DNA of 42,201 bases from Planctomycetota bacterium (GTDB lineage: Bacteria; Planctomycetota; Phycisphaerae; SM23-33; FEN-1343), in NCBI GenBank assembly GCA_012514895.1, contig JAAYZK010000140.1:1-42201 (forward strand), given 5' to 3'. Shown piece after piece: positions 1-42,201 of the stretch. How positions within the stretch are numbered: position 1 is the first letter of the stretch; each line of letters begins with the position of its first letter. The notes beneath the pieces are model-generated. The model ran no database searches, was not told where the DNA came from, and saw nothing but the letters and a program-made list of their open reading frames with translations. The translations under genes and the position numbers were made by a program.

Positions 1-54
1 AGAGCTAACATCGCGCCAGAAAAAAGTCTCACACACTCCGCCCCTGCCCGATCG

Positions 55-83
55 TTGACAGCGGGGCGACTGCGGAGGATCAT
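55..83 (+). promoter_or_regulatory. Candidate sigma70 promoter of the DMT permease
   Basis: TTGACA at 55-60 is a perfect -35 box. After a 17-base spacer GATCAT at 78-83 matches the -10 consensus at four of six positions. The predicted start of transcription near 90 leaves a leader of about 26 bases before the permease ATG, with GGAG at 102-105. The assignment rests on spacing and consensus only. Confidence 0.35.
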
Positions 84-115
84 GCCGGCCTGCGTTCAAC
101 TGGAGCGGTCTGTTC

Positions 116-1009
116 ATGCTGCTGGGCCTGGCCCTCGTGATCATCACCGGACTGTTGTGGGGGGGCGTCGGCATCCTGCACAGCCGCGTGGCCCGCGGCG
201 GGCTGAGCTTCCCTGGTTACGGCGTGGCGACTTCGGTCGTCTCGGCCGCGGCGGCTGCGGTGCTGTACGTGCGTTGGACGCCCCTGCTGGGTGGAGCCGC
301 AACGCGGACGGGAACGCTGGTGGCGGTGTTGGGCGGGTCGACGCTGCTGGGCGTGCTGGGGTTTCTGCTGATCCAGCGGGCGATGCGCCGGGGCCACCAG
401 GCCGGCACGTGGACGGTCGCCCAGTCGGCGATGGTATTCCCCTTCCTGGCCAGTGTGATCCTCTGGCACGACGAGCTCTCGACGGCGCGCGTGGTGGGGT
501 TCCTGGCAATCCTCGCCGGCGTCGCCGCCATCGGCCGCGGGCGGGCTGTGATCGCCGGCGACCACGCGGCGCGCCCCGGCGGACGGTGGTTCGGACTGGC
601 CCTGATGGCGTTCGGCCTGCTGGGCGGGCAGCAGGTGCTCACCCACGTCCCCAACCAGTGGGCCGACTGGACCGACACCGCCAACCTGCGGGCGGCGATC
701 ACGTTCGCCGCGGGGGCCCTGGGCTACGGGGTCGTGACCGTCTGGAAGCGCGCCTGGCCGGGTCGCCGGGAGTGGCTGCTGGCCCTGATCGGCGCCTGCA
801 TCGGCCTGGCCAGCCAGGGGTGCTTCTTCTCCGGCCTGGATTGCCTCAGCGCCATCGACCTCGGCGCCATCGTCTATCCCACCGCCATCGGCGTCTGTAT
901 CCTCACCTTCGCCCTCTACAGCCTCCTGGTCCTGGGCGAACCGACCAGCCCCTACCACTGGCTCGGCCTGGCATGCTGCATCGGGGGAATCCTTGTGATC
1001 GCGCTGTGA
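116..1009 (+). CDS. DMT-superfamily (EamA-like) permease
   Basis: This is a 297-residue integral inner-membrane protein, the usual length for the drug/metabolite transporter superfamily. It is almost entirely hydrophobic, with about ten predicted helices in two similar halves (roughly residues 1-135 and 155-297) separated by a charged linker near 140-155. It ends in the family's typical short hydrophobic tail (GGILVIAL). ATG 116 is chosen because GGAG lies 10 bases upstream and the first helix begins at residue 2. The gene stands alone: the next gene is on the opposite strand and ends at 1138, so the two converge. Nothing in the sequence or neighbourhood reveals the substrate; amino acids, nucleosides and sugar phosphates are all known for the superfamily. 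The fold assignment is firm, the function is not. Confidence 0.8.
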   Translation: MLLGLALVIITGLLWGGVGILHSRVARGGLSFPGYGVATSVVSAAAAAVLYVRWTPLLGGAATRTGTLVAVLGGSTLLGVLGFLLIQRAMRRGHQAGTWTVAQSAMVFPFLASVILWHDELSTARVVGFLAILAGVAAIGRGRAVIAGDHAARPGGRWFGLALMAFGLLGGQQVLTHVPNQWADWTDTANLRAAITFAAGALGYGVVTVWKRAWPGRREWLLALIGACIGLASQGCFFSGLDCLSAIDLGAIVYPTAIGVCILTFALYSLLVLGEPTSPYHWLGLACCIGGILVIAL

Positions 1010-1137
1010 CCGCCGTCGGGTCGTGTCGGGGAAGGATCCGGGCGCCAACTCCCGCAGCCGGTCGGTCTCGTGCCAACCCCTCTTGACGCTATCGGCTGGC
1101 GATGTCCACGTGAATCCTGGCCGGCGCCTGGACAGTC

Positions 1138-2319
1138 CTACGGCTGGGCATCGCGATCGTCCCGGCCGGGTTTGACAGGAGTAACTGCCGGATTTGTAGA
1201 GGGTTGCGTCTCCGGGACCGGGGCGTATTCGGCCCGCAGCTTCTCCAGCAGTTCGTCCCGCCGGCGTTCGATGCGATCGACCAGTTCGGCCGGGAGGTCC
1301 TCGGGGCGGAAGAAGACGCGGAAATCGGCGCCGTCGGGGCCTTCGAGGGCCAGCGAGACGATGAAGGGGGGCCGCGGGCGGCTCTGGCCGTCCTGCGGAA
1401 CGCCGCCGGGGGCGGCGGTGACGCGGAGGGCCAGGCCCTCAGGCTGGAAGACCAGGCCCGTCGCGCCGCTGATGGCCTCGAAGGCCTCGCCGATCGTCGC
1501 GCGATCCATCAGCAGCGTGAAGGTGTTGCGGACCTCCGGGGCAACCAGCGCCAGCACGCCGGGATCCATCTTCATCTCCAGGTCGGCCTTGCGGGCCAGG
1601 TCGAAGATCACCTGCGACAGCGGCTGGTTGCGGTACTCGACGGTCACCAGCCGGCGAAGCTGCCGGATCGCCTGCGTCTGGCGGGTGACGATCATGATCT
1701 GGGTTTCCCAGACATACCACGTCAACTGCCGCCCGTGGACGAGCTGGTCGAGGTAGTCCGCCCCGGTGCACGGCAGGGCGCGGTCGGCGGCGAGGACCGC
1801 CGCCGCCCGGTCCGCCGACGCCATGTCGTGCCAGAGCAACTCCAGCCCCGGCAGCCCGGTGAGGCGCCGCAACTGGTCGATCGCCGGCTCGCCCCGGCGG
1901 AGCGTCTTGCTGTGGAGGATCTCCAGGATCTCCACTTCGGTGAACGTCGGCCGTCGCCCGATCCGCCGCAGCGAGGGCGTCGGCCCTATGACGACCACGC
2001 CGTCCTCCAGGGCGTACTCCAGCGCCATCGGTGTCAGCATCGCCGACAGGGCATCGCGGAGCTTGACGTTGCGGGCCGTCATCCGCACCCGGGTCTGCGA
2101 CCCGTGCGGCAGGCAGTCCAGCACCTCCGGCGACAGGCGGATCGACAGCCCCGACACCTCGGCGAACCGGCCGACCGCCTGGGTGATCGGCATGTCCTCG
2201 ATCTGGATGCTGAACGGCTCATCCAACGCCCGCAACACAAGCCCTTCATCCTGGGCCGCGGCCGGCACCACCGACACGAGGGCCGCCGCCAGGCCCACCA
2301 TCGCGATCTGCAGCTTCAT
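1138..2319 (-). CDS. Exported STN-repeat protein
   Basis: A 393-residue secreted protein with a clear Sec signal peptide (residues 1-22, cut after AAA). It contains what look like three STN-type (secretin/TonB N-terminal) repeats at about 36-112, 150-213 and 226-301. Each has the pattern of a short strand, a helix containing a Leu/Ala-rich core and a closing Val-Val-Ile strand. The C-terminal 50 residues are charged and Pro-rich. STN domains normally sit at the start of outer-membrane secretins or TonB receptors and relay signals; here there is no barrel or secretin core, so the repeats are the whole protein. ATG 2319 is preferred over ATG 2331 because GGAG sits 6 bases ahead of it. It is the third gene behind the sigma factor and anti-sigma factor, about 40 bases downstream, which suggests a sensor or target role. 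The function is inferred only. Confidence 0.7.
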   Translation of the reverse strand: MKLQIAMVGLAAALVSVVPAAAQDEGLVLRALDEPFSIQIEDMPITQAVGRFAEVSGLSIRLSPEVLDCLPHGSQTRVRMTARNVKLRDALSAMLTPMALEYALEDGVVVIGPTPSLRRIGRRPTFTEVEILEILHSKTLRRGEPAIDQLRRLTGLPGLELLWHDMASADRAAAVLAADRALPCTGADYLDQLVHGRQLTWYVWETQIMIVTRQTQAIRQLRRLVTVEYRNQPLSQVIFDLARKADLEMKMDPGVLALVAPEVRNTFTLLMDRATIGEAFEAISGATGLVFQPEGLALRVTAAPGGVPQDGQSRPRPPFIVSLALEGPDGADFRVFFRPEDLPAELVDRIERRRDELLEKLRAEYAPVPETQPSTNPAVTPVKPGRDDRDAQP

Positions 2320-2359
2320 GACTGGCTCCATCTTCCACTGGGCACACCGCTTGCGCGGC

Positions 2360-2971
2360 TCACAGGTCCATGAACAGCCCGCCCGGGTCTCCGCGATCGG
2401 CAGGGGGCGTCACGATGACGATCGTGCCCGACCGGCCGGGCGAGGCCAGGCGGTCGCCCTGGGCGTCCAGGGGCGGTTCGGCGGGGGCATCGCTGTAAGC
2501 CACCACCAGTTCGCCCGCCACCACCGGAGCCGGGCGAACGGGTCCGGCACGGACGCTCCCGTCGTCGGCGGGCGGAGGCGTCCGGTAGACCACCACCAGG
2601 TGCGACGGCGCCGGTGCAGGCGGCAGCAGCATCTGGCGGGCGATCACCGCCACCGCCACCACGGCCGCCACCGCCGCCACGCCGGCGGCCCACCGCCCCA
2701 GCCGGCGCGGCCACATCGCCTCCGGCGGCGCCAGCAGCGCCTCGCGCTCCAGCGATGCCTGGATCGTCTGACGCTGCAGTTCCCAGTCGACCTCGGGGGT
2801 CTGCTCGGAGGCCATCTCCGCGAGGATCGAATCCAGCGCCTCGTACCGCCGGTGCTCGGCCGCCAGCGCCGGATCGATCGCCAGGCGCGCCTTGAGCGCC
2901 TCGGCCTGCTCGCGGGGCAGCGTCCCGTCGATCAGATCGCAGAGCCTGGCTTCAAGTTCCTTGTCATGCAT
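2360..2971 (-). CDS. Membrane anti-sigma factor (non-zinc type)
   Basis: A 203-residue single-pass protein directly after the ECF sigma gene, the standard place for its anti-sigma factor. Residues 1-60 form a helical region of the type that clamps the sigma factor. A transmembrane segment spans about 94-116. The remaining 85 residues are outside the cytoplasm and rich in Pro and Ala. The His-x3-Cys-x2-Cys motif of zinc-binding anti-sigma factors is missing. The outer part carries three short, similar strand-plus-Pro units (LVVVYRTPPPAD, LVVAYSDAPAEP, TIVIVTPPAD). The gene begins 30 bases after the sigma stop, with GGGGAG ahead of ATG 2971. The role is inferred from topology and position, because the cytoplasmic domain is too divergent to recognise on its own. 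Confidence 0.65.
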   Translation of the reverse strand: MHDKELEARLCDLIDGTLPREQAEALKARLAIDPALAAEHRRYEALDSILAEMASEQTPEVDWELQRQTIQASLEREALLAPPEAMWPRRLGRWAAGVAAVAAVVAVAVIARQMLLPPAPAPSHLVVVYRTPPPADDGSVRAGPVRPAPVVAGELVVAYSDAPAEPPLDAQGDRLASPGRSGTIVIVTPPADRGDPGGLFMDL

Positions 2972-3001
2972 GGGTCATGCTCCCCGTCCGGCCCTCGGCC
3001 G

Positions 3002-3592
3002 TCAGAGGTAGTCGCCGAAACGCTCCTTGAGCTTCTTTCTCGCCGCGAACACGTTCCACTTGGCCGCCTCGACGCTGATGCCCAGGATCTCGGCGACCTC
3101 CTTGTGGGACAGCTTTTCCATGCTGAACAGCACCAGGGCCGCCCGCTGCTTTTCCGGCAGTTCGTCCAGCGCGCGGCCGATGGCGGCCTTCAGTTCCTCG
3201 GCCGACGCCAGCTCTTCCGGACCCGGGGCCTTCGAGGCCACCCAGCCGCCCGGGGCCGGATCGTCCGACGAGGACGCATCGGCCGGGCGATCCAGGCTGA
3301 TCGTGCGGCGGACCGCACGGTCCCGGCGGCGGTTCAGCGCCAGGTTGCCGACGATCCGCAGCAGCCAGGGGCCGAACCGCTGGGGGTCGCTGAGACTGCG
3401 CAACTTGCTGAAAGCACGGCAGCATGCGTCCTGCACCACCTCCATGGCGTCGTCCCGGTTGTCCAGCAGACGGAACGCAACTCCCGTCGCCTGCCGCTGA
3501 TACCGCTGAACGAGGCGGCCGAACGCCTGTCGGTCCCCGCCGCGAACGGCGATCACCAGTTCGGCGTCGGTTGGCTGCGACTGATCAGCCAT
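3002..3592 (-). CDS. ECF-family RNA polymerase sigma factor
   Basis: A 196-residue extracytoplasmic-function sigma factor containing only the two conserved modules. Region 2 lies at about 10-92, including the core-binding helix and the -10-recognising FGPWLLRIVGNLALN stretch. Region 4 lies at about 135-192, with the helix-turn-helix SHKEVAEILGISVEAAKWNV. The linker between them (about 95-125) is Asp/Ser/Pro-rich. It would direct RNA polymerase to a small set of promoters when released by the membrane protein encoded next. It is the first gene of a three-gene minus-strand unit. ATG 3592 has GAGAG just upstream. A heptad repeat and a GTGTCTAAC box (minus strand, 3607-3615) lie immediately before it. 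The stimulus is unknown. Confidence 0.88.
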   Translation of the reverse strand: MADQSQPTDAELVIAVRGGDRQAFGRLVQRYQRQATGVAFRLLDNRDDAMEVVQDACCRAFSKLRSLSDPQRFGPWLLRIVGNLALNRRRDRAVRRTISLDRPADASSSDDPAPGGWVASKAPGPEELASAEELKAAIGRALDELPEKQRAALVLFSMEKLSHKEVAEILGISVEAAKWNVFAARKKLKERFGDYL

Positions 3593-3606
3593 GTGGCTCT
3601 CAACAC

Positions 3607-3687
3607 GTTAGACACGCCGCGCGACAGGGCGTTGGGATCCCTCTCGGATCTGAAATCCCAAATCCCAGATCCCGGATCCCTCGATCC
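3607..3687. repeat. Degenerate 7-bp tandem repeat with GTTAGACAC box
   Basis: On the plus strand the units AAATCCC (3653-3659), AAATCCC (3660-3666), AGATCCC (3667-3673) and GGATCCC (3674-3680) follow each other without a gap. A degraded unit TCGATCC comes next, and another GGATCCC lies at 3635-3641. GTTAGACAC stands at 3607-3615. A second, shorter version with the same box in the same order is at 11577-11638. Both precede the start codon of a minus-strand gene. Confidence 0.7.
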
Positions 3688-3784
3688 TCCGGGGCCGGAT
3701 GCGGCGTATTGTACAGTACAGGCCTGCCATCCGCCACAGGCGGTGTCGCCCGTGTCGGGCGGGCCCGGCGGCGGAGGCGGCGCG

Positions 3785-3813
3785 TTGAAGTGCCGAGGGG
3801 CCTTCGGTAGAAT
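3785..3813 (+). promoter_or_regulatory. Candidate sigma70 promoter of the SHOCT gene
   Basis: TTGAAG (3785-3790), a 17-base spacer and TAGAAT (3808-3813, five of six consensus) match a housekeeping promoter. Transcription would start near 3820, only about five bases before ATG 3825, so the message would be almost leaderless. Confidence 0.4.
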
Positions 3814-3824
3814 TGGGGGAAGAG

Positions 3825-4169
3825 ATGACCCCGACAGCATGCGCATCGTCCTCGATCGTAGGCGCACGAGTTGATTACGCTCAACTTGCGCTGGCGGCGG
3901 GATTCCTGCTGGTTCTGCTGGTGGCCGGTTACGTTGGGGTGTCGATGCTGCGGCGGTGGATGCGGCGCAACTCGGCCGACCGGACGGTGATATCGTTCAC
4001 GCTGGAAGATCTGCGCAGGATGCACCGGGAAGGTCAGCTCAGCGACGAGGAGTTCAGCCGGGCGCGCGAGCGGATGCTGGCGAAATTCGGCGGCGGGGCT
4101 CCGCCGCGGGCGACGGGACGGCCGGGCGGGGAAAATCTACCGCCCGGGGATGGAACTTCGTTAAGTTGA
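3825..4169 (+). CDS. Small membrane protein with C-terminal SHOCT domain
   Basis: A 114-residue protein with one transmembrane helix (about residues 21-45) followed by a basic stretch and a short helical module at about 60-90. The core LRRMHREGQLSDEEFSRAR of that module is the SHOCT signature (short C-terminal domain, Leu-x2-Leu, Gly-x-Ile/Leu-[ST]-x2-Glu-[FY]). The SHOCT module is usually attached to membrane or tubular proteins and thought to mediate oligomerisation. ATG 3825 is chosen over the in-frame TTG at 3813 because GGGGGA lies just ahead of it and TTG 3813 falls inside the predicted -10 box. clpX follows 80 bases downstream on the same strand and may be cotranscribed. The molecular role is unknown. 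Confidence 0.65.
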   Translation: MTPTACASSSIVGARVDYAQLALAAGFLLVLLVAGYVGVSMLRRWMRRNSADRTVISFTLEDLRRMHREGQLSDEEFSRARERMLAKFGGGAPPRATGRPGGENLPPGDGTSLS

Positions 4170-4249
4170 CTTGGAAGCTGAGACGATAAGGTTAGGCGGC
4201 TGCAAAGATAATGAACCATTGTGTACTCGGGGGTCAGGAATAGCATCCT

Positions 4250-5545
4250 ATGGCGAAGCAAACGCGAGACGGCGGCGGCGGGCCCGGCCGTCCCGGTCGA
4301 AAGCCGGGTATCTGCAGCTTCTGCAATCGGTCCCAGCGGGATGTCGGACCGATGGTGGAAGGGCCCGACAATGTATTCATCTGCGCCAACTGCGTGGAAT
4401 TGTGCCACAACATCATCCGGCAGGAGAAGCGCAAGCTCTCCGAGTCCAAGCCCCTGTTCACCTCGATCCCGACTCCGCGCGAGATCAAGGAGTACCTCGA
4501 CCAGTACGTCATCGGGCAGGGCCACGCCAAGCGCACGCTGTCGGTGGCGGTGCACAACCACTACAAGCGGCTGATGCACGTCGACGCCGGCGGCGATGAC
4601 GACGTCGAGATCGAGAAATCCAACGTCCTGCTGATCGGCCCGACGGGATCGGGCAAGACGCTGCTGGCCCGGACGCTGGCCCGCATGCTTAACGTTCCGT
4701 TCGCCATCGGCGACGCGACCACGCTCACCGAGGCGGGCTACGTCGGCGAGGACGTCGAGAACGTCCTGCTCAAGCTGCTCCAGGCGGCCGACTACGACCT
4801 GGAGGCGGCCCAGCGGGGCATCATCTTCCTCGACGAGGTCGACAAGATCGGCAAGACCTCCTCGAACGTCTCCATCACCCGCGACGTGTCGGGCGAGGGC
4901 GTTCAGCAGGCCCTGCTGAAGATGCTCGAGGGAACCATCTCGAACATCCCGCCCCAGGGCGGGCGCAAGCACCCCGAGCAGCAGTATATCCAGATGGACA
5001 CCTCGCAGATCCTGTTCATCTGCGGCGGCACCTTCGTGGGCCTCGACGACATCATCGGCAAGCGCATCGGCAAGCGGGCCATCGGCTTCTTCGCCGAGAC
5101 CGAGGCCGAAGACCCGGTGGCGGCGCAGGCGGACATCCTCCAGCAGGTGGAGCCCGACGACCTGGTCCGCTTCGGGATGATCCCCGAACTGATCGGGCGG
5201 CTGCCGGTGGTGGCGGCGCTGAGCCCGCTGGACGAGCAGACCATGGTGTCGATCCTCACCGAGCCCAAGAACGCCATCATCAAGCAGTACCAGCACCTGT
5301 TCAAGATGGAAGGCGCCACGCTGGTGTTCACCGACGACGCCCTGCGGGCCATCGCCGCCCAGGCGATGAAGCGCGAGGTCGGCGCCCGCGCCCTGCGCAG
5401 CGTCGTCGAGTCGCTCATGCTCGACCTGCTGTTCGAGCTGCCCGAAGCCAAGGCCCAAGGGATGACCTACGAGATCACCGCCGAGATGGTCAACGACGTC
5501 TCCAAGGCCAACCTCTATACCGCGCAGAAAAAACTGTCGGCGTAG
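4250..5545 (+). CDS. clpX: ATP-dependent Clp protease ATP-binding subunit ClpX
   Basis: A 431-residue AAA+ unfoldase that forms a hexamer, binds tagged proteins and threads them into ClpP in the cytoplasm. The N-terminal zinc-binding domain has its four cysteines at C22, C25, C45 and C48. Walker A (GPTGSGKT) is near 130-137, the pore loop GYVGED near 163-168 and Walker B with FLDEVDKI near 192-199. The sensor-2 motif [10 protein letters not shown] is near the C-terminus. The IGF tripeptide at about 278-280 is the ClpP-docking loop, so this is a protease partner and not a stand-alone chaperone. The length is typical. ATG 4250 has AGGA 10 bases upstream. No clpP or tig lies beside it, unlike in many bacteria. 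A strong hairpin terminator follows at 5574. Confidence 0.97.
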
Positions 5546-5573
5546 ACGCCTCCGCGGCGCGATGGATGACCTG

Positions 5574-5620
5574 ACCGGGTGCCTGTTCACGCAAGCGTGA
5601 GCACGGCACCCGGTTTCTTC
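5574..5620 (+). terminator. Rho-independent terminator of clpX
   Basis: ACCGGGTGCC at 5574-5583 pairs with GGCACCCGGT at 5605-5614. The inner TTCACGC/GCGTGAG arms extend it into a stem of nearly 19 pairs with one bulge, closed by a very short loop. TTCTTC follows. It ends 17 bases before the next ORF, so that gene probably has its own promoter or depends on read-through. Confidence 0.8.
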
Positions 5621-5637
5621 ACAACCCCCTGGACCGC

Positions 5638-6129
5638 ATGAACTACTGGTTCACCACTCAATGGCCCACGCGCGGACGGATCGTCTCGGCCCGCCCGTTG
5701 TCGACGCTACGGCCGGCCGCCCCGCCGACGATGCCGCGGGAGGGCGATCCGGTGCTGATCTGCGGTGTGGCGGTCGACTGGCAGGTGGTTCGCGCCGAGC
5801 GGCCGCAGCGGCGCCCCGTCGCCGAGCAGTGGCCCCAGCCGCCCGGAACCGTCGTCGAGGCGGTCGTCATCCGCCCCCCCGCCGACGAGGCCGATCGCCG
5901 GCCGCTGTGCCTCGGGCGGGACCCGTCCTGTTGGATCCGCCTGCTCGACCTGCGCCTGCCCAACTACGATGGCTTCGCCCCCTTCGACGACATCCTTCAC
6001 ATCCTCGGCATGGACGACGTCAACGCCCAGCGCCTCGCCCGCACCGACCTGGCGGACCTCGTGGCGGTCACCGCCGAGCAGTTCGACCGCCTGCGGACGC
6101 TGTTCATCCAGCGCCGGCCGCCCGGCTAG
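5638..6129 (+). CDS. Hypothetical protein, 163 residues
   Basis: I do not recognise a family with confidence. The ORF starts at ATG 5638, 24 bases after the clpX hairpin, with only a weak ribosome site (GGACC). It begins MNYWFTTQWPTRG, an opening reminiscent of small EVE/ASCH-like RNA-binding domains (Tyr-Trp near the start), but the rest does not clearly continue that fold. Residues 35-110 alternate Val-rich strands with Arg/Pro-rich loops. The C-terminal 45 residues look helical, with a helix-hairpin-helix-like run (ILGMDDVNAQRLARTDLADL). There is no signal peptide or membrane segment, so it is cytoplasmic. The alternative frames across this region lack amphipathic or hydrophobic patterns, which favours this one. 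An accessory role next to ClpX is possible but unsupported. Confidence 0.5.
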   Translation: MNYWFTTQWPTRGRIVSARPLSTLRPAAPPTMPREGDPVLICGVAVDWQVVRAERPQRRPVAEQWPQPPGTVVEAVVIRPPADEADRRPLCLGRDPSCWIRLLDLRLPNYDGFAPFDDILHILGMDDVNAQRLARTDLADLVAVTAEQFDRLRTLFIQRRPPG

Positions 6130-6305
6130 ACCGTTCTCCTGCTGAATCTGCGTGCCTGGGCCGAACGAGGACGAGCACGGCGAGGAGGTCGAAGCAGGCA
6201 ACCTTGTCGGTTGCCGATGGAGACCGACGACGCCAGGCGAAGCCGCAGCCGGCTCCAGGCCGCACAGGCAATAGGAAAGCGGTCCGGGCCGCCGTCCCCA
6301 GGGCG

Positions 6306-6334
6306 TGGACCCGCCGCCGCGGGCGCCTTATGAT
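6306..6334 (+). promoter_or_regulatory. Candidate sigma70 promoter of the DUF4139 gene
   Basis: TGGACC (6306-6311), a 17-base spacer and TATGAT (6329-6334, five of six) give a plausible promoter with a leader of about 60 bases before ATG 6403. The preceding 170 bases hold no gene that I can support; they contain one perfect seven-pair hairpin (GGCAACC/GGTTGCC, 6197-6215) without a T-run. Confidence 0.4.
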
Positions 6335-6402
6335 GGAGCCGGACGCCCCCGGGCGGATCGAAGGGGGCCGCTGCCGTCGTTGATCACATGAAGGAGACGA
6401 CG

Positions 6403-7851
6403 ATGAAGACGATCGCGACGAGGACGGGGCTGCTCCTGGCGGCGCTGCTGCTCTCCTGGCCGGGCGGGCAGGCGGCCGCCGAGACGGCCGAGGGGATCAC
6501 GCTGACGGTCTATAACAACAACTTCGCCCTGGTGCGCGAGGTGCGGGCGTTGACGATCGGCCCCGACGGACAGGTGACCTTCGAGGACGTCCCCCGGACC
6601 ATCGACCCGACGACGGTCCGCGTCCGCAGCCTCACCGACCCGGCCGTGACGCTGCTCGAACAGAATTACCAGTACGACCTGGCCGACGCCGACAGCCTGC
6701 TGCGCCGGTATCTCGGTCTGCGGATCGAGGTCGTCGCGTCGGATCTGGCCTACGCCGGCACGCTGCTGAGCTTCGACGACCGGACGCTCGTGCTGGACGG
6801 CGACGACGGGCTGGTGATGGTCCAGCGGGGCGACCACATCCGCGACATCCGCGTCAGCCGCCTGCCCGAAGGGCTCCGGGTCCGCCCGACGCTGGTGTGG
6901 CTGATGAACGGCCCCCGCAAGGCCGAGGAGCTCATGGAGGTGACCTACCTGGCGGACAACCTCGCCTGGCAGGCCGCCTACACCCTGGCCCTGGCCGGCG
7001 ACGACACCGCCACCCTGTCAGGCTGGGTCAGCCTGGACAACCGCTCCGGCAAGACCTACCGCGACGCGGCCCTGCGGCTGGTGGCCGGGAACGTCAGCCG
7101 CGGCGAACAGCCCTATGCTCCCCGACCCTACGCCCGCGCCGAGATGATGATGGCCGGCGGCGGCGCCCCCGGCGCGGCCGCCATGGAGGAGCAGGCGTTC
7201 TTCGAGTACCACCTTTACACGCTGGGGCGGACCACGACGCTGGCCGACAACGAGACCAAGCAGCTCGAGCTGTTCCCCTCGGCCACCGGCCTGTCGGTCA
7301 GGCGCCGGCTGGTCTATCAGCCGCTGGGCGACTTCCGCTACCACGCGGGCGGACGCTACACCGAGCCGGGGTACGGCGTCCTGAACGGCGAAAAGCAGGT
7401 CGACGTGGTCATCGAGGTGCCCAACACCGAGGCCAACCGTCTGGGCCTCCCCCTGCCGGCCGGGCCCGTCCGGGTGGTCCAGACGGCCTCAGACGGCCGG
7501 GGCGCCGTCTTCCTGGGGGCCGAACGGATCGACCACACGCCCGCCGGCGAGACGCTGGACCTGCAGATCGGCTCGACCTTCGACGTCGTCGGCGAAAGGC
7601 GCCAGGCCGGCTTCCGCCTCGAAAAGGGACGCGCCTGGATGCAGGAGCAGATCGAGATCCGCCTGCGCAACCGCAAGGACGAAGCGGCGACCGTCCGCGT
7701 CAAGGAACCCATGTACCGCTGGGCGACCTGGCGGCTCACCGCCGAGTCGATCAAGCATGCCGAGGTCGAGAACCGCACCGTCCTCTGGGATGTCCCCGTC
7801 CCGGCCGGCGAGGAGAAGGTGCTGACGTACACCGTCGAGTACACGTGGTGA
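6403..7851 (+). CDS. Secreted DUF4139 domain protein
   Basis: A 482-residue exported protein of the DUF4139 family, whose function is unknown. A Sec signal peptide covers about residues 1-27. The mature part opens with the family's typical start (LTVYNNNFALVREVR), with the PxTIDPTTVRVRS pattern shortly after. The C-terminal half is the beta-rich DUF4139 core and ends on VLTYTVEYTW, as family members do. A Met/Gly/Ala-rich loop (AEMMMAGGGAPGAAAMEE) breaks the middle of the domain. ATG 6403 is chosen over ATG 6388 because AAGGAG (6391-6396) lies exactly 6 bases before it. It is monocistronic as far as can be seen. It is probably periplasmic, or surface-attached through partners; no lipobox or membrane anchor is visible. 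Confidence 0.82.
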   Translation: MKTIATRTGLLLAALLLSWPGGQAAAETAEGITLTVYNNNFALVREVRALTIGPDGQVTFEDVPRTIDPTTVRVRSLTDPAVTLLEQNYQYDLADADSLLRRYLGLRIEVVASDLAYAGTLLSFDDRTLVLDGDDGLVMVQRGDHIRDIRVSRLPEGLRVRPTLVWLMNGPRKAEELMEVTYLADNLAWQAAYTLALAGDDTATLSGWVSLDNRSGKTYRDAALRLVAGNVSRGEQPYAPRPYARAEMMMAGGGAPGAAAMEEQAFFEYHLYTLGRTTTLADNETKQLELFPSATGLSVRRRLVYQPLGDFRYHAGGRYTEPGYGVLNGEKQVDVVIEVPNTEANRLGLPLPAGPVRVVQTASDGRGAVFLGAERIDHTPAGETLDLQIGSTFDVVGERRQAGFRLEKGRAWMQEQIEIRLRNRKDEAATVRVKEPMYRWATWRLTAESIKHAEVENRTVLWDVPVPAGEEKVLTYTVEYTW

Positions 7852-8017
7852 CCTGCGACAGGCTGGAGGCGTGAGACGTGAAGAACGGCAACGGCGGCTA
7901 TCGACTGTCGAACGGGCCCTGTCGGGTCTGGGTCCGCCCCCCAATGTGAGAAGAACAGCGCACGAGATCTGCACCCCGAGGTTGGGGTCTCCGCCGGGTG
8001 GCCTGACCATCCCCTGC

Positions 8018-8830
8018 ATGGCCTGGCGCTTTCCTGCCTTTGTCTTTCTGACGCTCCTGGCCGCGGGGTGCGACAAGCCAACGTCGCAGTCGGAGGCGCC
8101 GCTGCCGTCGATCTGCGTGATGACGTTCAACGTGAACTGGGGGATGCCCCGCGCCGCAGCGAGTGTCGAGGCGATCGAATCCTCCGGGGCCGACATCGTC
8201 TGCCTGCAGGAGGTCCAGCCCCAATGGGAGGCCCTGATTCGCGCTCGCCTCGGCGAGCGCTACCCGCGGATGCTGTTCCATCACGCTCCGCACCCCGCCG
8301 GGGGACTGGCCGTCCTCTCGCGCGGGCCGCTTACCTGGCGTGCTGTCGTCACGCCCCCGTCGGGGTGGTTCCCCGCCCTGCTGGTTCAGGCCGAGACGGC
8401 CATCGGTTCCGTCGACGTGCTGAACGTACACCTCAGGCCGTCGGTCGCCGACGACGGCCGGACCACCCTGGGCGCGATCATCCAGAGTCCGCATATCCAT
8501 CGCCGGGAGATCCGGCAGATCATGGATGCGGCCGGCCCGGACCGGCCGCTGATCGTCTGCGGCGATCTGAACGAGAACGACAACGGCGCCGCTGTGATGT
8601 GGTTGACCGATCGCGGCCTCGCCAACGCCCTCCCACGCTTCGACACCACCTCCCCGACCTGGCACTGCACCCGCGGCCGCGTGTGTCTCACCGGCCGCTA
8701 CGACCACATCTTCTTCTCGTCCGACCTCGACTGCCTCGCCGCCGGCGTGCTCCCCTGCCGCTCCTCCGACCACAGCCCCGTCACCGCAACGTTCCAGGCC
8801 GCCATGGCGACCAGACGGACGAGCGACTGA
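8018..8830 (+). CDS. Lipoprotein of the endonuclease/exonuclease/phosphatase fold
   Basis: A 270-residue lipoprotein: the signal peptide ends in the lipobox LAAG-C18, so Cys18 would be lipidated and the enzyme held in a membrane facing the periplasm. The body has the full motif set of the EEP metal-dependent phosphohydrolase superfamily: N38 in MTFNVNW, E65 in CLQEVQ, D183 and N185 in GDLNEN, and D251-H252 in SSDHSP. Family members hydrolyse phosphodiesters or phosphomonoesters (DNA, phospholipids, inositol phosphates). Export makes extracellular nucleic acid, phospholipid or phosphate scavenging plausible, but the substrate is not determined by sequence. A longer reading from GTG 7871 exists, but its first 49 residues are unlike a signal peptide, so ATG 8018 is preferred despite a weak ribosome site. 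Confidence 0.82.
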   Translation: MAWRFPAFVFLTLLAAGCDKPTSQSEAPLPSICVMTFNVNWGMPRAAASVEAIESSGADIVCLQEVQPQWEALIRARLGERYPRMLFHHAPHPAGGLAVLSRGPLTWRAVVTPPSGWFPALLVQAETAIGSVDVLNVHLRPSVADDGRTTLGAIIQSPHIHRREIRQIMDAAGPDRPLIVCGDLNENDNGAAVMWLTDRGLANALPRFDTTSPTWHCTRGRVCLTGRYDHIFFSSDLDCLAAGVLPCRSSDHSPVTATFQAAMATRRTSD

Positions 8831-8852
8831 AACGCCACCGCCTGGAAATGGA

Positions 8853-8881
8853 TTGACGGGGGGCCGCGTTTGTGGTATACA
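8853..8881 (+). promoter_or_regulatory. Strong extended -10 promoter of the mini-dockerin gene
   Basis: TTGACG (8853-8858), a spacer of exactly 17 bases, and TATACA (8876-8881) preceded by TGG (8873-8875) make an extended -10 promoter, among the best in the window. Predicted transcription starts near 8888 and leaves a leader of about 84 bases. The AT-rich run continues past the -10 (AAATGGATATATAG). Confidence 0.65.
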
Positions 8882-8971
8882 AATGGATATATAGTCTGTG
8901 CGGAGCACATCGTGGTCCCGGGGACGCCATGTCATGGGGTCCGACGGATCAACAGGGAAGGAGACAGCAGG

Positions 8972-9295
8972 ATGAACAGCCATCTGACAGCCGTGCGATC
9001 GATGTTGTCCGCAGCAGTTCTACTGGTCGGGCTGGGAGCCGAGATCTGCCGCGGGGACTTCATGCTGGTCGAGGATTTCGAGGCGCTGGCGCCCGGGGCG
9101 ATCGACGGGCAGAACGGCTGGGAGGCCTCCGGCCTGGGCGGCAGGGTCATGACGCTGGGCGGTGGGGACAACCAGATGTCCAACCCGTCGGCGCCCGCCG
9201 TCTGCCCGCCGGGCGACGCTGACGGCGATTGCGACGTGGACCTGGATGACTTCGTCATCCTCAAGAACAGCTTCGGCGCCACGGCCGCGCCCTGA
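8972..9295 (+). CDS. Miniature secreted protein with dockerin-like tail
   Basis: A 107-residue protein. Residues 1-28 form a Sec signal peptide. Residues 30-62 resemble the opening strand of the LamG/concanavalin-like domains common in planctomycete surface proteins (DFEALAPGAIDGQNGW). The end (GDADGDCDVDLDDFVILKNS, residues 81-100) is a single dockerin/EF-hand-like Ca-binding unit with Asp at alternating positions. A normal protein of this type has 150-250 residues of beta-sandwich between these two ends, and here that is absent. The start is ATG 8972 behind AAGGAG, not the earlier in-frame ATG at 8870, which overlaps the -10 promoter region. The intact ribosome site, promoter and downstream hairpin argue that it is expressed. 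It could be a deletion remnant or a true small surface peptide. Confidence 0.6.
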   Translation: MNSHLTAVRSMLSAAVLLVGLGAEICRGDFMLVEDFEALAPGAIDGQNGWEASGLGGRVMTLGGGDNQMSNPSAPAVCPPGDADGDCDVDLDDFVILKNSFGATAAP

Positions 9296-9304
9296 CAACG
9301 ACGA

Positions 9305-9337
9305 CGGGGCGGCCGTCCGTGGTGGACGACCGCCCCG
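9305..9337. terminator. Hairpin between convergent genes
   Basis: A 14-base stem with one mismatch (9305-9318 against 9324-9337, CGGGGCGG paired with CCGCCCCG) closes a five-base loop. It lies between the plus-strand mini-dockerin gene and the minus-strand tandem-SIS gene and could stop transcription from both sides. No clear T-run is present on either side. Confidence 0.55.
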
Positions 9338-9363
9338 TGGGTGTGCGGGCGTTCTTCAGGCGG

Positions 9364-10662
9364 TCAGCGCCAGTTCATGCGTTCGGCCGCTTCGCAGAGG
9401 ATCGCGTTGTAGGCGATCGCGTGCGAGGTGCTGCTGGCGGGCATCATGCGGGCGCCGTAGCCGGGGATGTCCACATCGGCGTCGCCGGGCCGCCAGGGCA
9501 GGTCGAACCACAGGAAGTTGGGGTGCTCGGGCGTGTCCTTGCAGCGCCCGTAGGGGGAGGTGTGGATCAGCCTGATCCCGCGCCCGAGGATCGTGTCCAC
9601 GCGCTCCTTGACGACCGGGGCGTAGCCCAGGTGGAGCATCACGTCGCCTTCGCCCAGGTCGTCGGGCAGGGCGTGGAGCAGGTTGCTCATCGAGGGCCCC
9701 CACTCCAGCGGGTAGACCGACTTGTCGTAGCTGACCACCGGCCGCCGGCCCGGCCCCCGGCCGTGCCCCTCCTCCTCAGTGGGCAATTCGAGGATCCGCG
9801 GGTAGCTGTGCCCGACCGCGGTGACGTGGACCCGCTTGCCCGCCTGGAGGGCTTCGGCGATCCAGCGGCCGGCCTCGGCCAGGGTGTCTAGCTGGCGGCC
9901 GAGGGTGTCGATGAACAGGCCGGCGGTGCGGAGGAACTCGCCGGCGGGGTAACCCGCCGCCAGCGGGGGCACGTAGCGCTCGTGGTGGAAGACCGGCGTG
10001 GGCACGAGCGGCTTGCAGTCGCGGGGCTCGCCGATGTTGTTGTAGTCGGTGAACGAAAACGCCGCGTTGCGGGCGATGGCGCCCTCCAGCCAGACGCTCA
10101 TGTAAAGCACCGGCATCTTCTCGCCCCGCGTGCAGGCGGCGACGGCCTCGCCGAAGGTGATCCACGCGCGGACGAACTGCTCGAACTGGCGGGTCGAGGC
10201 CAGCGGGGCGTAGTTGCCGTACGCGTAGCAGCCGATGGTCGGGTCGGTCCCGCCGGTGAAGCCGGACACCCGTTTGGCCGCCTTGGCGGGCAGGTCCTCG
10301 GGGCGTCCCACGACGAACAGCCTGGCCTTGCCCTCGACGAGCTGCTTGAGCGTCTCGTCGCCGGCGGCATCCCAGCGGCGCGGGTCGGGCACGGCGAACA
10401 GGCCGACGTCCTGGGCGTTTTCGGGTTTGCCGCGGAGGTTCATCATCCCGCCGGCGCGTCCGCCCATTTCGCTGGGCAGGAACGGCGCCACGCGGCCGAT
10501 GAACAGGGTCCCGCCGTCCAGCAGCGCATCGCCGATGGACTGGCCGACCTCGACCAGGCGGGGCACGTCGGCGCGGATGCCTTCGTACTGGGTGCGGATG
10601 AGGTTCAGGAACGTTCCGGCGGGACTGGCGGACGGGTTGCAGCAGGGACAACTGGCGGCCAT
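9364..10662 (-). CDS. Tandem SIS-like sugar-binding protein
   Basis: A 432-residue cytoplasmic protein that appears to hold two SIS (sugar isomerase) folds in a row. The first half (about 25-185) starts with a helix and GDALLDGGTLFIGRV, the SIS beta1 pattern. The second half (about 255-432) repeats this with WIAEALQAGKRVHVTAVGHS, then the GDVMLHLGYAPVVKERV strand-turn-helix and a C-terminal helix (STSHAIAYNAILCEAAERM) typical of SIS proteins. The canonical Ser/Thr phosphate-binding loop is altered in both halves. The N-terminus has a Cys-x-Cys-Cys cluster (CPCC, residues 5-8). It follows a single-SIS gene on the same strand by 100 bases, with GAGGAA ahead of ATG 10662. A sugar-phosphate isomerase, deaminase or sensor role is possible. 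The family is unnamed to me. Confidence 0.55.
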   Translation of the reverse strand: MAASCPCCNPSASPAGTFLNLIRTQYEGIRADVPRLVEVGQSIGDALLDGGTLFIGRVAPFLPSEMGGRAGGMMNLRGKPENAQDVGLFAVPDPRRWDAAGDETLKQLVEGKARLFVVGRPEDLPAKAAKRVSGFTGGTDPTIGCYAYGNYAPLASTRQFEQFVRAWITFGEAVAACTRGEKMPVLYMSVWLEGAIARNAAFSFTDYNNIGEPRDCKPLVPTPVFHHERYVPPLAAGYPAGEFLRTAGLFIDTLGRQLDTLAEAGRWIAEALQAGKRVHVTAVGHSYPRILELPTEEEGHGRGPGRRPVVSYDKSVYPLEWGPSMSNLLHALPDDLGEGDVMLHLGYAPVVKERVDTILGRGIRLIHTSPYGRCKDTPEHPNFLWFDLPWRPGDADVDIPGYGARMMPASSTSHAIAYNAILCEAAERMNWR

Positions 10663-10697
10663 GGTCGGCTTCCTCGCTAACAGGTGGGGTAGACAGC

Positions 10698-10732
10698 CAC
10701 GGCGGCGCGGCCGTCTCCGCCGCGCCGCCGTG
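10698..10732 (-). terminator. Perfect 14-bp hairpin between the two SIS genes
   Basis: CACGGCGGCGCGGC (10698-10711) and its exact complement (10719-10732) enclose a seven-base loop. It begins 30 bases after the single-SIS stop and 36 bases before the tandem-SIS start. No T-run follows, so it may attenuate or stabilise the upstream message without fully ending transcription. Confidence 0.5.
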
Positions 10733-10762
10733 CGGTTGTCATGGGGGTACGGTCCTTCTCGG

Positions 10763-11524
10763 TCACAGGTCCTTCACGCGCGAATCATAGCGCTTGATGA
10801 GGGCGGCGTTGAACGCGTCGCCGTCGGGCAGGTTGGCGCTGCGGAACACCGGCGGCTCCAGCCCCCGCTCAACCATCGCGGCGACCGCCTCGATGACCAT
10901 CCGGTGGGCGATGAACGCATCCACCATCGTCGAGGTCGGCGCGATCGGCACGTCGAACCCCTCGACGTAGAAGTCCGCATCGCCGTAAGGGTTCATGTCG
11001 TCGATCTTCAGGTCGGCGTAGTCGAACAGGTGCTTCTTGTTGGGGTGGCGGATGTGGTGCTGCTTGGGAAGCTTGGCGGCCCAGTCGCTGCTGGAGACGG
11101 CGATGATCTTCGCCCCGCGCTTCTTGGCTTCCTCGGCGGCGTCGATGGTCGTGGGGTTGGCGCCGATGTTGTGGAAGATGATCAGCAGGTCGCCGGCGCC
11201 GACCTTGTAGTAGCGGATCAGGCAATTGGCGTACCCCGGCGTCCGCTCGACCTCCAGGTACTTCAGCGACTGGCACCAGGGGGAGATGTCGTGGCCCATG
11301 ATCGGGTTGACGTTGGCGAACCCGCCGGCGCGGAAGAACATCTCCGCGATCATCAGGCACGTGTGGCCCCCGCCGCCGTACACGTGGATCAGCCGGTCCT
11401 CGGCGTACGCGTCGGCGATCATCGCGCCGGCCTTCTTGAACTGCTCGGCCCCACGGGCCTCGACGGCCTTGAGCTTGTCGGTCACGTTGGTGAGGTAGTC
11501 CTGCCCCCGCTGCTTCTCAGACAT
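10763..11524 (-). CDS. SIS domain sugar-binding protein
   Basis: A 253-residue single-SIS protein of the group annotated as sugar isomerase domain or UPF0309-like proteins. The N-terminal helix leads into RLIHVYGGGGHTCLMIAEMF (SIS beta1, glycine loop, helix). GDLLIIFHNIGANPTTIDAA is the position where classical SIS proteins have Ser-x-Ser/Gly-x-Thr, and AKIIAVSSSDW is the third strand. The C-terminal helix PTSTMVDAFIAHRMVIEAVA closes the fold. It is cytoplasmic and probably binds a phosphosugar; whether it is catalytic is unclear. GGAAAGGA precedes ATG 11524. It lies between the DUF4838 gene and the tandem-SIS gene in the glycan block, so it is likely to act on a released sugar phosphate. Confidence 0.75.
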   Translation of the reverse strand: MSEKQRGQDYLTNVTDKLKAVEARGAEQFKKAGAMIADAYAEDRLIHVYGGGGHTCLMIAEMFFRAGGFANVNPIMGHDISPWCQSLKYLEVERTPGYANCLIRYYKVGAGDLLIIFHNIGANPTTIDAAEEAKKRGAKIIAVSSSDWAAKLPKQHHIRHPNKKHLFDYADLKIDDMNPYGDADFYVEGFDVPIAPTSTMVDAFIAHRMVIEAVAAMVERGLEPPVFRSANLPDGDAFNAALIKRYDSRVKDL

Positions 11525-11576
11525 CGCTGGCGATCCTTTCCTGTTGAACGCGGTCTTTCCGCTGATGCGCTCTCTT

Positions 11577-11638
11577 GTTAGACACTTGCCCGCCGCTTTG
11601 CAAGCACCCGCCCTCCGAAATCCCCGACCCCGGATTCA
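11577..11638. repeat. Second copy of the GTTAGACAC / heptad element
   Basis: GTTAGACAC (11577-11585) is followed 32 bases later by the units AAATCCC (11618-11624), CGACCCC (11625-11631) and GGATTCA (11632-11638). Box, order and orientation match the element at 3607-3687. The last unit overlaps the stop of the DUF4838 gene. On the minus strand it lies upstream of the single-SIS start. Confidence 0.5.
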
Positions 11639-13909
11639 CTCGGCCGCCACCAGCCACAGGCAGTCCAGGTCGATCCGGTTCAGGACCTTGGTGTCCTGCA
11701 GGGCGATCCAGAAGTACTGCGCGTCGGCGGGGCGGAAGCGGCCGACCTCGAAGGCGCGCCACTGCGCATCGGGCATCTGATCGGCGGCGACGCGGAGCGT
11801 CACGTGCCTGTTGCCGTCTCCGCGCACCCCGCACGACCACGCATCGCCCGACGCGCCATCGGCCACATCGCCCCGGACGCGGACGAACAGGCGGTACGTC
11901 CGCTGGGGATCCAGCCCGCTGTCGGCGCCGAAGTGGTAGCGGATCAGCCAGCCGGTGGTGTCGCACCGGACGGCCCAGCCGTCCGAGGCCCCTTCCGCCG
12001 ACACGTACCACTGGGCGCCCCGCTCGCCCTGGCAGGCCTGGATGAGCGTGTAGGCGGCCGGCGGGAGGTCCGCCAGCTCCGGCGGAACCGGCGCCGAGCC
12101 GTTGGACAGGTGCCGGCTGTAGTCGGCCAGCCACCCCAGAAAGCCCTCGATCCCGTGGCGCTCGGCCGCCTGGTTGACGTCCCACCGGCGGACCGTGGCG
12201 GTGAAGGCCTCGGCCATCGCCGGGAAGCTCATCGGCCCGACGGCCGTCTCGGTCGTCTTCCACGTCCGGCTGCCCGGACCGGCCTTCAGCAGCACGTACT
12301 GGATCGGCAGACGGGCCAGGGCGACGCGCGACGCATAGGGCTCGGATCCCGCGACCGCGGCCTCGGCCTTGCGGCAGGCGGCCTCGGCGCGGGCGATCGT
12401 CTCGGGCGCCAGGTACGGGGAGTTGAGCGGCATGAAGCAGCGCACGACCTGCGCCTCGCGGCGGACCGGCCCGTGGATCGCGTCGATGTACTCCCGCAGG
12501 GCCGGCGCCGCAGGGCCGTAGTACCCGGCGAGAAACTCCTCGATCAACGCCGCCCCGTCCGCCTGCGGATTCCACAGGCTCCTGGCCAGCACCCACATCC
12601 GCAGCCGGCTGAACTCGGCCGAACGGCAGGTGTGCGAGCCCTGCTCGAAGACGCCGGCGGCGCCGTGGTCGGCGAAGAACTTCACGTTGGCCGTCAGCAC
12701 GTCGAGGTTCGGGTGCGGGGCCAGGAAGTGGTGGAAGTTCGTCGTGTAGTCCCAGATGAACATCTTGTCGACGATCCGGCTCCAGCCGATGATGTCATCG
12801 CGGAACGCCTCGTTCACCTCCGACGCCCCCTCGGCGAAGGGGCGCGAGAAATCGCACTCGATGGTGCACAGCGTGATGTGGACGTTCGGCCGCGGCTTCA
12901 CGTGGGCCGGGGGCTTGCGCGACCACTCATAGGCGGCGGTGCAGATCCGCGCGCCGGGGATGACCTGCTCGACCCGCTCGGCGACCTGGTTGGCGAAGAC
13001 GATCACCGGACCGGCCTGGGATTCCTCACGTGCGGCGATCGCCTGGCAGGCGTCGCAGCGGCAGTAGCCGTGATTGTCGTTCTGCCCCACGACGACGAAG
13101 CGGGCGTCGGGATTCTGGCGAAACTTCGCGATGACGGCCTTGACGATCGCTTCGAGGACCTTGGGGTTCGTCAGGCACGGCTGGGTGTTCTGGCGCTTGC
13201 CGTCGACCAGGGCGAGCATGTCCGGGGTGATCTGGACGCCCGAGTCGCCCAGCAGCCCCATGTAGGAGTGCACCAGGTTGCCGACGAACTCGTACCGCCC
13301 GCCGAGCTGCTCGGGGGCGTCGGCCCAGGCCATCCCGTTGATCTTGTTGCGGGCGGCCCAGAGCCTGCCTTCGGGGCTGAACATCTCCCCGTACATGAAA
13401 TCGCGGTACTCCAGCACGGGCACCTGCCGGATGTCCAGGTCGCCGACGGTCACGGTCGGCCGGGTCGGGACGGTCGTCTCGTTGGGCGCCCACCACCGCA
13501 CGCCGAGCGACTCGAGGAAGGTGTACACGCCGTACAGCGTCCCGCGCCGGGGCCCGCCGGCGATGACGAGGCGGTCGCCGACGGTGCGGATGATGAACCC
13601 GTCGTCGCCCAGGCCGTCGGCGTCGATCGTCACGCCCAGGGCCGCGGCCGGCGAACCCCCGATCACGATGGCCTTGGCCGGCAACGGCGCCGCGGCGTCC
13701 CGCACGGGCAGTTCCACGCCGGTCATCTGCTTGAGGTGGTCGACCAGTTCCGTCACCGCCCACTGTTCGGAGGCCGAGGCGTCGCCCGAGCGGACGATGA
13801 CGTAATCACTTGCCCCGGCGGTTACAAGCGTCAGCGAGGCGGCCGCGGCCGTGGCGAAACACGGGATAAGACAGGCTCCCATCAGCAATTGAGACAGCCG
13901 AAGGCTCAT
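11636..13909 (-). CDS. Secreted DUF4838 protein (glycoside-hydrolase-like)
   Basis: A 757-residue exported protein. The signal peptide is residues 1-24. Residues about 26-150 resemble the N-terminal domain of GH67/GH20 enzymes (ASEQWAVTELVDHLKQMTG, then GGPRRGTLYGVYTFLESLGV). Residues about 160-480 are the DUF4838 TIM-barrel-like region, with the conserved Cys pair GYCRCDACQ and FIWDYTTNFHHF. The C-terminal 150 residues form a beta-sandwich resembling a carbohydrate-binding module. DUF4838 proteins occur in polysaccharide utilisation loci, but the activity is not established. ATG 13909 has AGGAG ahead of it. It is transcribed away from the small membrane gene at 14051, with a 141-base spacer between them. 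Extracellular action on glycan is inferred from export and from the neighbouring lyase, sulfatase and mannosidase. Confidence 0.82.
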   Translation of the reverse strand: MSLRLSQLLMGACLIPCFATAAAASLTLVTAGASDYVIVRSGDASASEQWAVTELVDHLKQMTGVELPVRDAAAPLPAKAIVIGGSPAAALGVTIDADGLGDDGFIIRTVGDRLVIAGGPRRGTLYGVYTFLESLGVRWWAPNETTVPTRPTVTVGDLDIRQVPVLEYRDFMYGEMFSPEGRLWAARNKINGMAWADAPEQLGGRYEFVGNLVHSYMGLLGDSGVQITPDMLALVDGKRQNTQPCLTNPKVLEAIVKAVIAKFRQNPDARFVVVGQNDNHGYCRCDACQAIAAREESQAGPVIVFANQVAERVEQVIPGARICTAAYEWSRKPPAHVKPRPNVHITLCTIECDFSRPFAEGASEVNEAFRDDIIGWSRIVDKMFIWDYTTNFHHFLAPHPNLDVLTANVKFFADHGAAGVFEQGSHTCRSAEFSRLRMWVLARSLWNPQADGAALIEEFLAGYYGPAAPALREYIDAIHGPVRREAQVVRCFMPLNSPYLAPETIARAEAACRKAEAAVAGSEPYASRVALARLPIQYVLLKAGPGSRTWKTTETAVGPMSFPAMAEAFTATVRRWDVNQAAERHGIEGFLGWLADYSRHLSNGSAPVPPELADLPPAAYTLIQACQGERGAQWYVSAEGASDGWAVRCDTTGWLIRYHFGADSGLDPQRTYRLFVRVRGDVADGASGDAWSCGVRGDGNRHVTLRVAADQMPDAQWRAFEVGRFRPADAQYFWIALQDTKVLNRIDLDCLWLVAAE

Positions 13910-14050
13910 GGTAGGCTCCTTGGTGCGGGTCGGAATGTCTTGGCGGCGCAGAACATCATGCCGTCAACGGTCTGTCGGGGCAAGGGCTTGGGGTCCGCAA
14001 CGACGAATAATAGCAATGGACGACTCAGCGTCTTTTGTGGGAGAACGGCG

Positions 14051-14401
14051 ATGGATGAACAGCAGGACACCGGCAGGCCGCTCCTTCGCGGTGACGAGTT
14101 CCGCCATGGCGGCATCTTCACGTTGTGGGGACGCAGCTTCAAGGGCCCCTTCGGCTGGACGGCCATCGTGGTCGTCGTGGACGCCCTCATCGCCCTGGCG
14201 GTGATCGTCCTGGGCGTCCTCTGGCTGATCCAGGCCCAGACCGTCCGCGGGATGATCGGCGCCCTGGCGGTCATCATGGCGGCGGTGGCGGTGCTGATCC
14301 TGGCGAAGATCTACGGCTGGCTGCTCATCTTCCACCAGGCCTTCCTGGAGCGGATCGACGCGCTGGAGCGCCGCCTCGCCGACAAGGACGTCACCGGCTG
14401 A
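14051..14401 (+). CDS. Small two-helix membrane protein, DUF6768-like
   Basis: A 116-residue protein with two transmembrane helices at about 36-62 and 65-92, followed by a charged coiled coil (FLERIDALERRLADK). The layout is a Gly/Phe-rich amphipathic lead-in, a helix pair with RGMIG between them, then AKIYGWLL and a Leu-Glu-Arg heptad tail. This is the pattern I associate with DUF6768 proteins, which often accompany ECF sigma factors in planctomycetes. GGGAG lies 7 bases before ATG 14051. It is the only plus-strand gene within a 13-kb minus-strand block, and its last 11 bases overlap the end of the lyase gene tail to tail. A longer open frame runs in from upstream but has no coding character there. 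The function is unknown. Confidence 0.65.
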   Translation: MDEQQDTGRPLLRGDEFRHGGIFTLWGRSFKGPFGWTAIVVVVDALIALAVIVLGVLWLIQAQTVRGMIGALAVIMAAVAVLILAKIYGWLLIFHQAFLERIDALERRLADKDVTG

Positions 14402-17273
14402 ACACGATGCCCGGCGCCTCCAGCGCCAGCGCCGCCGTGCCGCAGGCGGCCTGCGTGCCGCCGGTCATGCCGATCCGCCGGACGGTGCCGTCGGCGTTGA
14501 AGCGGATGACGGTGACCAGCGCGTCGGTCCTGCCGCCCTCGAAGGTCGTGGCCGCCGCGGGCTCACCGCCGGTCTGCCCGTCGTAGCGGACGATCACGAG
14601 GTCCGTCCCGCCGTCGGCGCGGGTGATCCGCAGGCCGCAGGCGGGCACGGGGCCCTGGAGATCCATCGCTTCGACAGCGGTGACGGCGTCGGCGGCGCGG
14701 TAGGGGTCGACGACCGTCGCGAAGATCGCCTCGTTGCCGGTCCGGCGGAGGACCGCCTGGTGACGGTCGCCGGGGACGACGCCGGTGTAGATGGTCGTGT
14801 TCGGCGCGCCGAGCACGGTGGCTTTCACCTCGTTGGCCGGGCGGGCCGGCCCATCATCGCCGTCGGTCGATGCATCGCGCCGCCACGTGCCCGTCCAGTC
14901 CGCGCCGGTCGTCACGGGCCGGGTGCAGCGGATGTGCTTGTAGCCCCGCTGGACGGGGCGGCCCATGGGCTCCAGGTCGTCCGGGTCGGCGCCGGCCAGC
15001 GCGCCCAGCGTGCCGCGGAAGCACAGGGGATAGTCGAACGTGTGGGTGCCCCGGCCCCAGCCGCGGTAGATGTCCACGATGTAGCCGGGCATCTGCACGA
15101 CGGTCCGATCCAGCGCCACGCCGGTGTAGGCCCCGGCGGCCTGTCCGCGGATCACCTTGACGTCGCCGGCGTCGTAAAACACCAGCAGTTTGCCGGCGGC
15201 GGGCGCCTGGGAGTGCTCATCGACCGACATCGTCCAGTGCGCGATCGTCGGGCGGGTCCACTCGGCGTGCAGGCTGTCTTCGTAGCGGTAGCCCGCCGGC
15301 TCGCCGGCCAGTTCGTCCCCGTCGGCGAAGAGGATCAGGTTGAGCTTGTCGGGGTGCCCGTGCACGCCGCCGTGCGGGCCGTAGTCCATCAGCAGGAAGG
15401 TTCCGCCGTCCCCGTCGGCGCCCCGGAGGATGCCGTACCCCAGCGCATCGAAGATCAGGCTGCCCAGGCCCGCCATGGGCTTCTCGGGCAGGGGCTCGTA
15501 GATGACCGTGGGGAAGTAGCACGCCGTCGACTGGAACAGTTGCCTGGGGGCGGCGTTGACGATCGAGCCGTAGTTGGGGTCGCCGTAACGGAGCCAGGCG
15601 AAGTCGTAGGCCATGGCGGTCCAGCTCGAGCCGACCGGCGCGCGGCCGGAGTCGTTGATGCCGGGGGCGGTCCCGTCGGGGTAAGCGTACTTCAGGGGGC
15701 TGTCGAAGAGGTTCTTGAAGCGGCAGTTCATGAACCCGTAGACGTCGATGCCCTTGCGGGCCAGCGGTTCGAGGCAGCCGATCAGGGCGTGGCGGGCGAA
15801 AAGCTGGTAGCCGATCGCCCCTTCGGCCCACATCCCGTCTTCGCCGATGCCGTTGGCGATCATGTGGCGGGTGTCGGCGGCGCCGATGTCGATCCAGTTC
15901 TGGTCGTTCAGGGCGATCCCGCCCTGGATGTAGGCGGCGTTGTAGAAATTGGTCCAGTTGCCCAGCGCCCCCGAGCGGCGGGCCGGAGGATCGGTCCGCC
16001 AGTTGGGGTTCTCGCCGTCCCGCCGCGCCACCTCCGCGGCGGCCGATCGCTTGCCGTTGATGAAGGTCAGGGCGCAGCGGATCAGGCCGGTCTCGATCCC
16101 CTGGTGGTCCTCGTCGCTCAGGCAGGGGCTCTGGTAGATCAGGTCGTAGGCCTGGATGAGCGGCATCAGCCACATGGCCTCGCTGAGGCGCTGGGCCATG
16201 ACCTTGGAGGTATCGCTGCTGTTGACGCCCTTGTGTTCCTGGTAGCCGTCGGGGTAGAGCCTGGCGTAGCCGACGAGGATCTCGCGGGCCTTGGCGGCGT
16301 AGCGTTCGTCGTCGGTGAGCTGGTAGGCGTAGCCCAGCCAGCCGGCCATCTTGCTCAGCAGGTCGTGGGCCTGGCTCTGGGCGTCGTCGCGATCGCGCAA
16401 CTGGGCCGGGATGGACGGGTCGGGGTGGACGATCCGCCTGTCCAGCCACGCGTCGCACTCCTTGAGCAGCCTGGCGCGCATGTCGGCGGCGCGGGGGCTT
16501 TCGAGAAGCGCGCGGCGCATCTCGACGAGCTCCTCGCGGGTGAGGTAGATCCCCGGGTGGGTGCCCAGGGGGATGATCGTCGGCAGCGTGACGGCGGTGC
16601 CGCCGTAGTCGTTGCGGGGCGAGCCGCCCTCGATGTACGTTGGCGCGTCGGCGTTGAAGTCGGGCACCACCAGCAGCGGCGCCAGGTCGGCGGTGGTGAT
16701 GACCTCGATCTCGCCCAGCCCGCCCCACAGGCGGGCCTTGCCGGTGTTGGGATCGATCGCCCCGGGGTGGGCGCTGGTGACGGTGACCTCGACCCACTCG
16801 ATCGTCCTGCCGATCGGCAGGCTCTGGCGGGGCACTTCGTCGCGGCGGCTGCGGTCGGGCCGCAGGACATCGAGGGTCTTTTCCAGCACCGTCCCGTCCG
16901 ACAGGCGAACCTCGAGGTCCCTGGGCGAGGCCTCGACCTGCCCGTCCGAGCAGATGAAGTTGATCTGCGAGATCGGCAGGGCCTCCACCAGGTCGATGCG
17001 GACCCGGTACCGCCCCCACAGCACGCAGCGGCTGTGCGTGTTGCCGTCGGCGATCTGCTCGGGCCCTGTGTTGCGGTCGATCCCCGCGTCGTCGCTGAGC
17101 AGCTCGACGCCGACCCGCCCGCCGTTGGGCTGCAGGGCCGCGTTGTGGGCGCGGATCTCCTGCTCGACCTGCCGCCAGTTGCGGCGGGCCTGCTGCTGGG
17201 CGCGGGCTGTCGAAAGACAGGCCACGACGACGAAGGCGACGACGAGGGCAAGTCGTTCCGGATGGCGACGCAT
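14391..17273 (-). CDS. Secreted heparinase II/III - alginate lyase family protein
   Basis: A 960-residue exported polysaccharide-lyase-like protein. The signal peptide spans 1-25 (ends ARA). Residues about 70-195 look like a discoidin/F5-8-type sugar-binding module. An alpha/alpha-toroid follows at about 235-560 (KMAGWLGYAYQLTDDERY near 305-320, NWTNFYNAAYIQGG further on). A C-terminal beta-sandwich carries the family hallmark DYGPHGGVHGHPDKLN near 630-645, where His and Tyr residues serve in catalysis and metal binding. These enzymes cleave uronic-acid-containing chains by beta-elimination; heparin-like, alginate or glucuronan substrates cannot be told apart here. ATG 17273 is chosen over ATG 17309 because GAGG lies 8 bases upstream and the signal peptide then starts correctly. 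It ends the unit GH38-sulfatase-lyase. Confidence 0.85.
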   Translation of the reverse strand: MRRHPERLALVVAFVVVACLSTARAQQQARRNWRQVEQEIRAHNAALQPNGGRVGVELLSDDAGIDRNTGPEQIADGNTHSRCVLWGRYRVRIDLVEALPISQINFICSDGQVEASPRDLEVRLSDGTVLEKTLDVLRPDRSRRDEVPRQSLPIGRTIEWVEVTVTSAHPGAIDPNTGKARLWGGLGEIEVITTADLAPLLVVPDFNADAPTYIEGGSPRNDYGGTAVTLPTIIPLGTHPGIYLTREELVEMRRALLESPRAADMRARLLKECDAWLDRRIVHPDPSIPAQLRDRDDAQSQAHDLLSKMAGWLGYAYQLTDDERYAAKAREILVGYARLYPDGYQEHKGVNSSDTSKVMAQRLSEAMWLMPLIQAYDLIYQSPCLSDEDHQGIETGLIRCALTFINGKRSAAAEVARRDGENPNWRTDPPARRSGALGNWTNFYNAAYIQGGIALNDQNWIDIGAADTRHMIANGIGEDGMWAEGAIGYQLFARHALIGCLEPLARKGIDVYGFMNCRFKNLFDSPLKYAYPDGTAPGINDSGRAPVGSSWTAMAYDFAWLRYGDPNYGSIVNAAPRQLFQSTACYFPTVIYEPLPEKPMAGLGSLIFDALGYGILRGADGDGGTFLLMDYGPHGGVHGHPDKLNLILFADGDELAGEPAGYRYEDSLHAEWTRPTIAHWTMSVDEHSQAPAAGKLLVFYDAGDVKVIRGQAAGAYTGVALDRTVVQMPGYIVDIYRGWGRGTHTFDYPLCFRGTLGALAGADPDDLEPMGRPVQRGYKHIRCTRPVTTGADWTGTWRRDASTDGDDGPARPANEVKATVLGAPNTTIYTGVVPGDRHQAVLRRTGNEAIFATVVDPYRAADAVTAVEAMDLQGPVPACGLRITRADGGTDLVIVRYDGQTGGEPAAATTFEGGRTDALVTVIRFNADGTVRRIGMTGGTQAACGTAALALEAPGIVFSR

Positions 17274-17359
17274 GGGGCGATCCTCGCTGAACGGACAGGT
17301 CATGAGCATACGTGGAGTTCCATTATTGCAGCTTCCGCCGCCGCATGCAAGCTACCCGC

Positions 17360-19120
17360 CTACCGCGCGGCCGCCATGATGCGCCGCCCTTCGGCGTTCA
17401 GGCGCTCGGTGAAGGCCCGCTCGTGGCCGGCCAGCATCGCGCTCAGTTCGTCGAGGGGGCGCTGCGTCCAGCGCCTGCGGCCGTTCAGTTCACTGTCCAC
17501 AGCGAGGACCAGGGCGAAATAGGTCTGGTCGCACAGCCGATCGACGGCCGCCCGCAGTTCGGCGCGCTGGGCGTCGGTCGTCGCCCGGGCCAGATGGGGC
17601 GCCAGAGCGTCGGCCTTGTAGCGGTCCCATCGCTTCTGGGAGCCCATGACGAAGAAGTACTCGTTCTGGCGGGCGATCCGCTCGGACAGCGGCAGGGCCC
17701 GCCAGGCTTCGGGGATGTAGGGGTCCTCGGCCCTGGCCAGCCAGCGGCCCAGCTCGCGCCGCAGTTCGGCGCGGGTGGAGGCGTGGGCCGGATCATCGAC
17801 CAGGTTGTGCATCTGGTAGGGATCGGCCTGGTTGTCGAACAACTGCCACTCGCCCAGGTCGTCGACCACGTAGGTGTAGCGCTTTGTGCGGACGCCGCGG
17901 AAGGCGTTGTTCATGTAGCGCTTGCCCGGCTCCAGGCGGGTGCGGATGTAGTTGCGGTCGAAGTTGTTCACCACCAGCAGCGTCGACGCCGGGTCGGGCC
18001 CGTCGCGTCCCAGCATGAGCGGCGAATAGTCCTCGCCGCCGCAGACATCCGGCGGCGTGATGCCCGCCAGCCCGCACAGCGTGGGGTACAGGTCCATCGT
18101 GCCCATCAGGTTCTCGACCACCCGCCCGGCCGGCACCCGCCCGGGCCACCGCACCAGCATCGGCACGCGGCTGGCCTCGTCGTAGGGGTTGGACTTGTTG
18201 AAGAAGCCGTTGGACCCGAACGAGCTGCCGTGATCGGAGGTGTAGATGATGACGGTGTTCCCGTCGATGCCCAGCCGCTTCGTCGCATCCATCAGGCGCC
18301 CCAGTTCCCGGTCGACGGCGGTGATGTGGGCGTGGTAGTGGCGGTAGTTCCGCAGTTTTTCGCCCTGACGGTGTTCCGGATGGGTGACGTTGGGGCGGAA
18401 GGGGATGGTGTCCTCCGGGTACAGCGCCAGACAGTCCTCGGGCGCATCGTCCCAGCGGAAGTGCGGCGGGTTGATCGACAGCATCATCAGGAAGGGCTTC
18501 CCGCCGCCGGCGTGGCGCTCGATGAAGCCCAGCGCCGTGTCGGTCATCCCGGTGGCGTTGTAGCCCTCGTGGGTGTGGAACTCCTCACCGGCCATGACGT
18601 CGCGGACCGGGGTTCTCATGTGGTCGTCGCCGAACTGCCAGTGCTCGAACTCGTCGAACCCCGCGTTGACGCATGTCTCGTTCTTCAGGTGCCATTTGCC
18701 GACGTAGCCGGTCACGTAGCCGGCCCGCTGGAACGTGTGGGCGATCGTCGGCGATTTGACGCCGATGATGTCCCCGTCGCCGAAGTAGTCGTTGGAGATG
18801 ATCGAGCTGCGGTGCGGCCACTGGCCGGTGATGAGCATGCCCCGGTAGGGCACGCAGATCGCCGAGGTGCTGTAGCAATGGTCGAACCGCGTGCCCTCCC
18901 GGGCGAGCCGCGCCATGGCGGGCGCGACCTGCTCGGGCATCTGCTTGAACGGCAGGCTGCACCAGCGGTGCTCGTCGCTGAAGACGAAGATGATGTTCGG
19001 GCGCCTCGACGGCGCCTCGGCGGCCGTCGCCCGCCCGACGGCCGCGGCCGCGATCGCGGCGGTGGAAAGCTTGAGGAACTCGCGTCGTCCGATCCGCGTG
19101 GCGTCATGGCGATTACTCAT
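17360..19120 (-). CDS. Tat-exported type I sulfatase
   Basis: A 586-residue sulfatase. The N-terminus has a twin-arginine signal (GRREFLKLSTAAI), so it is exported folded. The formylglycine site is C89 in C-V-P-Y-R (89-93), followed by GMLITG. Metal and sulfate ligands include D49 in FSDEH, K142-W-H in VGKWHL and D308-H in YTSDHGSSFG. The second acidic residue after D49 is Glu where many sulfatases have Asp. The C-terminal 110 residues, rich in Arg and Ala, are longer than usual and helical. It removes sulfate esters from a glycan. The active Cys must be converted to formylglycine by a maturase that is not in this window. It starts 19 bases after the mannosidase stop, and the lyase follows, so the three are probably cotranscribed. 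Confidence 0.92.
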   Translation of the reverse strand: MSNRHDATRIGRREFLKLSTAAIAAAAVGRATAAEAPSRRPNIIFVFSDEHRWCSLPFKQMPEQVAPAMARLAREGTRFDHCYSTSAICVPYRGMLITGQWPHRSSIISNDYFGDGDIIGVKSPTIAHTFQRAGYVTGYVGKWHLKNETCVNAGFDEFEHWQFGDDHMRTPVRDVMAGEEFHTHEGYNATGMTDTALGFIERHAGGGKPFLMMLSINPPHFRWDDAPEDCLALYPEDTIPFRPNVTHPEHRQGEKLRNYRHYHAHITAVDRELGRLMDATKRLGIDGNTVIIYTSDHGSSFGSNGFFNKSNPYDEASRVPMLVRWPGRVPAGRVVENLMGTMDLYPTLCGLAGITPPDVCGGEDYSPLMLGRDGPDPASTLLVVNNFDRNYIRTRLEPGKRYMNNAFRGVRTKRYTYVVDDLGEWQLFDNQADPYQMHNLVDDPAHASTRAELRRELGRWLARAEDPYIPEAWRALPLSERIARQNEYFFVMGSQKRWDRYKADALAPHLARATTDAQRAELRAAVDRLCDQTYFALVLAVDSELNGRRRWTQRPLDELSAMLAGHERAFTERLNAEGRRIMAAAR

Positions 19121-19139
19121 GGTCGGGTCCCTAACGTCG

Positions 19140-22100
19140 TCAGGATGTCAACCGCACCGTCTTGATCTCGAATGGGCGGAACGCCAAGGCGACGGCTCCG
19201 TCCTTCACGGCCAGCGGCCGGCCGTTCCGCTCGAGCATGTCGGTCCGGGCGGCCCGGACCACGGGCAGATCGGTCGAGAGCATGCACGATGCGGCGGTGC
19301 CGTGCGCCTCGTAAAGGCGGACGATGACGTCCCCGCTGCCGTCCGCGGCGAGCTTGACGGCCTCGACCACGACCCCCGGGGCGTCGGCGGCCAGCACGCT
19401 GCGCGTCCCGCCGTCGCCGCGACGGGTGCGGACGGGGATGTTCAGGTCGTAGGCCTCCCGCACGAGCGAGCTGTCCGCCAGTCCGCCCGTCCAGGCCAGC
19501 AGGGCATACGTGAACGTGTACCGCCCGGCGTCGCCCCGCCCGTCGGGGCCGAGCGGGGCCCGCATGAGCGTCAGGTTGATCGTGGTGCCGGCGACGTTCA
19601 CCCCGTACTTGCTGTCGTTGAGGACCGCCAGGCCCCGCCCCGGCTCGGCCAGGGCCGTCCCCTTGTGGTTGCACACCTCGAACTGGTCGCGGTCGGCCTG
19701 CCGGTTCGTGTGGTTGGGACGGCGGAGGTGGCCGAACTGGATCTCGTGGATCGCCTCGGTGGCGCGGACGTCGCCGCTGAAGCCCACCTTCAGCAGCCTG
19801 TGGCGCTCGTGCCAGTCCAGCGTGGTGACGAAATCGAGCCGTGCGCTGCCGGCGCGGAGCGTGACGTCCTGGGTCAGCGTCGAGTTGTTGATCCGCCGCG
19901 TGATCCGCAGCACGCCCACCAGCGGGCCCTGCGTAACGACCTCGAACGTCGCCGGCGCCTCGCCGAGATCGACGGGGGTCTGGTAGACCATCGAGTCGAT
20001 GTCCCACGCGTCGAACTTGGAGGGCACGTCCTTGTACATCTTCATCACATTGCCCCGCCCCGCCGCGAGCACCTCGCGGCCGTCGGCCAGGTCGATGAGG
20101 CTGACCATCTCGCCCAGGGCGTTGAACGTTGCGCGGATGCGGTCGTTGGCCAGGGACGATCCGGTGACCGTCACGCCGCCGGCGGTCGCGGCGGCGGGCG
20201 TGTCGGTCAGCTTCAGCGTGGTCCAGCCGCACGACGGGACCGTCACCGCCGCCAGCGTCGCGCCGCCGACCGTCTGCGTCACGACCGGCTCGCCGGCCGC
20301 GTCGGCGGCGCCGGCGGCGCCGGCGGGCAGCGCCACCAGGGCCGTGCGGGACCAGTTGAGCGAGTTGAAGACCGTCAGGGCGTCGGCGGCCTCGTTCACC
20401 AGCGCCCCCATGGCCGCCTCGGCGATGCCGTCGGCGGTCGCGAGGGCCTCGGCGTACGAGGCCTCGGCCTGCTCGTAGACCCGCTGGATGGACGAGCCGG
20501 GCAGGATGTCGTGGAACTGGTTCAGCAGCACCGCCCGCCACGTGTCTTCCAGCGTTTCGGCCGGCCACGGGTAGCCGTCGGCGAACGACGCCCAAAGCTC
20601 TGCCTCTCGCAAGGCTTGTTCACAGCGGCGGTTGTACCACTTGGTCCGCGCCTGGCTGGTCAGCGTGCCGCGATGGCAGGTGAAGTACAGTTCGCCGACC
20701 CAGCGGTTGGCGTCGTGCTCGCCGCGGGCGACGAGGTCTTCGAAGAAGGCGACGGGGCCGGCCAGTTCGAGTTTCGGCACACCCTCGCAGTCGCCCAGGC
20801 GTGCGATGTATTCCAGGTGTTCGCGGGTCGGGCCGCCGCCGCCGTCGCCCCAGCCGAAGGGGTACATCCGCGTGGACATGCCGTCCTTCTGAACGCGCTG
20901 GGTCCACCGCTTGATGACCGCACCGGGGTCGGCCGGGGCGTTGTAGTCGTTGTGCAGGTGCGTGATGACGGTGCTGCCGTCGATGCCCTCCCACAGGAAG
21001 TTGTGGTAGGGGAAGGTGTCGCCGCCGTGGTAGTTCCAGAAGATCTTCTGGGTGGAGAAGTACTTGATTCCGCAGCCGGCCATGATCTGCGGCAGCGCTG
21101 CCGAGTAGCCGAACACGTCGGGCAGCCAGAGCATCTCGCTGTCGACGCCGAACTCGTCGGCGAAGAACCGCTTGCCGGCGAGGAACTGGCGGATGAGGGC
21201 CTCGCCGCCGGAGATGTTCGTGTCGGCCTCGACCCACATCCCGCCCTCGGCGATGATGTGCCCGTCGGCGACGGCCCGCCTGACCCGCTCGTAGAACGCC
21301 GGGTAGCGGTTCTTGATCATCCAGAACAGGTGCGGCTGGCTGTGCAGGAACCGGTAGCCGGGGTACTGCTCGGCCAGGGCCAGTTGGCCGGCCAGCGTGC
21401 GGACCGCTTTGCGCTCGGTCTCGGCCAGCGGCCACAGCCAGGCGACGTCGAGGTGGGCGTGGCCGAAGCAGAAGAACTCCGGCGACGTCGAGCCGTTCCG
21501 GCACGCCAGCACGCCGGCCAGTTCCCCGCGGGCGGCCTGGAAGGCGGCCTGCATCGCGTCGAAGGGCTGCTCGAAATCCACCGTCCGCGTGAACTGCTTG
21601 AGGGCGTCGTCGATCCGCGACACGCGGAGCGAATCGGCATCGAGGGTGTCGCGTAGATTCACCAGGGTGCCCACGTCCATCAGCAGTTGCCAGGCCGTCT
21701 CGTTCCAGACGCCGAAGGTGCACTCGCCGACGGTCTGCTGCGCCGCCCGCGGCTGCGGCACCGACGGCCGGTCCGGCGGGATCGGCCCGACGTGGCAGGG
21801 CGTCGGGCCGTGCCAGGCGTAGGCTTCCATGAGAATGTCGAACCTCTCGCCGCCGGCGGCCCGCGCCGTCAGCGTGATGTGCGGCCAGGTCCCGCGGTAC
21901 GGCTCGACCAGCTCGCCGTTGACCCAGACGAGAGCCTCCTTGTCGGTCACCGGCAGGTGCGCGACGATCCGCTCGCCGGCGGCCTCCGACGGCACCGTCA
22001 CGCATCCGCGGAACCAGCCGTACTCGTACGCGCCGCCCCAGGCGGTCCCCGCCGGCGCCGCGGCGAACGGCCCGGCCGCCCCGGCCGCCGCGTCCAGGTG

Positions 22101-22214
22101 GTCGCGCGTGAACCACCCCTCCAGCGCCACCGCCCCCAGGGGCCGGTAGAGATGCCGCTTCAGCTCGTTCCGCCAGGCATCCAGACGATCCCGCCATTCC
22201 GCGTTCAGCGTCAT
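19140..22214 (-). CDS. GH38 alpha-mannosidase
   Basis: A 1024-residue glycoside hydrolase family 38 enzyme, of normal length for bacterial members. An N-terminal beta domain (about 1-240) leads to the catalytic barrel with H254 and D256 in GHAHLDVAW, the nucleophile D366 in LWLPDVFGYS, and H568 in NQFHDILPG. These four residues match the family's zinc site. C-terminal beta-sandwich domains follow (about 620-1024). It hydrolyses alpha-mannosidic bonds with retention of configuration. There is no signal peptide, so it is predicted to be cytoplasmic, unlike the exported sulfatase and lyase encoded next. AAGGAG sits 7 bases before ATG 22214. It is divergent from the GntR gene across a 145-base spacer holding the palindromic operator, so it may share that control. 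Confidence 0.93.
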   Translation of the reverse strand: MTLNAEWRDRLDAWRNELKRHLYRPLGAVALEGWFTRDHLDAAAGAAGPFAAAPAGTAWGGAYEYGWFRGCVTVPSEAAGERIVAHLPVTDKEALVWVNGELVEPYRGTWPHITLTARAAGGERFDILMEAYAWHGPTPCHVGPIPPDRPSVPQPRAAQQTVGECTFGVWNETAWQLLMDVGTLVNLRDTLDADSLRVSRIDDALKQFTRTVDFEQPFDAMQAAFQAARGELAGVLACRNGSTSPEFFCFGHAHLDVAWLWPLAETERKAVRTLAGQLALAEQYPGYRFLHSQPHLFWMIKNRYPAFYERVRRAVADGHIIAEGGMWVEADTNISGGEALIRQFLAGKRFFADEFGVDSEMLWLPDVFGYSAALPQIMAGCGIKYFSTQKIFWNYHGGDTFPYHNFLWEGIDGSTVITHLHNDYNAPADPGAVIKRWTQRVQKDGMSTRMYPFGWGDGGGGPTREHLEYIARLGDCEGVPKLELAGPVAFFEDLVARGEHDANRWVGELYFTCHRGTLTSQARTKWYNRRCEQALREAELWASFADGYPWPAETLEDTWRAVLLNQFHDILPGSSIQRVYEQAEASYAEALATADGIAEAAMGALVNEAADALTVFNSLNWSRTALVALPAGAAGAADAAGEPVVTQTVGGATLAAVTVPSCGWTTLKLTDTPAAATAGGVTVTGSSLANDRIRATFNALGEMVSLIDLADGREVLAAGRGNVMKMYKDVPSKFDAWDIDSMVYQTPVDLGEAPATFEVVTQGPLVGVLRITRRINNSTLTQDVTLRAGSARLDFVTTLDWHERHRLLKVGFSGDVRATEAIHEIQFGHLRRPNHTNRQADRDQFEVCNHKGTALAEPGRGLAVLNDSKYGVNVAGTTINLTLMRAPLGPDGRGDAGRYTFTYALLAWTGGLADSSLVREAYDLNIPVRTRRGDGGTRSVLAADAPGVVVEAVKLAADGSGDVIVRLYEAHGTAASCMLSTDLPVVRAARTDMLERNGRPLAVKDGAVALAFRPFEIKTVRLTS

Positions 22215-22304
22215 CGCCGCACTCCTTCACAGGACGCCCCTCCATCTACCGGCCGCGTTCGGCGCGGGCAAGGGAGAAATCCCGCCCGGGGCGGGAGGGG
22301 GGCC

Positions 22305-22343
22305 TTGACAGGCCGAGTTAGTGCACTAAGCTTAGTGCACCAA
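22305..22343 (+). promoter_or_regulatory. Promoter and palindromic operator of the GntR operon
   Basis: TTGACA at 22305-22310 is a perfect -35 box. Two repeats follow, TTAGTGCACTAA (22318-22329) and TTAGTGCACCAA (22332-22343). Together they contain the perfect 20-base palindrome GTGCACTAAGCTTAGTGCAC (22321-22340). The palindrome covers the expected -10 position (TAAGCT, 22327-22332), so a bound dimer would block transcription. The site lies 17 bases before the regulator's start codon and within the spacer shared with the divergent GH38 gene. Autoregulation by the GntR protein is inferred from position; HutC-type regulators bind this kind of site. Confidence 0.75.
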
Positions 22344-22359
22344 GTTCAGGACAGCGCCC

Positions 22360-23097
22360 ATGGGCACCGTGCCGGCCATTCCGAAGTACGACCGGATCCG
22401 CCGCGACATCGTCGCGCGGATCACCAGCGGGCAACTGCCCCCCGGGGCGATGGCGCCGTCGGAAAACGAGATCATCCGCCAGTACGGGGTGAGTTGCACC
22501 ACCGCCCGCCGGGCCCTGGCCGAGATGGCCGCCGCCGGCTGGGTCGAGCGGGTCAAGGGTCGCGGCACGATCGTCCGCCGCCGCCAGGTGGAGCGGTCGG
22601 TCGACCGGATCCTCGGCTTCACCCGCAACATGATCGAGGCCGGCCGCACGCCCCGAACGGAAGTGCTGAGCGTCAGGCGCCTGCGGGGCGGCCTCGGCGC
22701 CCGTCCGCTGCGGGGGCCGGTCTGGGCGATCCGGCGGCTGCGGCTGGCCGACGACGAACCGATGATGATCGAGACGCGCCACGTCTCGGCCGAACTGTGC
22801 CCCGGCATCGACGCCTGCGACCTGACCGGCTCGCTGTACGACCTCTACGCCGGGCGGTACGGCCTGGAGCTGGTCCGCGTGGACCAGGAACTCAGCACCC
22901 TCCTGCTGGACCGCGAGGCGGCCGCGACCTTCGGCGTCGCCGGGCCGCTGCCGGCGTTCCGCATCAGCGGCGTGACCTGCTGCGACGGCGGACGCGTGCT
23001 GGAGACGGAGGAATCGATCTACCGCGGCGATCTGTACCGCTTCACCGTCCGGGCGACGCGCGACGGCGCCGGCGAGAGGACCTCACCATGGATGTGA
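22360..23097 (+). CDS. GntR-family (HutC/UTRA) transcriptional regulator
   Basis: A 245-residue repressor-type regulator. The N-terminal winged helix-turn-helix (about 5-75) has the GntR signature SGQLPPGAMAPSENEI and the wing GRGTIV. The UTRA effector-binding domain (about 95-240) ends in FRISGVTCCDGGRVLETEES. UTRA domains of sugar operons usually sense a phosphorylated sugar. ATG 22360 follows the operator directly. The gene overlaps the E1alpha gene by 10 bases, so it is the first cistron of a nine-gene operon and would report the level of an intermediate of that pathway. The effector cannot be identified from sequence. Confidence 0.92.
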   Translation: MGTVPAIPKYDRIRRDIVARITSGQLPPGAMAPSENEIIRQYGVSCTTARRALAEMAAAGWVERVKGRGTIVRRRQVERSVDRILGFTRNMIEAGRTPRTEVLSVRRLRGGLGARPLRGPVWAIRRLRLADDEPMMIETRHVSAELCPGIDACDLTGSLYDLYAGRYGLELVRVDQELSTLLLDREAAATFGVAGPLPAFRISGVTCCDGGRVLETEESIYRGDLYRFTVRATRDGAGERTSPWM

Positions 23098-24056
23098 CCC
23101 GGTTCGACAAGTCGTTGCTGGCCGATCTGTATCGCACGCTGCTGACGATCCGCGTGTTCGAGACCCAGTGCATCAAGCTCTACCGCACCGGCGAGATCAT
23201 CGGCTACTTCCACCCCTACCTCGGCGAAGAGGCCGTCGCCACGGGGGTCTGTGCCGCGTTGGCCGACGGCGACACCTTCACCAGCACGCATCGCGGCCAC
23301 GGGCACTGCATCGCCGGCGGGGCCGACATCCGGCGGATGCTGGCCGAGCTGCTGGGCAAGGCGATCGGCTACTGCGGCGGGCGGGGCGGGTCGATGCACA
23401 TCGCCGACCTGTCCACCGGGAACCTCGGGGCCAACGGCATCGTCGGGGCGGGCATCCCCATCGGCGTCGGGGCGGCCCTGGGAGCGTCCATCCGCGGCGA
23501 GAAGGCCGTCACGGCGGTGTTCTTCTCCGACGGGGCCTCCAACCAGGGCACGTTCGCCGAGGCGATGAACCTCGCGGCGATCTGGAACCTGCCGGTGATC
23601 TTCGTCCTGGAGAACAACCATTACGCGGTCTCGACCCCCGTCGAAGCCGTCAGCCGCACGAAGGACCTCGCCGAGCGGGCCAGGGGGTACGGGGTGGAAG
23701 CCTTCACCGTCGACGGCAACCACGTGCTGGAGGTCTACCAGCGGGCCTGCGAGGCGGCGGCGACCTGCCGCGACGGCCGCGGGCCGGTGCTGATGGAGTG
23801 CAAGACGTACCGCCACCAGGGCCATCACGTCAACGATCCGGGCCTGTACATGCCCGCCGACCGGCTGGCGTACTACAGGAGCATCGACCCGGTCGACCGC
23901 GGGCGGTCCTTCCTGCTGGCCCACCCCGACAGCACCGAGGCCGACGCCGAGACGATCGAGCGCGAGGTCGAGCAGGCGGTCGCCGACGCGATCGCGTTCG
24001 CGGTCGCCGCGGCCAAGCCCTCGGTGATGCAGTTTCTGCAGGAGGTGGTCGAATGA
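23088..24056 (+). CDS. 2-oxoacid dehydrogenase E1 component, alpha subunit
   Basis: A 322-residue thiamine-diphosphate enzyme subunit of the pyruvate/acetoin/branched-chain dehydrogenase type. It has the family hallmarks STHRGHGHCIAGG (66-78), GGSMHIAD (100-107) and the ThDP-Mg motif SDGASNQG (147-154) with the later N-N pair (176-177). With the beta subunit it decarboxylates a 2-oxoacid, or cleaves acetoin, and passes the acyl group to lipoyl-E2. GAGAGGA lies 7 bases before ATG 23088, which overlaps the regulator's end by 10 bases. The next start overlaps its stop (ATGA), so E1alpha and E1beta are translationally coupled. Similarity is greatest to the acetoin/pyruvate class, but specificity between substrates cannot be settled by eye. 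Confidence 0.9.
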   Translation: MDVTRFDKSLLADLYRTLLTIRVFETQCIKLYRTGEIIGYFHPYLGEEAVATGVCAALADGDTFTSTHRGHGHCIAGGADIRRMLAELLGKAIGYCGGRGGSMHIADLSTGNLGANGIVGAGIPIGVGAALGASIRGEKAVTAVFFSDGASNQGTFAEAMNLAAIWNLPVIFVLENNHYAVSTPVEAVSRTKDLAERARGYGVEAFTVDGNHVLEVYQRACEAAATCRDGRGPVLMECKTYRHQGHHVNDPGLYMPADRLAYYRSIDPVDRGRSFLLAHPDSTEADAETIEREVEQAVADAIAFAVAAAKPSVMQFLQEVVE

Positions 24057-25036
24057 GCGCCGACGGCCGCGTCATCATGTACCGCCAGGCGCTCAACGAG
24101 GCGCTCCGCGAGCAACTGGCGGCCGACCCGACGGTGTTCTGTCTGGGCGTAGGCATCGCCGAGCGGGGCGGATCGTACAAGGTCACCGAGGGGCTGCTGG
24201 AGGCGTTCGGCCCCCGGCGGATCATCGACACGCCCATCAGCGAGGCCAGCTTCACCGGCGCCGCGGTCGGGGCCGCGATCACGGGGATGCGGCCGGTGGT
24301 GGAGATCCTGTTCGTGGATTTCTCGATGCTGGTGCTTGACCAGATCATCAACCAGGCCGCCAAGCTGAAGTTCATGACCGGCGACCAGGGCCGCGTCCCG
24401 ATGGTCCTCCGCACGCAGGGCGGGGCGGGCAACGGCCTGGCGGCGCAGCACTCCCAGTCGCTGGAGGCGATCTTCTACCACGTGCCGGGGCTGAAGCTGG
24501 CGATCCCCTCGACGCCCTACGACGCCAAGGGGCTGCTGGCCGCCGCGATCCGCTGCGACGATCCGGTGATCTTCATGGAGCACAAGCTGCTGTACCAGAC
24601 CTCCGGTCCGGTGCCGCAGGAACCTTACACGATCCCCCTGGGCGTCGGCGACGTCAAGCGGGCCGGGTCGGACGTGACGGTGATCGCATGGTCGGCCATG
24701 GTCGGCCGGGCGCTGGCGGCGGCCGAGCAGTTGGCGGCCGAGGGCATCGACGTCGAGGTGATCGACCCGCGGACGCTGGTGCCGCTGGACGTCGAGCTGA
24801 TCCTCGAGTCGGTCCGCAGGACGAACCGCGCGGTGATCGTCCAGGAGGCGGTCCGCCGCGGAGGCGTGGCGTCCGACATCGCGTCGATCATCCAGGAGCA
24901 GGCGTTCGACCACCTCGACGCGCCGGTAACGATCATCGCGGGCAGGAACACCGCGATCCCGTTCGCGGTGGATCTCGAACGGGCATGCGTGCCGCAGGTG
25001 GAAGACATCACGGCGGGCATACGCGCCTTGCTTTGA
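24053..25036 (+). CDS. 2-oxoacid dehydrogenase E1 component, beta subunit
   Basis: A 327-residue partner of the preceding subunit. It has the transketolase-like pyrimidine-binding domain (about 5-185; RIIDTPISEASFTGAAVGAA and AAQHSQSLEA) and the C-terminal transketolase domain (about 200-325; ADVTVIAWSAMV-type strand, EVIDPRTLVPLD). It shares the active site with the alpha chain at the heterotetramer interface. It starts at ATG 24053 inside the E1alpha stop and is followed by an aldolase gene 33 bases later. The E2 gene comes only after that aldolase, an unusual interruption of an otherwise standard order. Confidence 0.9.
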   Translation: MSADGRVIMYRQALNEALREQLAADPTVFCLGVGIAERGGSYKVTEGLLEAFGPRRIIDTPISEASFTGAAVGAAITGMRPVVEILFVDFSMLVLDQIINQAAKLKFMTGDQGRVPMVLRTQGGAGNGLAAQHSQSLEAIFYHVPGLKLAIPSTPYDAKGLLAAAIRCDDPVIFMEHKLLYQTSGPVPQEPYTIPLGVGDVKRAGSDVTVIAWSAMVGRALAAAEQLAAEGIDVEVIDPRTLVPLDVELILESVRRTNRAVIVQEAVRRGGVASDIASIIQEQAFDHLDAPVTIIAGRNTAIPFAVDLERACVPQVEDITAGIRALL

Positions 25037-25069
25037 ACGGCGCCCTGGAGGCACGAAGGGAGACGGGTC

Positions 25070-25921
25070 ATGGGACTGGTGAACATGACGGCGATGCTGC
25101 AGGCGGCCCGCAAGGGCGGGTACGCGGTCGGGGCGTTCAACATCGTCGACTACAACTCGACGCGGGCGGCGGTGCGGGCGGCCGAGGACCTGAAGGCCCC
25201 GATCATCGTCCAGGTGTCGGTCAAGACCGTCCAGTTCTGGGGCGCCGACGCCCTGGCCGGCTGGATCCGCCAGGTGGCCGGCCCCTCGCCGGTGCCCGTG
25301 GCGTACCACCTGGACCACTGCCGCGACGTCGACGTCGTCCGCCAGTGCATCGACGCCGGCTGGACGTCGGTAATGATCGATGCGTCGCACCTGCCCTACG
25401 AGGAGAACCTCGCGCTGACCCGTCAGGTCTGCGCGATGGCGGCCGAGGCGGGCGTGAGCGTCGAGGCGGAGATGGGCGCGATCGTCGGCGTCGAGGATGA
25501 CATCTTCGTCTCCCAGCGCGACGCCCACCTGGCCGACATCGACCAGGCCGAGGCGTTCTGCCGCGAGGTCGACCTGGCGGTCTTCGCCCCGGCCATCGGC
25601 ACGGCGCACGGCATCTACAAGGGGACGCCCGAAATCGCCTACGACCGCCTGGACGCCATCGCCCGCCGCACGGGGCTGCCCATCGCCCTGCACGGCGGAA
25701 CAGGGCTGGACGATGCGACGTTCAAACGCTGCATCGAGCTGGGCTGTGCCAAGATCAACATCTCAACGGCCCTGAAATACGCCTTCATCGACGGATTCGT
25801 GGATTATCACCTCGCCCGGAAGAAGTACGAGCCGCTCAAGCCCCTCCAGGCGCAGTACGAGGCCGTCTACGCCCTGGTGGCCGGGAACATCCGCCTGTTC
25901 GGCTCGGCGGGGAAGGCCTGA
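25070..25921 (+). CDS. Class II (zinc) ketose-bisphosphate aldolase
   Basis: A 283-residue class II aldolase. The catalytic Asp and zinc ligands are all present: D82 and H83 in YHLDHCRD, E132/E134 in VEAEMG, H180 in GTAHGIYKG and H208 in ALHGGTG. The phosphate-binding loop INISTALK follows. Such enzymes split a ketose-1,6-bisphosphate, or a related phosphorylated ketose, into DHAP and an aldehyde. The length and loop pattern resemble the FbaA/GatY/KbaY/IolJ group and do not point to one substrate. GAAGGGAG lies upstream of ATG 25070. It sits between E1beta and E2, only 8 bases before the latter, so its product is probably fed into the same pathway as the dehydrogenase. Confidence 0.9.
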   Translation: MGLVNMTAMLQAARKGGYAVGAFNIVDYNSTRAAVRAAEDLKAPIIVQVSVKTVQFWGADALAGWIRQVAGPSPVPVAYHLDHCRDVDVVRQCIDAGWTSVMIDASHLPYEENLALTRQVCAMAAEAGVSVEAEMGAIVGVEDDIFVSQRDAHLADIDQAEAFCREVDLAVFAPAIGTAHGIYKGTPEIAYDRLDAIARRTGLPIALHGGTGLDDATFKRCIELGCAKINISTALKYAFIDGFVDYHLARKKYEPLKPLQAQYEAVYALVAGNIRLFGSAGKA

Positions 25922-25929
25922 GGACGACC

Positions 25930-27075
25930 ATGACACCCGTGAAGATGCCCCAGGTGGGCCAGGACATCGCCGCCGCGACGATCATCGAATGGCTCAAGGC
26001 CGAGGGCGACCCCGTCTCCGCCGGCGAGGTCGTCGCTGTGGTCGAGAGCGAGAAAGCCTCCTTCGAGGTCGAAGCCGACACCGACGGCGTCCTGCTCAAG
26101 CGCCTCTACGCCGCCGGCGAGGAAGGCAAGGTCCTCGAACCGATCGCGTGGATCGGCCGGCCGGGCGAGCGCATCCCCGAAGCGGCCGAGGCGCCTCCCG
26201 CCCCGACGCCGGCACCCGCACCGGTACCCGCCGCGCCCGTGGCGGCGGCCGCCGGGGGACGGCCGGCGGTTTCCCCCGTCGCGCGGCGGCTGGCGGCCGA
26301 GCACGGCGTGAACCTGTCGACCCTGGCCGGCACCGGCCCCGGCGGGCGGATCGTCAAAGCCGACGTCCTGGCGGCGGCCGCGCCGGCGCCCCCGCCCGTC
26401 GATCCGCTGCCGGCGGCGGATACGGAGGTGCCTTTCGACCGCATGCGGGCCACGATCGCACGACGGCTGACGCGGGCGTCGCAGACGGTCCCCCACTTCT
26501 CCATCGCCATCGACGTCGACATGACCGAGGCCAACCGCTGGCGCAAATCGCCGGCGGCGGGGACAAAGGTCACCGTCACCGACCTGATCATCCACGCCAC
26601 GGCCCGGGCCCTGCGGGACTACGCCCGCCTCAACGCGATCGTCGACGAGACGAAGCTGACCCTCAGGAGCCGCGTCAACATCGGCGTGGCCACCGCGGTC
26701 GGCAGCGGGCTGCTCGTGCCGGTGATCGCCGATGCGCACACCCTGTCGCTGGCCGGGATCGCCGCCGCCGGTCGTGCCGCCGTCGAGGCCGCGCGCCGGG
26801 GCGTGCTGACCTCGACGGCCGCCGGGACGTTCACGATCAGCTCGCTGGGCATGTACGGCGTGACGCGCTTCACCCCCATCATCAACGCCCCCCAGTGCGC
26901 CATCCTCGCCGTCGCCGCCATCACGCCGCGGGTCGTGCCCGTCGGCGAGGCGATCGGCGTCCGCCAGATGATGACCCTCACGCTCGCCTGCGACCACCGG
27001 GCCATCGACGGGCCCTACGCGGCGGCGTTCCTCAACCGCCTCAAGACGGCCCTGGAGAAGGACTACAGGCCATGA
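25930..27075 (+). CDS. 2-oxoacid dehydrogenase E2 (lipoyl acyltransferase)
   Basis: A 381-residue dihydrolipoamide acyltransferase. The single lipoyl domain (about 1-78) carries K42 in ESEKASFEVEA. A Pro/Ala linker (about 85-110) and the E1/E3-binding domain (about 112-150; VSPVARRLAAEHGVNL, GTGPGGRI) follow. The catalytic domain (about 165-381) ends with H356 and D360 in DHRAIDG. It accepts the acyl group from E1 and transfers it to CoA. The next gene starts within its stop codon (ATGA). No E3 lipoamide dehydrogenase is encoded in the operon, so this complex must borrow one from elsewhere. Confidence 0.93.
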   Translation: MTPVKMPQVGQDIAAATIIEWLKAEGDPVSAGEVVAVVESEKASFEVEADTDGVLLKRLYAAGEEGKVLEPIAWIGRPGERIPEAAEAPPAPTPAPAPVPAAPVAAAAGGRPAVSPVARRLAAEHGVNLSTLAGTGPGGRIVKADVLAAAAPAPPPVDPLPAADTEVPFDRMRATIARRLTRASQTVPHFSIAIDVDMTEANRWRKSPAAGTKVTVTDLIIHATARALRDYARLNAIVDETKLTLRSRVNIGVATAVGSGLLVPVIADAHTLSLAGIAAAGRAAVEAARRGVLTSTAAGTFTISSLGMYGVTRFTPIINAPQCAILAVAAITPRVVPVGEAIGVRQMMTLTLACDHRAIDGPYAAAFLNRLKTALEKDYRP

Positions 27076-27782
27076 CCCTGGAAGCACTGATCTTCGACTG
27101 CGACGGCGTGCTGGTCGACACCGAGAAGGACGGCCACCGCGTGGCGTTCAACCAGGCCTTCGCCGCGATGGGCCTCGACGTCCAGTGGGACGTAGAGCTC
27201 TACGGCGAGCTGCTGGCCGTCGCCGGCGGCAAGGAGCGGATGGCGCACTACTTCACCCGGGCCGGCTGGCCCGACGCCGCCGCCGACCGCGACGCGTTCA
27301 TCAGGAAGCTGCACACCCTCAAGACCGATCGGTTCATGAGCATCATCGCCTCGGGGGGCCTTCCGCTGCGGCCGGGCGTCGCGCGGCTCATCGACGAGGC
27401 GATCGCCGCGGGCATCACGCTGGCGGTGTGCTCGACGAGCAACGAGCGGGCGGTCCACCTCGTGGTCGACACGCTGCTGGGGCCGCGGCGCAAGGCGGCC
27501 TTCGGCGGGATCTTCGCCGGGGACATGGTCCCGCGCAAGAAGCCCGACCCGGCCGTCTATCAGCTCGCCTGCCGGACGCTGGGGCTCAGCCCCGCCGCGT
27601 GCGTCGTCGTCGAGGACAGCGCCAACGGCCTCCGCGCCGCCAAGGCCGCGGGAATGCCCTGCCTGGTCACCGTCAGCACCTACACCGCCGCCGAGGACTT
27701 TTCGGCCGCCGACCGGGTCGTTGCCCACCTGGACGACGGACCGATCACGCTGGCCGACCTCCGCGCCCTCGTGAAAGCCTGA
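27072..27782 (+). CDS. HAD phosphatase, CbbY-like
   Basis: A 236-residue haloacid-dehalogenase-type phosphatase. Motif I is D9-x-D11 (FDCDGVLVDTE), motif II is the CSTSN serine, motif III is the Lys in RKKPDP and motif IV is VVEDSANG. Among HAD proteins the cap region (HRVAFNQAFAAMGLDVQWD, then GGKERMAHYF) closely resembles CbbY, the xylulose-1,5-bisphosphate phosphatase that protects Rubisco. No Calvin-cycle gene is nearby. In this sugar operon a housekeeping role on a misphosphorylated or bisphosphorylated ketose is the simplest reading; beta-phosphoglucomutase is the main alternative. It starts inside the E2 stop codon. The transaldolase-like gene follows after 20 bases. Confidence 0.85.
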   Translation: MTLEALIFDCDGVLVDTEKDGHRVAFNQAFAAMGLDVQWDVELYGELLAVAGGKERMAHYFTRAGWPDAAADRDAFIRKLHTLKTDRFMSIIASGGLPLRPGVARLIDEAIAAGITLAVCSTSNERAVHLVVDTLLGPRRKAAFGGIFAGDMVPRKKPDPAVYQLACRTLGLSPAACVVVEDSANGLRAAKAAGMPCLVTVSTYTAAEDFSAADRVVAHLDDGPITLADLRALVKA

Positions 27783-27802
27783 ATGCCAAGGAGCCCTGCG
27801 CG

Positions 27803-28450
27803 ATGAAACTCTTCCTGGACACCGCCGACGTGAAGGCCGTCCGCCGGGCCCACGCGACCGGCCTGCTGGACGGCGTGACGACCAACCCGGCCAAGATCGC
27901 CGAGGCCGGCCGCCCGTTCCTGGAGGTCGTGCGCGAGATCGCCTCGATCACCCCCGGCCCGGTCAGCGCCGAGGCGATGAGCGCGACGGCGGGCGCCCTG
28001 GTCGACGAGGCGGTGCACCTGGCGTCGCTGGCGCCGAACATCGCCGTCAAGCTGCCGATGACCGTCGAGGGGCTCACCGCGTGCGGCGTGCTGGAGCGGG
28101 AGAAGAACGTCAGGACCAACGTCACGATGGTCTTCTCGGCGCCGCAGGCGTTTCTGGCGATGAAGGCCGGGGCGACGTTCGTGAGCATCGTCCTGAGCCG
28201 CCTGGACGCCGTCGGCAACGACAGCGAGATCCTCGTCAACGACGCGGCCGCCATCAAGCAGAACTACGGCTTCGCGTCGGAGATCATCGCCGGCAGCGTC
28301 AAGACGACCAACCAGGTGATGGCTTGCCTGCGTGCGGGGATCGACATCGCCACCGTGCCCGAGTCGGTCTTCTTCCAGCTCTTCCAGCATCCGCTGACCG
28401 ACGTCGGCCTCGCGCAGTTCGCCGAGGTGTGGAAGGGCGTGAAGGCATGA
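27803..28450 (+). CDS. Fructose-6-phosphate aldolase / transaldolase-type protein
   Basis: A 215-residue small TIM-barrel protein of the FSA/TalC group, with the typical opening MKLFLDTADVKAV and GVTTNPAKI. The Schiff-base lysine is K83 in AVKLPMT, as in fructose-6-phosphate aldolase, and NVTMVFSAPQAF and SVFFQLF are also conserved. Members either cleave fructose-6-phosphate-like ketoses to dihydroxyacetone and an aldehyde-phosphate or act as transaldolases; the choice depends on single active-site residues not resolved here. Relatives also act on sulfo-sugars. AAGGAG (27788-27793) precedes ATG 27803 by 9 bases. The kinase gene begins in its stop codon. Confidence 0.9.
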   Translation: MKLFLDTADVKAVRRAHATGLLDGVTTNPAKIAEAGRPFLEVVREIASITPGPVSAEAMSATAGALVDEAVHLASLAPNIAVKLPMTVEGLTACGVLEREKNVRTNVTMVFSAPQAFLAMKAGATFVSIVLSRLDAVGNDSEILVNDAAAIKQNYGFASEIIAGSVKTTNQVMACLRAGIDIATVPESVFFQLFQHPLTDVGLAQFAEVWKGVKA

Positions 28451-29400
28451 GCGGGCCGCGCAGCATCCTGGCGTTCGGCGAACTGCTGTGGGACCTGCTG
28501 CCCGGCGGCGCCGCCACGCTCGGCGGGGCCCCGTTCAACTTCGCCTACCGCGTGAAGGAACAGGGCGACCGCGCCCGTATCGTCAGCCGCCTGGGGCGCG
28601 ACGACTACGGCCGCCGCGCCGCCGAGCGCCTGGCGGCGCTGGGGATGAGCGATGCGTGCGTGCAGTGGGACGACCGGCGCCCCACCGGCACCGTGATCGT
28701 CAGCCTCGACGGCGCCGGCCAGCCCGACTACGTCATCGTCCCCGACGTCGCCTACGATCGCGTCGAGGCGACCGACGCGGTCCTCACCGAGGCCGCCCGC
28801 GCCGACTGCATCTGTTTCGGCACGCTCATCCAGCGCACCGCCGGCGCCCGGGCGGCGCTGCGGGCGATTCTCGACGCCGCCCCCGCGACGGCGGTGCGGC
28901 TGCTGGACATCAACCTGCGCAAGGACTGCCACAGTCCCGAGTCGATCGCCGCGTCGCTGGAAGAGGCGACGATCCTCAAGCTCAACGAGACGGAGGCCGC
29001 AGCCCTGGCTGGCCTGTTCGACCTGCCCGACCGGTCGATCCCGGCGTTCTGCGCCGAGATGATCGGCCGGTGGGACCTGACGCACTGCGTCGTGACGCTC
29101 GGGGCCTGCGGCGCGTTCGCCGACGGCGCCGAGACGGGGCCCGTGTACGAGCCGGGCTACCGCGTTGCGATGGTCGACCCCCTCGGTTCGGGCGACGCGT
29201 TCGTCGCGGCCTTCATCTGCCGCCTGCTGCGGGGCGAGCCGCTGGGCACGTGCCTCCATCACGGCAACGTGCTCGGCGCCATCGTCGCCACGCAGGCCGG
29301 CGCCACCGAACCGATCGATTCGGAGGTCCGCGAAGCCTTCACCGCATCACACCACGAACGGCTCGTCGAGCCGTCTTTGAAAACGTTCATGAATGGATAG
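28447..29400 (+). CDS. PfkB-family carbohydrate kinase
   Basis: A 317-residue ribokinase-like sugar kinase with the usual fructokinase opening (ILAFGELLWDLLPGG, then LGGAPFNFAYR) and the catalytic segment MVDPLGSGDAFVAAF, where the Asp of GSGD is the base. It phosphorylates the primary hydroxyl of a sugar with ATP in the cytoplasm. Fructokinase, 5-dehydro-2-deoxygluconokinase and sulfofructose kinase belong to the same family and cannot be distinguished by eye; the N-terminal region looks most like fructokinases. It starts in the transaldolase stop (ATGA) and is followed 10 bases later by the isomerase, suggesting an isomerise-then-phosphorylate order. Confidence 0.9.
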   Translation: MSGPRSILAFGELLWDLLPGGAATLGGAPFNFAYRVKEQGDRARIVSRLGRDDYGRRAAERLAALGMSDACVQWDDRRPTGTVIVSLDGAGQPDYVIVPDVAYDRVEATDAVLTEAARADCICFGTLIQRTAGARAALRAILDAAPATAVRLLDINLRKDCHSPESIAASLEEATILKLNETEAAALAGLFDLPDRSIPAFCAEMIGRWDLTHCVVTLGACGAFADGAETGPVYEPGYRVAMVDPLGSGDAFVAAFICRLLRGEPLGTCLHHGNVLGAIVATQAGATEPIDSEVREAFTASHHERLVEPSLKTFMNG

Positions 29401-29410
29401 AGGCTCAGCC

Positions 29411-30415
29411 ATGAAACCGATACGGATCAGCATGGGGATCTGGGGCAACACGAACCTGGTCGATCGCTTCAACACCAAGGGCTTCGGCGAGGAGGTCGCG
29501 GTGCTCGACCGCATCCGCCAGATCGGCCAGATCGACGGCGTGGACGGCATCGAACTGCACCTGCCGACCGAGATCAACGACACGAACGCCGATGACGTCG
29601 CCCGCGTGCTCGACGATCACAACCTCCAGATCGTCCAACTCTGCGGCCACACGTGGACCGAGAAGAAGTACAAGCACGGCGCCCTGGCCGACTCCAACCC
29701 CGCCGTCCGCCAGGGGGCCGTCGACCGCGTCCGGGCGGCCCTGGACATGGGCGCGCGGTTCAACGTGCCCATCAGCGTTCTGTGGCCCGCCACGGACGGC
29801 AACGACTTCCCCCTCCAGGCCGACTATCTCGCCCTCTACGAGCGCTACGTCCAGAGCTGCCGGCGGATCCTCGACCACGTCCACGCCAACGGCTACGCCA
29901 CCAAGGTGTGCATCGAGCCCAAACCCTTCGAGCCCCGCACGCACATCATGATGGGCAACACCGCCCAGGCATTGTGCATCGTCAACGAGATCGACGACCC
30001 CAGCTTCGGCATCAACCTCGACGTCGGCCACGCCATGATCGCCTCGGAGAACGTGGAGGATCAGCTCTCGCTGATCTGCCGGTACGGCAAGCTCTACCAC
30101 ACGCACTTCAACGACAACGACCAGCAGTGCGACGCCGACCTGCCGCCCGGGACGATCAACTTCCTGCGGCTCGTGCAGATCCTCTACGTCCTCGACCAGG
30201 TCGGCTACGACGGCTGGTTCGGCCTGGACCTGTTCCCCTACCGCGACGATCCCCGCAAATTCATCGAGATCTCCCGCGACAACCTCCACAAGGCCGCCGC
30301 CGTCGTCGATCTCATGAACGAAAACGGCGCCCGCGACCTCCGCGCCGCCGGGACGGGCGGGCCGGAGATGGCGATTCTGATGCGCGACTGCATGGGCAAG
30401 GTGCTGGCGGGATAG
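29411..30415 (+). CDS. Xylose-isomerase-like TIM-barrel sugar isomerase
   Basis: A 334-residue TIM barrel of the xylose isomerase / AP-endonuclease-2 superfamily. The active-site strand IEPKPFEP (168-175; E169 and K171) is almost that of true xylose isomerases. The further candidate metal ligands are D204 and H207 in NLDVGHA, H230/H232 and D235 in HTHFND, and D273 in GLDLFPYR. It probably interconverts an aldose and a ketose with divalent metal. It is shorter than standard XylA (about 390-440) and lacks the dimer arm, so a related sugar is more likely than xylose itself. ATG 29411 has AGAGG ahead of it; an earlier ATG at 29393 overlaps the kinase gene. It is the last gene of the operon and converges with selB 8 bases on. 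Confidence 0.83.
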   Translation: MKPIRISMGIWGNTNLVDRFNTKGFGEEVAVLDRIRQIGQIDGVDGIELHLPTEINDTNADDVARVLDDHNLQIVQLCGHTWTEKKYKHGALADSNPAVRQGAVDRVRAALDMGARFNVPISVLWPATDGNDFPLQADYLALYERYVQSCRRILDHVHANGYATKVCIEPKPFEPRTHIMMGNTAQALCIVNEIDDPSFGINLDVGHAMIASENVEDQLSLICRYGKLYHTHFNDNDQQCDADLPPGTINFLRLVQILYVLDQVGYDGWFGLDLFPYRDDPRKFIEISRDNLHKAAAVVDLMNENGARDLRAAGTGGPEMAILMRDCMGKVLAG

Positions 30416-30423
30416 GCGAGCCG

Positions 30424-32424
30424 TCATCCGCCGTTCAACATCGCCCTGGCCTCCGCCCCCGGGCGGCGGATCGATCCGTTGCGCGTGGTGAAGCGGACGG
30501 TATCGAACCAGTCCAGCAGCGGGACGGCGTACTTGCGGCTGACGCCGAGGGCGTCGCGGAACTGCATGGTGGTGAAGCTGCCGGACTGGCGGAAGAGGTC
30601 CAGGGCGACCTGCCGGGCACGCTGGACGGCGTCGGCGTGAAGGGTCACCTTGGCGTCCAGGGGCACGACGGCGCCCTGGTCGGCCAGGACGCGAACGATC
30701 GACGCCAGGCGCTGCGGGGCGATGCCCAGTTCGCCGGCCAGGTCCTCCGGCAGCGGGGCCTCGAAGGCCGCGTCGCGCAGCCGCCCCACGATCCGATCGG
30801 CCAGCGCCCGGTCGGCCTCGGCCAGGTGCACGCCGCGGCCCGGCAGGCCCAGCAGCGGGCCGCGCCCTTCGATCCGCCGCGCCGCCGCGAGGCGCTCGAC
30901 GGTCAGGGCCCCCACCCGGTCCGACACGTCCAGCGCCGCCGCCAGGGCCGCCGGGGCCATCCCCGCCCGCATCGGCTCGGCGGCGTGAAAGGCGTCCAGC
31001 GCCTCGACGGCCCGGTCTCCCAGGGCGTCCAGCGCCTCGGCGTGAATGACCAGCCCGCCGGGTTCGGCGATCGCGACGCCGCCGGCAACCAGCGGCGGCA
31101 GCACCGCGTCGACCTGCGCGTCGGTCCAGTGAGCCCGTGCCGCCAGCTCGGCCCGCGTCAGCCCGGCATCGGCTTCGCGGAGGATCGTCTCGCACCAGCG
31201 ACGCGGATCGTCCAGGGCCTCGCGGCGGGCCTCCAGACGGCCGAGCACCCAGGGGCGTCCGCGGCGAAGGCGGGTGTCGCTCACATCGAGGATCCGCCCG
31301 CCGCCCAGGGTCGTCACGCGGCCGCCGGCCAGGCCGGCCACGCTGCCCCGCAGGACAAACCGTTCGCCCGGCACCGCCGCCAGGGGCTCGCGGAGGCGAA
31401 GCTGCACCAGGGCCGTGGCGCCCGGGGCGATCGGCTCGCCGGCCAGCATCGCGACGTTCGCCATCGCCTCGGCGGTGCCCAGGTGGATGTGGCCCTCGAC
31501 GTAGTCTTCCAGCGGCCGCGGCACGGACGGCAGGACCGTCAGCGCCGCCTCCACCATCGTCGCCGGATGACAGGCCGGGTCGGCCGTCAGGACCGCGCCG
31601 CGCGACAGCGCCGCCGGATCGGCGTCGGCGAGGTTCATCGCCACGCACTCCCCGGCCCGGCCGACCGATGCGTCCCGCCCGTACACCTGCAGCTTCCGCA
31701 CGCGGACGGACTGGCCCGACGGCTGCACGATCAGCCGATCGCCCTCGGCGACCGACCCCCACGCAGGGATCCCCGAGACAACCGTTCCAAACCCATGGAT
31801 GGAAAAACTCCGTTCGACCCACAGGCGGAACAGCCCGTCCAGGCGCCGGGGCGCACAGGCGTTCACGGCTCCGTCGAGCGCCTCGAAGAACGCTGAAAAA
31901 CCTTCGCCGGTGATGGTGGAGATCGGGCAGATCGGCGCATCGGCCAGGAAGGTGCCGGTCACGAAGGCGCGAACCTCCTCGACGGCGGCCTGGCGCAGCT
32001 CGTCGTCGACCAGGTCGACCTTCGTCAGGGCAATGACGCCGCGGCGGACGCCCATGAGCGTGAGGATGTCCAGGTGCTCGCGGGTCTGGGGCATGACCCC
32101 GTCATCGGCGGCGACGACGAAGATCACCACGTCGACGCCCTGGGCGCCGGCGACCATGTTGCGGATGAACCCCACGTGGCCGGGCACGTCGACGATGCCG
32201 ACAATCCGCTCGTCGGCCATCGCGCAGGGAGCGAACCCCAGCTCGATCGTCATCCCGCGGGCCTTCTCCTCGGCCAACGTGTCGGTGTCGCAGCCGGTCA
32301 GCAGCTTCACCAGGGCCGTCTTGCCGTGATCGACGTGTCCGGCGGTGCCGAGCATCACGTTCTTGCGCGTCATTTCCCGCCCGGCGGCGTCCGTTACGCG
32401 ATTGCCCGTCGCCTCGTCGCTCAT
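30424..32424 (-). CDS. selB: Selenocysteine-specific elongation factor SelB
   Basis: A 666-residue GTPase that delivers Sec-tRNA to UGA codons marked by a SECIS hairpin. The EF-Tu-like part has G1 GHVDHGKT (29-36), G3 DVPGH (79-83) and G4 TKVD (134-137), with two beta-barrel domains after it. The C-terminal 260 residues form the winged-helix repeats that bind SECIS RNA, ending in the typical last module (MQFRDALGVSRKYAVPLLDWFD). The start is ATG 32424, which overlaps the selA stop (ATGA); an in-frame extension of 59 residues upstream is Arg/Pro-rich shadow sequence and is rejected. It is about the usual length. selA and selB form a two-gene unit. Confidence 0.95.
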   Translation of the reverse strand: MSDEATGNRVTDAAGREMTRKNVMLGTAGHVDHGKTALVKLLTGCDTDTLAEEKARGMTIELGFAPCAMADERIVGIVDVPGHVGFIRNMVAGAQGVDVVIFVVAADDGVMPQTREHLDILTLMGVRRGVIALTKVDLVDDELRQAAVEEVRAFVTGTFLADAPICPISTITGEGFSAFFEALDGAVNACAPRRLDGLFRLWVERSFSIHGFGTVVSGIPAWGSVAEGDRLIVQPSGQSVRVRKLQVYGRDASVGRAGECVAMNLADADPAALSRGAVLTADPACHPATMVEAALTVLPSVPRPLEDYVEGHIHLGTAEAMANVAMLAGEPIAPGATALVQLRLREPLAAVPGERFVLRGSVAGLAGGRVTTLGGGRILDVSDTRLRRGRPWVLGRLEARREALDDPRRWCETILREADAGLTRAELAARAHWTDAQVDAVLPPLVAGGVAIAEPGGLVIHAEALDALGDRAVEALDAFHAAEPMRAGMAPAALAAALDVSDRVGALTVERLAAARRIEGRGPLLGLPGRGVHLAEADRALADRIVGRLRDAAFEAPLPEDLAGELGIAPQRLASIVRVLADQGAVVPLDAKVTLHADAVQRARQVALDLFRQSGSFTTMQFRDALGVSRKYAVPLLDWFDTVRFTTRNGSIRRPGAEARAMLNGG

Positions 32425-33830
32425 GCCGTCGCCCGTCCCACAGCCTGCGCGATCAGGGGGATGTCGCCCTCCTCGATCGTCCGCGCGTCCAGGATCACCC
32501 GCTCGCGGTCGATGCGCGTGAAGACGCACGCGTCGTCCAGCCGCAGGCGGCGGGCCAGATCGTCGGCGGTCCGGTCGGCCGCCGCCAGGGCGGCAACCCA
32601 CGTCGGCAGCGCCTCGTGGGGCAGCGACCCGCTGCCGAGGTAGCCGACGTCCCTGCGGACCTCGGCCGCGACGGCCGGGGCAGCCGCGGCGATCGCCTCG
32701 GCCAGCGCCTGCGCACGCGCCTGCAGGGCCGCGTCGCCCGTCGCCAGCATGCGGTACAGCGGGTGCTCGCGCTTGAGCAGGTCCAGGTCGCGGAAAAGCG
32801 CCAGCGTCCGCTCCAGGGCCATCAGGCAGGTCTTGTCCGGCCGCAGGGCCCGGGCCAGGGGGTGCCTGCGGATGTGTTCGATGAGCTCCTTGCGGCCCAC
32901 GATGATCCCGCCCTGACTGGCGCCGATGAGTTTGTCGGCGCTGAACAGGACGATGTCGGCCCCGGCCGCCAGCGACTCGGGCACCGTTGGCTCGTGGGGC
33001 AGCCCGAAGGCGGCCAGGTCCACCAGGGCGCCGGCGCCGAGGTCGTCGACGACGGGGATCCGGGGATGGCCGATCTTCACCAGGTCGGCGACGGTGACTT
33101 CCTTGTGGAAGCCCACGACGCGGAAGTTGCTGGGATGGGCCCGGAAGAGCAGGCCGGTGTTCTCGGTGACGGCGTCGGCGTAGTCGCGCGGGTGCGTGCG
33201 GTTGGTCGTGCCGACCTCGACCATGCGGGCGCCGCTCATGGCCATCACGTCAGGCAGGCGGAACGCCCCGCCGATCTCGATGAGCTGCCCGCGCGAGACG
33301 ATCACCTCCTTGCCCGGCGCCAGGGCCGCCAGGACCAGCAGCGTCGCGCCGGCGTTGTTGTTGACGACGGTCGCCGCCTCGGCGCCGGTCAGTTCGGTGA
33401 GGATCGGCTCGACGCGGCCGTCGCGGTCGCTGCGGGTGCCGCTGTCGCGGTCGATGGCGAGCGTGACGTAGCCCTTGAGCCCGTTGATCATGTCGTCGAC
33501 CACCCGCCCCGGCCACACCGCCCGCCCCAGGCCGGTGTGCAGGATGACCCCCGTCGCGTTGATCGCCCGCCGGATCCGCGGCGCGACCCGCTCGGCCAGC
33601 AGAGCGCCGGCCAGTTCCAGGACGTACCCCTCGCCGACATGGGCCGTCCCGCACCGGCCCCGGTCGTCGTTCTGGACGGCCTGGCGGAGCTGATCGACCG
33701 CATCCCGCAAGCACGCCGTCACCAGCGGGCGGGGATGCTGGGCGAGCCACTCGGTGGCGGTCGCACTTTGGAGCAGCCCCCCCACCGACGGGAGGGCCCG
33801 AAGCAGGTCGTGTTTCGCTGTCTGGGACAT
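32421..33830 (-). CDS. selA: L-seryl-tRNA(Sec) selenium transferase
   Basis: A 469-residue PLP enzyme that converts Ser-tRNA(Sec) to Sec-tRNA(Sec) using selenophosphate. The opening (LRALPSVGGLLQS) is typical. NATGVILHTGLGRA marks the core, and the PLP lysine is K300 in FSADKLIGASQGG. ATG 33830 has GGGAG 7 bases upstream. The earlier ATG at 33860 lies inside the predicted -10 box and is rejected. It overlaps selB by the ATGA junction. Neither selD (selenophosphate synthase) nor selC (tRNA-Sec) is in the window, and none of the proteins read here shows an in-frame UGA that would be decoded as selenocysteine, so the client selenoproteins lie elsewhere. Confidence 0.95.
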   Translation of the reverse strand: MSQTAKHDLLRALPSVGGLLQSATATEWLAQHPRPLVTACLRDAVDQLRQAVQNDDRGRCGTAHVGEGYVLELAGALLAERVAPRIRRAINATGVILHTGLGRAVWPGRVVDDMINGLKGYVTLAIDRDSGTRSDRDGRVEPILTELTGAEAATVVNNNAGATLLVLAALAPGKEVIVSRGQLIEIGGAFRLPDVMAMSGARMVEVGTTNRTHPRDYADAVTENTGLLFRAHPSNFRVVGFHKEVTVADLVKIGHPRIPVVDDLGAGALVDLAAFGLPHEPTVPESLAAGADIVLFSADKLIGASQGGIIVGRKELIEHIRRHPLARALRPDKTCLMALERTLALFRDLDLLKREHPLYRMLATGDAALQARAQALAEAIAAAAPAVAAEVRRDVGYLGSGSLPHEALPTWVAALAAADRTADDLARRLRLDDACVFTRIDRERVILDARTIEEGDIPLIAQAVGRATA

Positions 33831-33855
33831 CCGCGTCTCCCTTATCGAACGCCGG

Positions 33856-33864
33856 ATCATACCA
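33856..33864 (-). promoter_or_regulatory. Extended -10 promoter of selA-selB
   Basis: On the minus strand TGGTATGAT (33864 to 33856) is an extended -10 with five of six consensus bases in TATGAT. The -35 position is poor, as is common for extended -10 promoters. Transcription would begin near 33849, giving a leader of about 19 bases that holds GGGAG. Confidence 0.55.
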
Positions 33865-33892
33865 CAAGTCCGCCGTCAGTGCACCGACCGGC

Positions 33893-33921
33893 TTGACTTG
33901 ACGACGGGGCGCGGGTGTACT
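33893..33921 (+). promoter_or_regulatory. Candidate promoter of the double-cubane reductase genes
   Basis: TTGACT (33893-33898), a 17-base spacer and TGTACT (33916-33921, four of six) point rightwards, with a leader of about 47 bases to ATG 33975. It is back to back with the selA promoter in the same 144-base spacer. Confidence 0.4.
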
Positions 33922-33974
33922 GGGGTTGAGTATCCTCGCCTTTCGTACACGCAAGGGTCACCTGGAGCGCTGCC

Positions 33975-35216
33975 ATGAGCGACTGCCGCGGAAAGAACGC
34001 CGACTCCCATCCGACGGACTCCTGCCGCCCCCCGGCTTGCCGCGGCGCTGCGAAGCTTCCGCCGGACACGGCGCCGAACGATCCGCTGGGACGATTCTCG
34101 CGGATGATCCCCAATTGCCTCGACTACGCCCGCAGGGCCAAGGACGCGGGGCGCCCGATCGTGGGCATCATGTGCGAGTACACCCCCCGCGAGATCCTCA
34201 TGGCCGCCGGGGCGGTCCCCGTCTGCCTGTGCGGCGGCTCGGCCGGCACCATCCCCGCCGCCGAAAGCGACCTGCCGACCAACCTCTGCCCGCTGATCAA
34301 GTCCACGTACGGGTACCACGTGACCGGCAAGAACCCGTTTCTCGAGATGGCCGACCTGCTGGTCGCCGAGACGACGTGCGACGGCAAGAAGAAGATGTAC
34401 GAACTGCTCAGCCGCACGCGCCCCATGCACGTGCTGGAACTGCCGCAGAAGCCGGACCACCCCGCGGCCAGGCAGCACTGGCTGGCGGAACTGCGGGGGC
34501 TGGTCAGCGTTCTGAAAGACCGCTTCGGCGTCGCGATCACCGACGATCGTCTCCGCGACAGCATCCGCGCGATGAACCGGGAGCGTTCGCTGCGCCGCCG
34601 GATCGGCGCGCTGATGGCCGCCGACGCCCCCCCGCTGACCGGGCGGCAGGTGCTGGACCTGAAGAGTTCCATCTCCTGCATTGAGGAGGACCTGGCGCAG
34701 TACGAGACGATCCTGGCGGCCCTGGAAGGCACGTCGGGGCCCGCCGAACGCGCCGCCCGCGTCCGGGTCGTGCTGACCGGCGTGCCCCTGCCCCACGGCG
34801 CCGAACGGGTGATGGACATCGTCGAGGCGAACGGCGGCCTGGTCGTGGCCGCCGACAACTGCACCGGCCTGAAGCCCATCGAGGAGGACATCGACGCCGA
34901 CGCCGACAACCCGCTGGAGGCGATCGCCGACAAGTACCTCCACCTGCCCTGCTCGGTGATGACGCCCAACGACGGGCGCCTGGCGCTGTTGGGGCGCCTC
35001 GCGGCGGCGTATCGCCCGCAGTGCGTGGTGGAACTGGTCTGGCAGGCGTGCCTGACCTACGACATCGAGGCGACGCGCGTGCGGGCGTTCGTCGATCAGA
35101 CCCTGGGGCTGCCCTACCTGCGGATCGGCACGGACTACTCGCCCTCGGACTCCTCCCGCATCGCCGTGCGCGTGGAGGCCCTGTTCGAAACCGTCAGGGG
35201 GTCGAGGCGACCATGA
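33975..35216 (+). CDS. HgdB/YjiM-family double-cubane-cluster-type reductase
   Basis: A 413-residue member of the 2-hydroxyacyl-CoA dehydratase D-component family. The pattern IMCEYTPREILMAAGAVPV (65-83), followed by C84, C86 and C105 and then AETTCDGKKKMYELL (131-145), is that of the YjiM / double-cubane-cluster group. C48, C67, C84, C86, C105 and C135 are candidate Fe-S ligands. True dehydratases and benzoyl-CoA reductases have two different subunits of this fold; here there is one, plus the activator next door, as in the homodimeric double-cubane proteins. Those proteins couple ATP hydrolysis to very low-potential reductions, but their natural substrate is unknown. A 35-residue N-terminal extension contains three more cysteines. 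GGAG lies 8 bases before ATG 33975. It is oxygen-sensitive by family. Confidence 0.83.
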   Translation: MSDCRGKNADSHPTDSCRPPACRGAAKLPPDTAPNDPLGRFSRMIPNCLDYARRAKDAGRPIVGIMCEYTPREILMAAGAVPVCLCGGSAGTIPAAESDLPTNLCPLIKSTYGYHVTGKNPFLEMADLLVAETTCDGKKKMYELLSRTRPMHVLELPQKPDHPAARQHWLAELRGLVSVLKDRFGVAITDDRLRDSIRAMNRERSLRRRIGALMAADAPPLTGRQVLDLKSSISCIEEDLAQYETILAALEGTSGPAERAARVRVVLTGVPLPHGAERVMDIVEANGGLVVAADNCTGLKPIEEDIDADADNPLEAIADKYLHLPCSVMTPNDGRLALLGRLAAAYRPQCVVELVWQACLTYDIEATRVRAFVDQTLGLPYLRIGTDYSPSDSSRIAVRVEALFETVRGSRRP

Positions 35217-35992
35217 TCCACGCGGGCATCGACGCCGGATCGCGTGCAATCAAGATCGTCCTGTGGGACGCCGCGGCCGCACGTCCGGCCGCCATGGGCG
35301 CCGCCGACCAAGGCGTTCGCCAGGACGCCCTTGCGACGGACCTGCTGGAAGACCTCTGCGGGTGGGCCGGCGTCGAGCGCCGCGTTTTGGGCCGCATCGT
35401 GGCCACCGGCTACGCCCGCCACGCCCTCTCGGCCGCCCACGCGACCGTCACCGAGATCACCTGCCACGCCCGCGGCGTACGCCACCTGGTGCCGGAGGCG
35501 AGGACCGTGATCGAGATCGGCGGACAGGACAGCAAACTGCTGCGATTGGACGAGCGCGGCGCCGTGCGGGACTTCGCCATGAACGACCGCTGTGCGGCCG
35601 GCACGGGACGGTTCCTGGAAGTGGTCGCCTTGCGGCTCGGCGTGCCGCTGGAGGCCCTGGGCGCCCTGGCCGCCCGCAGCGCCGAACCGGCGGCGATCAG
35701 CAACACGTGCGTGGTGTTCGCCGAAACGGAGATCATCGGTCTTCTGGCGTCGGGTCGCTCGCCGGAGGATATCGCCGCCGGCGTCCAGGCGTCGATCGCC
35801 TCGCGGGTCGCCGCCATGGCGGGAGGAACCCTGGCCGAGCCGATCGTCTTCACCGGCGGGGTCGCGAGCGTCTCCGGCATGCCCGACGTGCTGGCCGCGG
35901 CCCTGGGCCGACCGATCCGGATCGCCCCCGATCCGCGGATGACCGGCGCCCTGGGAGCCGCCCTCCTGGCGGCCGAGCAGGGTGGGAATTAG
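35213..35992 (+). CDS. ATP-dependent activator (YjiL/HgdC family)
   Basis: A 259-residue ASKHA-fold ATPase that injects low-potential electrons into the partner reductase. The opening GIDAGSRAIKIVLWD is the phosphate-1 loop. EIGGQDSKLLRLDE and FAMNDRCAAGTGRFLEV follow, the latter with one [4Fe-4S] cysteine. The second cluster cysteine is in ISNTCVVFAETE, and FTGGVASVSGM is the adenosine loop. A homodimer would hold one [4Fe-4S] cluster between its subunits. The ATG overlaps the reductase stop (ATGA), so the two are made together. The length matches E. coli YjiL and HgdC. The gene converges with the phenylacetate-CoA ligase gene, leaving three bases between them. Confidence 0.9.
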   Translation: MIHAGIDAGSRAIKIVLWDAAAARPAAMGAADQGVRQDALATDLLEDLCGWAGVERRVLGRIVATGYARHALSAAHATVTEITCHARGVRHLVPEARTVIEIGGQDSKLLRLDERGAVRDFAMNDRCAAGTGRFLEVVALRLGVPLEALGALAARSAEPAAISNTCVVFAETEIIGLLASGRSPEDIAAGVQASIASRVAAMAGGTLAEPIVFTGGVASVSGMPDVLAAALGRPIRIAPDPRMTGALGAALLAAEQGGN

Positions 35993-35995
35993 GGC

Positions 35996-37324
35996 CTAGA
36001 TCCGCCCCTTCTCGCGTCGATGGTCGATCACCCGCACCGCCTTGCCGACCGACCGCTCCAGCGTCTGCGGCTCGACCAGGTGCACCGTCACGCGGATGCC
36101 TGCGACCGAGTGGATCTCGCGGGTGATCCGGTCGCGAAGCTCCTGCATGCGGCTCATCCGGTCGGAAAAGTCCTCGGCGCGGATTTCGACGTAGACGTCG
36201 ACCTCGTCGAGCGTTCCGGGCCGGTCGACCTCGATGAGGTAGTGCGGGGCGGTTCCCTCGACGCGGAGGAGGGCCTCCTCGATCAGCGACGGGAAGACGT
36301 TGACCCCGCGGACGATGAGCATGTCGTCGGTCCGCCCCACAACGCGGCTCATCCGCACGGTGGTCCGCCCGCAGGGGCACTGGCTGCGGTCGAGCGCGGC
36401 GATGTCGCGGGTGCGGTAGCGCAGGACGGGCATGGCCTGCTTGGTCAGCGTGGTGAAGACCAGTTCGCCCTGCCGGCCGTCGGCGACGGGCTCAAGGGTG
36501 TCGGGGTCGACGCACTCGACGAGGAAATGGTCTTCCTGGATGTGCATGCCCGTGCGCGCGGCGCACTCGCCGCTGACGCCGGGGCCGATGACTTCGCTGA
36601 GACCGTAATTGTTGAACGCGAGGATGCCGAGCTGTTCCTCGATGGCATGGCGCATGTCCTCGGTCCAGGGTTCGCCGCCGAAGTGGCCGAAGCGGATGGA
36701 CAGGTCCTGCGGCCCCAGCCCCTGGCTGCGGGCGACCTCGGCGATGTTCAGCGCGTAGCTGGGCGTGCAGACCAGGACGTCGGCGCGGAGGTCCTGCATG
36801 AGCATGATCTGGCGGGGCGTGTTGCCCGCCGCGGCCGGCACGACGGCCGCCCCGACGCGCTCGACGCCGTAGTGCAGGCCGAACCCGCCGGTGAACAGCC
36901 CGTAGCCGAAGGCGATGTGCACCAGGTGGTCGCTCCGCAGCCCGCCGGCGACCAGGAAGCGGGCGCACAGGTCCGCCCACGTCGCGCGGTCCTCGGCGGT
37001 GTAGGCGACGAAGGTCGGTTTGCCCGTCGTTCCCGACGAGCCGTGGATCCGCGCCACCTGCCCGCGCGGCACGGCCAGGAAGCCCAGGGGATAGTGGTCC
37101 CGCAGGTCCGCCTTGGTCGTCATCGGCAGCGACCGCAGGTCGTCCAGGCTCCTGACGTCCTGGGGGGCGATGCCCGCATCGGCGAAGGCCTTCCTGTAGA
37201 AGGGCACGTCGGCGATGCGCCGCAGCGTGGCCTGCAGCCGCTCCAGTTGGATCGCCCGGCGCTGGTCGACCGACATCGTCTCGGCCGCGTCGTGGATGCG
37301 GTTCTCGAACGGAAATTCCGCCAT
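35996..37324 (-). CDS. paaK: Phenylacetate-CoA ligase (distal copy)
   Basis: A 442-residue AMP-forming acyl-CoA ligase of the PaaK family. It has the P-loop SSGTTGKPT (96-104), an ATP/AMP-binding FNNYGLSEV with EVIGPG, RYRTRDI, and the zinc-type C-P-C-G turn after it. [17 protein letters not shown] follows, with the C-terminal lid lysine region (LERSVGKAVRVIDHR). It makes aryl-acetyl-CoA (phenyl-, indole- or hydroxyphenylacetyl-CoA) from the acid, ATP and CoA. GGGAG is 6 bases before ATG 37324. It is the last gene of iorA-iorB-paaK-ACT-paaK, 24 bases after the ACT gene. Confidence 0.92.
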   Translation of the reverse strand: MAEFPFENRIHDAAETMSVDQRRAIQLERLQATLRRIADVPFYRKAFADAGIAPQDVRSLDDLRSLPMTTKADLRDHYPLGFLAVPRGQVARIHGSSGTTGKPTFVAYTAEDRATWADLCARFLVAGGLRSDHLVHIAFGYGLFTGGFGLHYGVERVGAAVVPAAAGNTPRQIMLMQDLRADVLVCTPSYALNIAEVARSQGLGPQDLSIRFGHFGGEPWTEDMRHAIEEQLGILAFNNYGLSEVIGPGVSGECAARTGMHIQEDHFLVECVDPDTLEPVADGRQGELVFTTLTKQAMPVLRYRTRDIAALDRSQCPCGRTTVRMSRVVGRTDDMLIVRGVNVFPSLIEEALLRVEGTAPHYLIEVDRPGTLDEVDVYVEIRAEDFSDRMSRMQELRDRITREIHSVAGIRVTVHLVEPQTLERSVGKAVRVIDHRREKGRI

Positions 37325-37347
37325 GGTCTACTCCCGCGGGGCTCCGG

Positions 37348-37782
37348 TCAGCTCTGCACCGGCAGGGCGCTGCTGCCGACGAGGTTCACGCCCTTGCCCC
37401 GCAGCAGGGCCACCGCCGCGTCGGCGTTCTCGAACCGGAAGACGATGATCGCCTTGTCGCCGGCGCGGTACGTGAACGCGTACATGTACTCGACGTTCAT
37501 CCCGCCCCGCTCGATGATCTCGAGGATCTCCTGCAGCCCGCCGGGCCGGTCGGCGACCTCCATCGCGACCACCTCGGTGACGTTGACCACGCAGCCGGCC
37601 TTCTCGAGGGCGGCCTTGGCGCCCTTCCAGTCGGCGGCGATCAGCCGCATGATGCCGAACTGCGTGGTGTCGGCCACCGACAGCGTCACGATGTTGATCC
37701 CCGCGTCGGCCAGCACCTTGCAGGGGTGGCTCAGCCGACCGGGCTTGTTTTCCAGAAACACCGACAGTTGACTCAGTTTCAT
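37348..37782 (-). CDS. Double ACT-domain amino-acid-binding protein
   Basis: A 144-residue protein made only of two ACT domains (about 1-70 and 72-140). The first opens KLSQLSVFLENKPGRLSH with the Gly-Arg-Leu turn, and the second has MEVADRPGGLQEILEIIE. Such stand-alone ACT pairs bind amino acids at the domain interface and are often encoded beside paaK and ior genes. An aromatic amino acid ligand controlling the ligases or oxidoreductase is inferred from context. ATG 37782 is used because AGGGG lies 6 bases upstream; a GTG one codon earlier is possible. It sits between the two ligase genes. Confidence 0.85.
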   Translation of the reverse strand: MKLSQLSVFLENKPGRLSHPCKVLADAGINIVTLSVADTTQFGIMRLIAADWKGAKAALEKAGCVVNVTEVVAMEVADRPGGLQEILEIIERGGMNVEYMYAFTYRAGDKAIIVFRFENADAAVALLRGKGVNLVGSSALPVQS

Positions 37783-37823
37783 CACCGGCCCCTTTCACTC
37801 CGTTGCTGGTTATCGGTTCACCG

Positions 37824-39155
37824 TTACAGTTGCCGCTTGTCGATCACCCGCTTGGCCTTGCCCATCGACCGCTCGATCGTATTGGGCTCCACCAGGCTCA
37901 GCGTGACGGAAACCCCCAGCGTCGTCTGGATCGCCTCGGCCAGCGAAGCACGCAGCGCCTCCAGGGCGCCGACGGTGTCGGAGAAGACCTGCGGCGTCAC
38001 CTCCACCTGCACTTCCATCCGATCCAGCCCCTTGTCGCGGGTCAGGATGATCTGGTAGTGCGGCAGCGTTCCCTCGATCTTCAGCAGGGCGCTCTCGACC
38101 TGCGAGGGGAAGACGTTCACGCCGCGGATGATGAACATGTCGTCGCTGCGCCGCCCGATCCGCTGGATCCGCCGCACCGTCCGCCCGCACGGGCAGGGCT
38201 CGGGGATGATCGACGTGATGTCCCGCGTGCGATAGCGGATCATCGGCATCGCCTTCTTGGCCAGCGTGGTCAGCACCAGTTCGCCCTCCGACCCGTCGGG
38301 CAGGGGCTCGAGCGTCTGGGGGTCGATGATCTCGGGGTAGAAGTAGTCCTCGAAGACGTGCAGCCCGCTCTGCTCGCGGCACGCGCTGGCGACGCCGGGG
38401 CCGATGATTTCCGAGAGCCCGTAGATGTCGTACGCCTTGATCCCCGCGGCCTCCTCCACGTACGCCCGCATCGCCTCGGTCCACGGCTCGGCGCCGAAGA
38501 CGCCCACCCGCAGCGGAAGGTCCCGCAGGTCCACGCCCATCTGTCCGGCCCGCTCGATGATGTGGACGAAGTAGCTCGGCGTGCAGCACAGGGCCGTAAC
38601 GCCGAAGTCCTTCATCACCATGATCTGCCGGTCGGTGTTTCCGCCGGAGATGGGGATCACCGTCGCCCCCAGCGCCTCGGCGCCGTAGTGGGCGCCCAGC
38701 CCGCCGGTCAACAGGCCGTACCCGTAAGCGTTCTGGATGATGTCGCCCGCCCCCAGCCCGCAGGCCGCGAACGTCCGCACCATCGCGTCGGCCCAGACGG
38801 CCACGTCCTCCTTGGTGTAGGCGACGACGATGGGCTTGCCCGTCGTGCCGCTGGAGGCGTGCAGGCGGACCACCTCGCCGATGTCGCTGGCGAACAGGCC
38901 GAACGGGTAGGTGTCCCGCAGATCGGTCTTGACGGTAAAAGGCAGGCGGGCAACGTCTTCGAGCGTCTTGACGCTGTCGGGCGTCAGCCCGCGCTCGTCC
39001 ATCCGTCGGCGGAACAGTTCCACGCGGGCGTACGCGCGGGCGACCATCGCCTGCAGCCGCCCAAGCTGCAGTTGGCGCAACTGCGGGGCGGGCAGGTAAT
39101 CCGGCGCGCTGGCCGGCACGAACGCGGCCGCCGAAGAGGCACAGCAGTCAGCCAT
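37824..39155 (-). CDS. paaK: Phenylacetate-CoA ligase (proximal copy)
   Basis: A 443-residue paralogue of the ligase at 35996, with SSGTTGKP (101-108), [46 protein letters not shown] and the lid motif [15 protein letters not shown]. It differs from the distal copy in the pocket ([16 protein letters not shown] against FGYGLFTGGFGLHYG), consistent with different aryl-acid preference. The N-terminus has an additional Cys/Ala-rich 20 residues ([11 protein letters not shown]). ATG 39155 has AAGGAG 10 bases upstream, next to a hairpin. The in-frame ATG 10 codons earlier is less well placed. Confidence 0.92.
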
Positions 39156-39172
39156 CGGTTCGCTCTCCTTCC

Positions 39173-39204
39173 CCCCCGCCTGCACAACCCGCGGCAGACG
39201 GGGG
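39173..39204 (-). other. Hairpin before the proximal paaK ribosome site
   Basis: On the minus-strand transcript CCCCGUCUGC pairs with GCAGGCGGGG, with one G-U pair, around a loop of about ten bases. The G-run of the 3' arm runs into GGAAGGAG, the ribosome site of the ligase. It could separate expression of the oxidoreductase from the ligases; no T-run is present. Confidence 0.4.
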
Positions 39205-39241
39205 ATGCTGGGACACTCGGGTCCGACTCAGTTGACAGGGG

Positions 39242-39727
39242 TCAGCCGGATCGGCCCAGTAAAAAGGCCTGGGCGTTGATCTCATGCAGCTTGGGCGGCA
39301 GCACGGCCTGGATCGCCGCCCGCCAGGTCGCCTCGTCGAAGTCCAACACCTTGCTCAGCGCCCCCACCATCGCGACGTTCAGGCTCCGCGGGTGGGGCAG
39401 CCGGTCGGCGTCGATCGCCTCGGGCGTGATCAGCGCGCCGCCGGCGCGGAGGACGTCGCGATGGACGTCGGCCTGGTCGGCGGCCAGGACCATCAACACG
39501 TCGGCCTCGCCCGCCGTCACCATCGGGCTGAGCACCATGGCATCGGGCGTGGCGCCAAACCGGACGTCCGTGCGGACCGATCCGCCCCGCTGGCTCATGC
39601 CGTGCACCTCGGCCTTCTTCACGTCGCGCCCGGCGGCGAACGCCGCCGCGGCGATGATGTCCGACGCCGTCAGCACGCCCTGGCCGCCCAGGCCGGCGAC
39701 GACGATGTTCATGACTTGCCCGGCCAT
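39242..39727 (-). CDS. iorB: Indolepyruvate ferredoxin oxidoreductase, beta subunit
   Basis: A 161-residue gamma-type subunit of the 2-oxoacid:ferredoxin oxidoreductase family. The glycine-rich start NIVVAGLGGQGVLTASDI and the conserved AEVHGMSQRGGSVRTDVRFG are the family signature. With IorA it oxidatively decarboxylates aryl-pyruvates to aryl-acetyl-CoA with ferredoxin, or runs in reverse for amino acid synthesis. ATG 39727 overlaps the IorA stop by one base (TGATG), with GGAGGG 8 bases ahead. Somewhat short: many IorB proteins have about 190 residues, and the C-terminus ends in LLGRSG soon after the last strand. Confidence 0.92.
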   Translation of the reverse strand: MAGQVMNIVVAGLGGQGVLTASDIIAAAAFAAGRDVKKAEVHGMSQRGGSVRTDVRFGATPDAMVLSPMVTAGEADVLMVLAADQADVHRDVLRAGGALITPEAIDADRLPHPRSLNVAMVGALSKVLDFDEATWRAAIQAVLPPKLHEINAQAFLLGRSG

Positions 39728-41319
39728 CACTCCTGCCCTCCTTGCGTGTACCGGCGCAACTTCGCGGCCGCCAGCAGGCAGGGCCGCCGCAGGATGAACA
39801 CGCTCAGCCGGTCCGACGCGAGGCTCTCGGTCAGGGCCCCGACGAAGGCGTCGCGCTCCTTGACGGGGTCGAAGATCACCACGTTGTCGATCCCGATCGC
39901 CCGGGCGAGGTCCTCCGGGTTCACCTGGCCGGCCGGCTCGTGGTTGAGCTTCCGCCCGGTGCCGGGGTGCTCCTGCAGGCCCGTCATGGCCGTGGTGCTG
40001 TTGTCCAGGATCATCACCACGTGGCCGGTCTTCGGCCGGTTGTAGGCCATGTCGACCAGGCCGGTGATGCCGCTGTGCATGAAGGTGCTGTCGCCGATGA
40101 CGCTGACAACCTTGCGGGCCTGTTCGTCGGCCAGCACGTGCCGCAGCCCCAGCCCGACGCCGATGCTGGCGCCCATGCACACGCAACTGTCCATCGCCTC
40201 GAAGGGCGGCAGCACGCCCAGCGTGTAGCAGCCGATGTCGCCGGTGACGATGCAGCCCAGGTCGCGGAGCGTCTCGAAGGCCACGCGGTGCGGGCAACCC
40301 ACGCACAACTGCGGCGGCTTGCCGGGCGGCGGCGCCGGCTCGGGGCTCTCGTCGCGGCTGAGGATCCGCCGGACCCGCTCGACGTTCAGTTCGCCGAAGC
40401 GGTACATCTCGGCCTTGCCCTCGACCTCGATGCCCGCGGCGCGGAGGCCGTCGACCAGGCAGGGGTCGCCTTCCTCGATCACGACGCACCGCTCGACGCC
40501 GTCGGCGAACGTCCGGATCCGCTCGATCGGCAGCGGATAGGTGAAGCCCAGCTTGAGAATCCGCGCCTCCGGGGCCGCCTCGCGGGCGTGGAGCGCGGCG
40601 ACCCCCGAGGCGACGATTCCCAGGGCCGCCCCGCCGTCATAGTCGCGGTTCAGGTCGCACGTCTCGTTCCAGGCCGCCAGTTCCGCCAGCTTCTTCCGCA
40701 GCCGCCGGTGGGCCGGCCGGGCATAGGCCGGCACCATGACGCGGCCCTTGATGTCGCGCTGGAAGTGCGGCGGCGCGGCCGGACCGGCGGGGGCACGGGG
40801 GGTGACGACCGTCTTGGTGTGGCAGACCCGCGTCGTCACGCGGACCATCACGGGGATTCGCCACTGCTGCGACAGCTCGAAGGCGCGCCGGGTGAAATCA
40901 TACGCCTCCTGCGAATCGGCCGGCTCCAGCATGGGCACGCCCGCGGCGACGGCGTAGCGGCGGCTGTCCTGCTCGTTCTGGCTGGAGGCCATGCCCGGGT
41001 CGTCGGCGCAGATCAGCACCAGTGCGCCGGACACGCCCGTGTACGCCGCCGTGAACAGCGGGTCGGCCGCGACGTTCACGCCGACGTGCTTCATCGTCGC
41101 GATCGCCCGCGCGCCGCCGAACGCGGCCCCGATGGCCACCTCCAGGGCGACCTTCTCGTTGGGCGACCACTGGGCGTACCCGCCCAGGGCGCTGAAGGTC
41201 TCCAGGATCTCCGTCGACGGGGTCCCCGGATAGCCGGCGCCCAGCGCCACGCCGCAGTCCAGGGCCGCCCGGGCGACGGCTTCGTTGCCGCTCAGCAACG
41301 CTCGAGCTGATGTTGACAT
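39727..41319 (-). CDS. iorA: Indolepyruvate ferredoxin oxidoreductase, alpha subunit (no ferredoxin domain)
   Basis: A 530-residue thiamine-diphosphate subunit. It opens with the standard LLSGNEAVARAALDCGVAL and YPGTPSTEI. It has SQNEQDSRRYA, an internal Cys pair CVGCP (339-343) and the ThDP site GDSTFMHSG (409-417) with N440. Typical IorA proteins have about 600 residues and finish with a domain binding two [4Fe-4S] clusters through eight cysteines. Here the chain stops at RRPCLLAAAKLRRYTQGGQE, before that domain. No frameshift restores it, because iorB begins at the stop. Electrons must therefore pass by another route. ATG 41319 agrees with the family start and with the promoter at 41396-41424; upstream ATGs (41400, 41424) overlap that promoter. 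Confidence 0.92.
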   Translation of the reverse strand: MSTSARALLSGNEAVARAALDCGVALGAGYPGTPSTEILETFSALGGYAQWSPNEKVALEVAIGAAFGGARAIATMKHVGVNVAADPLFTAAYTGVSGALVLICADDPGMASSQNEQDSRRYAVAAGVPMLEPADSQEAYDFTRRAFELSQQWRIPVMVRVTTRVCHTKTVVTPRAPAGPAAPPHFQRDIKGRVMVPAYARPAHRRLRKKLAELAAWNETCDLNRDYDGGAALGIVASGVAALHAREAAPEARILKLGFTYPLPIERIRTFADGVERCVVIEEGDPCLVDGLRAAGIEVEGKAEMYRFGELNVERVRRILSRDESPEPAPPPGKPPQLCVGCPHRVAFETLRDLGCIVTGDIGCYTLGVLPPFEAMDSCVCMGASIGVGLGLRHVLADEQARKVVSVIGDSTFMHSGITGLVDMAYNRPKTGHVVMILDNSTTAMTGLQEHPGTGRKLNHEPAGQVNPEDLARAIGIDNVVIFDPVKERDAFVGALTESLASDRLSVFILRRPCLLAAAKLRRYTQGGQE

Positions 41320-41395
41320 CACTACTTGCACCCAATCAGGCCCAGACGAGACGACCGCCCGTCCCGGCGACGGACGTACCGCGTACAGATCTTCT

Positions 41396-41424
41396 TTCAT
41401 ACCAGAAACCCCGGAAATGATCAA
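41396..41424 (-). promoter_or_regulatory. Extended -10 promoter of the ior-paaK operon
   Basis: On the minus strand TTGATC (41424 to 41419), a 17-base spacer and TATGAA (41401 to 41396) preceded by TGG form an extended -10 promoter. Transcription would start near 41389, leaving a leader of about 70 bases. This excludes the ATGs at 41424 and 41400 as iorA starts. Confidence 0.6.
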
Positions 41425-41463
41425 CCGCCGATCCGGCAGGTTCGCCGGGCCGGCCGCCTGTGG

Positions 41464-41507
41464 AAAAGGCCAACGGCCCGGCGGAGGGGGAGCCGCCGGG
41501 CCGTTGG
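41464..41507 (-). terminator. Rho-independent terminator of the PKD-protein gene
   Basis: A perfect 15-base stem (41470-41484 with 41493-41507; CCAACGGCCCGGCGG and its complement) has an eight-base loop. AAAA at 41465-41468 becomes UUUU on the minus-strand transcript directly after the stem. It lies 20 bases beyond the stop at 41527 and separates this gene from iorA. Confidence 0.85.
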
Positions 41508-41526
41508 AGGAGGCAGACGCTGCGGA

Positions 41527-42201
41527 TCATTCCGTCAGCGTCAGAGAACTGACGGTGTGCGTGCCGACCGAGTTGCCGGCGTTGAGCGTCCAGTGGTCGA
41601 TACTGGTGATGCTCTGCTGCTCGGTGCGGAAGGCATAGCCGCTCGCGAGGGTGATCTCCGATTGGCCGGGCGGCGTGACGTAGACCGAGTAGGTATGATT
41701 CGACACGTTGACCACCATGCGGACGTGGTACGTCGCGCTGGCCGTGTAGGCCACCGTCGCGTCGGCGGCGTAGCTGGAGCCGTTGCGGACGTCGATCCGG
41801 TTGGAGGTGTTGAACCGCACGATGCACGCCAGGTCGGTCCACCAGTCTCCGATGCCGCTGGACAGCCCGGTCACGGCGTCGATGCCCGAGGTGTTGGGCA
41901 CGGCGTCGAATTCACAGGTGAACGTGCCCGTCTGCGTCGGCAGGACCGAGTTGGGCCACGTGTAGGGGCTCGTCGAGCTGGTCAGCGTTCGCGAGACGAC
42001 GGTGATCGCGACCGAGTCGTCATCGGTGGCGTCATCGTCGTCGGTGACGGTCAGGTCGGCGGTGTGGACGCCGACGTCCATCGACACGTTGGGCGTGGCG
42101 CCCGTGGCGATCTGGGTGACGCCTTCGGTCCAGACGTAGCTGGCGATCGAGCCGTCCGAATCGTACGAATCGTCCCCATCCAGCGTCACGGTCGCCGAGC
42201 C
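41527..42201 (-). CDS. PKD-domain surface protein, C-terminal part
   Basis: The last 224 residues of a larger protein whose start lies beyond the right edge of the window. The visible part begins inside a PKD-type beta-sandwich (VTLDGDDSYDSDGSIASYVW, then GVHTADLTVTDDDDATDDDS). It continues into a Thr/Ser-rich beta-sandwich of about 150 residues resembling a LamG/concanavalin-like domain (TGTFTCEFDAVPNT, YHVRMVVNVSNHTYSVYV), and ends SSLTLTE without a dockerin, membrane anchor or sorting signal. Asp-rich turns suggest calcium binding. PKD modules act as spacers in extracellular proteins that bind or degrade polysaccharide or protein. A strong terminator follows. Confidence 0.75.
   Translation of the reverse strand, partial: GSATVTLDGDDSYDSDGSIASYVWTEGVTQIATGATPNVSMDVGVHTADLTVTDDDDATDDDSVAITVVSRTLTSSTSPYTWPNSVLPTQTGTFTCEFDAVPNTSGIDAVTGLSSGIGDWWTDLACIVRFNTSNRIDVRNGSSYAADATVAYTASATYHVRMVVNVSNHTYSVYVTPPGQSEITLASGYAFRTEQQSITSIDHWTLNAGNSVGTHTVSSLTLTE

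Follow-up and report, generated by a model that had tools for sequence, protein, structure and literature searches.

What pathway would require a sugar isomerase, a sugar kinase, two kinds of aldolase and a phosphatase to be encoded together with the E1 and E2 components of a 2-oxoacid dehydrogenase? This is the question raised by nine genes at 22360-30415 of the window, the 42,201-nt stretch of DNA analyzed here. Our answer, which we hold at about even chances, is a catabolic operon in which E1/E2 serve as a lipoate-dependent ketose-phosphate ketolase, with a substrate and a product that we infer. No description of such an enzyme was found in the open-access literature.

Operon organization and regulation

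All nine genes lie in the same direction on the + strand, and each was called at the position given in an earlier, sequence-only reading (Table 1). The nine make up an operon, with a tandem GntR operator in front of it; this bears out the single-operon interpretation of that reading, although its four ATGA overlaps become three (E1α/E1β, E2/HAD, and FSA/PfkB) plus a 10-nt overlap between GntR and E1α; the remaining intergenic gaps measure 8-33 bp. An alternative start for TIM1 exists at 29393, but orthologues agree better with 29411. The arrangement is far from chance, because orthologues recur in similar order in other phyla.

Table 1. Features of the operon and its flank in window coordinates.
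Feature	Position	Strand	Evidence
GH38 alpha-mannosidase, divergent	19140-22214	-	PF01074/PF07748
Tandem predicted GntR operator, TTAGTGCACTAA-gc-TTAGTGCACCAA	22318-22343	.	Pattern search of window and genome
GntR/UTRA transcriptional regulator	22360-23097	+	PF00392, PF07702
E1 alpha subunit, TPP-dependent, operon-specific subtype	23088-24056	+	PF00676; motifs GYFHPY, GHHVNDPG
E1 beta subunit, operon-specific subtype	24053-25036	+	PF02779/PF02780; (E/Q)RGGSYKVT loop
Class II ketose-bisphosphate aldolase (DHAP-dependent, FBA type)	25070-25921	+	PF01116 1e-90; above TIGR00167 cut-off
E2: lipoyl, E3-binding and acyltransferase domain with DHRxxDG	25930-27075	+	PF00364, PF02817, PF00198
HAD phosphatase, CbbY type (predicted xylulose-1,5-bisphosphate phosphatase)	27072-27782	+	Identity to CbbY
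Small transaldolase/FSA-family protein, atypical active site	27803-28450	+	TIGR00875 1.3e-65, under its cut-off
PfkB sugar kinase	28447-29400	+	PF00294
Xylose/glucose-isomerase-like TIM-barrel isomerase (TIM1)	29411-30415	+	PF01261

The predicted operator, TTAGTGCACTAAgcTTAGTGCACCAA, lies 5' of gntR beside a TTGACA -35-like hexamer (22305-22310). By chance, 0.04 matches would be expected in the window; a genome-wide pattern search found the site to be unique in the whole 4.9-Mb genome. Close variants (TTAGTGCGTTAA and similar) precede gntR in loci L027, L075, and L073, and a GntR protein of 48-51% identity stands at the operon head in L027, L031, L073, and L075. An Rfam search of the window returned no matches. 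The GH38 alpha-mannosidase gene has its regulatory intergenic region in common with the operon and is a possible feeder gene, but it is not kept with the operon in relatives. Other polysaccharide-degradation genes, for a sulfatase and a heparinase-like lyase, also lie 5' of the operon.

A separate E1 subtype

The E1α, E1β, and E2 proteins share the domain architecture and catalytic framework of the pyruvate dehydrogenase (PDH) complex; the named models that they match best belong to PDH components, and E1β scores above the PRK09212 cut-off. In a tree, however, the operon E1 forms its own clade with that of Shinella (support 100/100), apart from both PDH and acetoin E1, the latter grouping on their own (97/92). 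The substrate-loop residues likewise depart from PDH: His occupies the position of human Ser264, Tyr that of Phe61, and Arg38 that of the E1β aromatic. E1α residues Y40, R190, H243, H247, and N249 differ from both PDH and acetoin E1. Among 10 relatives, E1β R38 and S41 are invariant and K43 nearly so; the PDH and acetoin E1 used for comparison have different residues at these positions. The RGGSYKVT loop that contains R38, S41, and K43 appears to align with the substrate loop of transketolase, a position at which the operon E1 seems to have gained basic residues. Most host genomes encode a second, ordinary E1. A route ending in a 2-oxoacid, as the sequence-only reading had suggested, is not favored given this separate subtype and the additional E1 in most hosts.

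Acetoin dehydrogenase, which cleaves a hydroxyketone with TPP and oxidizes the product onto lipoate, offers a second comparison. The AcoABC/L system resembles the operon in its alpha2beta2-type E1 with a STHRGHGHCIA motif and in its lipoyl E2, and the E2 of Shinella is of the AcoC type, with an alpha/beta hydrolase in place of the acyltransferase part. However, the operon E1 falls outside the acetoin E1 group and has other substrate loops, and the operon has sugar-phosphate enzymes and no acoX, sigma-54 activator, or butanediol dehydrogenase; acoX, acoR, and butanediol dehydrogenase were also missing from the operon neighbors examined. E2 varies among relatives as well. Most relatives of the window E2 retain a normal acyltransferase, but that of L027 is a lipoyl domain only and that of L028 a lipoyl-E3BD-HAD fusion; together with Shinella, these variants without an acyltransferase argue against a simple PDH.

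A CbbY-type phosphatase in Rubisco-free hosts

The most telling clue is the phosphatase, correctly recognized as CbbY-like in the sequence-only reading. It is 61% identical to Arabidopsis CbbYA (4UAV) and 47% to Rhodobacter CbbY, and the type as a whole is 55-62% identical to plant CbbY, more than the 43% shared by two proven xylulose-1,5-bisphosphate (XuBP) phosphatases. Orthology is accompanied by conservation of the N-terminal active-site stretch. Unlike CbbY, the operon phosphatase is encoded in a catabolic operon, and RuBisCO large subunit was found in 0/15 host genomes, that of the window included. Since Rubisco is absent from all 15, XuBP would need another origin, and the obvious remaining source would be aldol addition of DHAP and glycolaldehyde phosphate, the reaction by which XuBP has been prepared enzymatically in vitro (PMC10212915). 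The CbbY type of the phosphatase thus implies that the class II aldolase, whose closest solved structure is the class II FBA 7ncc, may run in the synthetic direction. The earlier notion of a substrate cut twice is accordingly not supported by this predicted direction, nor by loci that keep one cleaving enzyme only: L028 has FBA and HAD without FSA, and L029 and L030 the reverse. The two aldolase types look like partly interchangeable modules.

The FSA-type protein has transaldolases 1VPX and 3R8R as its closest solved structures; it keeps the Lys and Glu, the active-site-loop aromatic is replaced by V, and SIRH reads SVKT. PfkB is closest to 2QHP, deposited as a fructokinase (2e-43). TIM1 retains the EPKPxEPR, VGH, and HxHxxDNDQ motifs, comprising the metal- and hydride-shift-site motifs of xylose/glucose isomerases, and scores under the cut-off of full-length XylA models; its predicted TIM barrel (pLDDT 77.6) matches best the folds of 3KTC, glucose isomerase, and L-rhamnose isomerase. 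Close relatives of TIM1 in the sample of the window's phylum were set aside as paralogues of ~30% identity without the operon.

Distribution and locus variants

The gene set does not stand alone: it recurs in many phyla, among them Planctomycetota, Omnitrophota, Sumerlaeota, and KSB1, and its core also resides on plasmids of cultured Shinella. The sequence-only reading had named as its refutation that the genes never co-occur in other genomes, and this is not the case. The numerous host lineages are not related to one another, and most have not been cultured. Locus L091, the most diverged, retains E1-FBA-HAD, and L024 and L025 have neither a transaldolase-type nor an aldolase gene nearby. Split transketolase and E1α/β alternate next to a homologous oxidoreductase in L034 and L038. 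Similarly, in Cryobacterium the FBA-CbbY pair occurs with split transketolase genes that replace E1α/β.

In the Shinella cluster, E1, aldolase, and CbbY are the same, joined by transaldolase, E3 (lpdA), TPI, and lipA. The cluster additionally encodes an orthologue of EryC (4K3Z, 2e-134), the type that is an erythrulose-phosphate epimerase, together with a GlpD-like dehydrogenase and a kinase of the FGGY family. These genes and its TPI-like isomerases recall the rhizobial/Brucella erythritol (ery) pathway, and the cluster can be read as serving tetritol catabolism. It differs from ery loci in carrying E1/E2, aldolase, and CbbY. The Shinella stretches read contain no RpiB/DerI gene; the window operon itself has no ery genes.

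Loci of relatives contain 2-hydroxy-3-keto-glucal hydratase and Gfo/Idh genes, but a 3-keto-glucoside route was rejected as part of the window's system because the best hydratase match in its own genome reaches just 30%. Every host has GlcD-type oxidases; these score under the family cut-off and have no discriminating value. A conserved secreted protein of L028 and L031 has no catalytic Pfam domain (structure model pLDDT 36.8).

A proposed lipoate-dependent ketolase and its rivals

In the proposed pathway TIM1 would, judging from its motifs, make a ketose from an aldose that is probably glucose or mannose, and PfkB may phosphorylate this ketose, for example to fructose 6-phosphate. E1α/β with TPP would then cut the C2-C3 bond of the ketose phosphate, chemistry modeled on that of acetoin dehydrogenase with acetoin and transketolase with ketoses. 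Oxidation would place the two-carbon part on the E2 lipoyl group as a glycoloyl unit for transfer to CoA, or, in loci whose E2 has no acyltransferase, for release as glycolate; an aldose phosphate two carbons shorter would remain. Aldolase plus CbbY, the transaldolase-type protein, or both could recycle this short product. For instance, glycolaldehyde phosphate from erythrulose 4-phosphate would combine with DHAP through the class II aldolase to give XuBP, which the phosphatase would convert to xylulose 5-phosphate, and E1, acting again, would split this into G3P and glycoloyl; alternatively, erythrose 4-phosphate may be recycled by the transaldolase-type protein. That the whole constitutes a natural sugar-oxidation cycle yielding glycoloyl-CoA, in which E1/E2 would be a new class of 'ketose-phosphate dehydrogenase', XuBP would be a genuine intermediate of catabolism, and CbbY would have a catabolic role in these Rubisco-free bacteria, we put somewhat short of even chances.

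The scheme would resemble non-oxidative glycolysis, itself synthetic, and the bifid shunt, which place the same rearranging enzymes (transaldolase, aldolase, and bisphosphatase) around a TPP-dependent ketose-cleaving phosphoketolase. The operon has no phosphoketolase, and an oxidative, lipoate-dependent E1/E2 would take its place. XFP_N is absent from the window's genome and clear only in host genomes G398 and G401, outside the operon. No such pathway emerged from the open-access literature on non-oxidative glycolysis with lipoamide or ketose phosphate with lipoate, nor on 3-keto-glucal hydratase, glycolyl-CoA/acetoin dehydrogenase, or erythrulose/glycolaldehyde phosphate. At the level of sequence, the E1 clade, the operon-specific Arg/His/Lys residues, some in the transketolase-aligned loop, the second E1 of hosts, the unit retained in L091, and the Shinella and Cryobacterium contexts suggest a ketolase; against it, pyruvate appears compatible as an E1 substrate, most E2 acyltransferases look normal, and some loci lack the transaldolase-type gene, the aldolase gene, or both.

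The same proteins could instead form a dedicated PDH on a glycolysis-like side route, in which TIM1 and PfkB yield fructose 1- or 6-phosphate, FBA or FSA splits this phosphate into trioses, E1/E2 oxidizes the resulting pyruvate, and HAD removes surplus sugar phosphate. The PDH-like models, the E1β score, the complete E2 acyltransferase, and the mutual replaceability of FBA and FSA as fructose-phosphate cleavers fit this account, yet we judge it unlikely: the E1 subtype has altered substrate-loop residues, most hosts have another E1, Shinella would already have a chromosomal PDH, as is established for its group, the pairing of a CbbY-class phosphatase with an aldolase would create a futile cycle, and the operon has no lower-glycolysis gene. 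Quite improbable is a redox-neutral enzyme that, like phosphoketolase, removes water from the two-carbon adduct and passes acetyl to lipoyl and CoA, in effect a CoA version of non-oxidative glycolysis. It shares the gene logic of the oxidative ketolase and would suit loci with an unusual E2 or no acyltransferase, but the retained E3-binding domain and the lpdA and lipA of Shinella point to an oxidative, E3-dependent complex.

Only slightly better placed, and still improbable, is a route in which a polysaccharide or glycoside supplies an unusual sugar (deoxy, keto, or branched), E1 acts on a 2-oxoacid or alpha-hydroxyketone formed from that sugar, and both aldolases cleave intermediates of its breakdown. 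The upstream GH38, sulfatase, and lyase genes and the hydratase and Gfo/Idh genes of relatives favor such a substrate; however, dehydratases and sugar-acid enzymes are missing from the operon, glucose is the end product of the hydratase pathway, and the phosphatase and the Shinella and Cryobacterium contexts are left unexplained. That the operon serves a modified form of myo-inositol or sulfo-sugar breakdown is very improbable, despite a weakly IolC-like PfkB and an aldolase of the IolJ/FBA class. The mismatch with these routes pointed out earlier was borne out: IolG, IolB, and IolD are absent from the operon and the orthologous operons examined, sulfolactaldehyde and sulfo-sugar partner genes from the operon and sulfo-sugar partners from the relatives examined, and the FSA-type protein is nearer ordinary transaldolases (5e-52) than sulfofructose transaldolase (2e-35). 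The inositol, sulfo-sugar, and simple PDH readings rank below the ketolase model.

Implications

The motifs GHHVNDPG (alpha) and RGGSYKVT (beta) provide simple markers by which genome annotation could avoid naming these enzymes pyruvate dehydrogenase, and the presence of the core on plasmids of cultured Shinella makes the system genetically testable now. If the ketolase model is true, it would add a third TPP-dependent cleavage of ketose phosphates to those of transketolase and phosphoketolase, one coupled to lipoate and NAD, and CbbY would gain a role outside the Calvin cycle. A sugar route common to many uncultured phyla, and with it a new mode of sugar breakdown, would then come into view.

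Organization and conservation of the operon

The nine-gene set described in the sequence-only reading is present in full on the plus strand. Of the four ATGA overlaps counted there, three hold (E1alpha/E1beta, E2/HAD and FSA/PfkB); gntR and E1alpha share 10 nt, and the genes at the other junctions are 8-33 bp apart. The region ahead of gntR contains a palindromic operator in tandem, TTAGTGCACTAA-gc-TTAGTGCACCAA, for which chance predicts 0.04 occurrences in the window; its two copies are the sole matches in the whole 4.9-Mb genome with up to one mismatch allowed. A related box, TTAGTGCGTTAA or near variants, precedes gntR orthologues in three loci from other genomes (L027, L073 and L075). Because the operator is unique and the box recurs, the genes are read as a single operon under a local regulator of its own, and the predicted site of that regulator is kept across phyla.

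Features of the window and of two related loci
Feature	Location	Strand	Content
Polysaccharide-degradation locus, divergent from operon	9364-22214	-	GH38 alpha-mannosidase, SGSH-type sulfatase, heparinase II/III-like lyase, DUF4838/GH67N, SIS-domain protein
Tandem operator	22318-22343		TTAGTGCACTAA-gc-TTAGTGCACCAA
Operon	22360-30415	+	GntR/UTRA, E1alpha, E1beta, class II aldolase (FBA), E2, CbbY-type phosphatase (HAD), transaldolase-type protein (FSA), PfkB, isomerase (TIM1)
selB- and selA-like genes, immediately downstream of operon	30424-33860	-	From ORF translations
Ferredoxin oxidoreductase	35996-41424	-	POR/POR_N/TPP domains; the interval also covers the adjoining AMP-binding ligase
E2-HAD fusion	L028:6471-7730		Lipoyl and E3BD fused directly to CbbY-type HAD, no acyltransferase
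Predicted secreted protein	L028:8698-9939; L031:8407-9978		Big_7 only domain

When the isomerase was searched against 84,980 species genomes, 13 loci were returned, the majority at 61-76% identity; they belong to Planctomycetota, Omnitrophota, Sumerlaeota, Glassbacteria, KSB1 and further groups. Nearly all sufficiently long loci carry the other operon genes in similar order, mostly at 42-73% identity; the co-occurrence sought by the sequence-only reading thus extends over several phyla. The operon is real and conserved, and the system is rare and patchily distributed: further members occur in the phylum of L031 (L073-L075, 4 of 82 genomes) and in that of L029 (L090 and L091), where clear members (E < 1e-170) number only two among 392 genomes, and 2 of 40 genomes have it in the phylum of L024. 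In one genome, G392, the set is divided between two contigs, the first with E1a-E1b-FBA-E2 and the second with E2-HAD-FSA-PfkB-TIM1, which fits the full gene order of the window.

E1a, E1b, PfkB and TIM1 are near-constant, and the remainder varies. FSA accompanies FBA and HAD in the window, L023, L027 and L031; L028 has FBA and HAD without FSA, and L029 and L030 FSA without FBA/HAD. The most diverged locus, L091, retains exactly E1a-E1b-FBA-HAD within reach of its contig. L028 and L031 share a conserved predicted secreted protein (61% identical) between PfkB and TIM1.

Elsewhere in the window, the selB- and selA-like genes make it probable that the organism makes selenocysteine. The ferredoxin oxidoreductase, of indolepyruvate type by layout, adjoins an AMP-binding ligase with AMP-binding_C_2, phenylacetate-CoA-ligase-like.

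A distinct E1 and its proposed substrate

Operon and Shinella E1alpha form one clade on a long stem (100/100 support); in the same tree the PDH sequences (96/99) and the acetoin dehydrogenase sequences (97/92) group elsewhere. In whole genomes operon E1s score E ~1e-166 to 1e-182, and the other E1s of those genomes 1e-88 or worse; most hosts possess such a second E1. Alpha-subunit positions fixed in the operon type and differing from PDH/acetoin enzymes include Y40 (Phe61 in human PDH), R190, H243, H247 (the position of human Ser264) and N249; in beta, against the acetoin and non-human PDH sequences compared, they include R38, S41 and the nearly invariant K43. This beta loop aligns with the transketolase loop following the SAD motif, a region that helps bind substrate phosphate, and so the residue pattern would suit a sugar phosphate better than pyruvate.

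The E2 partners vary: the window's is a standard lipoyl-E3BD-acyltransferase, that of L027 a lipoyl domain only, that of L028 a phosphatase fusion, and that of Shinella an AcoC-type lipoyl-E3BD-alpha/beta-hydrolase. Acyl transfer to CoA is therefore not the invariant part of the E1/E2 chemistry.

A CbbY-type phosphatase without Rubisco

The window HAD shares 61% identity with Arabidopsis CbbYA and 47% with Rhodobacter CbbY—two proven xylulose-1,5-bisphosphate (XuBP) phosphatases that are 43% identical to one another—and keeps CbbY's N-terminal active-site stretch. Both enzymes convert XuBP to Xu5P with high specificity, and XuBP itself is made enzymatically by an aldol reaction that adds DHAP to glycolaldehyde phosphate (PMC10212915). 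The RuBisCO large subunit was found in 0 of 15 host genomes by a search positive in controls, so any XuBP there cannot be a Rubisco by-product; its obvious source would be the adjoining class II aldolase.

In Shinella this E1 (59-62%) is carried on plasmids, where it clusters with the aldolase and HAD (63%), alongside a transaldolase, E2, E3, a phosphoglycolate-phosphatase-type HAD, two TPI genes, lipA, a GlpD-like dehydrogenase, an FGGY kinase, an ABC transporter and a TIM-barrel protein matching Brucella EryC (4K3Z, 1.9e-134). EryC is D-erythrulose-1-phosphate 3-epimerase, after which the known route proceeds to D-erythrulose 4-phosphate and, through DerI, erythrose 4-phosphate (PMC10733421). 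The absence of a DerI/RpiB gene from the plasmid stretches read suggests that E1 would consume D-erythrulose 4-phosphate, giving glycoloyl-lipoate and glycolaldehyde phosphate, the partner that the aldolase-CbbY pair would need.

Cryobacterium plasmid pA10BH1 (L097) clusters FBA, a CbbY-type HAD, DhaL, DhaK, aquaporin, TPI, RpiB, a split transketolase and GntR. The stretch lacks a Rubisco gene and is, by gene content, a second CbbY context outside the Calvin cycle. Split transketolase (L034) and E1alpha/beta (L038/L056) also alternate beside a homologous oxidoreductase. These swaps, in Cryobacterium and in L034 versus L038/L056, argue that the E1 substrate is of the same kind as transketolase's.

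The L038 and L056 set (Sinorhizobium and Shinella plasmids) is a separate, uncharacterised E1a-E1b-E2-lpdA group with its own motif, GHSKSD, adjoining a SAF/homoserine-dehydrogenase-like oxidoreductase; L038 also has lipA.

Sugar entry and a predicted ketolase

TIM1 retains xylose-isomerase motifs, its modelled structure matches the folds of glucose isomerase and L-rhamnose isomerase, and PfkB's nearest PDB entry was deposited as a fructokinase. In L028 the protein after TIM1 matches 2-hydroxy-3-keto-glucal hydratase (8RO4, 1.6e-140), whose route yields glucose; likely orthologues, recognised by reading sequence, follow TIM1 in L022, L026, L029, L031 and L032, and in several relatives a Gfo/Idh oxidoreductase lies directly downstream. 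The window operon's divergent neighbour is the GH38 alpha-mannosidase. The most economical guess is that an aldohexose enters as fructose 6-phosphate, which E1 would cleave to erythrose 4-phosphate; either the transaldolase-type protein or the pair of aldolase and CbbY could then rearrange this product.

The window comes from a draft genome (504 contigs, 8% estimated contamination); this leaves the conclusion unaffected, since the same module is found in independent genomes and on complete Shinella plasmids. The operon matches no known pathway in the sources searched. The proposed ketolase, a lipoate-dependent complex that would cleave ketose phosphates and oxidise the C2 unit to glycoloyl on its lipoyl group, explains the data better than a pyruvate dehydrogenase: the separate E1 clade, a CbbY enzyme in hosts that lack Rubisco, recycling modules that can replace each other, and the gene neighbourhoods in Shinella and Cryobacterium.
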